Origin: Hypoxylon rubiginosum
Lineage: Eukaryota > Ascomycota > Sordariomycetes > Xylariales > Hypoxylaceae
DNA: 64,000 nucleotides
Direction of reading: 5' to 3'
NCBI GenBank assembly: GCA_902806565.1
Contig: CADCXA010000063.1
Location: 41,459-105,458, forward strand
Positions 1 through 64,000 of the stretch are shown here, piece after piece (the first letter of the stretch is position 1; each line of letters starts with the position of its first letter). The translations under genes and the position numbers were made by a program. Below the pieces are notes generated by a model. That model ran no database searches and was not told where the DNA came from. It worked only from the letters and a program-made list of their open reading frames with translations.

Positions 1-948
1 TGTATTGATTTTTCGGACGCAGCTGTGCGGCATGACCTTCAGACAGAGGATACGGGAGATATGTGGGCTTCGGGATATATTGCTTATGCGATATGTCGAG
101 AACTCATACGCCGGTTGAAGGTTTTAATTCACCGGAGGCGTCTTTCCGAGTCTACGCCTACCGACTTCCTTTGGGACAGCTTCGAAGAAGCTTACAATCT
201 TGATATGTACCGAGAGTCACTAATGGCGGCGTGTGCTCATCAGACCATTGAGAAGTCGGGCTATGTCGTGCGAATGGCGCTAGATGTTCCCAGCGAGAAA
301 ACCTCCCACGACCCAGATGCATTGAGCCACCTCAAAGGCAAATCAGCCGACTCGCCCAAAGAAGATGTGCCTGACGAGGATTACACGGAATCAGCCCCGA
401 AAGTGATCGTTGACATCCCGGAAGGCATGCAAATCGCTGGAGAACCGTCTCCGGGACAATCCGACTCGGACGAGTTTGCATCTGAGGAGTCGGATGCAGA
501 CGAGTTAGGTAATGAAAAGGAGAAAACCCATACCCCGACTCGTCTCTCGACTTCACCCCGTCCGTCGACATCACCCCGTCCGTCAACTTCACCCCGTCCC
601 CCAACTCGTCCTTCGACATCGCCCCGTCCCCCGACATCGCCTCGTCCGGAGGGCATTACTCCTAAGGAAGAGTTGACAAGAGCTCCCAGTCCGATGGATA
701 TTGATCTGCCGGATTATGAAGATGAAGAAGACCTTCATGCTGATTCAATCGGGGGAAAATCGCGCTGTACTAGTAGCTCGCCGCCAGCGGTTGGATCTAT
801 CATCGATGACGAGTGCGAGCAACACCATAAGCATCCCCTAGAAGATACAAGTGATAATGCAGGAGAAGGACCATCGAAGAAGCCGAAGCTTGATACCATC
901 GAGGATGACATCGATTTAATAAAAGACGAGTCTGAAAAACGGGTGTAA
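1..948 (+). CDS. Hypothetical protein with SPRP-repeat tail, 3' part (left palindrome copy)
   Basis: The reading frame is open from base 1 (Cys-Ile-Asp-Phe-Ser...) to the stop at 946–948. It equals the C-terminal ~315 residues of the complete copy at 21593–23143. The 5' half lies outside the window, so the GTG near position 25 is not the real start. The tail carries five SPRP motifs (about 550–650), a long acidic stretch and a basic PSKKPKL motif that could be a nuclear localisation signal. It faces the AA9 gene tail to tail. Confidence 0.8.
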   Translation, partial: CIDFSDAAVRHDLQTEDTGDMWASGYIAYAICRELIRRLKVLIHRRRLSESTPTDFLWDSFEEAYNLDMYRESLMAACAHQTIEKSGYVVRMALDVPSEKTSHDPDALSHLKGKSADSPKEDVPDEDYTESAPKVIVDIPEGMQIAGEPSPGQSDSDEFASEESDADELGNEKEKTHTPTRLSTSPRPSTSPRPSTSPRPPTRPSTSPRPPTSPRPEGITPKEELTRAPSPMDIDLPDYEDEEDLHADSIGGKSRCTSSSPPAVGSIIDDECEQHHKHPLEDTSDNAGEGPSKKPKLDTIEDDIDLIKDESEKRV

Positions 949-1391
949 ATAGGTCACTTAGGAATTCCCTGATTGATAGTACACATAGTAGTATACCCCG
1001 TATTTACTAGATAGTATTCACTTGGTAGATATGTTTATACGTTAGTTCCTTTGTTTTCCATTAAAGCTCACCAGCTACGCAAAGCCTTTAAAAATGCAGA
1101 AAAATGTTTTCTACAAATAGAAGATTACATTTCTACCTACACATAGAATATTGCATTAAATAAAAATACCAGTAAAACGTCTCACCACCAAGTTGAACTG
1201 AGAATGTACCTCTTGTTTACAGATAAAGTTGGAGATATATTGAAAATTTCCTCTGTGACACCCAATCTTCTTCAATGTGCTTAGAGCAAATGTAAATGCA
1301 ATTTCGATCCTAAGACTTGCTCGCTAAGTTGAAATGATTCGTCACTATTTTTCATTGGCAATAACTCTTCATCCGCGCGCCTTGCTCTTCT
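949..1391. other. Intergenic, convergent 3' ends (left arm)
   Basis: AT-rich sequence between two convergent genes. I see no ORF or RNA gene. It presumably carries both 3' untranslated regions. The identical mirror interval is 21150–21592. Confidence 0.6.
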
Positions 1392-2192
1392 CTACGGTTT
1401 GCAAGAAGCAACCGAACCTCCAGGTGCGGAGTACGTCGTAGGGTCAAATCCCCAGTAAAAGTCCGGGATATAGATGCTCTTCTCCTCGGCGTCATAGGCT
1501 CCAGGCAAAGAAATAGTAGGCGAGCACGTTCCTCCAGTCCCCGTAATCTTCAATTGCATGCAGCCCATGTAGAACTGTGCGCCTCCGGCTACCTGGGAGA
1601 GATGAAGAGCCAACATCTCCGATCGAAGCTGAGAAATATGAGAAACGGCTAATCGAGTAGAGATAATAGTGACCGAGTAACGTACTAGGTAATCGCCGCT
1701 CTTTAGACCCGTGGGGAGCTTGAAGGTGTAGTTACCGCCGGCGTTTTCTACAACTTCGTTGGCCCAGAGCCCATCGACATAATTCTGCTCATCAATCTTG
1801 AACCAGCCAGCCCCAACTCCGGAAGCGTTGGAGGCGTCGTCAACAGGTCCATATAAGAAATGGGTGATTGGACCGGAGTGTGTCGAGAGATCCCACGCCA
1901 CAGTGATCGAATCGCCTTCTCGCGCAGGAATCGTCTGTACCCCTGAGGGCACCTTATCACCCCCAACGTTGCACACGATGTCGTTACTCTTCAAATCTGT
2001 CTATTAAAACGTGAGCACATAGTTCCTGAAACAGGGGGCACTGGTACTTACGACCGGGTTGTTATCAGGCGCGCGCCGGATACCGATTTCATAGCCAGGG
2101 GAAACACCGTTGACCCAAAACTGGTGAAGGTTCTGGTGGGCCGCCGAGGTCACGGCTAACGATATAGCAATAACTGACTTGAGCACGATCAT
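1392..2192 (-). CDS. AA9 lytic polysaccharide monooxygenase (left palindrome copy)
   Basis: Exact mirror of the gene at 20349–21149. Exons in transcript order are 2192–2052, 2000–1686 and 1628–1392 on the minus strand, giving a 230-aa secreted copper enzyme. Splice sites, signal peptide and all copper-binding residues are identical to the right-arm copy, where the full description is given. There is no sign of RIP damage between the two copies. Confidence 0.9.
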
Positions 2193-2260
2193 CTTTCCAC
2201 AGAGCTATACAGACCACTGTGTTGCTGGTGAGTCAGTACTGATTGAGTGAAGGGGAAGTC

Positions 2261-2288
2261 AAGCAAGCAAGCAAGCAAGCAAGCAAGC
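2261..2288. repeat. (AAGC)7 microsatellite (left copy)
   Basis: Seven perfect AAGC units in the upstream region of the AA9 gene, mirrored at 20253–20280 as (GCTT)7. The copy number is identical in both arms. Confidence 0.9.
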
Positions 2289-2462
2289 GATCGAGCTGTG
2301 AGATGGAAGAAAGATAATTCCTGTTAGACCATGAGTTCGTAGCCACGGTATTTGTATCTTTAGTCAACATCCGGCAAGCTTGCATGAGGCCAGAATCCAG
2401 ACGTGCAGTAAGGATTTCTGGCTCAATCTGTATGAATGGAGAGAAACACTCCATTGGGATGT

Positions 2463-2539
2463 CGATTGAATTATGAAGTGCGAATTACGAGTTACGAACC
2501 CCAAAGTACGAACTACGAGTTGAGAATTACGAATTAGGA
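2463..2539. repeat. Heptamer array, consensus ATTACGA (left copy)
   Basis: Mirror of 20002–20078, described there. Eleven consecutive 7-bp steps lie about 270–350 bp upstream of the AA9 start. Confidence 0.65.
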
Positions 2540-3472
2540 GATTTGCCAAGTGTTACTGCTATTCTGCCTCATACCCTAGAGCTTCGATACCCCTTTCCAA
2601 TATTTTCCTGCAATGATAGACACTACATCTTCGTCTGACTCAATCTATCAAATTCTCAACATGCAATAATTCTCATGGATATTAATATCTGTATTACCAG
2701 CGGTTTCAAAATCCTGATTTGCTTGACTTCTGATAGGGGGGATAGCAACAACCTCCTTCTTTTAAAAGACTGGATGTCACTTTGTATGTAGACTGTAGGC
2801 AGGTAAAGTGATTTTTATATACATTAGGTAGGCAAGAAGGACAAGTGTCTACCTAATTGAGTTCGCGTTGTTTATCAAGCTAGACAACCAAGTGAGACGC
2901 CTTAGGTTATCCCCCTTTTCATTGATTACGTAAGCGCCATTGCGCAACTTGGACGAGTCAACACCAACGGCAGTGAATCTTCTAGCAATTATTATATCAG
3001 CTAGTTCCAACAACTTGATTATAAACTACAAAATTTTATTTTTGGTAAAAATCTTAAATGAATTGGACGACTCTATATCGCTTGTACGGTACCTCCTTTA
3101 CTCCAATGGGTTTGACAGACAAGGAATATGCCCAACTACCTCGTAGTGGCTACTTAGGTACATAGGTAGGTAGGTACCTAGTGAGACGAGTTCTATGGAG
3201 ACGCGAAGGATTGGAAATGCGTACGAGGAGCTCAACCCTCCGCTCAAGTCAACTAGGCTCGCTGACGTGATTCTAAACAGAACAATTTTTTCACGGGGTA
3301 AATGCTATATCACAGCATGTTAGTAAGTTGATACACTGCTGCTGGTCCCAAAGAGTGCTAGAAAGTATCATTGGTACATATAAAAAATATACGAAAGTTT
3401 GCGAATCCGACTGCTGAATTTACCACCACGATGCTACCGACGGGAAAACTATAGCCTTGCGAATTTTCAGCT

Positions 3473-4603
3473 TTAGCCCTTCGTAGTAGATCCAATGTCG
3501 CCCCATCGAATATTGGAAAATGTAACGTGCGTGTCAGGATGCTGAGACTGGATGGCGGAAGGGGTACTCTCCGCGAGGTTGCAGGGTCCATTATTGCCGG
3601 CGTCAAGCCAAGACATACTCTGGGCGGCGTCATTCCAAATACTCATCGCCAATACCACTGTCAGAATCAAGTCAGCAATCGCTATCGTAGGACATATGTG
3701 GGTGTCATGTCACGCGCACAACCCGAGTGCGTGGGCGAGGCAATTTGAAAGTTTCAAGACAGGGGTACTAGGTTACTTACTTCCTCGTCCCAAAGCCTGG
3801 CCCATGCCGGCAAGCCCGCCAAAGGCGCCGTTGCAGCTGGAAATCGCCCCGCTGTTGCTCTGCTTCCCGTTCTGGATGTACGTGCGCGTGATCTGCGTCA
3901 GCGTGCCGCTGCCCACGAACTGCGTGACGACCGTGAAGGGCTTGCTGGTGTCGACGGTGCCGCCCGTGGCCCAGAAGTTGCGCTGGCCGCTCGCGTACGG
4001 GTTGTACCCGCAGCCGGACTTGTCGCAGCTGTTCCCGGTACACGGGTGGGGGGTCATGGCCGTGGCCTTGGCGTTGGCCTCGAGGATGTCCATCTCGTTG
4101 CAGCAGAAGCCCTGGCACTGGGCGTCGCAGTAGCCTTGGCCGGCTGCCGCGCCGCCCGAGGACCCGCCGCCGTCGGCCTCCATCTCCGAGAGGTAGAAGG
4201 CCCCGTTCTCTCCGCAGGGCACGGCCGAGTAGTCGACGTCCACGGAAAGCTCCTGGTTTAGGAGGCTCATGAGGACGTATTTGCCGTCCTCGCCTAGGAG
4301 GTAGATGCGAGGAGATGCGGGATTGAGTGCACCGCCCGATTGGACGTAGTGATACATAGTCACGGCGTCGCCCGAAGTAGAGACTCCCATAGCAGCGTAG
4401 TCATCTGCCGTTCTTGAGCCAGCAGACCCTTGGGCGTATTTGGAATCTTTGTCTAGCACGACCGAAGTGTTCTGCTGGACGCAACCTCCTGAGGTGGTGC
4501 ATTTCCAAGTTAATAGGGAGGGATGTTGCTCAGAGCTTTGAGCGACGACCACACCTGTTAGCAGCGAGCCTACCAGGCCGACATACAGGAGTTTTGAAGA
4601 CAT
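3473..4603 (-). CDS. GH7 endoglucanase-type cellulase (left palindrome copy)
   Basis: Exact mirror of the gene at 17938–19068. The minus-strand exons are 4603–3781 and 3657–3473, giving 335 aa. See the right-arm copy for domains, catalytic residues and the shortened N-terminal region. The GC-rich exons show no difference from the other arm. Confidence 0.9.
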
Positions 4604-5176
4604 GCTGTTGTATAGGCTGTCTGTTTAATGCCTTGCGGCCTTGCGATCAAGCGATCAAGACGAAAACAGTGTAGAATGTGCGAAATGTTGTCATATTTCG
4701 TATCTACTGGTTAGCTACCTTCCTTATTAATCAATTATTGCCTCCATGAAAACGGAATACCTCCGCATTTTCGCATCGATTTAGGCGTAGCGCTAGACAT
4801 TTATATGCCGGAGCGGCAGTCCAGGATTTTTCCGTTTAGGAAATCCGGAGGGTACGGGGAGATTGTAACATATAACGGCTGAATGTCAACTATGACAGCA
4901 CACATTCGGGAAAATATCCACCGCACATGGCCGGGTTCAGGAGGCGTGCGAATCACGTATAGGACGGTCCGTTTTATGGGTCAGGTACGACATCGACCGA
5001 GAATTCGGCACTTGAGCGGGGATGGGTTCTCAAACGGCAGGTCGGCAAACATGGATCAATCGCTTGTGATTGAAACCATTCGGGTATATGAAGCCGGTGG
5101 GCGCGGTGCTATGCTGTTTCATCAGTTCTCACCTAAAAGAAAACAAAAGAAGAAAAAGGGGAAAATAAATTTATAA
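4604..5176. promoter_or_regulatory. GH7 upstream region (left arm)
   Basis: Mirror of 17365–17937. It includes a TATAAA box at 4800–4805 on the minus strand, about 200 bp before the ATG. A 97-codon ORF at 4883–5176 overlaps this region but has no recognisable family and is read as chance. Confidence 0.5.
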
Positions 5177-5840
5177 CATGGGCGAATACTTATTAACGTT
5201 CTAAATTATATATCTTCCTTATTAATGCGTATAATCTAAGCCTATAAAAGACTTCGCTATATTAGAAACTAGAGTTTACGTATATAAAACAAATAAAAGA
5301 AATATTCTTAATTTTATATTAACGGTTACTTACTAGGTAAATAACTAAATAAAAATTAATAAATATTTTAATAATTAAACTATATTTAAATATTTAAATA
5401 AATATAATCTTTTATTTTAAAAAAAACTAATAATATATTTATTATAAATAATATTATATTAATATTATAATATTATTTACTTTTTATATAAAAAGTAAGT
5501 TTTTTAATTTATTTTTTTAAAAAATTCTATTTTATAATAACTTAATATAATATATTATTACTTATTAAAACTTTATTATAAATTTATATTAAACCGTTAA
5601 AATAATAAAAATATTAAGTTTATTAAATTTATTAAATTTATTAAATTTATAAAATAAATTAAAACTATAATATATATAATTTTTATATTATATAAATATA
5701 TTAAATTTTTAATAAATTAATATATTTTATTAATTTAAATTATAAAAAATATATAATAATTAATTATAATTATATTTAAATTTAAAATTAAATTTATTAT
5801 ATTTATAAAATATTTATAATAATATTTAAATTATTATAAA

Positions 5841-5996
5841 ACTATTATTAAATTATTATTAAATTATTATTAAGTTATAATTAAACTATTATTAAATTAT
5901 AATTAAATTATTATTAAATTATAATTAAACTATTATTAAATTATAATTAAATTATTATTAAATTATATTTAAATTATAATTAAATTAAAATCTTTA
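5841..5996. repeat. Short-period AT tandem array (left copy)
   Basis: An array of AT-only words alternating between AAATTATTATT and AAATTATAATT-like units, with a period of about 11–12 bp over about 150 bp and occasional G/C variants. It looks like a simple satellite or a slippage product inside the AT block. No function can be read from it. Confidence 0.7.
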
Positions 5997-8900
5997 TATT
6001 ATAAAATATATAAAATATTATATTAAAAATTTTTAAAGTTTTTAATTAAATTAATAATTTTAATAATATAATTTATTATATATTAAATAATAATTTCCTT
6101 ACTTATTTTAATTTTAATATTTTAATTATTATATATTAAAATTTTTTAAACTTTTATTATTTAAATAAAACTATAAACTTATTTATTATTTTTAAAGTTT
6201 AAATAAAAAATATATAATTTTTATAATTTAAATAAAAGGCTTAATTTATTAATATTAAAAAAAATATAAACTAAGTTTATTTATATATAAAATTTTAATA
6301 TTAAGATAATATAATAATTTTTTAACTTATAATTTTATTATTTAAATAATAAATCTTATATATATATATAATTAGATTTAAAAGTTATATATTAAAAAAT
6401 TAATTAGCTTTTTTTTATAACTTATATAATTTACTAATTAAAATAAATTAAAGTTTTTATTATAACTTTAAAAACTTATTTAAAAATAACTAATTATAAA
6501 AACTTAAAACCTTAAAATATAAACTTGTAAATATAAATAAAATAATTATTATAAATAAATATTATTTATATTTAATTTATCTTTTATTTAAATAAATATT
6601 AAATAAAAAAAAATATTAAATATTATATAAAATATTCTTATAAAATATTTTATTAATAAAAATATTAATATTATAAAATAATAATATTATTATAAAATTA
6701 TTTAAGCGATAAAAGAAATTAAAATATTATTATATAAAAAGTAATAAATTTAATAATTATAAATATTTTTATATATATAAGAATAATAAATAAAAAAGTT
6801 TATTAAATAAAAAAACTTATTATATTTATTTTTAATATTTTTAATAATATAAACACTTAATATTATTATTTTAAAAGTTATAATTTTTTAAATAATAAAA
6901 ACTAAGTTTTTATAATAAAACTTTAATTTTAATAAATATAAAAAGCTTTTAAATTTATATATTAATATTATAATAATTAACACTTAAAAAACCTTAATTT
7001 TAAAAAGATTAATATAAATTATTATAAAAAACAAATTAATAATAACTTAAATAATATTTTAAACTTTATATATTAAATATAAATTTATTAAAAAAAACCT
7101 ATAAAAACAATTAAACTATTATTATATATATTTTTATAATTTAATTTATAAAATATTTAAAATATATTTAAAATAAGATTTTCTTTTTATAATTTAAAGT
7201 AAATAATCTAATTATAATTTTATATATAATATATTTTTAAAAAGATTTATAAAAACTAAATTATTTTTATTTATTATAATGTTAAATATAATATAAAAAA
7301 AAACTTTTATTATAATAAACTAAAAAAAGTTATATAAACTTTAAAAAATTAATAAAATTAAAACTTTTAATAAATAAAAATAATAATTCTTATTATTTAA
7401 TATTTATTTATTTAATATTTATTTATTTAAATATATATTTAAGTATTAATATTTTAAATAATAAAATAATATTTAGTAGGTTAAATAGATATTTACTTAA
7501 ATAAAAAATAATTAATAATTAAAATAACTATTTTTACCGTTTTAGTAACTTTATATTATAAATATATATTTAAAAGATAAATAATTTATAATTATTATAA
7601 AAGATAATATATAAATTTTTAACATTTTTTAAATTTATTTCTTTATTTTTAAAATATTTAATAAATAACCATATAATTATATTTATTTTACCTTTATTTA
7701 TTCTTTTATTTTATTTAATTAAGCTATATATTATATTATTTCGTTATATAAAAACTTATTAAATACTAATACCAGCTTTTTTTTATTTTTTTTATATTAT
7801 TTTAAATAATTTTTTAAACTAATATATTTATTAAAATATAAACGGTTCTTATTTTTAATAAACCCTAATAAATATTACACTAACCATTTATTATAAATCC
7901 ATTATATTTTTAAAATTAAAAAACTATTAAAATTATATTTATATATTAACTTTAATAATAAAAAATTAAAAATTAAATTTATAATATAATTTTTTATTTT
8001 TATATTATTTAAATTTATTTAAAATTTATTAATATAATTAATAATTTTATTTTTTTACTATTTAATAATATAAATATTTTATAAATAAATATACTAAACT
8101 ATTTTTTATTATAATAAGTTTCTAAAAATAATATATATTATAACTTAAATATAAAACTAATACTTTTTAAATAAATTTAAATTATATAAACTTTTAAAAT
8201 ATTATTAATAATATAATATTAATATTAATATTTAATAATATAAATATTAATTTATTTATAATTTAATAATTAATTATATTAATTTAAAAAAAAAAACCAT
8301 TATTACTTAATTTTTATATTATATTAACTTATATAAAACTTATATAATTTTAAGATATATATATTTTATTTTTATTTTATTTTTATTTTATTTATAAATT
8401 ATATGGTTATTTAAGGTTTAATTTATATAATTAATTAATATTATATTTAAACTATAAAAGGAGTTTTAATTTTATAATTTATATAGGTTATTTAAAGTTA
8501 AAATCCTAGTATAATAATTATTTTAAAATATTAATTAACTATATTTATAAATAAATTATTAGATTTATTAATATTATATTATATAATTTTATAAAAATAA
8601 ATATTAATATTTATATAAATTTTAAATCTAGTAAAATAAAATTTCTAATATTTATTTATATTTTATAATTAATTTAGTTTTAAAACTAAAAAAAGTTTTT
8701 ATTTTTTATTATAATAAACTTTTTTTTAGTTATATTAATAATTTATAATTTTTAAATATATTTAAATATATTTAAATTAAATTATACTTTTAAAAATAAG
8801 CTGTTTTATAATTATACGTACTAGTTTATATATTAAATTTCTTTTTATATTTATTAATATATTTAACTTAAACTTATAATTATAATAAAATTTAATTATA

Positions 8901-9299
8901 TTATTTTTATATTATTTATATTTAATTAAATTAGTAACTTTCTGTTTTATATTGTTTTTTAAATAAATTTTAATAAAAAAAATATAATTTATATTAATTT
9001 TTTTAATAAGTTATAAATAATTAAGGATAATTTTATTATGGAAATTTATATAGAAAAAATAATCTTATATTTATTTTTTTATTTTTTTTTTATATTTTAT
9101 TAAATTATATTCTATTGTATTTTATTACGTTAGTTTATATTAAAAGGAATATAACATTAAGTTAATATTAAAATATTTTTATATTAAATAATTAATAATT
9201 TTAAAGTAAAATAATTTTATTTTAAAAAATATAAGTATATTTATTTAAATATTATTAATATTAATTTTATTTTTATTGAGTTTTTATTAATTTAAATAC

Positions 9300-10250
9300 C
9301 ATTAAAAAGTTTATATGTTTATATAAATATTATATTTTTATTAAAGTTTTTTAATAATTTTTTAATAAAATAACTAATTTTTTTAATATTATTAAATAAT
9401 AACTTTTTTAAATTTAATAAAATTATATTAAATTAAGTATTAATAAAAGGTTTATAAAATAATATAAACATAATAATAATTATAAAGTTTTTAAAAAATT
9501 ATAATTTTAAATAATTGGTTTTTTTTATATTAATAAATAAGAATCTTTTTTTATTAACTAAGATTATATTTAATTAAATATTATTTTAAGATTTTTTAAC
9601 TAATATAAATATTATAGTTTTATTATAATTTTTAAAAGATTATATTTTTAAGGAATTAATTTTTTTGGTATTATTAAATAAAAATATTTTTAATTTAATT
9701 TAAGTTATATTTAATTAAATATTATTTTAAGATTTTTTAACTAATAAAAATATTATATTCTTATTATAATTTCTAAAAAATTATATCTTTAAATAACTAA
9801 TTTTTTTAATATTATTAAGTAAAAACAAATTAAAATTTAATAAAATTATATTTATTTAAATATTAATTAAAAGTTTATAAATTAATATAAATATTATATT
9901 TTTATTTAAATTTTTAGATAATACTAGGTTTAAATAGCTTTTTTTTTTAGTATTATTAAATAAAAATTTCCTTATATTTATTAAAGTTACTTTTATTTAA
10001 ATATAACTTAAAAATCTATAAAACTATATAAATATTATATTTTTATTAAAACTTTTAAAAAACTTAAACTTTAATTAGTTAATTTTAATAATATTATTAA
10101 ATAATAATCTTTTTAAATTTATTAAAGTTATAATTATATTTAGGTAAATATTATTAAAAGGTTTATATATTAATATAAATATTATATTTTTATTAAATTT
10201 TTTAGTAAATTTTATTTTAAAATAAATAATTTTATTAATATCATTAAATA
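9300..10250. repeat. Degenerate ~140-bp tandem repeat, about 7 units (left copy)
   Basis: A recurring anchor of the form TATTATTAAATAA appears near 9389, 9526, 9669, 9811, 9951, 10091 and 10240, giving spacings of about 137, 143, 142, 140, 140 and 149 bp. Other shared parts of the unit include a TATAAATATTATATTTTTATTA-like segment (19 of those bases recur in several units). The units are diverged and contain almost no G or C. It could be a RIP-degraded satellite or a degraded gene with internal repeats. The period is not a strict multiple of three, which favours a non-coding repeat. Confidence 0.7.
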
Positions 10251-11247
10251 ATTTAACTTTTATATAATTAAAAAGTAATAAAAAGTAATATATTAATATT
10301 TAAACTTTAAATATTTTAAATATAAAATATTAATTATATGTTAATAATATTAAATTATATATAAATTAATTTATTAATTATTTTATTAAAAAACCTTATT
10401 TATTTTAGTTTATTTTATATATTATATATTATTATTTGTTTTTTTTTATAAGTTATCTTTTGTTTTTTATAAGTATAAAACTTTAAAAAGGTTTTAAATT
10501 TTAATTAATTTTATTTTTTTCTTTTATATTAACTAAACTATTATAATAAATATAATAAATAATTATATAAATAATAACTATTAAATTTTACCTTAAATTT
10601 TAAATAATATATAATATTTATAAAATGTTTTTTTAATAAAATTTTTAATGTTAAAAAACTTTTATATTAATATTAATAATATAATAAAATATATTTTATT
10701 AAATAATTTAAAAAAGTGGATAACTAAATATATAAAATTAATTATAAGAAATTTCCTTCGTAATTTATTAAGTTTAATTAATAAGTTAATGTTTTTAAAT
10801 AACTAGTTTTAATATTTATAAAATAAAATAAAAATATTTTTAATATATATTAAATTTATAAGTTTAATTAACTTAAAAAATTAATTAAAAAATATAAATA
10901 AGTTTTTATTTTATATTAATAAATTTTTTATTAATATTAACTTTATAATTAAATATATAAAATAATTTCTTAGTATTATTATAAACTAATTTAAATTTTT
11001 TTATTAGTTTAAATAAATTTATTTATTATTAGTTTTTTAAGAAATTAAAATAATAAACTTTTATTATTATTTTATTATTTTATAACTTTTAAAAATTATA
11101 TTTAAAGTTTTTAATAAAACTTTAAAGTTTAAAAAATAATACGTTAAATATTTTTATTAATTATTACCATATAATAAAAAGGAATTTTTTAAATTTTAAT
11201 AAGTTAATATAATAAACTATTTTTAATTATATTAAGAAAAGTATTTT

Positions 11248-11295
11248 ATATATATTAATATTAAAATATTAAATTTTAATATTAAATATATATTA
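11248..11295. other. Centre of the palindrome
   Basis: The exact pairing of the arms stops at 11247/11296. The 48 bp between are themselves nearly palindromic: 11-bp perfect arms at 11257–11267 and 11273–11283 surround a 5-nt loop (ATTAA, 11268–11272). A 9-bp versus 12-bp AT stretch lies outside them. There is therefore essentially no unique spacer, and one strand could fold into a hairpin with only a tiny loop. Confidence 0.85.
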
Positions 11296-12291
11296 AAAAT
11301 ACTTTTCTTAATATAATTAAAAATAGTTTATTATATTAACTTATTAAAATTTAAAAAATTCCTTTTTATTATATGGTAATAATTAATAAAAATATTTAAC
11401 GTATTATTTTTTAAACTTTAAAGTTTTATTAAAAACTTTAAATATAATTTTTAAAAGTTATAAAATAATAAAATAATAATAAAGTTTATTATTTTAATTT
11501 CTTAAAAAACTAATAATAAATAAATTTATTTAAACTAATAAAAAAATTTAAATTAGTTTATAATAATACTAAGAAATTATTTTATATATTTAATTATAAA
11601 GTTAATATTAATAAAAAATTTATTAATATAAAATAAAAACTTATTTATATTTTTTAATTAATTTTTTAAGTTAATTAAACTTATAAATTTAATATATATT
11701 AAAAATATTTTTATTTTATTTTATAAATATTAAAACTAGTTATTTAAAAACATTAACTTATTAATTAAACTTAATAAATTACGAAGGAAATTTCTTATAA
11801 TTAATTTTATATATTTAGTTATCCACTTTTTTAAATTATTTAATAAAATATATTTTATTATATTATTAATATTAATATAAAAGTTTTTTAACATTAAAAA
11901 TTTTATTAAAAAAACATTTTATAAATATTATATATTATTTAAAATTTAAGGTAAAATTTAATAGTTATTATTTATATAATTATTTATTATATTTATTATA
12001 ATAGTTTAGTTAATATAAAAGAAAAAAATAAAATTAATTAAAATTTAAAACCTTTTTAAAGTTTTATACTTATAAAAAACAAAAGATAACTTATAAAAAA
12101 AAACAAATAATAATATATAATATATAAAATAAACTAAAATAAATAAGGTTTTTTAATAAAATAATTAATAAATTAATTTATATATAATTTAATATTATTA
12201 ACATATAATTAATATTTTATATTTAAAATATTTAAAGTTTAAATATTAATATATTACTTTTTATTACTTTTTAATTATATAAAAGTTAAAT

Positions 12292-13242
12292 TATTTAATG
12301 ATATTAATAAAATTATTTATTTTAAAATAAAATTTACTAAAAAATTTAATAAAAATATAATATTTATATTAATATATAAACCTTTTAATAATATTTACCT
12401 AAATATAATTATAACTTTAATAAATTTAAAAAGATTATTATTTAATAATATTATTAAAATTAACTAATTAAAGTTTAAGTTTTTTAAAAGTTTTAATAAA
12501 AATATAATATTTATATAGTTTTATAGATTTTTAAGTTATATTTAAATAAAAGTAACTTTAATAAATATAAGGAAATTTTTATTTAATAATACTAAAAAAA
12601 AAAGCTATTTAAACCTAGTATTATCTAAAAATTTAAATAAAAATATAATATTTATATTAATTTATAAACTTTTAATTAATATTTAAATAAATATAATTTT
12701 ATTAAATTTTAATTTGTTTTTACTTAATAATATTAAAAAAATTAGTTATTTAAAGATATAATTTTTTAGAAATTATAATAAGAATATAATATTTTTATTA
12801 GTTAAAAAATCTTAAAATAATATTTAATTAAATATAACTTAAATTAAATTAAAAATATTTTTATTTAATAATACCAAAAAAATTAATTCCTTAAAAATAT
12901 AATCTTTTAAAAATTATAATAAAACTATAATATTTATATTAGTTAAAAAATCTTAAAATAATATTTAATTAAATATAATCTTAGTTAATAAAAAAAGATT
13001 CTTATTTATTAATATAAAAAAAACCAATTATTTAAAATTATAATTTTTTAAAAACTTTATAATTATTATTATGTTTATATTATTTTATAAACCTTTTATT
13101 AATACTTAATTTAATATAATTTTATTAAATTTAAAAAAGTTATTATTTAATAATATTAAAAAAATTAGTTATTTTATTAAAAAATTATTAAAAAACTTTA
13201 ATAAAAATATAATATTTATATAAACATATAAACTTTTTAATG
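12292..13242. repeat. Degenerate ~140-bp tandem repeat (right copy)
   Basis: Reverse-complement copy of the array at 9300–10250 in the other palindrome arm. The scattered G/C positions that distinguish the units are preserved exactly. Confidence 0.7.
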
Positions 13243-16200
13243 GTATTTAAATTAATAAAAACTCAATAAAAATAAAATTAATATTAATAATATTTAAATA
13301 AATATACTTATATTTTTTAAAATAAAATTATTTTACTTTAAAATTATTAATTATTTAATATAAAAATATTTTAATATTAACTTAATGTTATATTCCTTTT
13401 AATATAAACTAACGTAATAAAATACAATAGAATATAATTTAATAAAATATAAAAAAAAAATAAAAAAATAAATATAAGATTATTTTTTCTATATAAATTT
13501 CCATAATAAAATTATCCTTAATTATTTATAACTTATTAAAAAAATTAATATAAATTATATTTTTTTTATTAAAATTTATTTAAAAAACAATATAAAACAG
13601 AAAGTTACTAATTTAATTAAATATAAATAATATAAAAATAATATAATTAAATTTTATTATAATTATAAGTTTAAGTTAAATATATTAATAAATATAAAAA
13701 GAAATTTAATATATAAACTAGTACGTATAATTATAAAACAGCTTATTTTTAAAAGTATAATTTAATTTAAATATATTTAAATATATTTAAAAATTATAAA
13801 TTATTAATATAACTAAAAAAAAGTTTATTATAATAAAAAATAAAAACTTTTTTTAGTTTTAAAACTAAATTAATTATAAAATATAAATAAATATTAGAAA
13901 TTTTATTTTACTAGATTTAAAATTTATATAAATATTAATATTTATTTTTATAAAATTATATAATATAATATTAATAAATCTAATAATTTATTTATAAATA
14001 TAGTTAATTAATATTTTAAAATAATTATTATACTAGGATTTTAACTTTAAATAACCTATATAAATTATAAAATTAAAACTCCTTTTATAGTTTAAATATA
14101 ATATTAATTAATTATATAAATTAAACCTTAAATAACCATATAATTTATAAATAAAATAAAAATAAAATAAAAATAAAATATATATATCTTAAAATTATAT
14201 AAGTTTTATATAAGTTAATATAATATAAAAATTAAGTAATAATGGTTTTTTTTTTAAATTAATATAATTAATTATTAAATTATAAATAAATTAATATTTA
14301 TATTATTAAATATTAATATTAATATTATATTATTAATAATATTTTAAAAGTTTATATAATTTAAATTTATTTAAAAAGTATTAGTTTTATATTTAAGTTA
14401 TAATATATATTATTTTTAGAAACTTATTATAATAAAAAATAGTTTAGTATATTTATTTATAAAATATTTATATTATTAAATAGTAAAAAAATAAAATTAT
14501 TAATTATATTAATAAATTTTAAATAAATTTAAATAATATAAAAATAAAAAATTATATTATAAATTTAATTTTTAATTTTTTATTATTAAAGTTAATATAT
14601 AAATATAATTTTAATAGTTTTTTAATTTTAAAAATATAATGGATTTATAATAAATGGTTAGTGTAATATTTATTAGGGTTTATTAAAAATAAGAACCGTT
14701 TATATTTTAATAAATATATTAGTTTAAAAAATTATTTAAAATAATATAAAAAAAATAAAAAAAAGCTGGTATTAGTATTTAATAAGTTTTTATATAACGA
14801 AATAATATAATATATAGCTTAATTAAATAAAATAAAAGAATAAATAAAGGTAAAATAAATATAATTATATGGTTATTTATTAAATATTTTAAAAATAAAG
14901 AAATAAATTTAAAAAATGTTAAAAATTTATATATTATCTTTTATAATAATTATAAATTATTTATCTTTTAAATATATATTTATAATATAAAGTTACTAAA
15001 ACGGTAAAAATAGTTATTTTAATTATTAATTATTTTTTATTTAAGTAAATATCTATTTAACCTACTAAATATTATTTTATTATTTAAAATATTAATACTT
15101 AAATATATATTTAAATAAATAAATATTAAATAAATAAATATTAAATAATAAGAATTATTATTTTTATTTATTAAAAGTTTTAATTTTATTAATTTTTTAA
15201 AGTTTATATAACTTTTTTTAGTTTATTATAATAAAAGTTTTTTTTTATATTATATTTAACATTATAATAAATAAAAATAATTTAGTTTTTATAAATCTTT
15301 TTAAAAATATATTATATATAAAATTATAATTAGATTATTTACTTTAAATTATAAAAAGAAAATCTTATTTTAAATATATTTTAAATATTTTATAAATTAA
15401 ATTATAAAAATATATATAATAATAGTTTAATTGTTTTTATAGGTTTTTTTTAATAAATTTATATTTAATATATAAAGTTTAAAATATTATTTAAGTTATT
15501 ATTAATTTGTTTTTTATAATAATTTATATTAATCTTTTTAAAATTAAGGTTTTTTAAGTGTTAATTATTATAATATTAATATATAAATTTAAAAGCTTTT
15601 TATATTTATTAAAATTAAAGTTTTATTATAAAAACTTAGTTTTTATTATTTAAAAAATTATAACTTTTAAAATAATAATATTAAGTGTTTATATTATTAA
15701 AAATATTAAAAATAAATATAATAAGTTTTTTTATTTAATAAACTTTTTTATTTATTATTCTTATATATATAAAAATATTTATAATTATTAAATTTATTAC
15801 TTTTTATATAATAATATTTTAATTTCTTTTATCGCTTAAATAATTTTATAATAATATTATTATTTTATAATATTAATATTTTTATTAATAAAATATTTTA
15901 TAAGAATATTTTATATAATATTTAATATTTTTTTTTATTTAATATTTATTTAAATAAAAGATAAATTAAATATAAATAATATTTATTTATAATAATTATT
16001 TTATTTATATTTACAAGTTTATATTTTAAGGTTTTAAGTTTTTATAATTAGTTATTTTTAAATAAGTTTTTAAAGTTATAATAAAAACTTTAATTTATTT
16101 TAATTAGTAAATTATATAAGTTATAAAAAAAAGCTAATTAATTTTTTAATATATAACTTTTAAATCTAATTATATATATATATAAGATTTATTATTTAAA

Positions 16201-16544
16201 TAATAAAATTATAAGTTAAAAAATTATTATATTATCTTAATATTAAAATTTTATATATAAATAAACTTAGTTTATATTTTTTTTAATATTAATAAATTAA
16301 GCCTTTTATTTAAATTATAAAAATTATATATTTTTTATTTAAACTTTAAAAATAATAAATAAGTTTATAGTTTTATTTAAATAATAAAAGTTTAAAAAAT
16401 TTTAATATATAATAATTAAAATATTAAAATTAAAATAAGTAAGGAAATTATTATTTAATATATAATAAATTATATTATTAAAATTATTAATTTAATTAAA
16501 AACTTTAAAAATTTTTAATATAATATTTTATATATTTTATAATA

Positions 16545-16700
16545 TAAAGATTTTAATTTAATTATAATTTAAATATAATTTAATAATAATTTAATTATAA
16601 TTTAATAATAGTTTAATTATAATTTAATAATAATTTAATTATAATTTAATAATAGTTTAATTATAACTTAATAATAATTTAATAATAATTTAATAATAGT
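16545..16700. repeat. Short-period AT tandem array (right copy)
   Basis: Mirror copy of the array at 5841–5996, with the same ~11–12 bp units in reverse complement. The rare G and C variants are conserved base for base. Confidence 0.7.
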
Positions 16701-17364
16701 TTTATAATAATTTAAATATTATTATAAATATTTTATAAATATAATAAATTTAATTTTAAATTTAAATATAATTATAATTAATTATTATATATTTTTTATA
16801 ATTTAAATTAATAAAATATATTAATTTATTAAAAATTTAATATATTTATATAATATAAAAATTATATATATTATAGTTTTAATTTATTTTATAAATTTAA
16901 TAAATTTAATAAATTTAATAAACTTAATATTTTTATTATTTTAACGGTTTAATATAAATTTATAATAAAGTTTTAATAAGTAATAATATATTATATTAAG
17001 TTATTATAAAATAGAATTTTTTAAAAAAATAAATTAAAAAACTTACTTTTTATATAAAAAGTAAATAATATTATAATATTAATATAATATTATTTATAAT
17101 AAATATATTATTAGTTTTTTTTAAAATAAAAGATTATATTTATTTAAATATTTAAATATAGTTTAATTATTAAAATATTTATTAATTTTTATTTAGTTAT
17201 TTACCTAGTAAGTAACCGTTAATATAAAATTAAGAATATTTCTTTTATTTGTTTTATATACGTAAACTCTAGTTTCTAATATAGCGAAGTCTTTTATAGG
17301 CTTAGATTATACGCATTAATAAGGAAGATATATAATTTAGAACGTTAATAAGTATTCGCCCATG

Positions 17365-17937
17365 TTATAAATTTATTTTCCCCTTTTTCTTCTTTTGTTT
17401 TCTTTTAGGTGAGAACTGATGAAACAGCATAGCACCGCGCCCACCGGCTTCATATACCCGAATGGTTTCAATCACAAGCGATTGATCCATGTTTGCCGAC
17501 CTGCCGTTTGAGAACCCATCCCCGCTCAAGTGCCGAATTCTCGGTCGATGTCGTACCTGACCCATAAAACGGACCGTCCTATACGTGATTCGCACGCCTC
17601 CTGAACCCGGCCATGTGCGGTGGATATTTTCCCGAATGTGTGCTGTCATAGTTGACATTCAGCCGTTATATGTTACAATCTCCCCGTACCCTCCGGATTT
17701 CCTAAACGGAAAAATCCTGGACTGCCGCTCCGGCATATAAATGTCTAGCGCTACGCCTAAATCGATGCGAAAATGCGGAGGTATTCCGTTTTCATGGAGG
17801 CAATAATTGATTAATAAGGAAGGTAGCTAACCAGTAGATACGAAATATGACAACATTTCGCACATTCTACACTGTTTTCGTCTTGATCGCTTGATCGCAA
17901 GGCCGCAAGGCATTAAACAGACAGCCTATACAACAGC
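17365..17937 (+). promoter_or_regulatory. GH7 promoter region (right arm)
   Basis: A TATAAA box at 17736–17741 lies about 200 bp upstream of the GH7 ATG. A GCGGAG word near 17776 fits the SYGGRG site of CreA/Cre1 carbon-catabolite repressors, which commonly act on cellulase genes. A single short match is weak evidence. The AT-rich block begins immediately upstream, so the whole normal-composition promoter is about 570 bp. Confidence 0.5.
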
Positions 17938-19068
17938 ATGTCTTCAAAACTCCTGTATGTCGGCCTGGTAGGCTCGCTGCTAACAGGTGTGGTCGTCGCT
18001 CAAAGCTCTGAGCAACATCCCTCCCTATTAACTTGGAAATGCACCACCTCAGGAGGTTGCGTCCAGCAGAACACTTCGGTCGTGCTAGACAAAGATTCCA
18101 AATACGCCCAAGGGTCTGCTGGCTCAAGAACGGCAGATGACTACGCTGCTATGGGAGTCTCTACTTCGGGCGACGCCGTGACTATGTATCACTACGTCCA
18201 ATCGGGCGGTGCACTCAATCCCGCATCTCCTCGCATCTACCTCCTAGGCGAGGACGGCAAATACGTCCTCATGAGCCTCCTAAACCAGGAGCTTTCCGTG
18301 GACGTCGACTACTCGGCCGTGCCCTGCGGAGAGAACGGGGCCTTCTACCTCTCGGAGATGGAGGCCGACGGCGGCGGGTCCTCGGGCGGCGCGGCAGCCG
18401 GCCAAGGCTACTGCGACGCCCAGTGCCAGGGCTTCTGCTGCAACGAGATGGACATCCTCGAGGCCAACGCCAAGGCCACGGCCATGACCCCCCACCCGTG
18501 TACCGGGAACAGCTGCGACAAGTCCGGCTGCGGGTACAACCCGTACGCGAGCGGCCAGCGCAACTTCTGGGCCACGGGCGGCACCGTCGACACCAGCAAG
18601 CCCTTCACGGTCGTCACGCAGTTCGTGGGCAGCGGCACGCTGACGCAGATCACGCGCACGTACATCCAGAACGGGAAGCAGAGCAACAGCGGGGCGATTT
18701 CCAGCTGCAACGGCGCCTTTGGCGGGCTTGCCGGCATGGGCCAGGCTTTGGGACGAGGAAGTAAGTAACCTAGTACCCCTGTCTTGAAACTTTCAAATTG
18801 CCTCGCCCACGCACTCGGGTTGTGCGCGTGACATGACACCCACATATGTCCTACGATAGCGATTGCTGACTTGATTCTGACAGTGGTATTGGCGATGAGT
18901 ATTTGGAATGACGCCGCCCAGAGTATGTCTTGGCTTGACGCCGGCAATAATGGACCCTGCAACCTCGCGGAGAGTACCCCTTCCGCCATCCAGTCTCAGC
19001 ATCCTGACACGCACGTTACATTTTCCAATATTCGATGGGGCGACATTGGATCTACTACGAAGGGCTAA
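17938..19068 (+). CDS. GH7 endoglucanase-type cellulase
   Basis: Glycoside hydrolase family 7 enzyme that would hydrolyse beta-1,4 bonds of cellulose outside the cell with retention. Exons are 17938–18760 and 18884–19068. The 123-bp intron starts GTAAGT and ends CAG; joining restores GRG-MVLAMS, the conserved GMVL.MS.W block. The product is 335 aa: signal peptide about 1–21, then the catalytic domain. The active-site segment EMDILEAN places the nucleophile at E170, the assisting acid at D172 and the acid/base at E175. Further family blocks are [31 protein letters not shown] and [11 protein letters not shown] at the end. There is no linker or CBM1. The open-cleft layout resembles Cel7B endoglucanases more than cellobiohydrolases. 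Oddly, the stretch between VVLD (about 48–51) and the DYA..GV block (68–73) is very short and lacks the cysteine-rich loop usual in this family. The same-strand AA9 gene follows 1.3 kb downstream. Confidence 0.93.
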
Positions 19069-20001
19069 AGCTGAAAATTCGCAAGGCTATAGTTTTCCCG
19101 TCGGTAGCATCGTGGTGGTAAATTCAGCAGTCGGATTCGCAAACTTTCGTATATTTTTTATATGTACCAATGATACTTTCTAGCACTCTTTGGGACCAGC
19201 AGCAGTGTATCAACTTACTAACATGCTGTGATATAGCATTTACCCCGTGAAAAAATTGTTCTGTTTAGAATCACGTCAGCGAGCCTAGTTGACTTGAGCG
19301 GAGGGTTGAGCTCCTCGTACGCATTTCCAATCCTTCGCGTCTCCATAGAACTCGTCTCACTAGGTACCTACCTACCTATGTACCTAAGTAGCCACTACGA
19401 GGTAGTTGGGCATATTCCTTGTCTGTCAAACCCATTGGAGTAAAGGAGGTACCGTACAAGCGATATAGAGTCGTCCAATTCATTTAAGATTTTTACCAAA
19501 AATAAAATTTTGTAGTTTATAATCAAGTTGTTGGAACTAGCTGATATAATAATTGCTAGAAGATTCACTGCCGTTGGTGTTGACTCGTCCAAGTTGCGCA
19601 ATGGCGCTTACGTAATCAATGAAAAGGGGGATAACCTAAGGCGTCTCACTTGGTTGTCTAGCTTGATAAACAACGCGAACTCAATTAGGTAGACACTTGT
19701 CCTTCTTGCCTACCTAATGTATATAAAAATCACTTTACCTGCCTACAGTCTACATACAAAGTGACATCCAGTCTTTTAAAAGAAGGAGGTTGTTGCTATC
19801 CCCCCTATCAGAAGTCAAGCAAATCAGGATTTTGAAACCGCTGGTAATACAGATATTAATATCCATGAGAATTATTGCATGTTGAGAATTTGATAGATTG
19901 AGTCAGACGAAGATGTAGTGTCTATCATTGCAGGAAAATATTGGAAAGGGGTATCGAAGCTCTAGGGTATGAGGCAGAATAGCAGTAACACTTGGCAAAT
20001 C

Positions 20002-20078
20002 TCCTAATTCGTAATTCTCAACTCGTAGTTCGTACTTTGGGGTTCGTAACTCGTAATTCGCACTTCATAATTCAATCG
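20002..20078. repeat. Heptamer array, consensus TCGTAAT
   Basis: Eleven consecutive 7-bp steps run from 20002. TCGTA occurs exactly at 20009, 20023, 20030, 20044 and 20051, all in the same 7-bp register, and the intervening heptamers are one to several changes away (TCCTAAT, TCGCACT, TCATAAT). It lies about 270–350 bp upstream of the AA9 start codon. It may be a degenerate microsatellite or a cluster of regulator sites; the sequence does not decide between them. Confidence 0.65.
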
Positions 20079-20252
20079 ACATCCCAATGGAGTGTTTCTC
20101 TCCATTCATACAGATTGAGCCAGAAATCCTTACTGCACGTCTGGATTCTGGCCTCATGCAAGCTTGCCGGATGTTGACTAAAGATACAAATACCGTGGCT
20201 ACGAACTCATGGTCTAACAGGAATTATCTTTCTTCCATCTCACAGCTCGATC

Positions 20253-20280
20253 GCTTGCTTGCTTGCTTGCTTGCTTGCTT
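20253..20280. repeat. (GCTT)7 microsatellite (right copy)
   Basis: Seven perfect GCTT units about 70 bp before the AA9 start codon, probably in the 5' untranslated region or core promoter. Confidence 0.9.
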
Positions 20281-20348
20281 GACTTCCCCTTCACTCAATC
20301 AGTACTGACTCACCAGCAACACAGTGGTCTGTATAGCTCTGTGGAAAG

Positions 20349-21149
20349 ATGATCGTGCTCAAGTCAGTTATTGCTATATCGTTAGCCGTGACCTCGGCGG
20401 CCCACCAGAACCTTCACCAGTTTTGGGTCAACGGTGTTTCCCCTGGCTATGAAATCGGTATCCGGCGCGCGCCTGATAACAACCCGGTCGTAAGTACCAG
20501 TGCCCCCTGTTTCAGGAACTATGTGCTCACGTTTTAATAGACAGATTTGAAGAGTAACGACATCGTGTGCAACGTTGGGGGTGATAAGGTGCCCTCAGGG
20601 GTACAGACGATTCCTGCGCGAGAAGGCGATTCGATCACTGTGGCGTGGGATCTCTCGACACACTCCGGTCCAATCACCCATTTCTTATATGGACCTGTTG
20701 ACGACGCCTCCAACGCTTCCGGAGTTGGGGCTGGCTGGTTCAAGATTGATGAGCAGAATTATGTCGATGGGCTCTGGGCCAACGAAGTTGTAGAAAACGC
20801 CGGCGGTAACTACACCTTCAAGCTCCCCACGGGTCTAAAGAGCGGCGATTACCTAGTACGTTACTCGGTCACTATTATCTCTACTCGATTAGCCGTTTCT
20901 CATATTTCTCAGCTTCGATCGGAGATGTTGGCTCTTCATCTCTCCCAGGTAGCCGGAGGCGCACAGTTCTACATGGGCTGCATGCAATTGAAGATTACGG
21001 GGACTGGAGGAACGTGCTCGCCTACTATTTCTTTGCCTGGAGCCTATGACGCCGAGGAGAAGAGCATCTATATCCCGGACTTTTACTGGGGATTTGACCC
21101 TACGACGTACTCCGCACCTGGAGGTTCGGTTGCTTCTTGCAAACCGTAG
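20349..21149 (+). CDS. AA9 lytic polysaccharide monooxygenase
   Basis: Secreted copper enzyme (formerly GH61) that oxidatively cleaves cellulose and helps cellulases such as the adjacent GH7. Exons are 20349–20489, 20541–20855 and 20913–21149, giving 230 aa. Intron 1 (GTAAGT...TAG, 51 bp) joins NNPV to TDLKSNDI. Intron 2 (GTACGT...CAG, 57 bp) restores SGDYLLRSEMLALH, a family-typical block. Signal peptide 1–18 leaves His19 as the mature N-terminus, the first arm of the copper histidine brace. His88 (THSGP) is the second arm and Tyr172 in GGAQFY the axial ligand, with Gln170 beside it. The end is YTPGP-like but modified (SAPGG). No CBM is present. Intron 2 is a multiple of three and has no stop, so an unspliced mRNA would encode a 19-residue insertion. 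Confidence 0.93.
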
Positions 21150-21592
21150 AGAAGAGCAAGGCGCGCGGATGAAGAGTTATTGCCAATGAAAAATAGTGAC
21201 GAATCATTTCAACTTAGCGAGCAAGTCTTAGGATCGAAATTGCATTTACATTTGCTCTAAGCACATTGAAGAAGATTGGGTGTCACAGAGGAAATTTTCA
21301 ATATATCTCCAACTTTATCTGTAAACAAGAGGTACATTCTCAGTTCAACTTGGTGGTGAGACGTTTTACTGGTATTTTTATTTAATGCAATATTCTATGT
21401 GTAGGTAGAAATGTAATCTTCTATTTGTAGAAAACATTTTTCTGCATTTTTAAAGGCTTTGCGTAGCTGGTGAGCTTTAATGGAAAACAAAGGAACTAAC
21501 GTATAAACATATCTACCAAGTGAATACTATCTAGTAAATACGGGGTATACTACTATGTGTACTATCAATCAGGGAATTCCTAAGTGACCTAT
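21150..21592. other. Intergenic, convergent 3' ends (right arm)
   Basis: Mirror of 949–1391. It lies between the AA9 stop and the stop of the minus-strand hypothetical gene. I see nothing coding. Confidence 0.6.
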
Positions 21593-23143
21593 TTACACCC
21601 GTTTTTCAGACTCGTCTTTTATTAAATCGATGTCATCCTCGATGGTATCAAGCTTCGGCTTCTTCGATGGTCCTTCTCCTGCATTATCACTTGTATCTTC
21701 TAGGGGATGCTTATGGTGTTGCTCGCACTCGTCATCGATGATAGATCCAACCGCTGGCGGCGAGCTACTAGTACAGCGCGATTTTCCCCCGATTGAATCA
21801 GCATGAAGGTCTTCTTCATCTTCATAATCCGGCAGATCAATATCCATCGGACTGGGAGCTCTTGTCAACTCTTCCTTAGGAGTAATGCCCTCCGGACGAG
21901 GCGATGTCGGGGGACGGGGCGATGTCGAAGGACGAGTTGGGGGACGGGGTGAAGTTGACGGACGGGGTGATGTCGACGGACGGGGTGAAGTCGAGAGACG
22001 AGTCGGGGTATGGGTTTTCTCCTTTTCATTACCTAACTCGTCTGCATCCGACTCCTCAGATGCAAACTCGTCCGAGTCGGATTGTCCCGGAGACGGTTCT
22101 CCAGCGATTTGCATGCCTTCCGGGATGTCAACGATCACTTTCGGGGCTGATTCCGTGTAATCCTCGTCAGGCACATCTTCTTTGGGCGAGTCGGCTGATT
22201 TGCCTTTGAGGTGGCTCAATGCATCTGGGTCGTGGGAGGTTTTCTCGCTGGGAACATCTAGCGCCATTCGCACGACATAGCCCGACTTCTCAATGGTCTG
22301 ATGAGCACACGCCGCCATTAGTGACTCTCGGTACATATCAAGATTGTAAGCTTCTTCGAAGCTGTCCCAAAGGAAGTCGGTAGGCGTAGACTCGGAAAGA
22401 CGCCTCCGGTGAATTAAAACCTTCAACCGGCGTATGAGTTCTCGACATATCGCATAAGCAATATATCCCGAAGCCCACATATCTCCCGTATCCTCTGTCT
22501 GAAGGTCATGCCGCACAGCTGCGTCCGAAAAATCAATACACCCCTGGACCAAGACCTGTCCAAGTTTCCGCTCGACGAATTTCTTCCGGGAGTCTCGATT
22601 CCTGGATATTGGGTCGATAATGGCAATGTCGGTCACCTCACGATCAAAATACTGGGAATCTTTGACTATGGCCGGCTTTGGTTGGACGCGTAAGATAATA
22701 GTTACCCAGTATTTAGTCTCATCGCTAGAGTTACCCTCCGGTACCTGAACTGGCCAAATCGTGAACTCGCGATCCCTCATAGGACCGAATAACGCATTCA
22801 TCTTAACAGACCCATTGCCATTTCCAATCTTCTGCCTGATCTTTCCAAGGTTTTCATTGAAAACTTTCTTGTCCGCGCTGAAGAGACCGCAGTGGTCGGC
22901 CGCAGGGGTGGAAACGATGCGTGGCTGAAGTACATGTCGATGTTCCCAAAACAGAGCCGAGCTCAGTGACGAGGCGTCGACTGGTCTCTCTCTTTCTAAC
23001 TGGAATACGTAACAGTCCTTAGCATATCTCCTGACCTTGCTTACCACCTTGTTCGTTTCGCCTGAGAGCGATGCTCCCCATCCGTTTTGGAGGGGCTCGT
23101 TGCGGATGATGCGCGCCGCACAGGTCGGGGGAGCAGGTGGCAT
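21593..23143 (-). CDS. Hypothetical protein with SPRP repeats and acidic tail
   Basis: A single-exon frame of 516 aa. Residues about 1–250 look globular. A WVTIILRV...DIAIIDP...R pattern followed by TGDMWASGYIAYAI recalls the core of Ulp1/C48-type proteases, where a catalytic His-Asp pair and a Q..G.DCG motif are expected. The Cys is absent, so this is at most a distant, probably inactive relative, and I do not assign a function. Residues about 370–420 contain five SPRP units (proline-rich, possible SP phosphorylation sites). The C-terminal ~100 residues are acidic with a PSKKPKL basic patch. The start at 23143 is the first ATG of the long frame. The palindrome breaks inside the visible part of this gene only because the window starts there. 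Confidence 0.65.
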   Translation of the reverse strand: MPPAPPTCAARIIRNEPLQNGWGASLSGETNKVVSKVRRYAKDCYVFQLERERPVDASSLSSALFWEHRHVLQPRIVSTPAADHCGLFSADKKVFNENLGKIRQKIGNGNGSVKMNALFGPMRDREFTIWPVQVPEGNSSDETKYWVTIILRVQPKPAIVKDSQYFDREVTDIAIIDPISRNRDSRKKFVERKLGQVLVQGCIDFSDAAVRHDLQTEDTGDMWASGYIAYAICRELIRRLKVLIHRRRLSESTPTDFLWDSFEEAYNLDMYRESLMAACAHQTIEKSGYVVRMALDVPSEKTSHDPDALSHLKGKSADSPKEDVPDEDYTESAPKVIVDIPEGMQIAGEPSPGQSDSDEFASEESDADELGNEKEKTHTPTRLSTSPRPSTSPRPSTSPRPPTRPSTSPRPPTSPRPEGITPKEELTRAPSPMDIDLPDYEDEEDLHADSIGGKSRCTSSSPPAVGSIIDDECEQHHKHPLEDTSDNAGEGPSKKPKLDTIEDDIDLIKDESEKRV

Positions 23144-23829
23144 CTTGGTATGTCGTGTAACGAAAGCTTGGTCGAAAATCCTGTTCGTGGAATGATTTCT
23201 AGTCGAATGTGTTGGGTTATTAGACTATTAGGAGAGTGTTTGATGGTGCTGGCGCTTGATAGTCACACCTTCGATGGTTTCCCGCCAGCCCTGTTATGTA
23301 GTCGCGTGATATAAAAGAGCACGGCACGGTGTTACAGCCATCTATTGTGATTGTAAGATGCTGTTGATGCTCGAAGAATGGTAATCAATTAGACAGTGCA
23401 CTGGCATCAAGGCGCTCTTTCACTACGTTGAGTAACAAAAAGGCGAGTCGACAAAGAAACGGATGCGGTAACAAAAGAAGAGGCTATTTAGAATTAGAAT
23501 CGAGGCGCATCACACAATACTCGTTATTCAAAGCAAATTATTGCTCTATGCTACACCACTATGAAGGCGCGATATTGAATTAGAGCACAATATATTATCA
23601 GTCAATTTAAAGATGCAAAGGGCCGACAGCGAACCGGGTATCTCTGCTGGTTGTCGTTATCCCAGTACTTAATTACCCAGGTGTTTACGGCGCCGCTTAC
23701 TTGATATTCTTTATCAGGTACGTAGGATTATCGCTGTGTAGGAGACTAGTAAGTGTTACATATTGTTAAGAACATCATACCCCTGATGACCTGATACCCC
23801 CTAGCCTCATTAGTCCACCTATTGTTCAC
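23144..23829. other. Intergenic, no gene seen
   Basis: Upstream region of the hypothetical gene and spacer to the reductase relic. Short ORFs only, with no recognisable product. Confidence 0.5.
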
Positions 23830-24600
23830 CAAGGCACCCATCTTGAACCCAGAAATAAACCGTACATTATCCGAAGGTCCTCCGGTGCGATCCGCCTACA
23901 GGCTCTCCCAAAAGTCGAGTAGTTTGAAAGCCGGGTTTTCGGCTGCTACCTCGCCATCGTTCGCGTCGCTACTCGCCCGCAGATTAGCTACCCAAGTCGC
24001 CGTAGTCTACTAGTGCATCGGTGAGCAGGTCGGCCGGCACGAAGTCAATGTTGTCGAAGCGCGAGCCCAGGCTGTTAGGCACTTGATCCAGGTGTAGCGA
24101 ACTAAGAACCAGGCTGGGGAGCCACTCTGTAGAATTCCGTAGCCCGCGGCGTCGCACGGGACCAGCAACCTGGCCATTGTGGGTGATGGTCGCGGGCAAG
24201 ACTACCTCCAAGGTGCTGCGCTGCAGCGTTGACAAGCAGCTCGGCGACGAACTTGGCGCGACCATAGCCGAAAGCAGCAGGCGTGTCTAGTATGTCGAGA
24301 ACTTCTTCGGGACCTGGGCCGCTTGTGTATCCTTCCACAGCGGTGATCACTGATCGAAGAGATAAATACGAATTGTGTTGAGACAGGAGCGTCTAGCTGA
24401 GGATGGACTGCGGACAGAGCCACGTTAAAATTGGCCGGCCAGGCAGAGTACCGCCATAAGCTTCGGCTTGAAGACTGTGGTGGATGTAGTCCTCGCGGAA
24501 GTAATTGCGGAACAATACCGGTCTCAGTCATAGGTCCTGAAAGGTTTTGCTCAATAAGGGCGAGCACTGTATAGTCAGAAGCTCTTCGACCGCCGGTGCC
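23830..24600 (-). pseudogene. Relic of a thioester-reductase (R) domain of an NRPS-like or adenylate-forming reductase
   Basis: Three minus-strand frames must be combined. One gives FVFISSIS, the next GYGRAKFVAELLVNAAAQ (the GYG..K..AE signature of NAD(P)-dependent extended short-chain reductases), and the third NGQVAGPV followed by EWLPSLVLSS and IDFVPADLL, in the order typical of Lys2-type terminal reductase domains. A further piece, ENPAFKLLDFWESL, lies near 23,900 and is followed by a stop. The frame changes at about 24,200–24,350 and the in-frame stops show it is broken. No adenylation or carrier domain is visible nearby, so this is the isolated 3' end of a lost gene. Confidence 0.75.
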
Positions 24601-25706
24601 GTGGGATGGCGTAGCGGCTTAATGACATTAGAATTGGCGTCGATGTGATGAATGTCTGAGGAACGGTGTGCCTCCGGGTTATTCCGAGGCGATGTCACAA
24701 AAAGCTAGCAACAAAACCAACAACAATACACGAACCGCATAGCCAGTTTTCACTGCAGCCAGTACCGGTGCTGCGTATCGCACATCGTTTGGGCCAATAT
24801 ACCTACCTACATGTAGGTTAGGTAGGTTAAGACGTCTGGGTTAGAGCCATAGCGGCCCGGACCGCCAAGCTAAGACGTGGGAGTGCCTGTTTACTGTTAG
24901 GCGGTTAGTTGACTGTTTGGCTGTGGGGGAGACGGCAGGCGGGGTAATTATACGGAGAGCTCACGTCCTAATATCTCTTTGGATAGATCGTCGCTGGAGG
25001 CATCGCCATAGGTAAGTCTTCAAGTATAAGAATAAATTGCATGACTTAGCCGTTACAGATAGCATTCGGCAAGCTGTCGTGAGACACCATGCCTAGTCCC
25101 TTCTGGAAACAACCCCTGAAACTGTCACCACCTTTCTATTGCAAACTGCTCGTCGATGTAGCCTATGTAACCACCATATGCGCGCCGTAGCAGATGAGTA
25201 TCGAGAGTTGTTAGGCGACTTGAATTTAGCCAAGGAAGTCTCCCTCATAGGGGGTGAGGACGAAGAGGTGGCGATGATCTCCTTGGTCGCTGGTCTACCC
25301 CTGTCATCACACCCTGGTGGCTCGTACTAGACAGGAAAAGTTGATATAAAAGCCTCCAGTACTGAAAATTATACGATCTAAAGATGGAGTCCTCCATACC
25401 ACCTACGCTGCACTGGCTGTGGTGGTTGGGCTACTACCAACTCCGAGTCAGTTGTTAGATTAGGGTTGTGTTAACGTTGTAGACGGGGGGGGGGGAATAA
25501 ACCAAGTTCTCCTGGGACAGTGGGGATTAGGTCACCATCCAGCCACCCCAACACAGTACCTGGGTACCCTACAGGCACTGTCCGTCCTGTCTACACCACC
25601 TCTACACAGAGAATTAAGTTATAAAAATAATAATTGTTATTGTCTTGTTTAAAAAAACAAAGGTAGCGAAAGAAATCTTAACAAGAGTTAATATTTAGAA
25701 AAAATA
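24601..25706. other. Intergenic, no gene seen; 11-G run at 25485–25495
   Basis: Contains a TAGG/CCTA palindromic patch near 24,800–24,830 and a run of eleven G at 25485–25495. A 63-codon ORF at 25139–25330 has no recognisable family. Confidence 0.5.
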
Positions 25707-25815
25707 TGACAAGAACGAGATTCGAACTCGCGCGGGTTGCCCCAGAAGAATGCTGCCTGTTGTACAGGTAAGACGAATCTTGAGTCTTCCGCCTTAACCG
25801 CTCGGCCATCTTGCC
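25707..25815 (-). tRNA. tRNA-Leu (CAA) with intron
   Basis: Minus-strand gene. The acceptor stem GGCAAGA (25815–25809) pairs with TCTTGTC (25714–25708), with A as discriminator at 25707. A long variable arm typical of class II tRNA-Leu (GGG-CAA-CCC) and a T-loop TTCGAAT are present. The anticodon CAA is at 25782–25780. The anticodon stem GAAGA/TCTTC closes only when about 28 nt (about 25751–25778) are removed directly after position 37, as is usual for eukaryotic tRNA-Leu(CAA). The intron contains CCTGT...ACAGG, able to pair. A T-run on the minus strand follows (25704–25699), as expected for a Pol III stop. Confidence 0.93.
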
Positions 25816-26165
25816 ATTGGTTGTAATCCCTGTTAACACAGTTTCTATTACCTTCGTGGGAGTCGGAGCTCCACTACGATCCGACCAAGTGGAGCTTGGT
25901 CCATCTAGGCCGATCTTTGGATGGAGTCTTGCCGGGCAGCCCGGGACTGCTATCTAGTATCATTATCTTCTGAGAGCGTTAGGTTTGGTTTTTCTAGACG
26001 GTGTCATCTAGCCCGGCAGATTCAAGAGACGTAGCAGCTTTATTGATGTTGCGGGCACGGCGCGCATTTCGAAAAGGATGACACATCAGGGTTAACGCCG
26101 ACGCGGTTCACCAGAACGCTCAGGATAGGGGGATCCTTTTCCAACGACGCCTCCAACTGACGTCA
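25816..26165. other. Intergenic, possible upstream remains of the FAD enzyme relic
   Basis: No open frame. The last ~60 bp may belong to the broken monooxygenase, but I could not align them convincingly. Confidence 0.4.
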
Positions 26166-26640
26166 CGGTGGCTTTCGAAGACGGCACCGACGCTCACTTG
26201 GATGCTGTTATCGGGGCAGACGGCATTTTCGGCTCCGTTCGAAACCATGTCGTGGGAGAGGAGCTGGAGAAGTATGCCGCCTCTCCGGCCGGGTGGTGGG
26301 ACTGCAGACATCTAGTGCCTTTCGAGAAGACGAGGGCTGCGCTCGGAGAGGAGTCCTTTAAGGTCGATCGCCAGTACGCCCGGCTTGGTGATGGCGCAGC
26401 CATGCTTCATGGCATCGTCGAGAACCGAACAATGGTCCAGTGCATTATAGCAGTTGTTGACAAGAGCCTCTCAACCGACCGAAAGCGAGTATTCACAAGA
26501 CAGGTGCTTGAGGATACACTGCCTGCAAGTTGGTATGAGGGTCCCGTGGCCAAGGGTATGGTCGAGGTACGTTCTTACGCCATGAAACATTTCTCAAATG
26601 GAACTACAGAGCCTCGTCGCTGAAAAGAAAGGGCGAACGG
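26166..26640 (+). pseudogene. Relic of an FAD-dependent monooxygenase (salicylate-hydroxylase-like)
   Basis: An open stretch encodes VAFEDGTDAHLDAVIGADGI followed by FGSVR. This matches the internal GADG..S.VR block of class A flavoprotein monooxygenases, which contacts FAD and NAD(P)H. About 110 further residues fit the middle of such enzymes. The N-terminal GxGxxG dinucleotide-binding segment and the C-terminal GD.AH block are both missing. A possible GTACGT...CAG intron occurs near 26,568–26,611, but no family sequence follows it. This is a truncated fragment of about a third of a normal ~400-aa enzyme. Confidence 0.7.
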
Positions 26641-26699
26641 GGTCGAAGTAGTAGGACTAAGCGGATTAAGCTTGAAGAAAAAGGAACCTCGGCCGAGCT

Positions 26700-28430
26700 C
26701 CTAGTTCCTAGAAGAATTTAACAAAGCACGCCCAGTCACCGATGACGATCCGGACGTTGTTCGATTCCAATACAATATCCGAACCTTCATTCAAAACCCA
26801 GCCAAGACCCTGGGGAAGCTATACCACACAGAAGCCCCTCGTGTTTTCCGATCCTCCGCGCCCTGTCAGAGAATTCGGGACGCAGTTTGGTATTCTTTCG
26901 GAAGACCTACCGATCGGCCGCGTCGCCAGAAGAAGGAAGACGACGCCAAGCATAACGCCGAGGAGAAGCACGCCGGTTCCCCCTTCAAGAAACGGAAGAC
27001 GTCGTCGGCCTTCCGCGAGAGCACTCGAAGGACCACAGACAAAAGCGACACGCGCAAGAAGAAGGCGTTAGTGTTCGCCCGCCCGTCAGTCAACCCCCAC
27101 AGCGATTGGGATCCATTGGCAAATAATGGATGTTAACGGCGCGGGCATCCCTTGGGAAAAGGTCCGTTTCGCCAACTCGACCAGCGAGATCGAGTTAGGA
27201 AAATTTACGTTGGAGCAACAATGGCGCGCAATTGATAGATACGACATCATGCAACGCCGGTATGTGACAACCGCCTCCTACGATACATCATTCGCCGTCA
27301 CTTGTACGTCTGCCACCATGGGGAGGTAGATGATGATGGGAAAATGGGCGTTTCTCAACCGTGAAGAAATACGGTCCTTCATTCAAGGTACCAAGTCAAC
27401 CTTGTATTTGCCATATTCATACCAACGACCCTTCATTTATACACTACTCAAAGCACTCGTCACCATATCGCAGTCGACCACACAGGACTGGAAGGATTTC
27501 GGCGAGCAGAATACCGTCACAGCGCAGCCAACCAAGACACCACATCCGATGAACCCAGCAGTCAATCCAGATCCGGAGGAAGGGCAGGAGACAGTCGACG
27601 CAGAGGTATTACCTATTCGTCTTTTCCTTATCTATTATCCTCTGACTCTTAACCCTAAGGCGTTACATTTCTACTGCCCTGGAGAAGAGTCCGCTCCTAA
27701 AGCCCCACTGTGGAAAGACCGTGTTGCTGTCTTTAACGACAGCAAGCTTATCTACAACCTGGAGAATGACGAGGAGGAGACGTAAGCCTACAAATTCAAT
27801 TCCGACAAGTCGGCTCTCCTCGAGCGACCCCATTACCGACATGGACCAGCCGAGCGTCCTCGGGACGTCGACTGGCGAGTGTGGGACCTCCAGCCAGCGA
27901 AGAACCTCCTGGAGCACAAGACCTACCCCGGAAAGGCGAAGGAGGAGGACTGCTTAAACTACCTCCTCAATACTCACGACTTCAACGAGGAATCTGACCA
28001 GAAGCCTGACGGACCGCGCCTTAAAGAACCACTAGACAAGCCCCTCTCAAACTTATATCCGAGGAAATATAAATTTGAATAGGTGACCTGGGAGGAAGGC
28101 CAGCCACTTGGCGTAGGCCCCACCAACGTAGAGGCTATAACCGAACATCTGGGGTGGATTATGCCACGACAGCGAAGGCATGGTGTAGGTCTCGGTGGAG
28201 ACCCTACGGATGCCGTGGTCAATGCCTGGTGTAAGGGCCATATCGACGTGCCGGTCCCTGCTATTTTCAAGGAGCCGGAAGATCCATGGAGCGTATACCC
28301 TGAGGGCCAGGTAACGATGACGAGCAACAAAGAGAATACCTTCGACATCATCTCTAAGCGAGAGCTTATTAAACGAAACCGCACCGGCCAATCGCCAGAA
28401 TATTCCGAACAGGTGGGGGGGTTAAGTTAA
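26700..28430 (+). pseudogene. Unknown gene remnant or multi-exon gene of unknown function
   Basis: A succession of plus-strand open stretches in changing frames: 26742–27071, 27126–27329 and 27330–27785 (same frame, split by a TAG at 27327), then 27721–27957, 27879–28082 and 28083–28430. The composition is protein-like (many charged residues and a basic KKRK segment near 26,990) and all pieces face the same way. I recognise no domain. It may be one degraded gene, or a spliced gene whose introns I cannot place with confidence. The GTATTA...AAG stretch at about 27,606–27,659 could be an intron. Confidence 0.4.
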
Positions 28431-28649
28431 GCCTTCATTCTCAATCTCCCCAGCAATACAAGCACTCTACAAGGGCCTCAGCTTCACTCCCACCCACAGC
28501 AAGGAAAAGCGCCGAATGAGAGGGCAATTGGGCAGAGGGGGCGGGGCTATAACCGGATATCAACTGAGGACTCAAGTTTGGGATCCCTATCATAGATTGA
28601 CTACCCATCTACCTCTTTAACTATCGGGAGCTTCGTTCGTTCATTGCAC

Positions 28650-31600
28650 TTATGTTAGCTCTAGTGTCTGATCTGCGATTTCTTCATAGAACTTCTTCCG
28701 CAATGCATCTCCATCCATCATGCCATGAACATAACTTTCTCCTATAAGTTGATAATACCTCCTAGAATCCCTCTCTTTCGCCTTCTCTTTATTCTTACCT
28801 GCTTCATCTTCCCCCTTTTCTCCATCCCCCCCCTTTTCTCCATCCCCCCCTTTTCCTCCATCTTCCCCCTTTCCTCCCTCTTCCCCCTTTCCTCCCTCTT
28901 CCCCCTTTTCTTCCTCTTCCCCCTTTTCTTCCTTTTCTTCCTTTCCTCCCTCTTCCCCCTTTTCTTCCTTTTCTTCCCTTTCTTCCTTTTCTTCCTTTTC
29001 TTCTTTTTCTTCTTTTTCTTCGTTTTCTCTTTTCTCTCCCTTTTCTCCCCTTCCTCCCCCTGTGCTTTTATCATTTTTTTCCACTTTGTGTTTTATGCTG
29101 TCATCCTCTCTAAGCCTTTCAAGCTTTGCATTAACTTCCTTCGTCTGCGACTGTATATATTCTTTGTCCTTTTCCGATATATCACTTGCACGAAATCTGA
29201 GTCTTCGGATGCGTTTTTCTTCACACCGTTTGACGGCAGACTTTAAAGATTCCGCTGCATCATCAAACTCTTCCATCCTTAATTCGTCATCCGTTTTCTC
29301 TGCCCCTTCTTTGAGAATGACTGGAACTGTACAGCCGTAGATGATTCCGATTTTATCTCCAATGCTGACTTTTCCAGATGCGAGTCCTAGAATACCTTCT
29401 TTGGTTTTGAACAACCGCCGATTCCATACAACCGCCTGAACCCTTCGACAAAACTCAGCAATGATGGAATTCCGCTCGTCGTTTATCAAGGCTATCGTGT
29501 TAATTCCCCCACTCAACAAACCCCCCTTAGCTGCCGACTCCCTACACGCCCTGGCGTAGTAGTACGGCGGGTTTCGATTGTCCTTGCCTCGATCCGCGAC
29601 AAGCGTCCTCCAGAATTCATCTGGGGGCTCGTACTTGTGGGGCTCTTCCCAGCCGCCTAGCTGAAGCCAAGAAGCCGGGATGGAACCGTTCTGCGAAGCA
29701 TCTGCCACCTCGGCGACCTCGTCAAAAATGAAACCTCTAACATAAAGACTGTAACGGCCATGGAGGCCGCAATGAGGTCGTTTCCTAAACTTCAAGGTTT
29801 TGAGGTCTGGTCTTCTCGTCTGCGCGGCGTTGTAGTTTCGATGCCCATCTTCGGGGACGCCGACCAGCGGATCGGCATTCACTCTGCCCGTCTTCTGAAT
29901 ATTCATGCCGGGGTGGTGAAATAGACCGAAGGGTGCAGACGAAGCTAATGGCATCCAACATGGTAACGGTACATCAAGCTCCGCAGCGGTGTCGCTTCTG
30001 TCTGCATTCTTGTTTGTATTTACAACCAAGGTCTGCTTCCGAGGGCTGCCACTGAGAGTCTGATCTAGTTCCGGTACTTTTTCGAGTCTCTTGAGGCCTT
30101 GGAAGTGTTTTTGCCAGTGGCAATCCTCCGGTTTCCATCCACTGTCTTTCCATTCCTGGTTAGGTTCGGATTCCCACTGATTCCATTTCTCAATTGCGGC
30201 CTCAAAATACTTCTTCGTCGTGCGTTTATCATCCACTACTTTTTCAGGGTCACTGGGATCCTTATTTTTCCAGCCACTAGTTTTGGACGGGGGCCTCTCC
30301 TTAATTGATGCCGGTTCTTTTTGTAGACGGATCGATTGACTTTTGCGTGGCTCCAGAGCCCACGGACGACAGAGAATATCTAAGGCCTGGACAGAGTCCA
30401 ACTCACACGAACGCTGAATACTAAACTCTACAAAGTCGCGGCACACGTCAGAATATGGTCTGCCATAATCTACTCGGAATGGCTTCTCTTCAAGGAAAAC
30501 GGTGATATTTGTTCGCATGAACAGCGCGTATTCTTCATCCATAGAAGCTGAATTTTCGACGAACGGTAAGGCGTCCCGAGCGACAGCCAAGAGTGAGTAT
30601 ATGACGTCTCGCGGCTCCGAAGTTTGGAAGATGAACATGCTAGTTACTAAGAACTGCAGGCTGAGCAGACTCCGTCTCTCCAGGGGATCGATCGTGTGGA
30701 CCTCACCCCCTGATTTGGAAATCGTTGGAGTCTTTGGATCTTTAGCCGTGTGGTCGTCCGATCTCTTCGTCCGGAAGACCTTGCCAGTTGCTTGCACCAG
30801 GAGACTGGCCCCCAGTTCAGAGACATGCTCGAACCAACCTGGGATATGGCGAAACTTCTCGTCCTTCCGCATCACCTCGGAAAGACGATGCGTCGCTGTT
30901 TCCACCTCAACAAACAGCTCCACTGCCACGGCGAAATCGTCCCATGAAATCTTGTCAGGGCCGCAGTAGATTTTCGCCTTTCGAGCCAAGGAAATCTCTT
31001 GGACCATCCACCGACGGGAGAACCAAGGTCGTTGCATGAGCATCATCAACGCCTGCCATTTGTGTGCATATTTCTTGTCCGAGCAGATGGAATCGAAATT
31101 GTTCAGCTCCATAACTTCTTGCTTGATGAATCTGATTGCCACCTTACTCTCCTCGTTGCCTTCCCCGAGCCAGATGCACACCTGCTCTGCTCGGGTATAA
31201 ATTCTTGACATCATCTGGACCTGATGATTTCGTTCGTTGTCGTCCTTCTGGTTGATGCAGATGGAGTCTATCCAGACAGTCCTGCTCTCGTTCGTCTTCC
31301 TTAGGTATTTCAATGCTAAAGCGAGGTCCCTTTTTATCCTTCTCTTATATGGTTGGTCGTTCTGCTCGATGATAATTGCAAACTCCTCCTCCTCCTCGCC
31401 CCAACACCACGACAGAGCTTCATATTTGATCTGATTCTCCAAAATGATGTCGTATTGCGCGCTTGGATTCTTCTTCTTCTCCAAGTCCGGTTCTTGCTCT
31501 GGGCCGCTCTGACTTGTCTTCTCTTCCGGTTTCTTTCGATCCTCCCTTCGCCTTGTAGGGATGTGATATTCATTGTCGTAGTCCGCATCAATTAGTTCAC

Positions 31601-31826
31601 AGTTGATTTGGGAAACATTGGAAGCGGCAGGTTTCAAGCGTAAAAGACGAATTCTCTTTTTCGTGTTTGGCAATCTGTTATACTTGAATTCGCTGACCTT
31701 AGTTAGATCAGGGTCATCGAATCTTTGAAGCTGAGATTGGCCCTGTACGCCCTGTCCCTCGTTATCCGCTGGGACTAAATGAAAGGCTCGATCGCCTATC
31801 ACTATCCTGCCCTGTTGCACATCCAT
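28650..31826 (-). CDS. HET-domain protein with E/K/G-rich insert
   Basis: A 1058-aa single-exon member of the heterokaryon-incompatibility (HET, PF06985) family. These proteins act in non-self recognition and programmed cell death when unlike hyphae fuse. The three diagnostic blocks are present: YEALSWCWG (about 135–143), VWIDSICINQ (184–193) followed by QMMSRIYTRAEQVCIWLG, and RPWFSRRWMVQEI (266–278). The C-terminus has YYQLIGESYVHGMMDGDAL (about residue 1028 on), a conserved HET C-terminal element. Just before it is a ~95-residue tract of EKEEK, GEEGGK and GDGEKG units, encoded by a polypyrimidine/polypurine minisatellite. The protein is longer than typical HET genes (600–800 aa). The ATG at 31826 is the first of the frame. 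Confidence 0.92.
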   Translation of the reverse strand: MDVQQGRIVIGDRAFHLVPADNEGQGVQGQSQLQRFDDPDLTKVSEFKYNRLPNTKKRIRLLRLKPAASNVSQINCELIDADYDNEYHIPTRRREDRKKPEEKTSQSGPEQEPDLEKKKNPSAQYDIILENQIKYEALSWCWGEEEEEFAIIIEQNDQPYKRRIKRDLALALKYLRKTNESRTVWIDSICINQKDDNERNHQVQMMSRIYTRAEQVCIWLGEGNEESKVAIRFIKQEVMELNNFDSICSDKKYAHKWQALMMLMQRPWFSRRWMVQEISLARKAKIYCGPDKISWDDFAVAVELFVEVETATHRLSEVMRKDEKFRHIPGWFEHVSELGASLLVQATGKVFRTKRSDDHTAKDPKTPTISKSGGEVHTIDPLERRSLLSLQFLVTSMFIFQTSEPRDVIYSLLAVARDALPFVENSASMDEEYALFMRTNITVFLEEKPFRVDYGRPYSDVCRDFVEFSIQRSCELDSVQALDILCRPWALEPRKSQSIRLQKEPASIKERPPSKTSGWKNKDPSDPEKVVDDKRTTKKYFEAAIEKWNQWESEPNQEWKDSGWKPEDCHWQKHFQGLKRLEKVPELDQTLSGSPRKQTLVVNTNKNADRSDTAAELDVPLPCWMPLASSAPFGLFHHPGMNIQKTGRVNADPLVGVPEDGHRNYNAAQTRRPDLKTLKFRKRPHCGLHGRYSLYVRGFIFDEVAEVADASQNGSIPASWLQLGGWEEPHKYEPPDEFWRTLVADRGKDNRNPPYYYARACRESAAKGGLLSGGINTIALINDERNSIIAEFCRRVQAVVWNRRLFKTKEGILGLASGKVSIGDKIGIIYGCTVPVILKEGAEKTDDELRMEEFDDAAESLKSAVKRCEEKRIRRLRFRASDISEKDKEYIQSQTKEVNAKLERLREDDSIKHKVEKNDKSTGGGRGEKGEKRENEEKEEKEEKEEKEEREEKEEKGEEGGKEEKEEKGEEEEKGEEGGKGEEGGKGEDGGKGGDGEKGGDGEKGEDEAGKNKEKAKERDSRRYYQLIGESYVHGMMDGDALRKKFYEEIADQTLELT
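28789..29060. repeat. Coding minisatellite, polypyrimidine/polypurine tract in HET gene
   Basis: Imperfect 6–18 bp units of C- and T-only sequence on the plus strand. 28861–29021 (161 nt) contains no purine at all. It encodes the E/K/G-rich tract of the HET protein on the minus strand. Such perfect homopurine mirror-prone tracts are prone to slippage and to triplex formation. Confidence 0.9.
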
Positions 31827-32892
31827 AGTAGTTAATGATCCGGTTCTTATATGATAGGATGAAAATCTGAAGGTAAAACCAGGACAATGAATAAACGATA
31901 TATCACGGTATTAAGACTAAGCTCAGAAACGCAACCCCCGCGGAAGAGGTAAGAAATAAATATGCATCGGGACTCTACTTTCTCTTGCCTCGCTAACCTA
32001 GACCGCGGGCAGAGTTCTCTTCTATCAAGGTGTCAGCTGGCTTACAGAATAGTACTATGCAGCCACTTCCTGCGAAAACCCGCTTTATAATTAGAGATCT
32101 CCCAGCCTGCTTCATCGCATACAACCCCCTGACACCACTACGAGGTGACTCGATACTCTACACGTTTAACAAAATTAACATGAAAATATAGTAGTCTTTA
32201 CAGTTTGCCCGGCCTCAAATAGATTCATGGGAGGGACCTCCCACGACGAATCCCTGCTGAAGAATACCGCTTAACTTGTTCCCCTGTTGTATCTAACGAA
32301 CCACGTAACCGCTGCCTACTCCAATGGCGTCTAATATATCAGCTGAAAATAGCCGCCCCTAGTGGCGGCAAGTAACATTACCTAGCGCGAGGCTCTTGCG
32401 ATATAAATATTTTTTTCTCATTAACTTTCCCGGAAGCTGCATGGACTAGCCGCCGATCTCATCCTTGTATCTGTTCAGTTATCACCCTAGAGTTGGGGGC
32501 TTAAGCCACTCGAAAGAAGCCCCGAGATCTCTGCACCAATGCTCATCACAGTGATCATACGACTGGTGGCATTGAATCTCCCAGTCTATACTAAAAACAT
32601 ATCTGGCGGCCAATCATTCTACCCAGAGAATGGTTCCACTGCAGGTGTAATATTGCTTCGAAGCATATAGTTACATCACTCTTCTCATCTGGCAGTCGCA
32701 GCAGTTAAAGAATTGAAACCTGATTTCCAGGGCGATTTCATTAATTCATTTTTAAAGAAATTTTAACTTGATATTCAAGTTTCATCTATTTTATTAATAC
32801 GGAATAGTTTGTTTTATTAATAATAATCTATTAAGGTACCTAAATATATAAATATATAAAAGTTAATTAAAATTAATCTTAATTTTAAACGT
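31827..32892. other. Intergenic; becomes AT-rich towards the retrotransposon
   Basis: HET gene upstream region. From about 32,740 the composition turns AT-rich even before the LTR element begins, so the element sits inside an older AT-rich patch. No gene is seen. Confidence 0.5.
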
Positions 32893-32897
32893 GGAAA

Positions 32898-33220
32898 TGT
32901 TACACGGTTTAATTTAAATAACTTATTTAATTAAAAAAACTTATAGTTATAAATCTTAATAAATATATATTTTATATATTAATATATAAGTTAACTAAAA
33001 ATAAATAAATAAAAATAACTTAAATTAAAATAATAAAACTAATATATATTAATTAAATATTTAAAATAATAATAAAATAAAAATTAAATAATAATTTTAA
33101 AATATAAATAAAACTTTAAATTTTTATTTAAATTAAAAAAAATTAAAAATTTTAAAACTTATAAAAATTATTATATTAAATTAAAGTTATTTTAAATTTT
33201 TAATATAAACTTTTATTATA
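32898..33220 (+). repeat. 5' LTR
   Basis: 323 bp, starting TGTTACACGG. Compared with the 3' LTR, all but one visible difference are transitions (C/T or G/A), for example TGTTACACGG versus TATTATATAA. This is the RIP signature. The last bases are TTATTATA, where the 3' copy keeps TTATTACA. Confidence 0.93.
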
Positions 33221-36200
33221 AATAATTTTTATTTTTTTTAAAAATTATATTAAATTTAAATAATTAATTTAAAACTTTTAAAATATTAAATATTTTAAAA
33301 TTTTTTTATTTTAAATTAACTATTTTATAATTTTTTTTAATAATTTAAAACTTTTTTTTTTAATAAATAATATTTTTTTTATTATTATTAAAAAATATTT
33401 CTTTTAAAATAACTTATATTATTATTTTAATATAACTTTTTTATAATTTAATTTTATTTTTATTTTTATTAATAATTTTATTATATTTTATTTTAAAATT
33501 ATTAAAATAAAAAAAGTTTATTTTATTTTTTAAAAAATCTAAATTTAAAATCCCTTTAATTAAAAAAACCTTTTAATTAATTAACTTTTTATATAAATAA
33601 TACCAATAAAAATTTCCTTTATTTTTTTTTTATTAAAAATTTAAAAAATTTCTTATTAAATTTAATATTTTTTTTATTATTTAAAAACCTATTAAAATAA
33701 AAATAATATTTTAATTTAAAAATTTAACTTTTATATTTTATTAACCTTAAAATTATAAACTAGTTATAAAAAATACTTTTAACTTTATTATATTTAATAT
33801 TATTATTATTAATTTTTTAAAATAAATTTTATAACTTTATATTTAAATATAAAAATTTTATAATATTATTTAAACCTTAGTTATTTAAATAAATATTACT
33901 TATTAAAAAAATTAAAAAATCTATAAAAATTATAATATCTTTTATATAATTTATAATATTATTATTTAAATATATAATATAAAAATTAAAATATTAATTA
34001 TTTAAATTATTAACTTTAAATATTAAATTAAATAATTTAATTAAATATTTTTATAATAAATTTAAAAAACTATTATTAAATTTATAAATAATAATATTAT
34101 ATAATAAATTATAATTAATAAATTAGTTTAAATTATTTAAAAATAATATTTAATTTTAAAGTTATTATATATTAATTTTAATATTTATAAAAAAATTTAA
34201 AATAAAATCATTAAATAAATTATTATTAAGAATCTATAAATTAATAAATTATTTACTTAAAAATATATTAATTTAATTTAATTAAACTAAATTTTTTAAA
34301 AATAATTATTAAATTTTTAAATATATATTAAAACCACTTTTATTAAGTTTATTAAATAATTAACTATTAATTAATTAATTAATATATAATTAATATTTAA
34401 AAATATAAAAAAATAAGTTACATTTAAATTTAATTTTTAATAATTAACTTAAACTAATATTATTTTTAATATTTATTTTTTATTTATATATTTTAATTTA
34501 AAAATAAAAATAAAAAATTAATTATTTATTTAAATTTTATAAATTAACTAAATTAAACAAATTATTATTAATACTTAAATTTAATTTAATTTTATATAAA
34601 CTAAATTTTTTATATTTAAAAAAAATAAAAAAAATAATTTATTACTTTTTTTTAATAATTTTAATAATAATTTAAATAATTTTAATAATAAAAAAAAAAT
34701 TTATTAAAACTTTTATAAAAACTGTTACTTTTTTATATTTTATATATTAAATTAATTTTTTAACCACATTAAAAAATAAACTAATTTAAATATTTAAATA
34801 ATTAGTTTATTTTACTTTTATTATTATTAATTTTATATATTTTAATAAACTTATTATTTATAATAATAAAAACTTTTTTAAGTTTTAATTTTAATATTTA
34901 AAAATAAAATTATATATAAAAATATATATAAAAAACTTTTTAAAAAATTATTATTATATTAATTAAATAAGGTTTTTATTAATAAAAAAAACCTAAATAT
35001 AACATTAATAAAAATTATAAATAATAAGGTAAATAAAATTTATAAACTTTTAAATAAATTATAAACTTATTTTAAAAAAATATTTTAAAACCCTTTTAAA
35101 AAAATATTATAACTTAAAAAAAATATTTAAATTTAAATATTATAAAAATATAATTTAATATTTTATTAAAATATTAAATTTTAATAAATTAATTTAATGG
35201 TTTAAAATTATTTTTTAGAATTATATTATTAAAACCTTATTAAATAAAATTATTAAACTAATATATTTTTATTAAAAGAATTTTTTAAATAATAATAAAA
35301 AATTTATTAATATTATTTAAAAAGTTAAATAAATTTATAAAAATATATTTATAAACCTTAATATATTAAAAAAAAATAAGCTTAATTTAATAATAAAATA
35401 ATTAAAATAAAATTATTAATTTTACAGTAAAAATAACCGTTTTAAACTTAATTAAAATTAATTTTTAAAAAAATAAAATTAATAAATAAATAATAACTAA
35501 TTTAATTTTAAAAATAAATACTAGGTTTTTAATAAAAAAGTTTTCTAAGAAATTAATTAAATAAATATTAATTAATATAAAAAGAATAAATATTTATATT
35601 AATATTATAAAAAAAATAATTATAATATTTTATTTTATTTTATAAAAGAAAATATTAATAAAAAAAAGTTATTTATAACTTTAAAAAAAATTACTTTTAT
35701 AAAATAAAAATCTAGTGATAATATAATACCGGCTTTTATATCTATAAAAAAAATAAAAATTAACTTAATTTTAATAAAGTTTTTTTTCTTAAAAATTATT
35801 AAAAAAAAAAACTTTAACTTAGATTTTTAAATAGTTATTTTATTATATTAATAAAAAATTAATAACTTAATAATAAATTTATTTTAATTAAAATATAAAA
35901 ATTATAATAGATTTTATTTATTAGATAATTAAAATTAAAAAAAATATATAAAACTATAAAAAATATTAATAAATTTTTATATATTTTTTTAATATATTAA
36001 ACTATAAATTATAAAAAGTTTTTAATTTTTAATAAACTAACTTTTAAATTATATTTTAAAAATTAACTTATTTATAAAATAATATTTATTTATAATAATA
36101 AAAAATATTAAATAAAAATACTTATAAATATAAAAAATAATATATTAATTATATTTTTTTTTAAAATATATTAATAAAAGATTTTTATTTATAAATAATA

Positions 36201-39200
36201 ATATCTTTAATTAATAATAAATTTTAATGTTTTAATATTTAAATAAAAAAATAAGTTTTACTTAAAAACTTTTATATTATAATATTAAAAAAATTATTTT
36301 ATTTATTTTAATTTTAAACTTATTAATTTAAATAAAAAATATAATATTATCTTTTTTTAATAATGGTTAAAATAATATTAATTAACTTATTTTTTCTTTT
36401 AAATTTAAAGAATTTAATTTATTTTTAAATATTATAAAACAAACTATATAAATAAAATTTTAATAAACTTATTAACATTTTATTTTATTTTAATTATAAT
36501 TTAAATAAATATTTAAAAAATATTTAAAAATGTTTTTAAAGAATTCTAAGAATTTTATTTAATTATAATTTAAAAAGTAAAATAATAATTTTTTAATTAT
36601 TAATTTTAAGATTATATTATAAATTTTTATAAAAAAAAAGTATTTTTTTAAAGACTTTTTTATATTATAAATAAAAAAAATTATTTATTTTAAAGTTTTA
36701 ATTAAAAAAAATAATTAATATAAAAAAAATTAAAAAGTTTATTTTATTATATATTATTTTAATAATATTTATTAAAAAAATAAATTTAAAAGATTTATTA
36801 TAATTTATTATTAATTATTAAAAACTTAATATTATTATTATATTAATTTATTATTTAATTTTTTTAATTATAAAACTTTAAATATAATTTAAAATTATTA
36901 AGTTTTTTATTAAAATTAATTTTAAATTTAAATTTAACTTTATATAAATTAAGAAAAAAAATAAATAGAAAATAGTTTTTAAATATAAATATAATTTATA
37001 TAAATATTTAATAATATTTTTTAAATTTATTAATATTTTAATAATTTTTTAAATTATAATAAATAATATTTTTTAAGATTTAATTAATACTAATATGTTT
37101 ATTTATTTTAATAATATTTTTATTTATAAAGATATTTAAAAAAAATATAATATTTTAATAAAAAAAGTTTTTAAATAGTTAATAAAATATTATTTAGTTA
37201 TATTATTAAAAAAATATTTTTTAAAAATTTAAAAAATTAAATTCTTAGGATATATTATTAAAGTTAATAATATATTTATAAGTTTAAATAAAATTAAAAG
37301 TATTTAAAAATAAAAAAACTTAATTAGTTTTAAAAAATATTAATAATTTATAAAATTTATAAATTTTTATTAATATTTTATTTATAATTTTTTAATAATA
37401 GTTAAATTTTTAATAAATATTAATAAAAAAGATAAAAAAAACTAAAAATAAATAAAGTTAATATTAATTGTTTTTAAAATATTAAAAAATTAATTTATAA
37501 TTGTTTTAATTTTTATTTACTTTAATTTAAACTTAATTATTTATATTAAAATAAATGTTTTAAATTTTATAATAAAAATAATTTTATTTTAAAAAAATAA
37601 AATTAAGAAATTTTATTTTATAATATTTTATTTTTAAAAACTAAATTTAATTAAAATAAATTATAAGATTTATAATAAGGAATTATTAAATATTATTAAC
37701 TTTTTTAAAAAATAAAGATAATATTTTAAAAAAATATATTATTAAATTAAAATTTATTTTATTTTATTATTATTAAAATATTAAATTAAAAATAAACTTA
37801 ATAAATTTAATAACTTATTTTATATTAATTTATTATTAATTATTAATTAAAATATTTAAATAAAAAGGTTAATATTTTATTTAAATTATTATAATATTAT
37901 TTTTTAAAAAAAAAAGTTAAAAATTAATTAATTATTTTAATTTTATAAAAAAAATATTTTTTATATTTATAAAAAATTATATTTATTATTTTAATTATTA
38001 TTCTATTTATATTAAAATAATTTTATAGTTTTAAAATATTATAATAGTTATTAAAATTTATAAAAAATTTTAAAAAAACTATATTAAAAATTTTTATTTA
38101 TTTAAAATAAAAAAGTTAATTAAAAAAAAATATAAAAATATAAAATAATTTATTATATTATAAAAATTACTTATAAATATTAATAGTTTTATAATAAAAA
38201 ATTATAAAATTTAAATATAATATATATATTATTAATTATATAAAAATAAATAAAATTATAAAATTAATTATTTATAATTTTTAATGGTTTAATTTAAAAA
38301 ATATAATTAAAAAATATATTAAAAAATATTTAAAATATTAAAGGAATAAAATTTTAAGATATATATTTTATAATTTTTTTTAATTTATAAAATTTTATTA
38401 TAAATTTTAATATATTATTATAATAAATTTTATTATAAATTTATTATTATTAAATAAATATAATTCTATATAAATAATAATGAATTTTTTTATAAAAATA
38501 ACTTATTTTATTTTTTTTAAAATAAAAGAAAAAAAAATTAATAATTTTATTAAAATCTTTATTAAAAAATATTAAAAATTATATAATATATTATTAAATA
38601 TTATTTTTAATAAAAATTTTAAATTTATAATATATTTATAAAAAAACTTTTTTAAACTAATAAATATTAAATTTTATATAAATATAGTTTTTTATTTTTA
38701 AATTAACAAATAAATTAAATAATTTAATTAAACTTTTAAAATTTATTTATAATTATTTATTAATTATAAAATAAATAATTAAGAAAATCTATTTTTTACA
38801 GTTAAATTTATTTATAATAATATAATTTTTTTTTTTTATATAATATTTTTTTATATTAATTATAATTATTATTTTATAATATATAATTTTTTATTTAAAA
38901 TATTTAAAAATCTAAAAAGTTAATTTTATTTTTACTAGATAATTTAAGTTTAAAAAAATACCTAAAAATACCTTAAATAAAACTAATAATAAATAAAAAT
39001 TAAAATAAATAAAAAATATATTAAAAATTTTAAATATATTAAAAAATAATTAATTATATTAAATATAAAAAATATAAAAATAAAAAAACTTATAAAGAAA
39101 TTAAATTAAAAAATATTAAAACTTTTTAAAATTTAAAAAGTAATTTTTTTAATTATTATAAAATTTATATTTTTTAAAAGTTAAAAAATTTATAATTTAT

Positions 39201-39534
39201 TTTATATTTTTTTTATTAAACCTTATTATATTAATAATTAAATATTATTTAATTTTAATTAAATTTTATAAAAAATAATTTTAATTAAAATAAAAAATTA
39301 TTAAATAAAAAAAATAAAAAACTTTATAAAAAATTTAAAGAAAATAAAGTATTTAATTAAATAAAAAAAATAACTTATTAAAAAATATTAAATTTAAAAA
39401 CCTTATAATTATTTATTTAATAAAAAAATTAAATATTTTATTAAAAATTTTTATTAATAGTAATTAAAAAAATTTATAAACTTTTATATTTATAAAATAA
39501 TATTTTAAAATAAAACTTAAAAAAAAGAAATTAA

Positions 39535-39857
39535 TATTATATAATTTAATTTAAATAACTTATTTAATTAAAAAAACTTATAATTATAAATCTTAATAAA
39601 TATATATTTTATATATTAATATATAAGTTAATTAAAAATAAATAAATAAAAATAATTTAAATTAAAATAATAAAATTAATATATATTAATTAAACACTTA
39701 AAATAATAATAAAATAATAATTAAATAATAATTTTAAAATATAAATAAAACTTTAAATTTTTATTTAAATTAAAAGAAATTAAAAACTTTAAAACTTGTA
39801 AAAATTATTATATTAAATTAAAGTTATTCTAAGTTTTTAATATAAACTTTTATTACA
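39535..39857 (+). repeat. 3' LTR
   Basis: 323 bp, the same length as the 5' copy and alignable without gaps. It keeps the canonical CA end (39856–39857) but has lost the TG start to G-to-A. It is followed directly by the target duplication GGAAA. Confidence 0.93.
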
Positions 39858-39862
39858 GGAAA

Positions 39863-40668
39863 TTAATAATTAACTAAGGTTAATACAAAAACGTTAAGTA
39901 TATAAACGGGGACCTTACTCGGTAGACGTTTATCTTTAACATTTCAAAGAATTTAACTCTCCTTGATCCTGTATTGGACTTGCCCCGTAACGAAGCATTC
40001 ACATTATTTACTCAACTTAGGGGCGCTTGGTGGGAACATCAAAATTATCTCAATCAACATATCAATGCTATAGGTGAGTCATTACCTGGGTACCTAACAT
40101 CTCTATATGACTATGCCTCTCATATACTCCGATCTTTTAATCCTAAATTTACCATAAAGCTTCATGGCAAGACTCAATGATACGCCACCCCCCTACATCG
40201 AACTCCGGCGACGGCCGTACGCCTCTCCGTGTAAGAGCACCGTGAACTTGTTGAAGCAAAAAGCCCAATACACGGCTTTCCAGTAACAAAAAGTAAATAT
40301 TTACATATAATAAATCTAGAGAGGCAGACTTCATACACTTTTCGGAAACACCGCAACGTTAAGGGGTCGTATTTCAAGACACTGGTCCTCGGCTATGCCT
40401 TCATCGTGCATTTAGCCGGAATCGCGGCTGGGCGCATGGCATCTACGCATTACCTGGTAGGTATCAACCCGATTTGAACACATTTACAGATCTCGCCTCA
40501 TAATTTAGAAATGTCGGATCTGGTCTATACCTAGATCCAATCTCTAAATCCATGCTGGCTCACGAAGCTACACTTTCCGTCTTCTCGGTTTTGACACAAT
40601 TCCTCATCAGCTAGGCATTTTCCTTGCTGCAATAATTTGATTACCCCATAGAGAAGCCCGCATCAGCC
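39863..40668. other. Intergenic between retrotransposon and SET gene
   Basis: Normal composition returns within about 60 bp of the LTR. A 68-codon ORF at 39974–40180 has no family resemblance. Upstream sequence of the SET gene; nothing else seen. Confidence 0.5.
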
Positions 40669-42178
40669 ATGGCGTTCATTAGCATCCGCATCGCTTTCTT
40701 TCCCTGGTCGGCATTTCTAGCGTGTCTTGTTATTTTCACCAAGTCGGCGCTCGCCGACCTACTAGATCCAACCACCTGCTCCTCAGGGGTCCACGGCTCC
40801 ATACCGGACAGCCGGCCCGAGCTATCCACGTGTCCGCTCCCCATAGACGAGGACTCCGCCTTCGACACGGGGACCTGGGCGCCCTGGAAGCGGCGGCCGT
40901 ACTGCGTAGAGCCCGCCCAGGACGACACCCCCGGGCCGCAGTTCTGCCTCTACACGTTCGAGCCCTTCCGCGGGGACCGTGGTCTCAGCGTCATCACGAC
41001 GCCCGCGCTGGCGGCGAGCATGGTCGACGCGCTGGACGACTCGGTCGTGCCGCCGAAGCTCAGGGACCACCCCTCGAGCCTGCTCGCAGCCGGAGGGCAG
41101 GGGAGTCCGGCGTACGTGATCAAGGACGTTCCCAAAAGAGGGAAGGGACTTGTCGCGCAGCGTCCGATTCGGAAGTGGGATGTAGTGCTTGTGGACTACC
41201 CGGTTATGGTCACGCACATGGACGTATTCGCGGCTGTGGATGACGAGTCGCGAGCGGATCTTTTGGAGCAGGCGTTGCAGCAGCTGCCGGAACCCCAGCA
41301 GGAAGAGGTAATTTCCTTGGCGCGCAGTACTGGCGGCGAACCGATCGAGGACATTTTGAAGACGAATATCTTCGGTGTCGAGCTGGGCCTGGAGATCCCT
41401 CACTCGGGATTGTTTCCCATTGGGTCTGTAAGTATGAGCGTAGACAATGACCATGGACCATCCAGCTAATGTCTTCTAGCGGATAAATCATAATTGCAAT
41501 CCCAAGTACGTCATTCGACCGTCTTACGGATATAATAAGGGGCTAACTTAAAAACCAGCGTCTTCTGGCGGTACTCGGTGCGTACCTTGGCTGTTGAAGT
41601 CATAGCAATGCGGGATATCGAAGTGGGAGAAGAGATAACGCAGAGTTGTAAGTCTTCGACTTTCTTTCCTTCCCAAATTCTTCATTCTTGAACGAGAATT
41701 GACCGTCCGGGGTTATCGCAACGTAGATGTCCCGCTTGGTCTCTCATACGAAGACCGTAAGGAGGGTCTGAAGAATTGGGGCTTTACCTGCACATGTTCA
41801 CTCTGCGCCTCTTCCAATAGCAAAAGAGCCGCCTCGGACAAGCATCGGGAGCGACTTCTGGATATCTACCACGAGCTGAACGACGGCGCCACCGGCAAAG
41901 CCAATCTTACGGAGCCCACGGTCAATCAGCTCGCAGACGAGATGGAGTCCTTGATACACGATGAGAAGCTAGAGGCCCAGCAACTCGTATACTATGGCGT
42001 CGTGGCTAGAGCGTTTATGCGCGTCGGGGAGCTAGTGGGGGCGAGGAAGTACGTTGAGTTGTGCGAGGACCTGTGGGTACGATATGCTGGGGACGATCAG
42101 GATTATCTAGCAGGAATGCACCAATTGCGTCACGAACTGACGGAGCGGGAGAAGAAAGCAGCCATTAGCGGAAACTGA
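40669..42178 (+). CDS. SET-domain protein with N-terminal signal peptide
   Basis: A four-exon gene: 40669–41427, 41480–41505, 41559–41647 and 41727–42178, giving 441 aa. Exon 2 is only 26 nt. Joining gives RINHNCNPNVFWRYS, the NH..NPN block that binds S-adenosylmethionine in SET methyltransferases, and EVGEEITQSY, the GEE(L/I)T..Y block. A post-SET-like CTCSLC cysteine group follows near residue 310. The SET domain starts near residue 148 (AYVIKDVPKRGKGLVA). Residues 1–29 are a hydrophobic signal-type segment (FLACLVIFTKSALA), followed by a Cys-containing ~115-residue region, so the protein may enter the secretory pathway, which is unusual for a lysine methyltransferase. The substrate is unknown. 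Introns of 52, 53 and 79 bp have GTAAGT or GTACGT donors. Confidence 0.88.
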
Positions 42179-42805
42179 AAAGGCGAGAAGGACGTCATAG
42201 TTGTCAGACGTTGAATCGTTATATGCCATGAAAACTCCGGAAGTGTGGTGAGATTGGCATGTGTATATTTTTAAACATCATGTTAAATGCATATGCTCCT
42301 AATTCTATAGTTTTCGCATCCCATTCACTCTATGATGACCGGGAAATGACCGAGACGAAGTGTTATTGGGGTCTCATGAGACCTTCACGGCATTGATGCA
42401 TCCCTTATAATAATCCCGCGGCCTCAAATGCACGACACCATAAGCAAAATGAAAAGTTCATTCGTATAGTTCTCGCATTCGTTTTCAAATCAGGTCGTAA
42501 AGCCCCTTTCCGCTGTGGTTGTTGCCCGACGGGTGAAGCCTCCTCACAACCACTACTCGGGGTTTCTCTCGGACTCTAGGAACCTTGGAAGTTGTGTATA
42601 AGTCGTACAGTATCCACTGCGGTGCAGGTATCGAGCCAGGTATCCGGTGTCTTCTTCGGCCCCACGCGCTATGGGGTCATGGGGGCCTCGCTGTAGTAGG
42701 CATCCGGCGGGCGTACTGGGGATATTGATGCTGGGGGTGGCAGTTCATACGTATATGTAGTTGGTGGCCCCTGGAATCATGTGGGGCCACATACTGTTCG
42801 ACTCG
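42179..42805. other. Intergenic, convergent 3' ends
   Basis: Between the SET gene and the minus-strand flavohaemoglobin. Contains an inverted GTGGTTGT/ACAACCAC pair near 42,520–42,560. No gene is seen. Confidence 0.5.
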
Positions 42806-44125
42806 TCAACTGTTCGAATTGTTAAGCTCGTAGCTACCGATAGAAAAGACTTCAAACTGCACTCTTTCTGGCTTCACTCCTTGTCTCGCCAGATGGCTGG
42901 ACGCTTGCATCATAAAGTCTTCGGGTCCGCAGATCTTGTATTCCGTGGAGCCGTTACTAAGATACAGATCCTCAGCCGTCAGGGACAGGAAGTCGTTGTC
43001 GAATGACGACGTGTACGATAGCACGTCGCTGTCCGACAGTCTCGACTTGAAGAACTTGGTTCTCACGTTCGGGAGTCGCTTGGCAATGCTATTGACATCT
43101 GCTTGGAATGGCGCGTCATGTCGCGAGGCCTGGATCCACGACACTGGTCTGTTCATTTGCTTTTCCGCTACAGTGTTCAGCATTGCCATGAGGGGCGAGA
43201 CGCCGACGCCAGCAGAAATAAGGACGAGGGGCATAGAGTTGTCGATGTTGGTGTCTAGTTGGAAAACACCCGCCGGATGTGTCAACTCAATTGTGCCCCC
43301 CTCGTGGAACTCGTCAATGAGTGAGTTCGACACAATACCGGGCCGACCCGGGTGTAAGCTTCCGAGGCTGCTATCCGATGCGCTGGTGGCGGCAGATGAC
43401 ACAGTCATGGCGTCGTCCTGCCCAGCGTAGTCCCAGTTTGATCCTTGGTCCCGCTTAACAGTAATTCGGTAGTAGTCGTGGCTCGGCGCATCGCTCAGGG
43501 AGTATTGTCTGAGCTGCGCATATTTCATGCCAGGAACCGTAAGTCTCAGAGTGGTGTACTGTCCCGGCATAAAGGATGGCAAGGGCTTTCCGTCGGTTGG
43601 TTTCAGGGTGAAGGAGACAATGTTCCCCTCCAACGTCTCGTTCTTCTTGCTGTATATCATAAATTTTCTCCAGCCCTTCCAGTTTTCGAACTCGCGGTAA
43701 AGATGGGCTTCTCTGCCCATTAAGACTTTTGCCATGACTGTATACATGCGCATCCAAGCTAATTGGACATCAGGGGTCATGGCTGCTGGGCCGAGAACAG
43801 CAGAAAATGCGCGCAGCAAGTATTTTCCAACGATGTCATAGTGCTCCGGTTGGATATTCAACGATACGTGTTTGTTCGCTACTCTTTCCAACTTCGGAAC
43901 GAGCTCGCTGATGTTGCTGATATTAGACGCAAAAGCCAATATGAGCTTCGTGAGTTCGCGTGGCTGTGCCCCAGAGCTCATATGGACGCTATTAAAGTAG
44001 TTATGGAGCTCTGGATGGTCGCGAAGCATCGTCTTGTAGAAGACGGTCGATATGTGCTCTCCATGTTTGCGTAGAGCGGGAATCGTGTCGATGACTAATT
44101 TCGTCTCCTTATAGTTAAGAGCCAT
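42806..44125 (-). CDS. Flavohaemoglobin (nitric oxide dioxygenase)
   Basis: A single exon of 439 aa. It converts NO plus O2 to nitrate using NAD(P)H and FAD, protecting the fungus from nitrosative stress. The globin domain is about 1–145, with Tyr30 in the distal pocket and proximal His86 in ANKHVSL. The FAD-binding domain has RQYSLS (about 208–213). The NAD(P)-binding domain has AGVGVSPLMAML (about 315) and ends with FEVFS before a short tail. Its length is slightly above the usual ~400 aa because of a Ser/Thr-rich insert (about 240–265) between the FAD and NAD lobes. No targeting peptide is evident, so it is probably cytosolic. The next gene upstream is 1.5 kb away. Confidence 0.95.
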   Translation of the reverse strand: MALNYKETKLVIDTIPALRKHGEHISTVFYKTMLRDHPELHNYFNSVHMSSGAQPRELTKLILAFASNISNISELVPKLERVANKHVSLNIQPEHYDIVGKYLLRAFSAVLGPAAMTPDVQLAWMRMYTVMAKVLMGREAHLYREFENWKGWRKFMIYSKKNETLEGNIVSFTLKPTDGKPLPSFMPGQYTTLRLTVPGMKYAQLRQYSLSDAPSHDYYRITVKRDQGSNWDYAGQDDAMTVSSAATSASDSSLGSLHPGRPGIVSNSLIDEFHEGGTIELTHPAGVFQLDTNIDNSMPLVLISAGVGVSPLMAMLNTVAEKQMNRPVSWIQASRHDAPFQADVNSIAKRLPNVRTKFFKSRLSDSDVLSYTSSFDNDFLSLTAEDLYLSNGSTEYKICGPEDFMMQASSHLARQGVKPERVQFEVFSIGSYELNNSNS

Positions 44126-45681
44126 GACGGCTGATTTAACAAACTACCACTGGAATTGGGCACGGGTAGGATAAGTACAGCGCAATCGTATAGTGTGATA
44201 GAGGGTAGGCAGTTAATAAAAGCGATCAGTCAAGGCAGGATGCTAATGCTGGTGATTCCTCGAAAATAGAGCTTTCAATTCAGATCTTAGACTTATACCC
44301 ATCGGATGGCGAAAAGGCCCCCAAAGCTTTAAACCCCTTACTTACCCATGATGAATGCATTACCTTCCCGTCCCGCGTTGTGGGGTCACCTGTCAAGGTT
44401 CAGACTAAATGCTGAGAGAAAAATTCTAGCGCAGGGTATATCACGATAACTATGTGTCCCGGGCGTTACCGGTCTTGTCGGCACTGCCATACCTACCTAT
44501 CAAGTCCTTCTAGACGGTCTAAATCACGCGAGCGCCAGATGGCCGTGAGGCGAAATGGTACGATATGACGGTGTTTTCATGCGTGGCTGGGTAGATCGTT
44601 GGCTAGATCTTAGCATCGAATGATTATTTGAATTTTCTAGAATAATGTAAAAATTCCCGACGAGCCGAACACGTACGCTTGATTCGCATTAAGCCCGAGG
44701 CCCTGACCTAAGAGTTTGGGCCATGTGGTAGATGGGGTAGATCTAAGATGAGCCTCCAGGTTCGCTGAACTCGATAGCCAGGACAGCCAGGGGCATTGGT
44801 GCGGGTGAATATATTTCGAACGGATGATTCGCCTTTCAGCTTCTGATTAGTTGTACTTTCGCTGCAGTCCAATAGTTGGGCTTGCGATTCGTGACATCTA
44901 CCATCGAGAACATGTGTTCTAGAAAGACCTCCCGCGACAGTTCCCCCGCGACAGGTCCCCCGCGGCAAGCCGTGAGAAAATCGGGGTTCCATACCCCTGG
45001 ATCACTCGGTCCCTTGAGGTTTCATCAGGATTTTCCATGATTTCCATCATGGGTGTATAAAAACCGGGGATATTAAAAATTGCATGTGTTCGACCTAAGT
45101 CTTAAGATCCGGTGCGATCTATCACCACTAGTATAAAAATTAAGCGAGGCTCGGGATTCCATTCTCAGATCCCGTTAACATCTACCAGCTGCTTCGTGCT
45201 AGGTGTTTAGGCGAACTTCGGCTAGAATAGCAGAAATGGTTCAATAAAGTCCGTTGTCTAGGTATGTATGGATGCTGGGCTCCTAGGCAGGCAGGATGTC
45301 CGGAAGTAACCCCCTCTCGTAATCTGTTCGATACTGAATCGCGGTCCGTGCAGAAAGGGAGTAGACTGTAGAACACGAATATTTCTCAGGTACTAGGTAT
45401 CAGAAGAAGTGCCCATTGATTTCATAACCGTGAGCAATGAAAATAAGTAGGTCGCGAGGTTTCACAGCAACATATCGATCTACGCAGTCGGGAAAGGTGA
45501 AAATGAGTTAGAAAGTAGTTATTTTTCGGCCTTGGACGGCTTTTCAATATAATACAAAGAATTTTCGAAGTTATGGAAATCCATCAAGAAGATGCAGCCC
45601 CTTGTCGTGGACTTGTACACTAAAACGCCTTCGCTGAGTAATCCCAAACACCCCTCTCCCCAACTCCTAGCCCACTCTTAT
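44126..45681. other. Intergenic, flavohaemoglobin promoter side
   Basis: No supported gene. Contains a triple GC-rich 14-bp repeat (44928–44969) and low-complexity patches. A 138-codon ORF at 45592–46008 is antisense to the GH128 gene. Confidence 0.5.
44928..44969. repeat. Three tandem ~14-bp GC-rich units
   Basis: Units of the form TCCCCCGCGACAGG occur three times in a row with small changes. No function is evident. Confidence 0.7.
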
Positions 45682-46584
45682 CTAGCTCGCTCCAATCCAC
45701 CATTTACCAAGGTCCGTCCAAGCACCCTTGGAATCGAGCATCTGCGCAGCCGGACTCACGAAATTATCATCCACGCCGGTAGACACGCCAAAGAAGCCGT
45801 ATTCGACAACCCAGCTCTGGGCCGGCTGGTCCAGCCACTTCGACACCTCCTTGGTGAACTCTACCACCTGGGCGCCGTCGCGGCTGGTACTCGCTATCTC
45901 GCCTATTATGACGGGAAGGTTGTAGGTCTTGTGCTTCTCGAAGAAGAAGCTCTCGGCGTTCCGGATCTCCTGGTCGCACGGGTTGCTCGGGAGGGTGTAG
46001 AAGTGTAGGTTGAGGTAGTCGGGCTTCTCCTCGTCTGCCAGCATCCCCATGAACGTCCGCAGCCACGCGGAGCCCTCGTCGGAGCTGGCGCAGCCCGGCC
46101 CCGCGAGCTTCGCGCCGTACTTCTGCCGCAGCGGGAGCATCTTCTGCCGCCAGCTGGCGACCGCGTCGGACGCTTGGATGCCGTTGCGCTCCGGCTCGTT
46201 GTAGAAGTGCACGATGGTGTTCTTCTGGCTCGACACCACGGAGATGAGGTTTTTCCAGTTGTCGCCCTCTAGGTGCTGGGGCGTGCGGACCATAGGCCGG
46301 TAAGGAAATTTCTTGGGCACCTCGTCTGGCCGCTTCGTCTCCCAGTTGGTGACCGACTTGATGACGCCTGATGAGCCCAGGGCAGTTGCCGCAGACAAAA
46401 GGCCGGGGATACTCTTGAGTTCACTCGTTAAACTCGTCTCCCAGAGAATAATGCGCTTTCCACTACTAGAGCCGCGCTCAGATATTGTATCGGATGTCTC
46501 GACCGGCATTGCCCGGCCAGGGCTTGCTAGAAAGACGCAAGCTGCAAGGCAGGCAATACGCCTAAAGTTTTGAAGCAATACCAT
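45682..46584 (-). CDS. Secreted GH128 beta-1,3-glucanase-like protein (Asl1-like)
   Basis: A 300-aa single-exon protein of the glycosyl-hydrolase catalytic core family (PF11790, GH128), a TIM-barrel enzyme that acts on beta-1,3-glucan, often of the fungus's own cell wall. Signal peptide about 1–25 (LAACVFLASPGRA). The acid/base Glu130 lies in HFYNEPE and the nucleophile Glu229 in VIIGEIAST. Other family blocks are LNLHFYT (191–197) and WVVEYGFFGV. Its length is normal for catalytic-core-only members. No GPI signal or serine-rich stalk follows. Confidence 0.92.
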   Translation of the reverse strand: MVLLQNFRRIACLAACVFLASPGRAMPVETSDTISERGSSSGKRIILWETSLTSELKSIPGLLSAATALGSSGVIKSVTNWETKRPDEVPKKFPYRPMVRTPQHLEGDNWKNLISVVSSQKNTIVHFYNEPERNGIQASDAVASWRQKMLPLRQKYGAKLAGPGCASSDEGSAWLRTFMGMLADEEKPDYLNLHFYTLPSNPCDQEIRNAESFFFEKHKTYNLPVIIGEIASTSRDGAQVVEFTKEVSKWLDQPAQSWVVEYGFFGVSTGVDDNFVSPAAQMLDSKGAWTDLGKWWIGAS

Positions 46585-48907
46585 TATATTAGTGGGCTAG
46601 GTATGATATGAAGTAAGGACGATAGAAAGATAAGTTTCCTAGATGATCTCCATCTGAACGGTGACCGAGATGGAAGGATATTCTCACGACTTTATTATCC
46701 TCGTCCGGACCCTGACGATCGCATCTCGATCTATAGCGTGTAGGCCCGGAATAGATCTTACTTAATGTACATCACAATAGTTTCCTGCTCAGATGCCCGA
46801 GTCTTTCAGCACATTTACATAGGCCATGACACCAGCCGTATGGAAGGAATTGGCCAGCTTGCAAGTAATCAACAGCCTCAAGCTCGGAATAAGTTGCTGA
46901 TTTAGACGAATTCTAAAAATATGTCTTGGTACCTGCTGATCCGCCCTGATTGTGACGTAGATGCAGATCCGCCTAGCGCTCCCGCAGCTGAGTGCGTTTG
47001 CGTTGGTGCAGATCCCCCACCATCTGGCACGAACGCGTGGGAAGCTGGAAAGGGAGCATCAAGTACCGTTCTTGTGAGACTTTGAATATTAATTATGGAA
47101 GTTGGATAATTTCTTACCCTATTACCCACTTGAATCTTCCAACAGTTTTTGAGACTTCTTACCCGACTGTCGCGTTGGTCGCCAAAGGAGAGCTGACCGA
47201 AGTTACAACACGCAGCCCCTCGTCGTTAGGATTTAGGAACGAAAGAGTCTTTGCAGATCGGAGTGACATCACTGTAGAAACGAGGCTGATTTCAGATAGA
47301 AATCAATTCTGTATCTACGACATAAGGGATCGGCAGTAGGATTTAGATTTCATTTGCGATTGTGGTATGTATTAGGATGAAGGATTAAACTTAACTAGAA
47401 CACTATCTGTCCACCCACGCGGGAGCAAGGATTTAAATGAGTTTTCGCTTATTTCATCGAGTTGATCTAGTAACACATAAGAGATAGCCAGCAACGTCAT
47501 ATTTCGCGTATTGCTATGCGTTTATTCGCCGGTAGTTAGGTTAGATCAAGGTACGGAATTGCTCACATCAGTGCTAGCCGTCATGAAACGAGGTAAGAAG
47601 CCTAGTGGACCCCAGTCAGCCTCCTTCGCGAGAAAGGGGTTAGGTTAACAAAGATTACTCTGTGGTCGACAACTAGTTGACAACAAACATATGACGTAAA
47701 ACCGAGGATTATTATGGCTTACATCTTCGATGCCATCTATCTCCGTCTTATCGTCGCCAACCAGCCGTAATAATCGCAGCAATAAGGCAAAGGATAAGCT
47801 GAAAAGAATGGATTCAGTGACTGATAGGTAATGTGCTCGAAACCTATTGCAAATTTCCGCGTGAGAGCCAGTCAATCATAATGAAACTAATCTCAAAGGT
47901 TTCCCATCTGCCTCTCCACCTCAAATGAGATTACTCTCATGTGTTGTAGGTATATACACTTATCCATATATTCATTTCACATTCTAACCAGGAGCTCAGG
48001 TATGAGTACTTAAGTGATATAATTGGGTTTATCAAGTCGAGAATCCTCTATCAACGATACTGGCCATTGAAAATGAAGAGATACCTGCTGTGTCTGGGGA
48101 TATGTCCTAGTTCCTGTGTCCCGAGGTTAGAGTCTTGGTTCCTTCGTCAACCTTAAGGGGAGAGTGCTCAGTGAACTAGAGCAGTGTTTAAGAATATTTT
48201 TACATACATAGTATAAGGGAATCTTAATGTATATAGCTTACACTTGCTTGATTCTAAGAAATGAATGAGACAGGCATAGTGAGGAGTTTTAGATGACAGG
48301 GCAATGTAAGCTAAGAAGGTAACAAGCTTTATCACAAGCATGCCCCCTATAGTTCGAGGGTCTGAATTACGATCCTGAGGTATTGGTTTTGTTCATATGG
48401 GCTGAAATAGATAGTCAACAGATTCATATGCGTCATGGGTGTCTTTATGGAGATCGATCCCAGGATGATGCGTATATGAAGCACCTAACAGCACCGCCAT
48501 CGTGCAACATGTATCGCTCAAGATATACGGTCGATGCTATATATCATACGGAATGGCGATATTCGCTTCCACCTAAGAGGACCTATCTATAGGCGACAGC
48601 CGGTTCTATTAACGCATGAGCTTTCTCGCTGCATACCCCCTTGCGAGAACCGAGCCGGGGAATCTACCTATCTAGGTACCTAGGGGAGAACAACCAGCAT
48701 TTGAGCGAAAGGTTACATGGAAATTGATTAAACAGAATTGCAATGCCTATCATATAAAGGTGCCCAATGCTGGACTCGAGTTCGTCCAATAGGCCGATTG
48801 TCGGCATCGGGAAAGGGTGAGTCATAAGGTAGCAAGGAGATTATAGGGCAGTATTGAAAGAAACAATTCCAATCTCATACTTATGCCACCAGCCATGTCC
48901 TGTGGAA
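46585..48907. other. 2.3-kb intergenic region, no gene seen
   Basis: ORFs of 115 codons (46992–47339) and fewer show no family signal. A TAGGTACCTAGG palindromic patch occurs near 48,672. No RNA gene is recognised before the tRNA at 48908. Confidence 0.5.
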
Positions 48908-48979
48908 AGCTTCATGGCGCAGTGGAAGCGCGCCGGGCTCATAACCCGGAGGTCCTCCGATCGAAACGGAGTGAAGCTA
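48908..48979 (+). tRNA. Initiator tRNA-Met (CAU)
   Basis: 72 nt, no intron. The acceptor AGCTTCA pairs with TGAAGCT, followed by discriminator A. The anticodon CAT is at 48940–48942, in a stem closed by three G-C pairs (CCGGG/CCCGG). The T-loop is ATCGAAA rather than TTCGANN. The A1:U72 pair, the GGG/CCC stem and the A54/A60 T-loop are the marks of eukaryotic initiator tRNA. A T-run follows at about 48,987. Confidence 0.93.
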
Positions 48980-49832
48980 GGATATGTATTTTTTCTTTGT
49001 GAAGTTTTTTCGTGCTTCCCTAATCCACGGCTTATTATCCCCACTGTACTATGGTGGAGTTCGCCATCTTCCCTCACCACATTTCCACTTTTATATCGGT
49101 CATACAATTTTCTAGGCTTCTTTTTTACTGTCCAGCAATAAAAAAGCCGAAGCTTGATCTACTACCAAATTCATAGTTCGATAGGTGTGAACCGTACTGG
49201 GATTGGGAGGTGGTCTTCTGCGGCTCTTTTCAGCTCGCCTCATCCCGCGAACCCACGATCATCGGCATTGCTAAATAAGGAAGTTTAGGTTTTAGGCAGA
49301 CTAATGCTAAAGGTTAAAGCTTTAGTTCTGGGACAAGGGGGTTGATTGGCTATCCTTTCTGTTGGGATAGGAAGCTTTAGCCTAGGCTAGGTGCATAGAT
49401 GTTCATTCGTAGCAAACGTTGAATCATGCTCTCCTCTTGACCACGTCAGCCTCGAGGAGATCGTTTCCTTCGACGATTCGCTCATAAACTTGCCAGCAAG
49501 GATGAGATAACCACCTTTGGTAGATGCTGACCTGAAGATACATACGAATATCAGCTTCTGCTGCAGTCATAAGCATTCCCTCTCACGCCACAGCTAGCTA
49601 TTCACGGAGCAAAGACATCGCGATGGAGAAATCATGTCGCATGCATACAAGATTTTAATATTTCAGCACAGCAAGCCTGACACGACCCAGGTGTCTTCGT
49701 CGTACACTAACTACCATTACATTATGCGTTTCCAGCCGAGCTCCGGAGGGCCCGGGCATAATACACGTTACACATTATACACAATATGCTCCCATCCGCC
49801 GCTGCCGTCTCCTTTTTTCCCCCGTCTTCATA
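48980..49832. other. Intergenic, no gene seen
   Basis: Between the tRNA and the 3' end of the zinc-finger gene. Only short unsupported ORFs. Confidence 0.5.
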
Positions 49833-51429
49833 TCAGCACGGATTCGTCTGAAACTGCCCTAGATCGTCCCACGATATGGGAAACTCGTGGGAGCCTAGCG
49901 CGTGCTGCTGTTGGTGCTGCTGCAGCTCTTCCTCCTCGACTAGGGTGCTCGCGAAGCTCCGCCAGTCGTCCGACGCCAGGTCCAGCGGCGGGAGCATGCC
50001 CGCGTCGTCGTTGCCGAAGAGCGGGAAGTCCAGTTGCATAGGCGACGTCGGTGTCGGCGCGAGCGGTGCCGGCGGTAGCGCCTTGTCGGTAGTCGTGTGG
50101 GGCGGCGGCGCGTATCTCTGCTGCTGCTGCGCGGACTGCATCATGGAGAAGCTTTGGTACGCGTCGAGCACTGGTTGCTGTTGTTGGTGCTGAAGGTGGT
50201 GGTGGTGGCTTGGTACTTGCGGGATAGTCAAGTTCAGATTCGGTACTTGAGAAGGGACGGTGCTGATGTGGCGGGAGTCCGCGGATGGCGCCCGTCTGCT
50301 TTGCCTGTTTATGCCGGGGAGGGCGGACGTGGATGCGGAGCGCCGCGGCATAGATGGCGTCCTAGGCTGGACAGATATGTGTTTAGATGTATTGATGGGT
50401 GATGTAGAACCCGGGGGCGATTGGGGTACCCCCTGAGTCACGGATGTCGATCGTGGTCGGAATATGACGTGGACGCAGGTATACGCCATTTCCACAATAC
50501 TCTCGGCGGACTCCTTGGTGCCGTCGAAGAATTCTAGGAGATCCTGGAGCTGCCCGGGATTCTCGTTTTCCACGAAACCCTGGGCTCGTCCTGTCGACTC
50601 GGGACTCCAGCTGAACATAGGCTGGTGGCCGTTAAACGTGCTCTGCTTCGCCGCTACCAGCGCTTTCCACGCCTCGTGGATTAGGTGTTGGTGTAGTAGG
50701 CCGTAGATGACGTTGGAGTGCATCCAATCGGCCTTGGTGCTCCCCGACTCGAAATGCGCGGCGACGTGGTCGATGTGCTTCTCGAACTTGCCGTGCATCG
50801 CGGCGCAAAAGCCGCATCCCCATGCCTTTCTCTTCCGAAGATGTTTCACGACGGTATCGGCATGGGGGCAGGTCTTACAGCCGTGGGCCGACTTGTGGTG
50901 TTGATTCATCGTGTTCGCCCCCCAGAAGCTTTGGTTACAGTTAGGGCAGGGGTATTTTCGCGATCGCTCGTGGAATTCCTCCTCGTGTCGCTTCCAGTCG
51001 AACTTCCTCTTGAATGTCTTATCGCAGGATGTGCACCAAAATTTTGCATCGGTGGCTGGGGCCGTCGTCGACGATATGGAGCTTCGAGCCGAGGCCGAGG
51101 AAAATACGCTGTCGCGACTTGAGCAGCTGGATCTCGAGGACGAGACGGACGATCGCTGTCCGTGGGGTTGACTATAAGGAGGAGAAGGATTGATGTCTCT
51201 GTAGCTGAAATTGGGGATGGCTTGGGCTATTGCTACGAGTTAACTTCTAGAACATACACACGCGTCCTATGCGAGAGCGTCCCATACCTTCTGCTATCAT
51301 GGCTTGCTGTCGCTGCTGTTGTGAATCCTCCTCCAACAAAGCAAGTAAAGCATCACGACTGAGACCGGATTGCTTGAGAGCTTCGAGATGCTCTCGCGCC
51401 TGTGCTAGCACCCTCGATGGATGATCCAT
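49833..51429 (-). CDS. C2H2 zinc-finger protein, putative transcription factor
   Basis: Two exons: 51429–51288 and 51226–49833, joined across a 61-bp intron (GTATGG...TAG), giving 511 aa. The ATG in the long second exon at 50909 is only residue 154; starting there would cut off the first finger. The N-terminus (about 1–47) is a glutamine-rich helix. A Ser-rich linker precedes a C2H2 finger at 112–133 (Cys112, Cys115, His128, His133), then a second CPNC...H and a CKTC...H pair (about 141–175) and a CGFC...H..H segment. The C-terminal half is disordered, rich in Pro, Gln and His (HHHHLQHQQQQ), with acidic ends, as in activators. Targets are unknown. Confidence 0.85.
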
Positions 51430-53833
51430 TGGACTGGTTCTAAATGCAATTGGCGATGTGCAATGCGAGTGAGGGTTACGATAGAAGTCGGTATCGCGAA
51501 TGAATAAGCGATGAAGACTAGATCAGAAAAGAAGGATGGTGTAGAACCTTGGAACAGCAGAAGCGAAGATTTACGATGGGAAGGCCGAAGGTCGTACCCG
51601 CGTGTATTCGGCTACCGTTCTGTGATATAGTACCTACCCCCCAACACCTGGGCACGAAGCACCCCTGGTCGCTCCGTCATATTCATAGGCCGCGTCCCGA
51701 CCATCGTCCCCATCCTGGCTGCTCATTGGGGGGAGACGTACAGCCATCGTCCATCGGTCGAATGAGCCTCGCTATCCCCCGGGCATTTTTGGCAGAGCGT
51801 GTGCAGCTACGAGGAAAGGGACTGGAGGCCATTCGATGGTCGGATCAACCTGAAACGAGTCGATGCCAGCCATGCCAGCCATGCGCCTCCTCATTGTTTC
51901 GAAACACGCGCGATGGTGGGATGAAGCCACCAATAGGAGGCAAAACTTGGAGCGAGGACAAGCGAACGGCCAGGACTGGATCAAGCCGGATCAGCCGTGG
52001 ACCCATTGACGATCCACGATCAGCCTACCATAGTACCTAGGCACTGGCTAGGTACCTGACTATGCTAGGCCTTTCTCCCTTGGCGAGGGTCCATGCAGAA
52101 AATCTGTTTCAAGATTGCCGGGCTCAAAGCAAATGCACCTGTGATTGGCGCGTAGTTTGGCTCATCCTCGTTAGGATCCCGAATTCGTCACAATGAATCT
52201 CTGTTAAGAAGCGTCTTTTCTCGAGATCATCAACGCCCTTTTCCTAATCGACATTTCCCCATGAATTTTCGCCTCTTGAGATCCTAATTAGATTCCTAAT
52301 CATAAGAGAAGACGCGAGGGAACGATAGGTATTCCTGCAGGCTGTTGACGCTAGTGATCATATCTTGGTAGGTTACTTCGTAGGTACGTGATAGATCCGC
52401 TGTCGATCCGCAAGCCAACACTCATGTGGTAAGGGTTCCCGTCATTCTGGGCCTAGCACATTTTATGGTCCACTTGGGAGCTGAACTTGGCGCTGTCGTC
52501 AATCTGATAGACCCCTATCACCCCTATCACTCCTATCTGCCTGGCTTCGCTGACGTTGCCAAACGACTGAACACGTACTTTACCTACTATTCAGCTATTG
52601 TCATGCCACACGCTACAAACGAGGCTTTAAATATTTGGCTGTATCTGGGGTAGCCAACTATTATTGGCAACATTCTGACCTCAGACCATCCCATATTTAG
52701 ACTGTTTCTCCGCTCGCCTTAAGATAAAACAAAACTTGAGGTAGGCTTATAGCAAAAGTAGCTGTATGGTGATTGATTTCGAATTACGACAGCGTTCGTG
52801 ATACCTAGGACACGTACGACTGAAACGCTGAAACGCATTGATGCGTCGACTCAATCTTGGATATTTAATTAACGAAGGCATCACTCTTAGACGATTAAAA
52901 TAGCAGCAAAACACTCAATTGCTTTAGGTCTGCCACCTCTCAGCTTCTCATTACTAGGTGGGCAATGGGTACCTAAGATAGCTTCATTAACCTCACCAAA
53001 CTCTTATAATGGAATCATTCGCTTCCCTCTTTTTGCGCCACCATAAACAACCACGACTATGCTTGATGAGGTATCTGCACTATAGCTCGAAGATCGCTTT
53101 CTCATCTGGCATTCACTACCAGTTCATTAAGTAATATTGTTCTCCCATAATTTCCTTATCAGCCTGAGACTGGGAGCATTAGGTATCGCAGAGGCAGATA
53201 TAGAGTTGCCTAATATAAGACACCGTTAACAAGTAGTTTAGGCCCACAAACGTCTCAGGCACTTGTTAAATGATGGACAACATCTAGCAGACCGAACCCT
53301 TTAAAGAATAATGGAATAAAAGTTAAATACCTGAATATTATAGTCTCAAATAACCAGTACCTGCCTCTTAATAAGCCGCAAAAATCACTTTAGAGAGGCG
53401 CCTTTTTGGTATCATTGTCTATCTTTGTCTTCCTAGGAGAGCAACGACGACGCTTCCTAAGGATACCTAGGTGGTCAACTTTAGAAATGGTTGGATGGGT
53501 GGATGCCTGTAGACCTACCTAGGTCAAAATGACATTTCTTCTACCACACCTACCATTGGTGTAGTACTTAAGGATGTCATTACTCAAGAGGAGGCTCTTA
53601 CACTTCAAGGACTACATTCACGCATTTTGTCACTCTACCTACCTACATTACTTGTACCTTCGACTTCTCGATCTCAATTTTTACTCCTGAATCTATGGTA
53701 GGCGTGTTAGTGGTAAGTTTCCATGATTACCTACGTATGCTTCCACCTTAGTCTTGTAGCAAATATTCCAATTGCCTTCGCCCTGGGCCTTTAGAGACTT
53801 CCCAGGCAACTGACGTGAAGCCGCTAAGCAGCC
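51430..53833. other. 2.4-kb intergenic region, no gene seen
   Basis: Promoter side of both flanking genes. Contains a short CCCCTATCA/CCTATCA repeat near 52,510–52,540 and several CCTAGGTACC-type palindromes (about 52,028, 53,466 and 53,516). No ORF has a recognisable product. Confidence 0.5.
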
Positions 53834-54746
53834 ATGGACAAAGAACGAGTCAAGATTCATTGGGTCTCTAATCAGCTCACTGTTACTCTTGACCCGAATA
53901 AACCAGTCCCGTGGGAGCATATCGTTGAAAAGATGCACCGGTTTCTACGAGAAGATTATAAATTCCCTAGTCAGCCGCGCTCAGTAGCACAGCCGACAGA
54001 ACAGCCAGCGACTTTGACCCGGCCGGATAACCTTAATACCAACTCACCTATCCTGACGCTGTCTGATTCGAGAAAGCGGTCGTCATGCCCGCTGTTATCG
54101 CTTCCTCTAGAATTATTCTTCGAGATTTTTGATCCATTGACGGAGCCGCGCGAGGTTAACATTTTGCTCGGATTGCCTTCAACTATGTGGATAAACTCTC
54201 TATATTTTCTGGTGAAAGTCTTCTGGGAAGATTCCCATCCACGGAAGTTGATGAACCTCTTCCACGTTTCGAAGGCGTTCCGAGAAGTAGCGGTCTCGTA
54301 TTACGGGGAGCCTGGCAAATTTTCGCCTCTGTTTAACCCTAGACGAGATAAGCTTGTTCTGAGATCCTCTTCGGTGGTGGATCGCTATCGCGTGCTAGCT
54401 ATCGTTGCGTCAAACCAACCGTGCCACGCATCGTTTCTTGCAGCTCATCCGCCACCTTAAGATAGATGTTGACTATCGCCCTTTTTATGACGATTTTGGA
54501 TGGCGTTCCCTTTTCCGCTGCTTGAATGCCTCTCTGCCTAGCCTAGAGATCCCTGTGCAGCGTTATATCCATTTCCGCTATTGCAACACCGCTCTGAGGG
54601 ATATGCATCCAACCCATTTGACTTACGAGTACTTATTTGACGGCCTCTACAAGGTATTCAGTGTGCAAATCTCTGGCACCCCTCGCGTATTCCCACAGCT
54701 AGAAAGCCTCAAGGTGTTTAAAGTAGAGTCCGAGTGTATGAAGTAG
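53834..54746 (+). CDS. F-box-like protein of unknown target
   Basis: A proposed two-exon gene, 53834–54391 and 54444–54746, giving 286 aa. The block LLSLPLELFFEIFDPLT (about 95–111) with LMNLFHVSKAFREVAVSYYG downstream matches the fungal F-box pattern (LP.E....I...L....C...R), which docks on Skp1 in SCF ubiquitin ligases. The C-terminal half (LIRHLKIDVDYRP...) fits proteins of this type. The acceptor CAG at 54441–54443 is clear. The donor is uncertain (GTGCTA at 54392, or GTGGTG at 54374), and neither is a strong site, so the gene could instead be frameshifted. Confidence 0.6.
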
Positions 54747-55147
54747 AGGTAACTACGTATGATACCTTAGGCTCTATTCAGTCGGGTATAAGATGATAAG
54801 TGGGACGCAAGACAAGAGCAGCACCAGCCTGGATCCTTACTTGGCTTTGCTGATGGCTAAAGGACTAGAGTTATGAGCAGATGTGTAAAGAATTCTGAAA
54901 GGGAAGAGGAGGTACCATCCCGTTTCCTTAGAGCTATAGGTTGAGTTCACCGTAAAGAATACGATAACTGTACTAACACAACAGCAAATTATGTAAACAT
55001 TAGAAACCTAGGCGAAATTTACAAAGCCTCGCATTTGCCGAGTTCCGTTCCACGGTCTCCAAGAACGAAATATCTGGATTCGAGCAAATATATTTCCGTT
55101 AGACTCCAGCTAGAATTCATCGATTCATAAGACTAACTGAATTAGAC
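54747..55147. other. Intergenic, convergent 3' ends
   Basis: Between the F-box-like gene and the isocyanide synthase gene. Nothing coding is seen. Confidence 0.5.
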
Positions 55148-57219
55148 CTATTCAAAATGTATTTTCCAAATCTCTCGATTCCAGGCTGCCGAATGATCGC
55201 TCCATTGATGCAAGGTAGTTACAGTATTATTGCACACGAGTAAGTCGCCCTTCTCCCAGGTATGGTAGTAGGCGATACGACGATCGTGCCGTAAACTCTT
55301 CGGCACATTGCAAGGTAGACAGTTGGTTGCAGGATGATTGACGACTAGAGGCAAACTACGGGTAATAGTTGAGGATGAGGAAATAGCCCCTGTTAAGGGG
55401 TGGAGAGAGGGGAGGCTTAAATGTGCTGAGAGATGCTTCAAAAGAAGCGCCGATGAGGAGAATAGGGCGGGTTTGGTGTCTTTGGGTGATTCTATCATCG
55501 CCGCGAAGAATTGAAACCTAGGTCGGCTGCGGATTAGTGCCTTGAGCTTAGAATAGAATAATAGGGATGGGTGAAATAGACAGCTAACCTTGGCGGCATG
55601 GAAAACGACGTTTCACTCTCATCCTCAGTCACCGAGAGGAAATTGGTCACTCGATGGGTATCTGCACCGCGAACGTTTAGATCAGGCATGCCGAACTCCC
55701 ACGGCGTCGGCACGCCAAACTCGTGGGCCTTGGCCACCAGCAAATCCCGATTTCGCGTCCGCGCAAAGCCGCGCAATACGATAGGAGAATTGAGCTGCGA
55801 CAAGGCGCGTACCTTGGCTGCGTCGACATCCCTTACGGACAAGGAGTTCCGACCCGCTGCCGGCCGGATCACGAGCCCTGTTGGGTACACAGGTTCGCAG
55901 GTGATACCGCCCTTTTCGCTAGCCCAAGAAAGCAAGGCGCTTCTCTCACGAAAGTAACTTGGGCGACCTTGCTCGCATACGAGTTCAAACTCTTCGTTGG
56001 TGTCGAACTGGGACCGGTGGCCCGTGATGACGGTGCCGTCCAATCGAAACGCGATGCTGCAGTGCCAAGGCGTCGTAAACGATGTGTCTGTTGGTAGCAG
56101 GTTGATGGAGAGCTTGTTTTCACCCGTCGAGGGATGAATGGAAAGCCTCAATCGGTCGGGAAATCTTTGTCGTACTGCTCGAGCGAATGCCTGGGTGACG
56201 ACTATCAGCACTGCCGCGTCGCTGACTATCCGGTACGAGCTGGACGGACGAGGGACAAAGAACTTACATCGCCTCTTGTGAGCATCTGCTTGGCGATATA
56301 CTCTACTCCCTTTTTGTACTTCGACTTGCTGCGCCCCTCGCCTATGGGATACACATTCTGTAGGTCGGTCTCTAGGAACTTGATATATCCTCTGTATGTC
56401 AAGCATGTATCTTCATCCTCTGATATCCTGAGTGAAACATTGTATCCTGGTTTACTAAACTGTTGCAATAAAGCATGGCGGAAATTCGTTGCATTTGCCA
56501 CATCTAGAGATAGTTAGGCTTAGCATCTAGAAATAGGGGGTGGCGCAGTATCAAAAGGGGTTATGTAGCAACTTTGAATACATCTCGGAAGATATGTTGA
56601 CCATTACTTACATCTGATCTCGTCCAACTCATCTGGTACATCGACGTGTACTATGTCCTTCAGTCGACAGAATTCAATATGACGAAAGTCCTTTCTTGCT
56701 CGCAATGCTCGGAGGGCTTCGCCGTACGCCCAGACATCCCTGTCCGGAACTCCCAGGAGATCTTCTTTCGAGTTAATAGAAAGATAGGCGGCAGGTCGAG
56801 GATCAAGTACCGTTGTAAACGAGCCCATCAGACACAATCATCAACCTTGCGCCTGGCGTGTAAATATCTCCTATCGCAGCACATAGTCCATTGAGATGTG
56901 CAAGCGCAAATTCCTCGGCCTTGTCGGGGAGACGGCCAAAGACCTTCGCGGTATTGTTCGGGGACTTGAAAGGGAACGCCGGAAGGCACATAAGTATGCT
57001 CTCCTTAGCTGCGACCTTAGAATGGATATGGGCCAGAAAATTGGTTCCGTCCTTGGTCCCCGCTAGGAATGTATCTTTTGCAAGCTTATACCGTGAGATG
57101 ATGCTTAGTATTTGTGATGAAATTTCTAGGTGAGAAGGTTCCAGTGTCTCTAGATTCCCAGCCGGAGAGCTTGGAGATGCCGAGACATCAGTAACTTCGA
57201 GCTTCAACGCGGACGGCAT
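55148..57219 (-). CDS. Isocyanide synthase (Dit1/PvcA) fused to a TauD/TfdA dioxygenase-like domain
   Basis: A five-exon model: 57219–56811, 56764–56612, 56503–56268, 56190–55589 and 55517–55148, with introns of 46, 108, 77 and 71 bp, all GT...AG, giving 589 aa. The N-terminal domain (about 75–375) is the DIT1_PvcA family (PF05141), whose members turn the amino group of an amino acid into an isonitrile using ribulose-5-phosphate. Visible blocks are LPAFPFKSPN, VFGRLPDKAEE, IVSDGLVYNEDLLGV, YGEALR and PWHCSIAF. The C-terminal part (about 390–589) is a TauD/TfdA-type Fe(II)/2-oxoglutarate oxygenase fold: SPIVLRGF, FQFF..MIESPKDT, FSSS, HTWEKGDLLV, then LH and WNREIWKIHF. Fungal isocyanide synthases are often fused this way. 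Where the HxD iron-binding motif is expected (between TNFLS at about 448 and MPPRF at 464) only about 15 residues without HxD are found. No obvious cluster partners lie next to it. Confidence 0.88.
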
Positions 57220-59085
57220 GGTGTAAGTAGGTAGGAGGTAGGTAAGATTGTATAACGTGGTGACATTTGGGACAAGATCGAACCTATAAATTCAGGTTCA
57301 CCTTGGCAAGAAGATTGCAGGCGCTTTGCATGATACATATGATACATAGAGGCTGAGCTCGGGAAAACTCAGCTCGTATGAGTGGCGACACCTTGAGGTC
57401 TTTATTCCGCTGGTACATTAGTTAGAAAAAGAGCCGACTTGGCAAGGCGGCAACGTTGCAAAATCGACGAACCAAGCTTTATAGTAGACCAATAGCCGCT
57501 GCGGTTCGATAGTGTGTGTTTCCGGCAGCACGGCTAAAGCAGTCGAGTATTCAAGAAATCGGACTTCAATATAGCGTGACCAGCGCACGGATTTCGCAAT
57601 ATTCGCAGAAAACAGTCGCGGACATCTGTTACCCTCTCGTACACATGTGACACCATCTAGGCCTAGATTAGGCTTCCCGTACCCTGTGGAGGACCGAAGA
57701 ACTCTTCCTTTTTCCTAAAGAGGAAATATAATCTGTTCGAGATCGTAGGTAACAGTCAATTATGTCCCATTTCATCTCCGCAGCAGCATAGCAGTACATG
57801 GCCCACTACGATCGCAGGCGGACGGACATGCGAATCTCGCCGTTGCGAGAGCGACCGTCGTTAGCGGACAAGTTTTGGACCCTCGACGGGAACGGCCTCG
57901 TCGGTGAACCTGTTCTATCATCGGTATTCATGAATTCGGGTAAATGCTGGTGCTAGAGACAAATGCTGTTAGCTTGGCAAAAGCTTGGGTATATACACCT
58001 TGAGATGAATGAATTTATAAATACAATCCAGCTGACTTCAAAGTCTCTTATGAGTCTCGCATAGGTTCCTTACAACCGGAACGACTAATTACCAATGAGC
58101 TACTAGTGCGGCTGTGTCATATCGACTATGGTCCAGAAGCCCGGGTCTGAGGAACCTCATTGCGTCTTGTCGTAGACGGATAGGGATAGACGCACTGGAG
58201 AGTATCTCTCAAGCGCTGCCCTGAACTAAACTGTGTAACAATCGGTCGAATTGAGTGACAGTACCTAGTGAACTGCTTCAACATATCCATATTTTTAGAA
58301 GTAAGCCTTCATCTCCGAGACTGAGGACGATGTTATGTCTCAGGTACCCAGTACAGCTAGCGGGCAGAAATTCTGAAGCGAATATGCTATCGTAGCCGAT
58401 TATGCTGGATGTCCCCTGGATATGAGTTTCGCTTGAGATACCGACCCCTCTTCCTCGCTCAGAAACCATCACGGTCAAGCTTGGGGACCAATCATGTCCA
58501 CTGTATCATAGATTGCGCGAGGATGGCGCATGGTGATGATTTCGCATTTCTCGATGAAGGAGGAGCTTGAACATCAGTAATGCCGATACTTTCGCCCTCA
58601 TCTGGCACGTAGCGAAACTTGACCTACTAGTGCTCGGCGATATAATCCATAAAGTCTTGGTTCGAGAATGCGAGGGCGAAGTCGAAAAAGGGGCAATACA
58701 CTAAGGTATGGTTAACTACATGCAATGGTCTCTAATACGTATTGCTTACATATATGTATTTATTAGGTAGCAGATATTGCAGTAGCCATTCCGCGATAAC
58801 GATAACACTAGTCAAGTTGGCCCAAGCGCTATTCCTTCAAAAGACAGCTGTTGCCGAGCCGAGGCAAACGGTTGGAAGCGTGAATGACGCGAATGGAGCC
58901 TGAAAATGGATCTCCTTGAACAGCTCATCTGTCACTTCTCCCACTATTCTCACCACCAAAATCCAAATTCCAATTCCTAATTGCGTGGTTTCATGGCGCA
59001 ACACTCCCTTTTTCCTTCTTGAATTGTACTTTTCTAGATCTCCTTGTATTACTATAATCTAATTTGTTCCGTCTTCTCCTTCGAC
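57220..59085. other. 1.9-kb divergent intergenic region
   Basis: Shared upstream region of the isocyanide synthase (minus) and PEX16 (plus). A minus-strand 66-codon open stretch at 58278–58478 looks protein-like (FLPASCTGYLRHNIVLSLGD) but matches nothing I know; it could be a gene relic. Confidence 0.5.
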
Positions 59086-60237
59086 ATGTCACAACCCGCC
59101 GATCATTTCAGCACCAACCCGTCGCGTCCGGCGAATGAATCCCATAATCCGATCCACAGTATGCTGTCGATACGGCCGAAATGGTTGCACATGTACGGTG
59201 ACTTCATCACGAAAAACTCCCATCAAGTATCCCAGATCGAGAGCGCGTTACGATCCCTAACATACATCATCCCTGGCCGCTTTCGCGATGCAGAGATTGC
59301 CTCCGAGACTCTACACTCGGGCATCCAGCTACTGTCACTTTACCACGATGCTGTTCTTCGAGGCGCCATCACGAGGATACCGGCTCTCGCTTCAAAGATA
59401 CCGGGCCCACATACGCGCTACACCAGATTCTGGACGGCCAAGAGTAGAATATACCGGAGGATAGCACTGCTCCTACAAATTGTGCAGTATACGGAGTTAC
59501 TATGGGAAATGGCAGCGAAGCGCAAGGGCGAAAAGGTTCGCTGGCGTATTATCATCATCTTGGAGGTTATCAAAGCAGTCTGCCGCCTATTATTAATGCG
59601 AGTCACCAACTCAAGGCCTCTCGTGACACCAGCGCTGCCCGAGCGCGATCCAATTCCACCCGATGTGGATCAGAATGATGGCGACACACTGAAGGAGCTA
59701 ATGGGCGAGGAGGTTCCTGTGGAAACCGCCAAAGCCACCCACGAGAAGGAATGGACGATGCCCCGGACCGGCTCTAGCCTCCCGAGCCTCCCGAATCCTG
59801 GAGACATAAGTTCTTACTTGATGGGGCGAGTGTTGACGGCAGACGATATCAAGCCCGCATCAAAGCTTCTAAATACGCTATCCCGTCCCGGTCAAACCGC
59901 CGAGATACTTCATATCCTCTCACCCCTCTTATACGCCATTGCGTTGTCGAGGAGCAAAGATAAGAAGTCCTGGGCACCCTGGATTATCGGATTAAGCCTG
60001 GAGTATGCTGCGCGGCAGTTGCGTGACAGAGGTCTACGCAGTACTGCTTTAGAGAACGAGGAATGGGGCAAGAGGTATTGGGCGGCAGGCTGGTGGACAA
60101 TGAGAGGTGCTTTCTACGAACATGTCACGAAGGGTATGATAGCCGGTGTGCGTCGTCGTATGCCCGGTCTCGTTTCCGGCATAATGGAGGATTACGAATA
60201 TCTATGGGAAAATTATTACTTCAGCACGAGCGCTTGA
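59086..60237 (+). CDS. PEX16: Peroxin 16, peroxisomal membrane biogenesis
   Basis: 383 aa in one exon. The frame is open from 59044 but that codon is TTG; the first ATG is 59086 (MSQPADHF). Pex16 is an integral membrane protein of the ER and peroxisome that helps insert peroxisomal membrane proteins. The N-terminal block PKWLHMYGDFITKNSHQVSQ followed by IESALRSLTYIIPGRF is the strongly conserved fungal Pex16 signature. Other family features are the hydrophobic segment ILSPLLYAIAL and the C-terminal region (YWTMRGAFYEHVTK-like: WWTMRGAFYEHVTKG). Its length is typical. It is a housekeeping gene and unlikely to belong to the neighbouring isocyanide pathway. Confidence 0.95.
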   Translation: MSQPADHFSTNPSRPANESHNPIHSMLSIRPKWLHMYGDFITKNSHQVSQIESALRSLTYIIPGRFRDAEIASETLHSGIQLLSLYHDAVLRGAITRIPALASKIPGPHTRYTRFWTAKSRIYRRIALLLQIVQYTELLWEMAAKRKGEKVRWRIIIILEVIKAVCRLLLMRVTNSRPLVTPALPERDPIPPDVDQNDGDTLKELMGEEVPVETAKATHEKEWTMPRTGSSLPSLPNPGDISSYLMGRVLTADDIKPASKLLNTLSRPGQTAEILHILSPLLYAIALSRSKDKKSWAPWIIGLSLEYAARQLRDRGLRSTALENEEWGKRYWAAGWWTMRGAFYEHVTKGMIAGVRRRMPGLVSGIMEDYEYLWENYYFSTSA

Positions 60238-61397
60238 ACGGCCTAATACGCACGAGCACCTACAAGGCAGCCCATCAATTTGAACTCTTGGACCGAATCT
60301 ACTAGGAGATCGGTTCGAGTCGCCAACAATTCTACAAGCTGGCCGCTTTGCCTCAAGTTTCTACCTACCTATTCTACTGAAACGCTCCTCTCGGCTTACT
60401 AGCCAGACCCAGTTCTCGTCGTATGTGTTTGCTCTCGGTGGATTCAGAAGCTACAAAGGTATCCAGATACGTGAGCTCTTAGCTAAGCGCATTTGCGTCT
60501 GATAGCCATATCGACGTTTCGGTTTCACCAATAATGCACATCGATACTCCACTAGGAAATACACCGCTACAGATCCATTCATCATTGCTCTCTATGAGCT
60601 TCAGACAGACCGTGAACGATCATTAGAAGGCTCGCGGTGGTTAACATTGCGACGACTTGTGTTTAATAGAAACACTGGTGATATAATGTTCAAAGGGCAT
60701 TTCTCGCGGAAGTTGCAGACGCAGAGGAGACGACTAGGCAGCTGGTCTAAATCCCCGGACTTAATCATGTCCGCTACGGCATGATATTGTAACATTACAG
60801 TCTGGTATAGCAATACTATCTAGACGTTTGTGCGGTAAACTTTCATTCGAGACGAACAATAGTTGCCTTATGGGAAGACAACCCAATAGATTATTTGGTA
60901 TATCAATGCTCTTCTCTACATCAACCCATATACCAGAACGCGATTGAAGCCAGAAATTAGCGCCAGAGCCGAGAGTGAAACCTGAATGTAAGGTTCGACG
61001 ACTGTCTGAACGCTGTGACTATGGGAACTTGGTCGCTTAGGAGAGGCACGAGCGCTTCTGCGCCTCGTCACTCCTATATATTTGAATCCAGAGACTGTTT
61101 CATATTGAACTTTCTCATTGTGCCAATAAATATCTCCTTTCAGCTAGGTGCCTAGATATGTGAACTGTCTATAGGCATGAGATTTTCCAAGATAAATCTA
61201 CCCTTGCTGTGCTGACATCTATAGGTCACTAGTGAGCAGCCCCAGCAAATAGGAGAGGATTCTATACCGAATTTCGATCGTCTTATTGGAGAATTGCATG
61301 CAAGTGACCGCAGCGTACATTTATACAGCACAGCCTCATACGACGTCGATACTAGTATCACAGACCCTCCCCAGTCCACAGCTACTCCCGTTTCACG
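60238..61397. other. Intergenic, no gene seen
   Basis: PEX16 3' end and HET gene upstream region. Only short unsupported ORFs. Confidence 0.5.
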
Positions 61398-62903
61398 ATG
61401 GAAGCTTGCCATTCTTTCGTTTCTGAAATTAGTCATGCCTATGCGGCGTATTTCGATGCCATGTCTAAATTGACGGAGAGCGGTCAGATCATCGACTACG
61501 GACTTGCTCATGATAAACTCCTGAATGGAACATCCGGTTTCAAGTACGATGCCATCGACGCCGCCACACAAGCCCGGCTTCTACGAGTCACCCCTGGAAG
61601 CATGGATTTCAGCCTCGAAACGTTTAATCTATCAGACCTCCCTTCGACTCGATATTGCGCACTATCATACATCTGGGGCAGCGCAGAATACACTGAGAAT
61701 ATCTACGAGATCAATGTCGGCGGCCAGTGCTTCTACGTGCGTAGGAACTTGCACGAATTCCTCACCACCTCAGCAAGGAATCGTGTAGGCGGGCTTCTCT
61801 TTATAGACGCAATATGCATCAACCAGCTTGACAGCGCAGAGAGACGAGCACAAGTGAAGGAGATGGCGCGCGTCTACCGAAATGCCGATTTAGTTGTAGC
61901 GTGGCTTGGCACGCCCAAGACTCGCGAACAGGATGATAGCTTGGAGTCACTCAGCCAAGCAGGCATCGACAAGCATCACTCTGAATTCACAGCAGAGCAG
62001 TGGGAAGGCTTCAGGTATCTGAGCTATCATCCCTACTGGAGTCGAGTCTGGATCGTGCAGGAGGTGCTGCTGGCGCGCAGCGTGACGATATGGTGCGGCC
62101 GCCACGTCTTCCCGTCGCGTTTGTTTGCGGGCATACCGTCATACGCTATACCGTCGCCCGAATTACGGTTCTCCCAGAGTGGACGGCCGCAAACAGTTGC
62201 CGACGCCGTTTCGGATTCGCGCAGTCCCGCTGAGAGAATTATAACTCACAGGGAACGCGTGGTGCTCCGGCCGATACTTGACCCTCTTGCTCAGGGGACA
62301 GCGGTCGGAACACTCGACGAAATCACTGCGGAGCTCACCCGCCCGCATACGGCAGTCGAAACGTATCATTCGCGGGTACCGGATCTTATCCACGAAGTCA
62401 TCCGCAAATTCGGCAAGCTCGACTGTACTGATCCAAGAGACAAACTGTACGGATTTCTGGGGATCATCGCCGACTCCAGCAGGGCCAAGGTAATCCCCGA
62501 CTACAGAGAGGATACTGCCTACGCATACCGCCAAGCCCTAAAGATCGGGCTGGAGGAGATCCGCAGCGAGTACTGGACGCCGCCGTATTCGAGAAGGCTT
62601 CAGGAGGTGTACAGGGAGTACCTTGCCTACTACTGCAACGTACGCGACGCCTTCCGCATAGACGACAGACAGAGCGCGGATATCTTAAAAGGGGTGGTTG
62701 CACAGATCGCCCGCGAAACCCATCCGCCACACCGCACCGTCGAACACGACTGGCAAGAGCACGTCTCGCGCGACAATGTAGATCCCGACATATTCGAAAG
62801 CCTCAAAAAGCTGCTAGGAACTACTCAACCAGAGCGCGAAGAAGCTGAGAAGGTGTCGCAAAGACCGAGAGGAATCCGGCGGTGGAGGTTGTGGCTGAGA
62901 TGA
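61398..62903 (+). CDS. HET-domain protein
   Basis: 501 aa, a single exon starting at ATG 61398. The HET (PF06985) blocks are in order: YCALSYIWGS (about 86–95), LLFIDAICINQLD (133–145), VYRNADLVVAWLG (159–171) and PYWSRVWIVQEVLLA (about 212–226). KLDCTDPRDKLYGFLGI is the conserved downstream ..DPRDK.Y..LG. element. The C-terminal FR.VGEAYVHG module found in many HET proteins is absent, so this is a shorter type. It would be a non-self-recognition or cell-death effector. It is only distantly similar to the HET gene at 28650–31826, not a recent duplicate. Confidence 0.92.
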   Translation: MEACHSFVSEISHAYAAYFDAMSKLTESGQIIDYGLAHDKLLNGTSGFKYDAIDAATQARLLRVTPGSMDFSLETFNLSDLPSTRYCALSYIWGSAEYTENIYEINVGGQCFYVRRNLHEFLTTSARNRVGGLLFIDAICINQLDSAERRAQVKEMARVYRNADLVVAWLGTPKTREQDDSLESLSQAGIDKHHSEFTAEQWEGFRYLSYHPYWSRVWIVQEVLLARSVTIWCGRHVFPSRLFAGIPSYAIPSPELRFSQSGRPQTVADAVSDSRSPAERIITHRERVVLRPILDPLAQGTAVGTLDEITAELTRPHTAVETYHSRVPDLIHEVIRKFGKLDCTDPRDKLYGFLGIIADSSRAKVIPDYREDTAYAYRQALKIGLEEIRSEYWTPPYSRRLQEVYREYLAYYCNVRDAFRIDDRQSADILKGVVAQIARETHPPHRTVEHDWQEHVSRDNVDPDIFESLKKLLGTTQPEREEAEKVSQRPRGIRRWRLWLR

Positions 62904-63960
62904 CCTGACACCGCCTTTTGCAAAAGAATGGAGCTGTATGCTTCCTTTTTCCCATTTATAAGTCTTAACTACATGCGTACAACTGCGGTACCGTTATTAC
63001 GACAGTTATGAGTCCCGGTTAGCGCAGCGGATATACGCATTCCACTGCATTCGATAAATGTAATTACGCTAAGACTCCTAGAGCGAAACCCCGGAGGCCC
63101 CAGAGCCAGACCAGATCTGGCAGTAAGGCGAGGGTTCGAAACCACGACGAATTACACGCACGTAGAAACAGCCTCTTAGACTTAGCGCAAGAAGCCTATT
63201 ATGAAGAGCTGGCCCGACCTCTATTGGATCCGACAGCCACGAGAGCGAGTGAGCTAGATAGGGACGTGATCGATTCAGTTCTTAGGTTCAGATACCTAAG
63301 AACCTGGGGGTGTGTTACGTTTATAAGACGCAATTACATGCCGTAATTGCGGTATCGCTTTTGCAACATTTTTGTATTGCGAAATGAAAAGAAAGGCTTA
63401 TGGCGTTAGTCAAATTGTCCATTTGATCGCTCTTTGGAATGGGCGATCAACAAATATGGAATTGTCGGATTCTCCACTGCGATCCGTAGTGTAGGTACGA
63501 ACAGGGGGGGGGGACGCTTGTTTACCACTATTTAGAGAAGCAATAGAACTATCTCAGCGGAAGAGGTTATATGATGGTTCAGGGGTTTAATTTCTGACAG
63601 GCTATCTCGAGTAACGGCAATCCTCGTGTCGAGAAGGCTTAGAACAATGAATCACCTCCGAAGCTAAGCTAATACGCGAATATCACCACTTTTTGTCTCA
63701 TATTCGACAATTATTCCGCGGAGCAAATTAATGAATCATTACTCCAATGGTCGGAGAATTCCGGTCTTCTTGCCACTACCCCTCGACGACGACTCCTCTC
63801 ATACGTTTCATACTGCACCTACATATGATTGATGTTACTATTATTCATCTCGCTACCTACCTAGCGTCAAATTTTTTTTTCAAAGGAGAAGCTCACCGTC
63901 TTCTCTTCTCTGCTATTTGATTCCACTTTTCTAGTGTAGACGGACACGCTGCCGAACGAC
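62904..63960. other. Intergenic with possible tRNA-derived element; 10-G run at 63504–63513
   Basis: No ORF. Contains the A-box/B-box element listed separately and a run of ten G at 63504–63513. Confidence 0.5.
63011..63150 (+). other. Possible tRNA-derived SINE or tRNA pseudogene
   Basis: TTAGCGCAGCGG (63019–63030) matches a Pol III A box and GGTTCGAAACC (63133–63143) is a perfect B box, 114 bp apart. The flanks do not form an acceptor stem and no credible anticodon arm is seen, so it is not an intact tRNA gene. It may be a tRNA-headed SINE or a decayed tRNA copy. Confidence 0.35.
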
Positions 63961-64000
63961 ATGCCTCCCCCCAGCAATCTAGACCAAAGCCAAATCGACA
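63961..64000 (+). CDS. Possible 5' end of a gene cut by the window
   Basis: ATG in a fair context (ACGACATGCC) followed by 12 more open codons (MPPPSNLDQSQID). A pyrimidine-rich leader precedes it (about 63,870–63,940). There is too little sequence to identify it. Confidence 0.35.
   Translation, partial: MPPPSNLDQSQID

Follow-up and report, generated by a model that had tools for sequence, protein, structure and literature searches.

Reads that fold back on themselves are a documented artefact of long-read sequencing (PMC12870357; PMC6218980). In the fold-back reads described with Breakinator, the two halves of a read map to a single place but to opposite strands, and a filter on the position of the midpoint is used there to call artefacts; more than 11 bp between the two halves is typically seen in fewer than half of them (PMC12870357). 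The high rates given in that report come from nanopore data, and fold-backs are described as virtually absent in PacBio HiFi and Mas-Seq data and as reaching 0.03% in Iso-Seq (PMC12870357). With almost none seen in three PacBio data sets, PacBio sequencing in general is a less likely source of such reads, which does not count against older chemistries. Our own literature search for palindromic contigs in PacBio assemblies yielded nothing usable. Mirror-image duplications can also be real chromosomal events, and the priming near inverted repeats beside breaks that is established in yeast (PMC10622511; PMC7467729) lends some plausibility to such an origin for the locus described below.

The published assembly of Hypoxylon rubiginosum MUCL 52887 is reported as PacBio only, with 48,274,337 bp in 70 contigs (PMC8403587), and the source genome of our sequence totals 48,274,338 bp, likewise in 70 contigs. 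Here we analysed a stretch of 64,000 nucleotides, termed “the window”, which corresponds to positions 41459-105458, i.e., the final 64,000 bases, of contig CADCXA010000063.1 (C63). We conclude, with a probability of roughly 0.93, that the palindrome of C63 is a sequencing or assembly artefact as a class and not a real chromosome structure.

Full-length symmetry of C63 and its overlap with an ordinary contig

The initial annotation had recognized a near-perfect palindrome in window 1-22540, and self-alignment bore this out with 99.94% identity between this part and its own reverse complement. Its size of about 22.5 kb was nevertheless understated, since C63 as a whole (105,458 bp) matches its own reverse complement: the alignment spans 1 to 105458 and contains 23 indel sites but 0 mismatches. 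The centre lies at C63 position 52,729 of 105,458, or approximately window 11,271. The inner part of the left arm occupies window 1-11247 on the plus strand (C63 41459-52705) and extends leftward beyond the window to the first base of C63; the right arm (window 11296-64000, minus strand) is the reverse complement of C63 1 to ~52,705. Window 22541-64000 therefore also belongs to the palindrome, with its pairing partner to the left of base 1 and outside the window. It had been correctly noted that the match reaches base 1 without a visible end, which it does because the window begins within the contig. The reading of this as a folded contig end did not hold, nor did the idea that base 1 might be the contig start: base 1 lies inside C63, whose start is 41,458 bp further left, and the opposite contig end is at base 64000.

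Both arms of C63 terminate at the identical base (contig 1 and 105458), and unique flanks are absent within the assembled contig. Asymmetric ends, with unique flank past at least one arm, are expected of a real fold-back duplication, and none were found in C63. The second half of the contig is the first half read on the opposite strand, and the fold lies near the midpoint, as in fold-back artefacts. A chance origin is ruled out by the 105-kb length of the match, and an ordinary inverted repeat with a spacer by the lack of both spacer and unique flanks.

The first 3,000 bases of C63 recur once more in the genome, at 1715790-1718792 of C66, a contig of 1,756,834 bp. From there to its right end (C66 1715790-1756834) C66 repeats bases 1-41030 of the C63 arm, which in the right arm is window 22969-64000 on the minus strand. 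In the sampled comparison (~7.1 kb of 41 kb), the C66 pieces were colinear with the C63 arms with 0 mismatches, and C66 differed from both arms by three 1-base gaps in the first 4.5 kb. The outer 41 kb of the arm thus occurs unfolded in C66 (as sampled) and, counting the two C63 arms, this ~41 kb is present three times in the assembly. C66 stops 11.7 kb short of the C63 fold, so that C63 adds ~11.7 kb to its end. Within this addition, window 1-5300, the 5.3 kb ahead of the AT-rich block, is found at full length only in the two C63 arms, and elsewhere gave one match of 118 bp at 76% on C53. An unfolded copy of the inner 11.7 kb, or a continuation past the fold, was not found in the assembly as far as searched (7 scored among 744 repeat candidates), which is a point in favor of a real fold-back.

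The final 1,035 bp of C66 equal C63 39996-41030, and no telomere repeat was found in them. That C63 extends a contig end of this kind would suit a chromosome end naturally closed by a covalent hairpin, which would be sequenced as a palindrome. Ordinary TTAGGG telomeres, however, cap other contigs of the same genome, and in all seven of the other copies that were compared the repeat at the turn runs on past the C63 fold point (see below), making a natural hairpin end scarcely credible.

Two genes had been annotated in each arm, and Pfam supports both on single open frames. The GH7 frame (PF00840) occupies window 17917-18768 on the plus strand, with a calculated mirror copy at ~3773-4624 on the minus strand, and the AA9 frame (PF03443) occupies window 20541-21149 on the plus strand, mirrored at ~1392-2000 on the minus strand (calculated). 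A third gene, represented by the open frame at window 21593-23224, gave no Pfam match. The window also encodes a flavohaemoglobin-like protein that is closest to Hypoxylon proteins (86% to H. texense and 84% to H. cercidicola) and only 82% identical to the NCBI protein named H. rubiginosum, whose source is probably another strain or species.

The fold point within a RIP-like repeat

The fold lies in an AT-rich block of 5.8% GC at window 5350-17190, which consists of a ~5.9 kb RIP-like repeat and its mirror. A second AT-rich block (4.3% GC) is located in the right arm at window 32910-39870 and has its mirror to the left of the window. In these blocks GC is 4-6% and the (CA+TG)/(AC+GT) ratio is 0.14-0.17, versus ~1.1 in gene-rich parts. 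Seven other copies of the repeat, which are those scored among 744 candidates, share 87-91% identity with it and lie on C29, C51, C16, C32 (two copies), C43 and C26; the differences to them are mostly transitions (406/472 to 551/609, with a top share of 473/483). Such a base composition together with a transition bias is typical of repeat-induced point mutation (RIP), and judged by these two features we regard the blocks as RIP-like. Despite such blocks, the arms carry 0 substitutions over 105 kb, implying that a duplication could not have gone through a RIP-active sexual cycle; this counts against a real fold-back.

Arm disagreement is densest at the fold point itself (window 11248-11295), where 7 of the 23 indel sites fall no more than 60 bp from the centre. 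The claim that the palindrome has no spacer was nearly right; what it missed is a loop of ~7 nt, as we read it, between the two halves, and these seven small indel sites. Little or no sequence thus intervenes between the halves, as is the case for fold-back reads. The left arm lacks three bases just ahead of the turn, and beside the turn we found the 12-bp self-complementary sequence TTTAATATTAAA (window 11275-11286). When the right arm is read in reverse against the seven repeat copies, every one of the seven matches it at 156-164 of 175 bases up to the fold and at 31-34 of 60 past it. Beyond the fold the seven copies resemble each other, indicating that the repeat naturally continues where C63 turns back. 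At the site of the palindrome, three of the seven carry the 10-bp core TTAATATTAA and two carry TTAACGTTAA, likewise self-complementary. This adjacency of the fold to a 12-bp palindrome, with a 10-bp palindrome at the same place in 5 of 7 other copies, would also suit a real fold-back inverted duplication, in which a break in the AT block is followed by priming at the short palindrome and gives a hairpin-capped end or a dicentric or isochromosome-like product in the sequenced culture. The collapse of consensus quality at the fold points the other way. A plain PacBio read with a missed adapter was rejected as well: no adapter-like sequence was found at C63 52000-53500, where the best ungapped comparison with the adapter sequence left 25 mismatches in 45.

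The remaining 16 indel sites lie outside the centre and, because the symmetry enters each such site twice, amount to eight mirrored places. At three of these, an A or T run differs in length by 1 bp. Exactly two 1-bp differences outside the centre fall in window 1-22540, as had been annotated, namely an A run of 11 versus 10 between the arms (window 8286/14255) and a T run of 4 versus 3 (window 11059/11483). The other five places cluster at contig 10679-11802 and its mirror, one of them being 5 bp long. The right-arm counterpart of this stretch, at window 52196-53322, agrees with C66 at 100% over the 1,601 bp sampled, so that it is the left arm that carries consensus errors. The five differences have the appearance of a poor consensus, unlike what two evolving copies would show; divergence of two real copies was rejected, given 0 mismatches, indels only, and the agreement of C66 with the right arm where the arms differ.

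Recurrence at other loci

We compared both 400-bp ends of 38 of the 70 contigs, in two batches of 19 that were non-random (one mostly of small contigs, the other mostly by number). Mirror-image ends were found in three of the 38 (C63, C61 and C13), each sharing 386 of 386 15-mers, and the ends of the remaining 35 had at most five 15-mers in common. Mirror-ended contigs thus recur at unrelated loci in one data set. A real origin would call for no fewer than two, and probably three, mutually independent events within a single culture, and all that has been seen of each is a contig of 105-130 kb that is fully symmetric or mirror-ended.

C61 (130,272 bp) was sampled in its arms and centre. Two mirrored inner pairs had 976/976 and 970/976 25-mers in common. 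Self-complementarity also holds in the central 10 kb, where the arms differ at 129 sites; 113 of these, among them every one of the 24 mismatches, lie no more than 320 bp from the fold, which sits in a block of 7.5% GC. Its arm matches C33 from position 329426 on, an overlap that rests on two colinear places, and C33 ends at 384,408, a calculated ~10.2 kb before the C61 fold. For C13 (122,516 bp) the evidence consists of the two 400-bp ends and one search, which placed the start of C13 at C68 611279; C68 ends at 653,108, ~19.4 kb short of the expected C13 fold (calculated). The crowding of arm disagreements at the folds of C63 and C61 is the mark of raw-read-like quality, where unfolded reads were unable to polish the consensus.

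These folds bear on whether the assembler could have erred with no folded molecule involved, by letting read ends in the 6%-GC block falsely overlap their own reverse complement. Over many kilobases, the two strands of the AT blocks match each other at ~65-67%, and the folds of C63 and C61 are both within AT-rich blocks, as such an error would predict. Yet both mirrored sides of the C61 fold hold one sequence, broken up by many small gaps over ~640 bp, as if one molecule had been poorly read, and not unrelated AT-rich stretches, and the loop of C63 is merely ~7 nt. We therefore consider a false self-overlap unlikely, while giving it more weight than any of the biological origins.

Proposed origin and comparison with known systems

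We favor an artefact, probably one caused by a read or library molecule that had folded. Beside the short AT palindrome it would have turned back, either as a self-closed hairpin end or by snap-back, with sequencing following first one strand and then its complement. Such a read may join a path in the assembly graph to its own reverse complement, and the contig would then run out on one strand and back on the other, with the same base ending both sides. The folded molecule and the returning path are proposed steps; together they would account for what is directly observed, namely self-complementarity over the full length, an overlap with C66 that ends before the fold, the location and form of the turn, and the recurrence among other contigs, and also for the identical ends and the poor consensus at the fold. 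The true locus is very probably the right end of C66 followed by ~11.7 kb with one GH7 and one AA9 gene, leading into the RIP-like AT-rich repeat, which goes on beyond the point of folding.

The same contig shape could also result from a chromosome end that is really folded. On the evidence given above, we hold a real fold-back inverted duplication at C63 to be very improbable. The same low standing is given to its wider form, with several real mirror-image chromosome ends in one strain, where breaks in RIP-degraded AT blocks would be capped by fold-back at tiny AT palindromes and the ends would be hairpin-capped or isochromosome-like; if a real fold-back were true, it would mean that a filamentous fungus can cap its chromosome ends by fold-back. 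Of the two origins offered by the initial annotation, the artefact at a hairpin in the AT block is the one favored by the whole-contig symmetry, the arms repeating C66, the AT palindrome and the two additional mirror-ended contigs, and breakage-fusion found no support.

The artefactual reading has practical consequences. C13, C61 and C63 together comprise 358,246 bp, or 0.74% of 48,274,338, and only ~41 kb of this is absent from C66, C33 and C68 (calculated, with colinearity assumed). Because of this redundancy, genes located there would be counted two or three times, and the GH7 and AA9 genes of the window twice. A striking but false structure is thereby removed, and users of the H. rubiginosum assembly should take caution.

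Among the known systems, the fold-back reads described with Breakinator (PMC12870357) are like C63 in that a strand meets its own reverse complement halfway along, with little or no sequence between the halves and no adapter found in the middle, and in that they are recurrent in one data set. The cases described there are reads, with high rates in nanopore data, whereas ours are finished contigs and the matching published assembly is PacBio. A further likeness exists with the long palindromic PacBio reads treated by Pacasus, which upset assembly and are remedied by splitting at the centre (PMC6218980); those palindromes are described as arising after whole-genome amplification, whereas nothing indicates that the DNA behind C63 had been amplified. 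The fold-back duplications that follow double-strand breaks in yeast (PMC10622511) share with C63 the mirror duplication around short inverted repeats. They are, however, documented as real events by genetics and gels, while C63 is known from assembled sequence alone, and its recurrence, its symmetry and the collapse of consensus at its fold point away from a real fold-back of the yeast type described in that study.

Further contigs with mirror-image ends

A second palindromic contig, C61 (130,272 bp), was recognized in the same assembly through sampling of its ends, two inner pairs and the centre. Its fold, where the sequence turns back on its own reverse complement, sits within a block of 7.5% GC, and here the two arms disagree in a manner resembling raw reads. 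The start of the arm is matched by contig C33. Comparison of contig ends further revealed a third contig with mirror-image ends, C13 (122,516 bp), whose start is the reverse complement of its own end; this start sequence recurs at position 611279 of another contig, C68.

Overlap between C19 and C28

Bases 1–400 of contigs C19 (457,201 bp) and C28 (69,857 bp) have all 20-mers in common (381/381), and because of this C28 may be a redundant contig.

Genes within the window

Two open frames with a HET (heterokaryon incompatibility) domain, at window positions 28650–31910 and 61356–62903, belong to the same single arm. A flavohaemoglobin-like protein is encoded on the minus strand at window positions 42806–44143. 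Although the source genome is assigned to Hypoxylon rubiginosum, this protein is only 82% identical to the one that NCBI names H. rubiginosum, and such low identity could possibly reflect a cryptic species or a misnamed strain.
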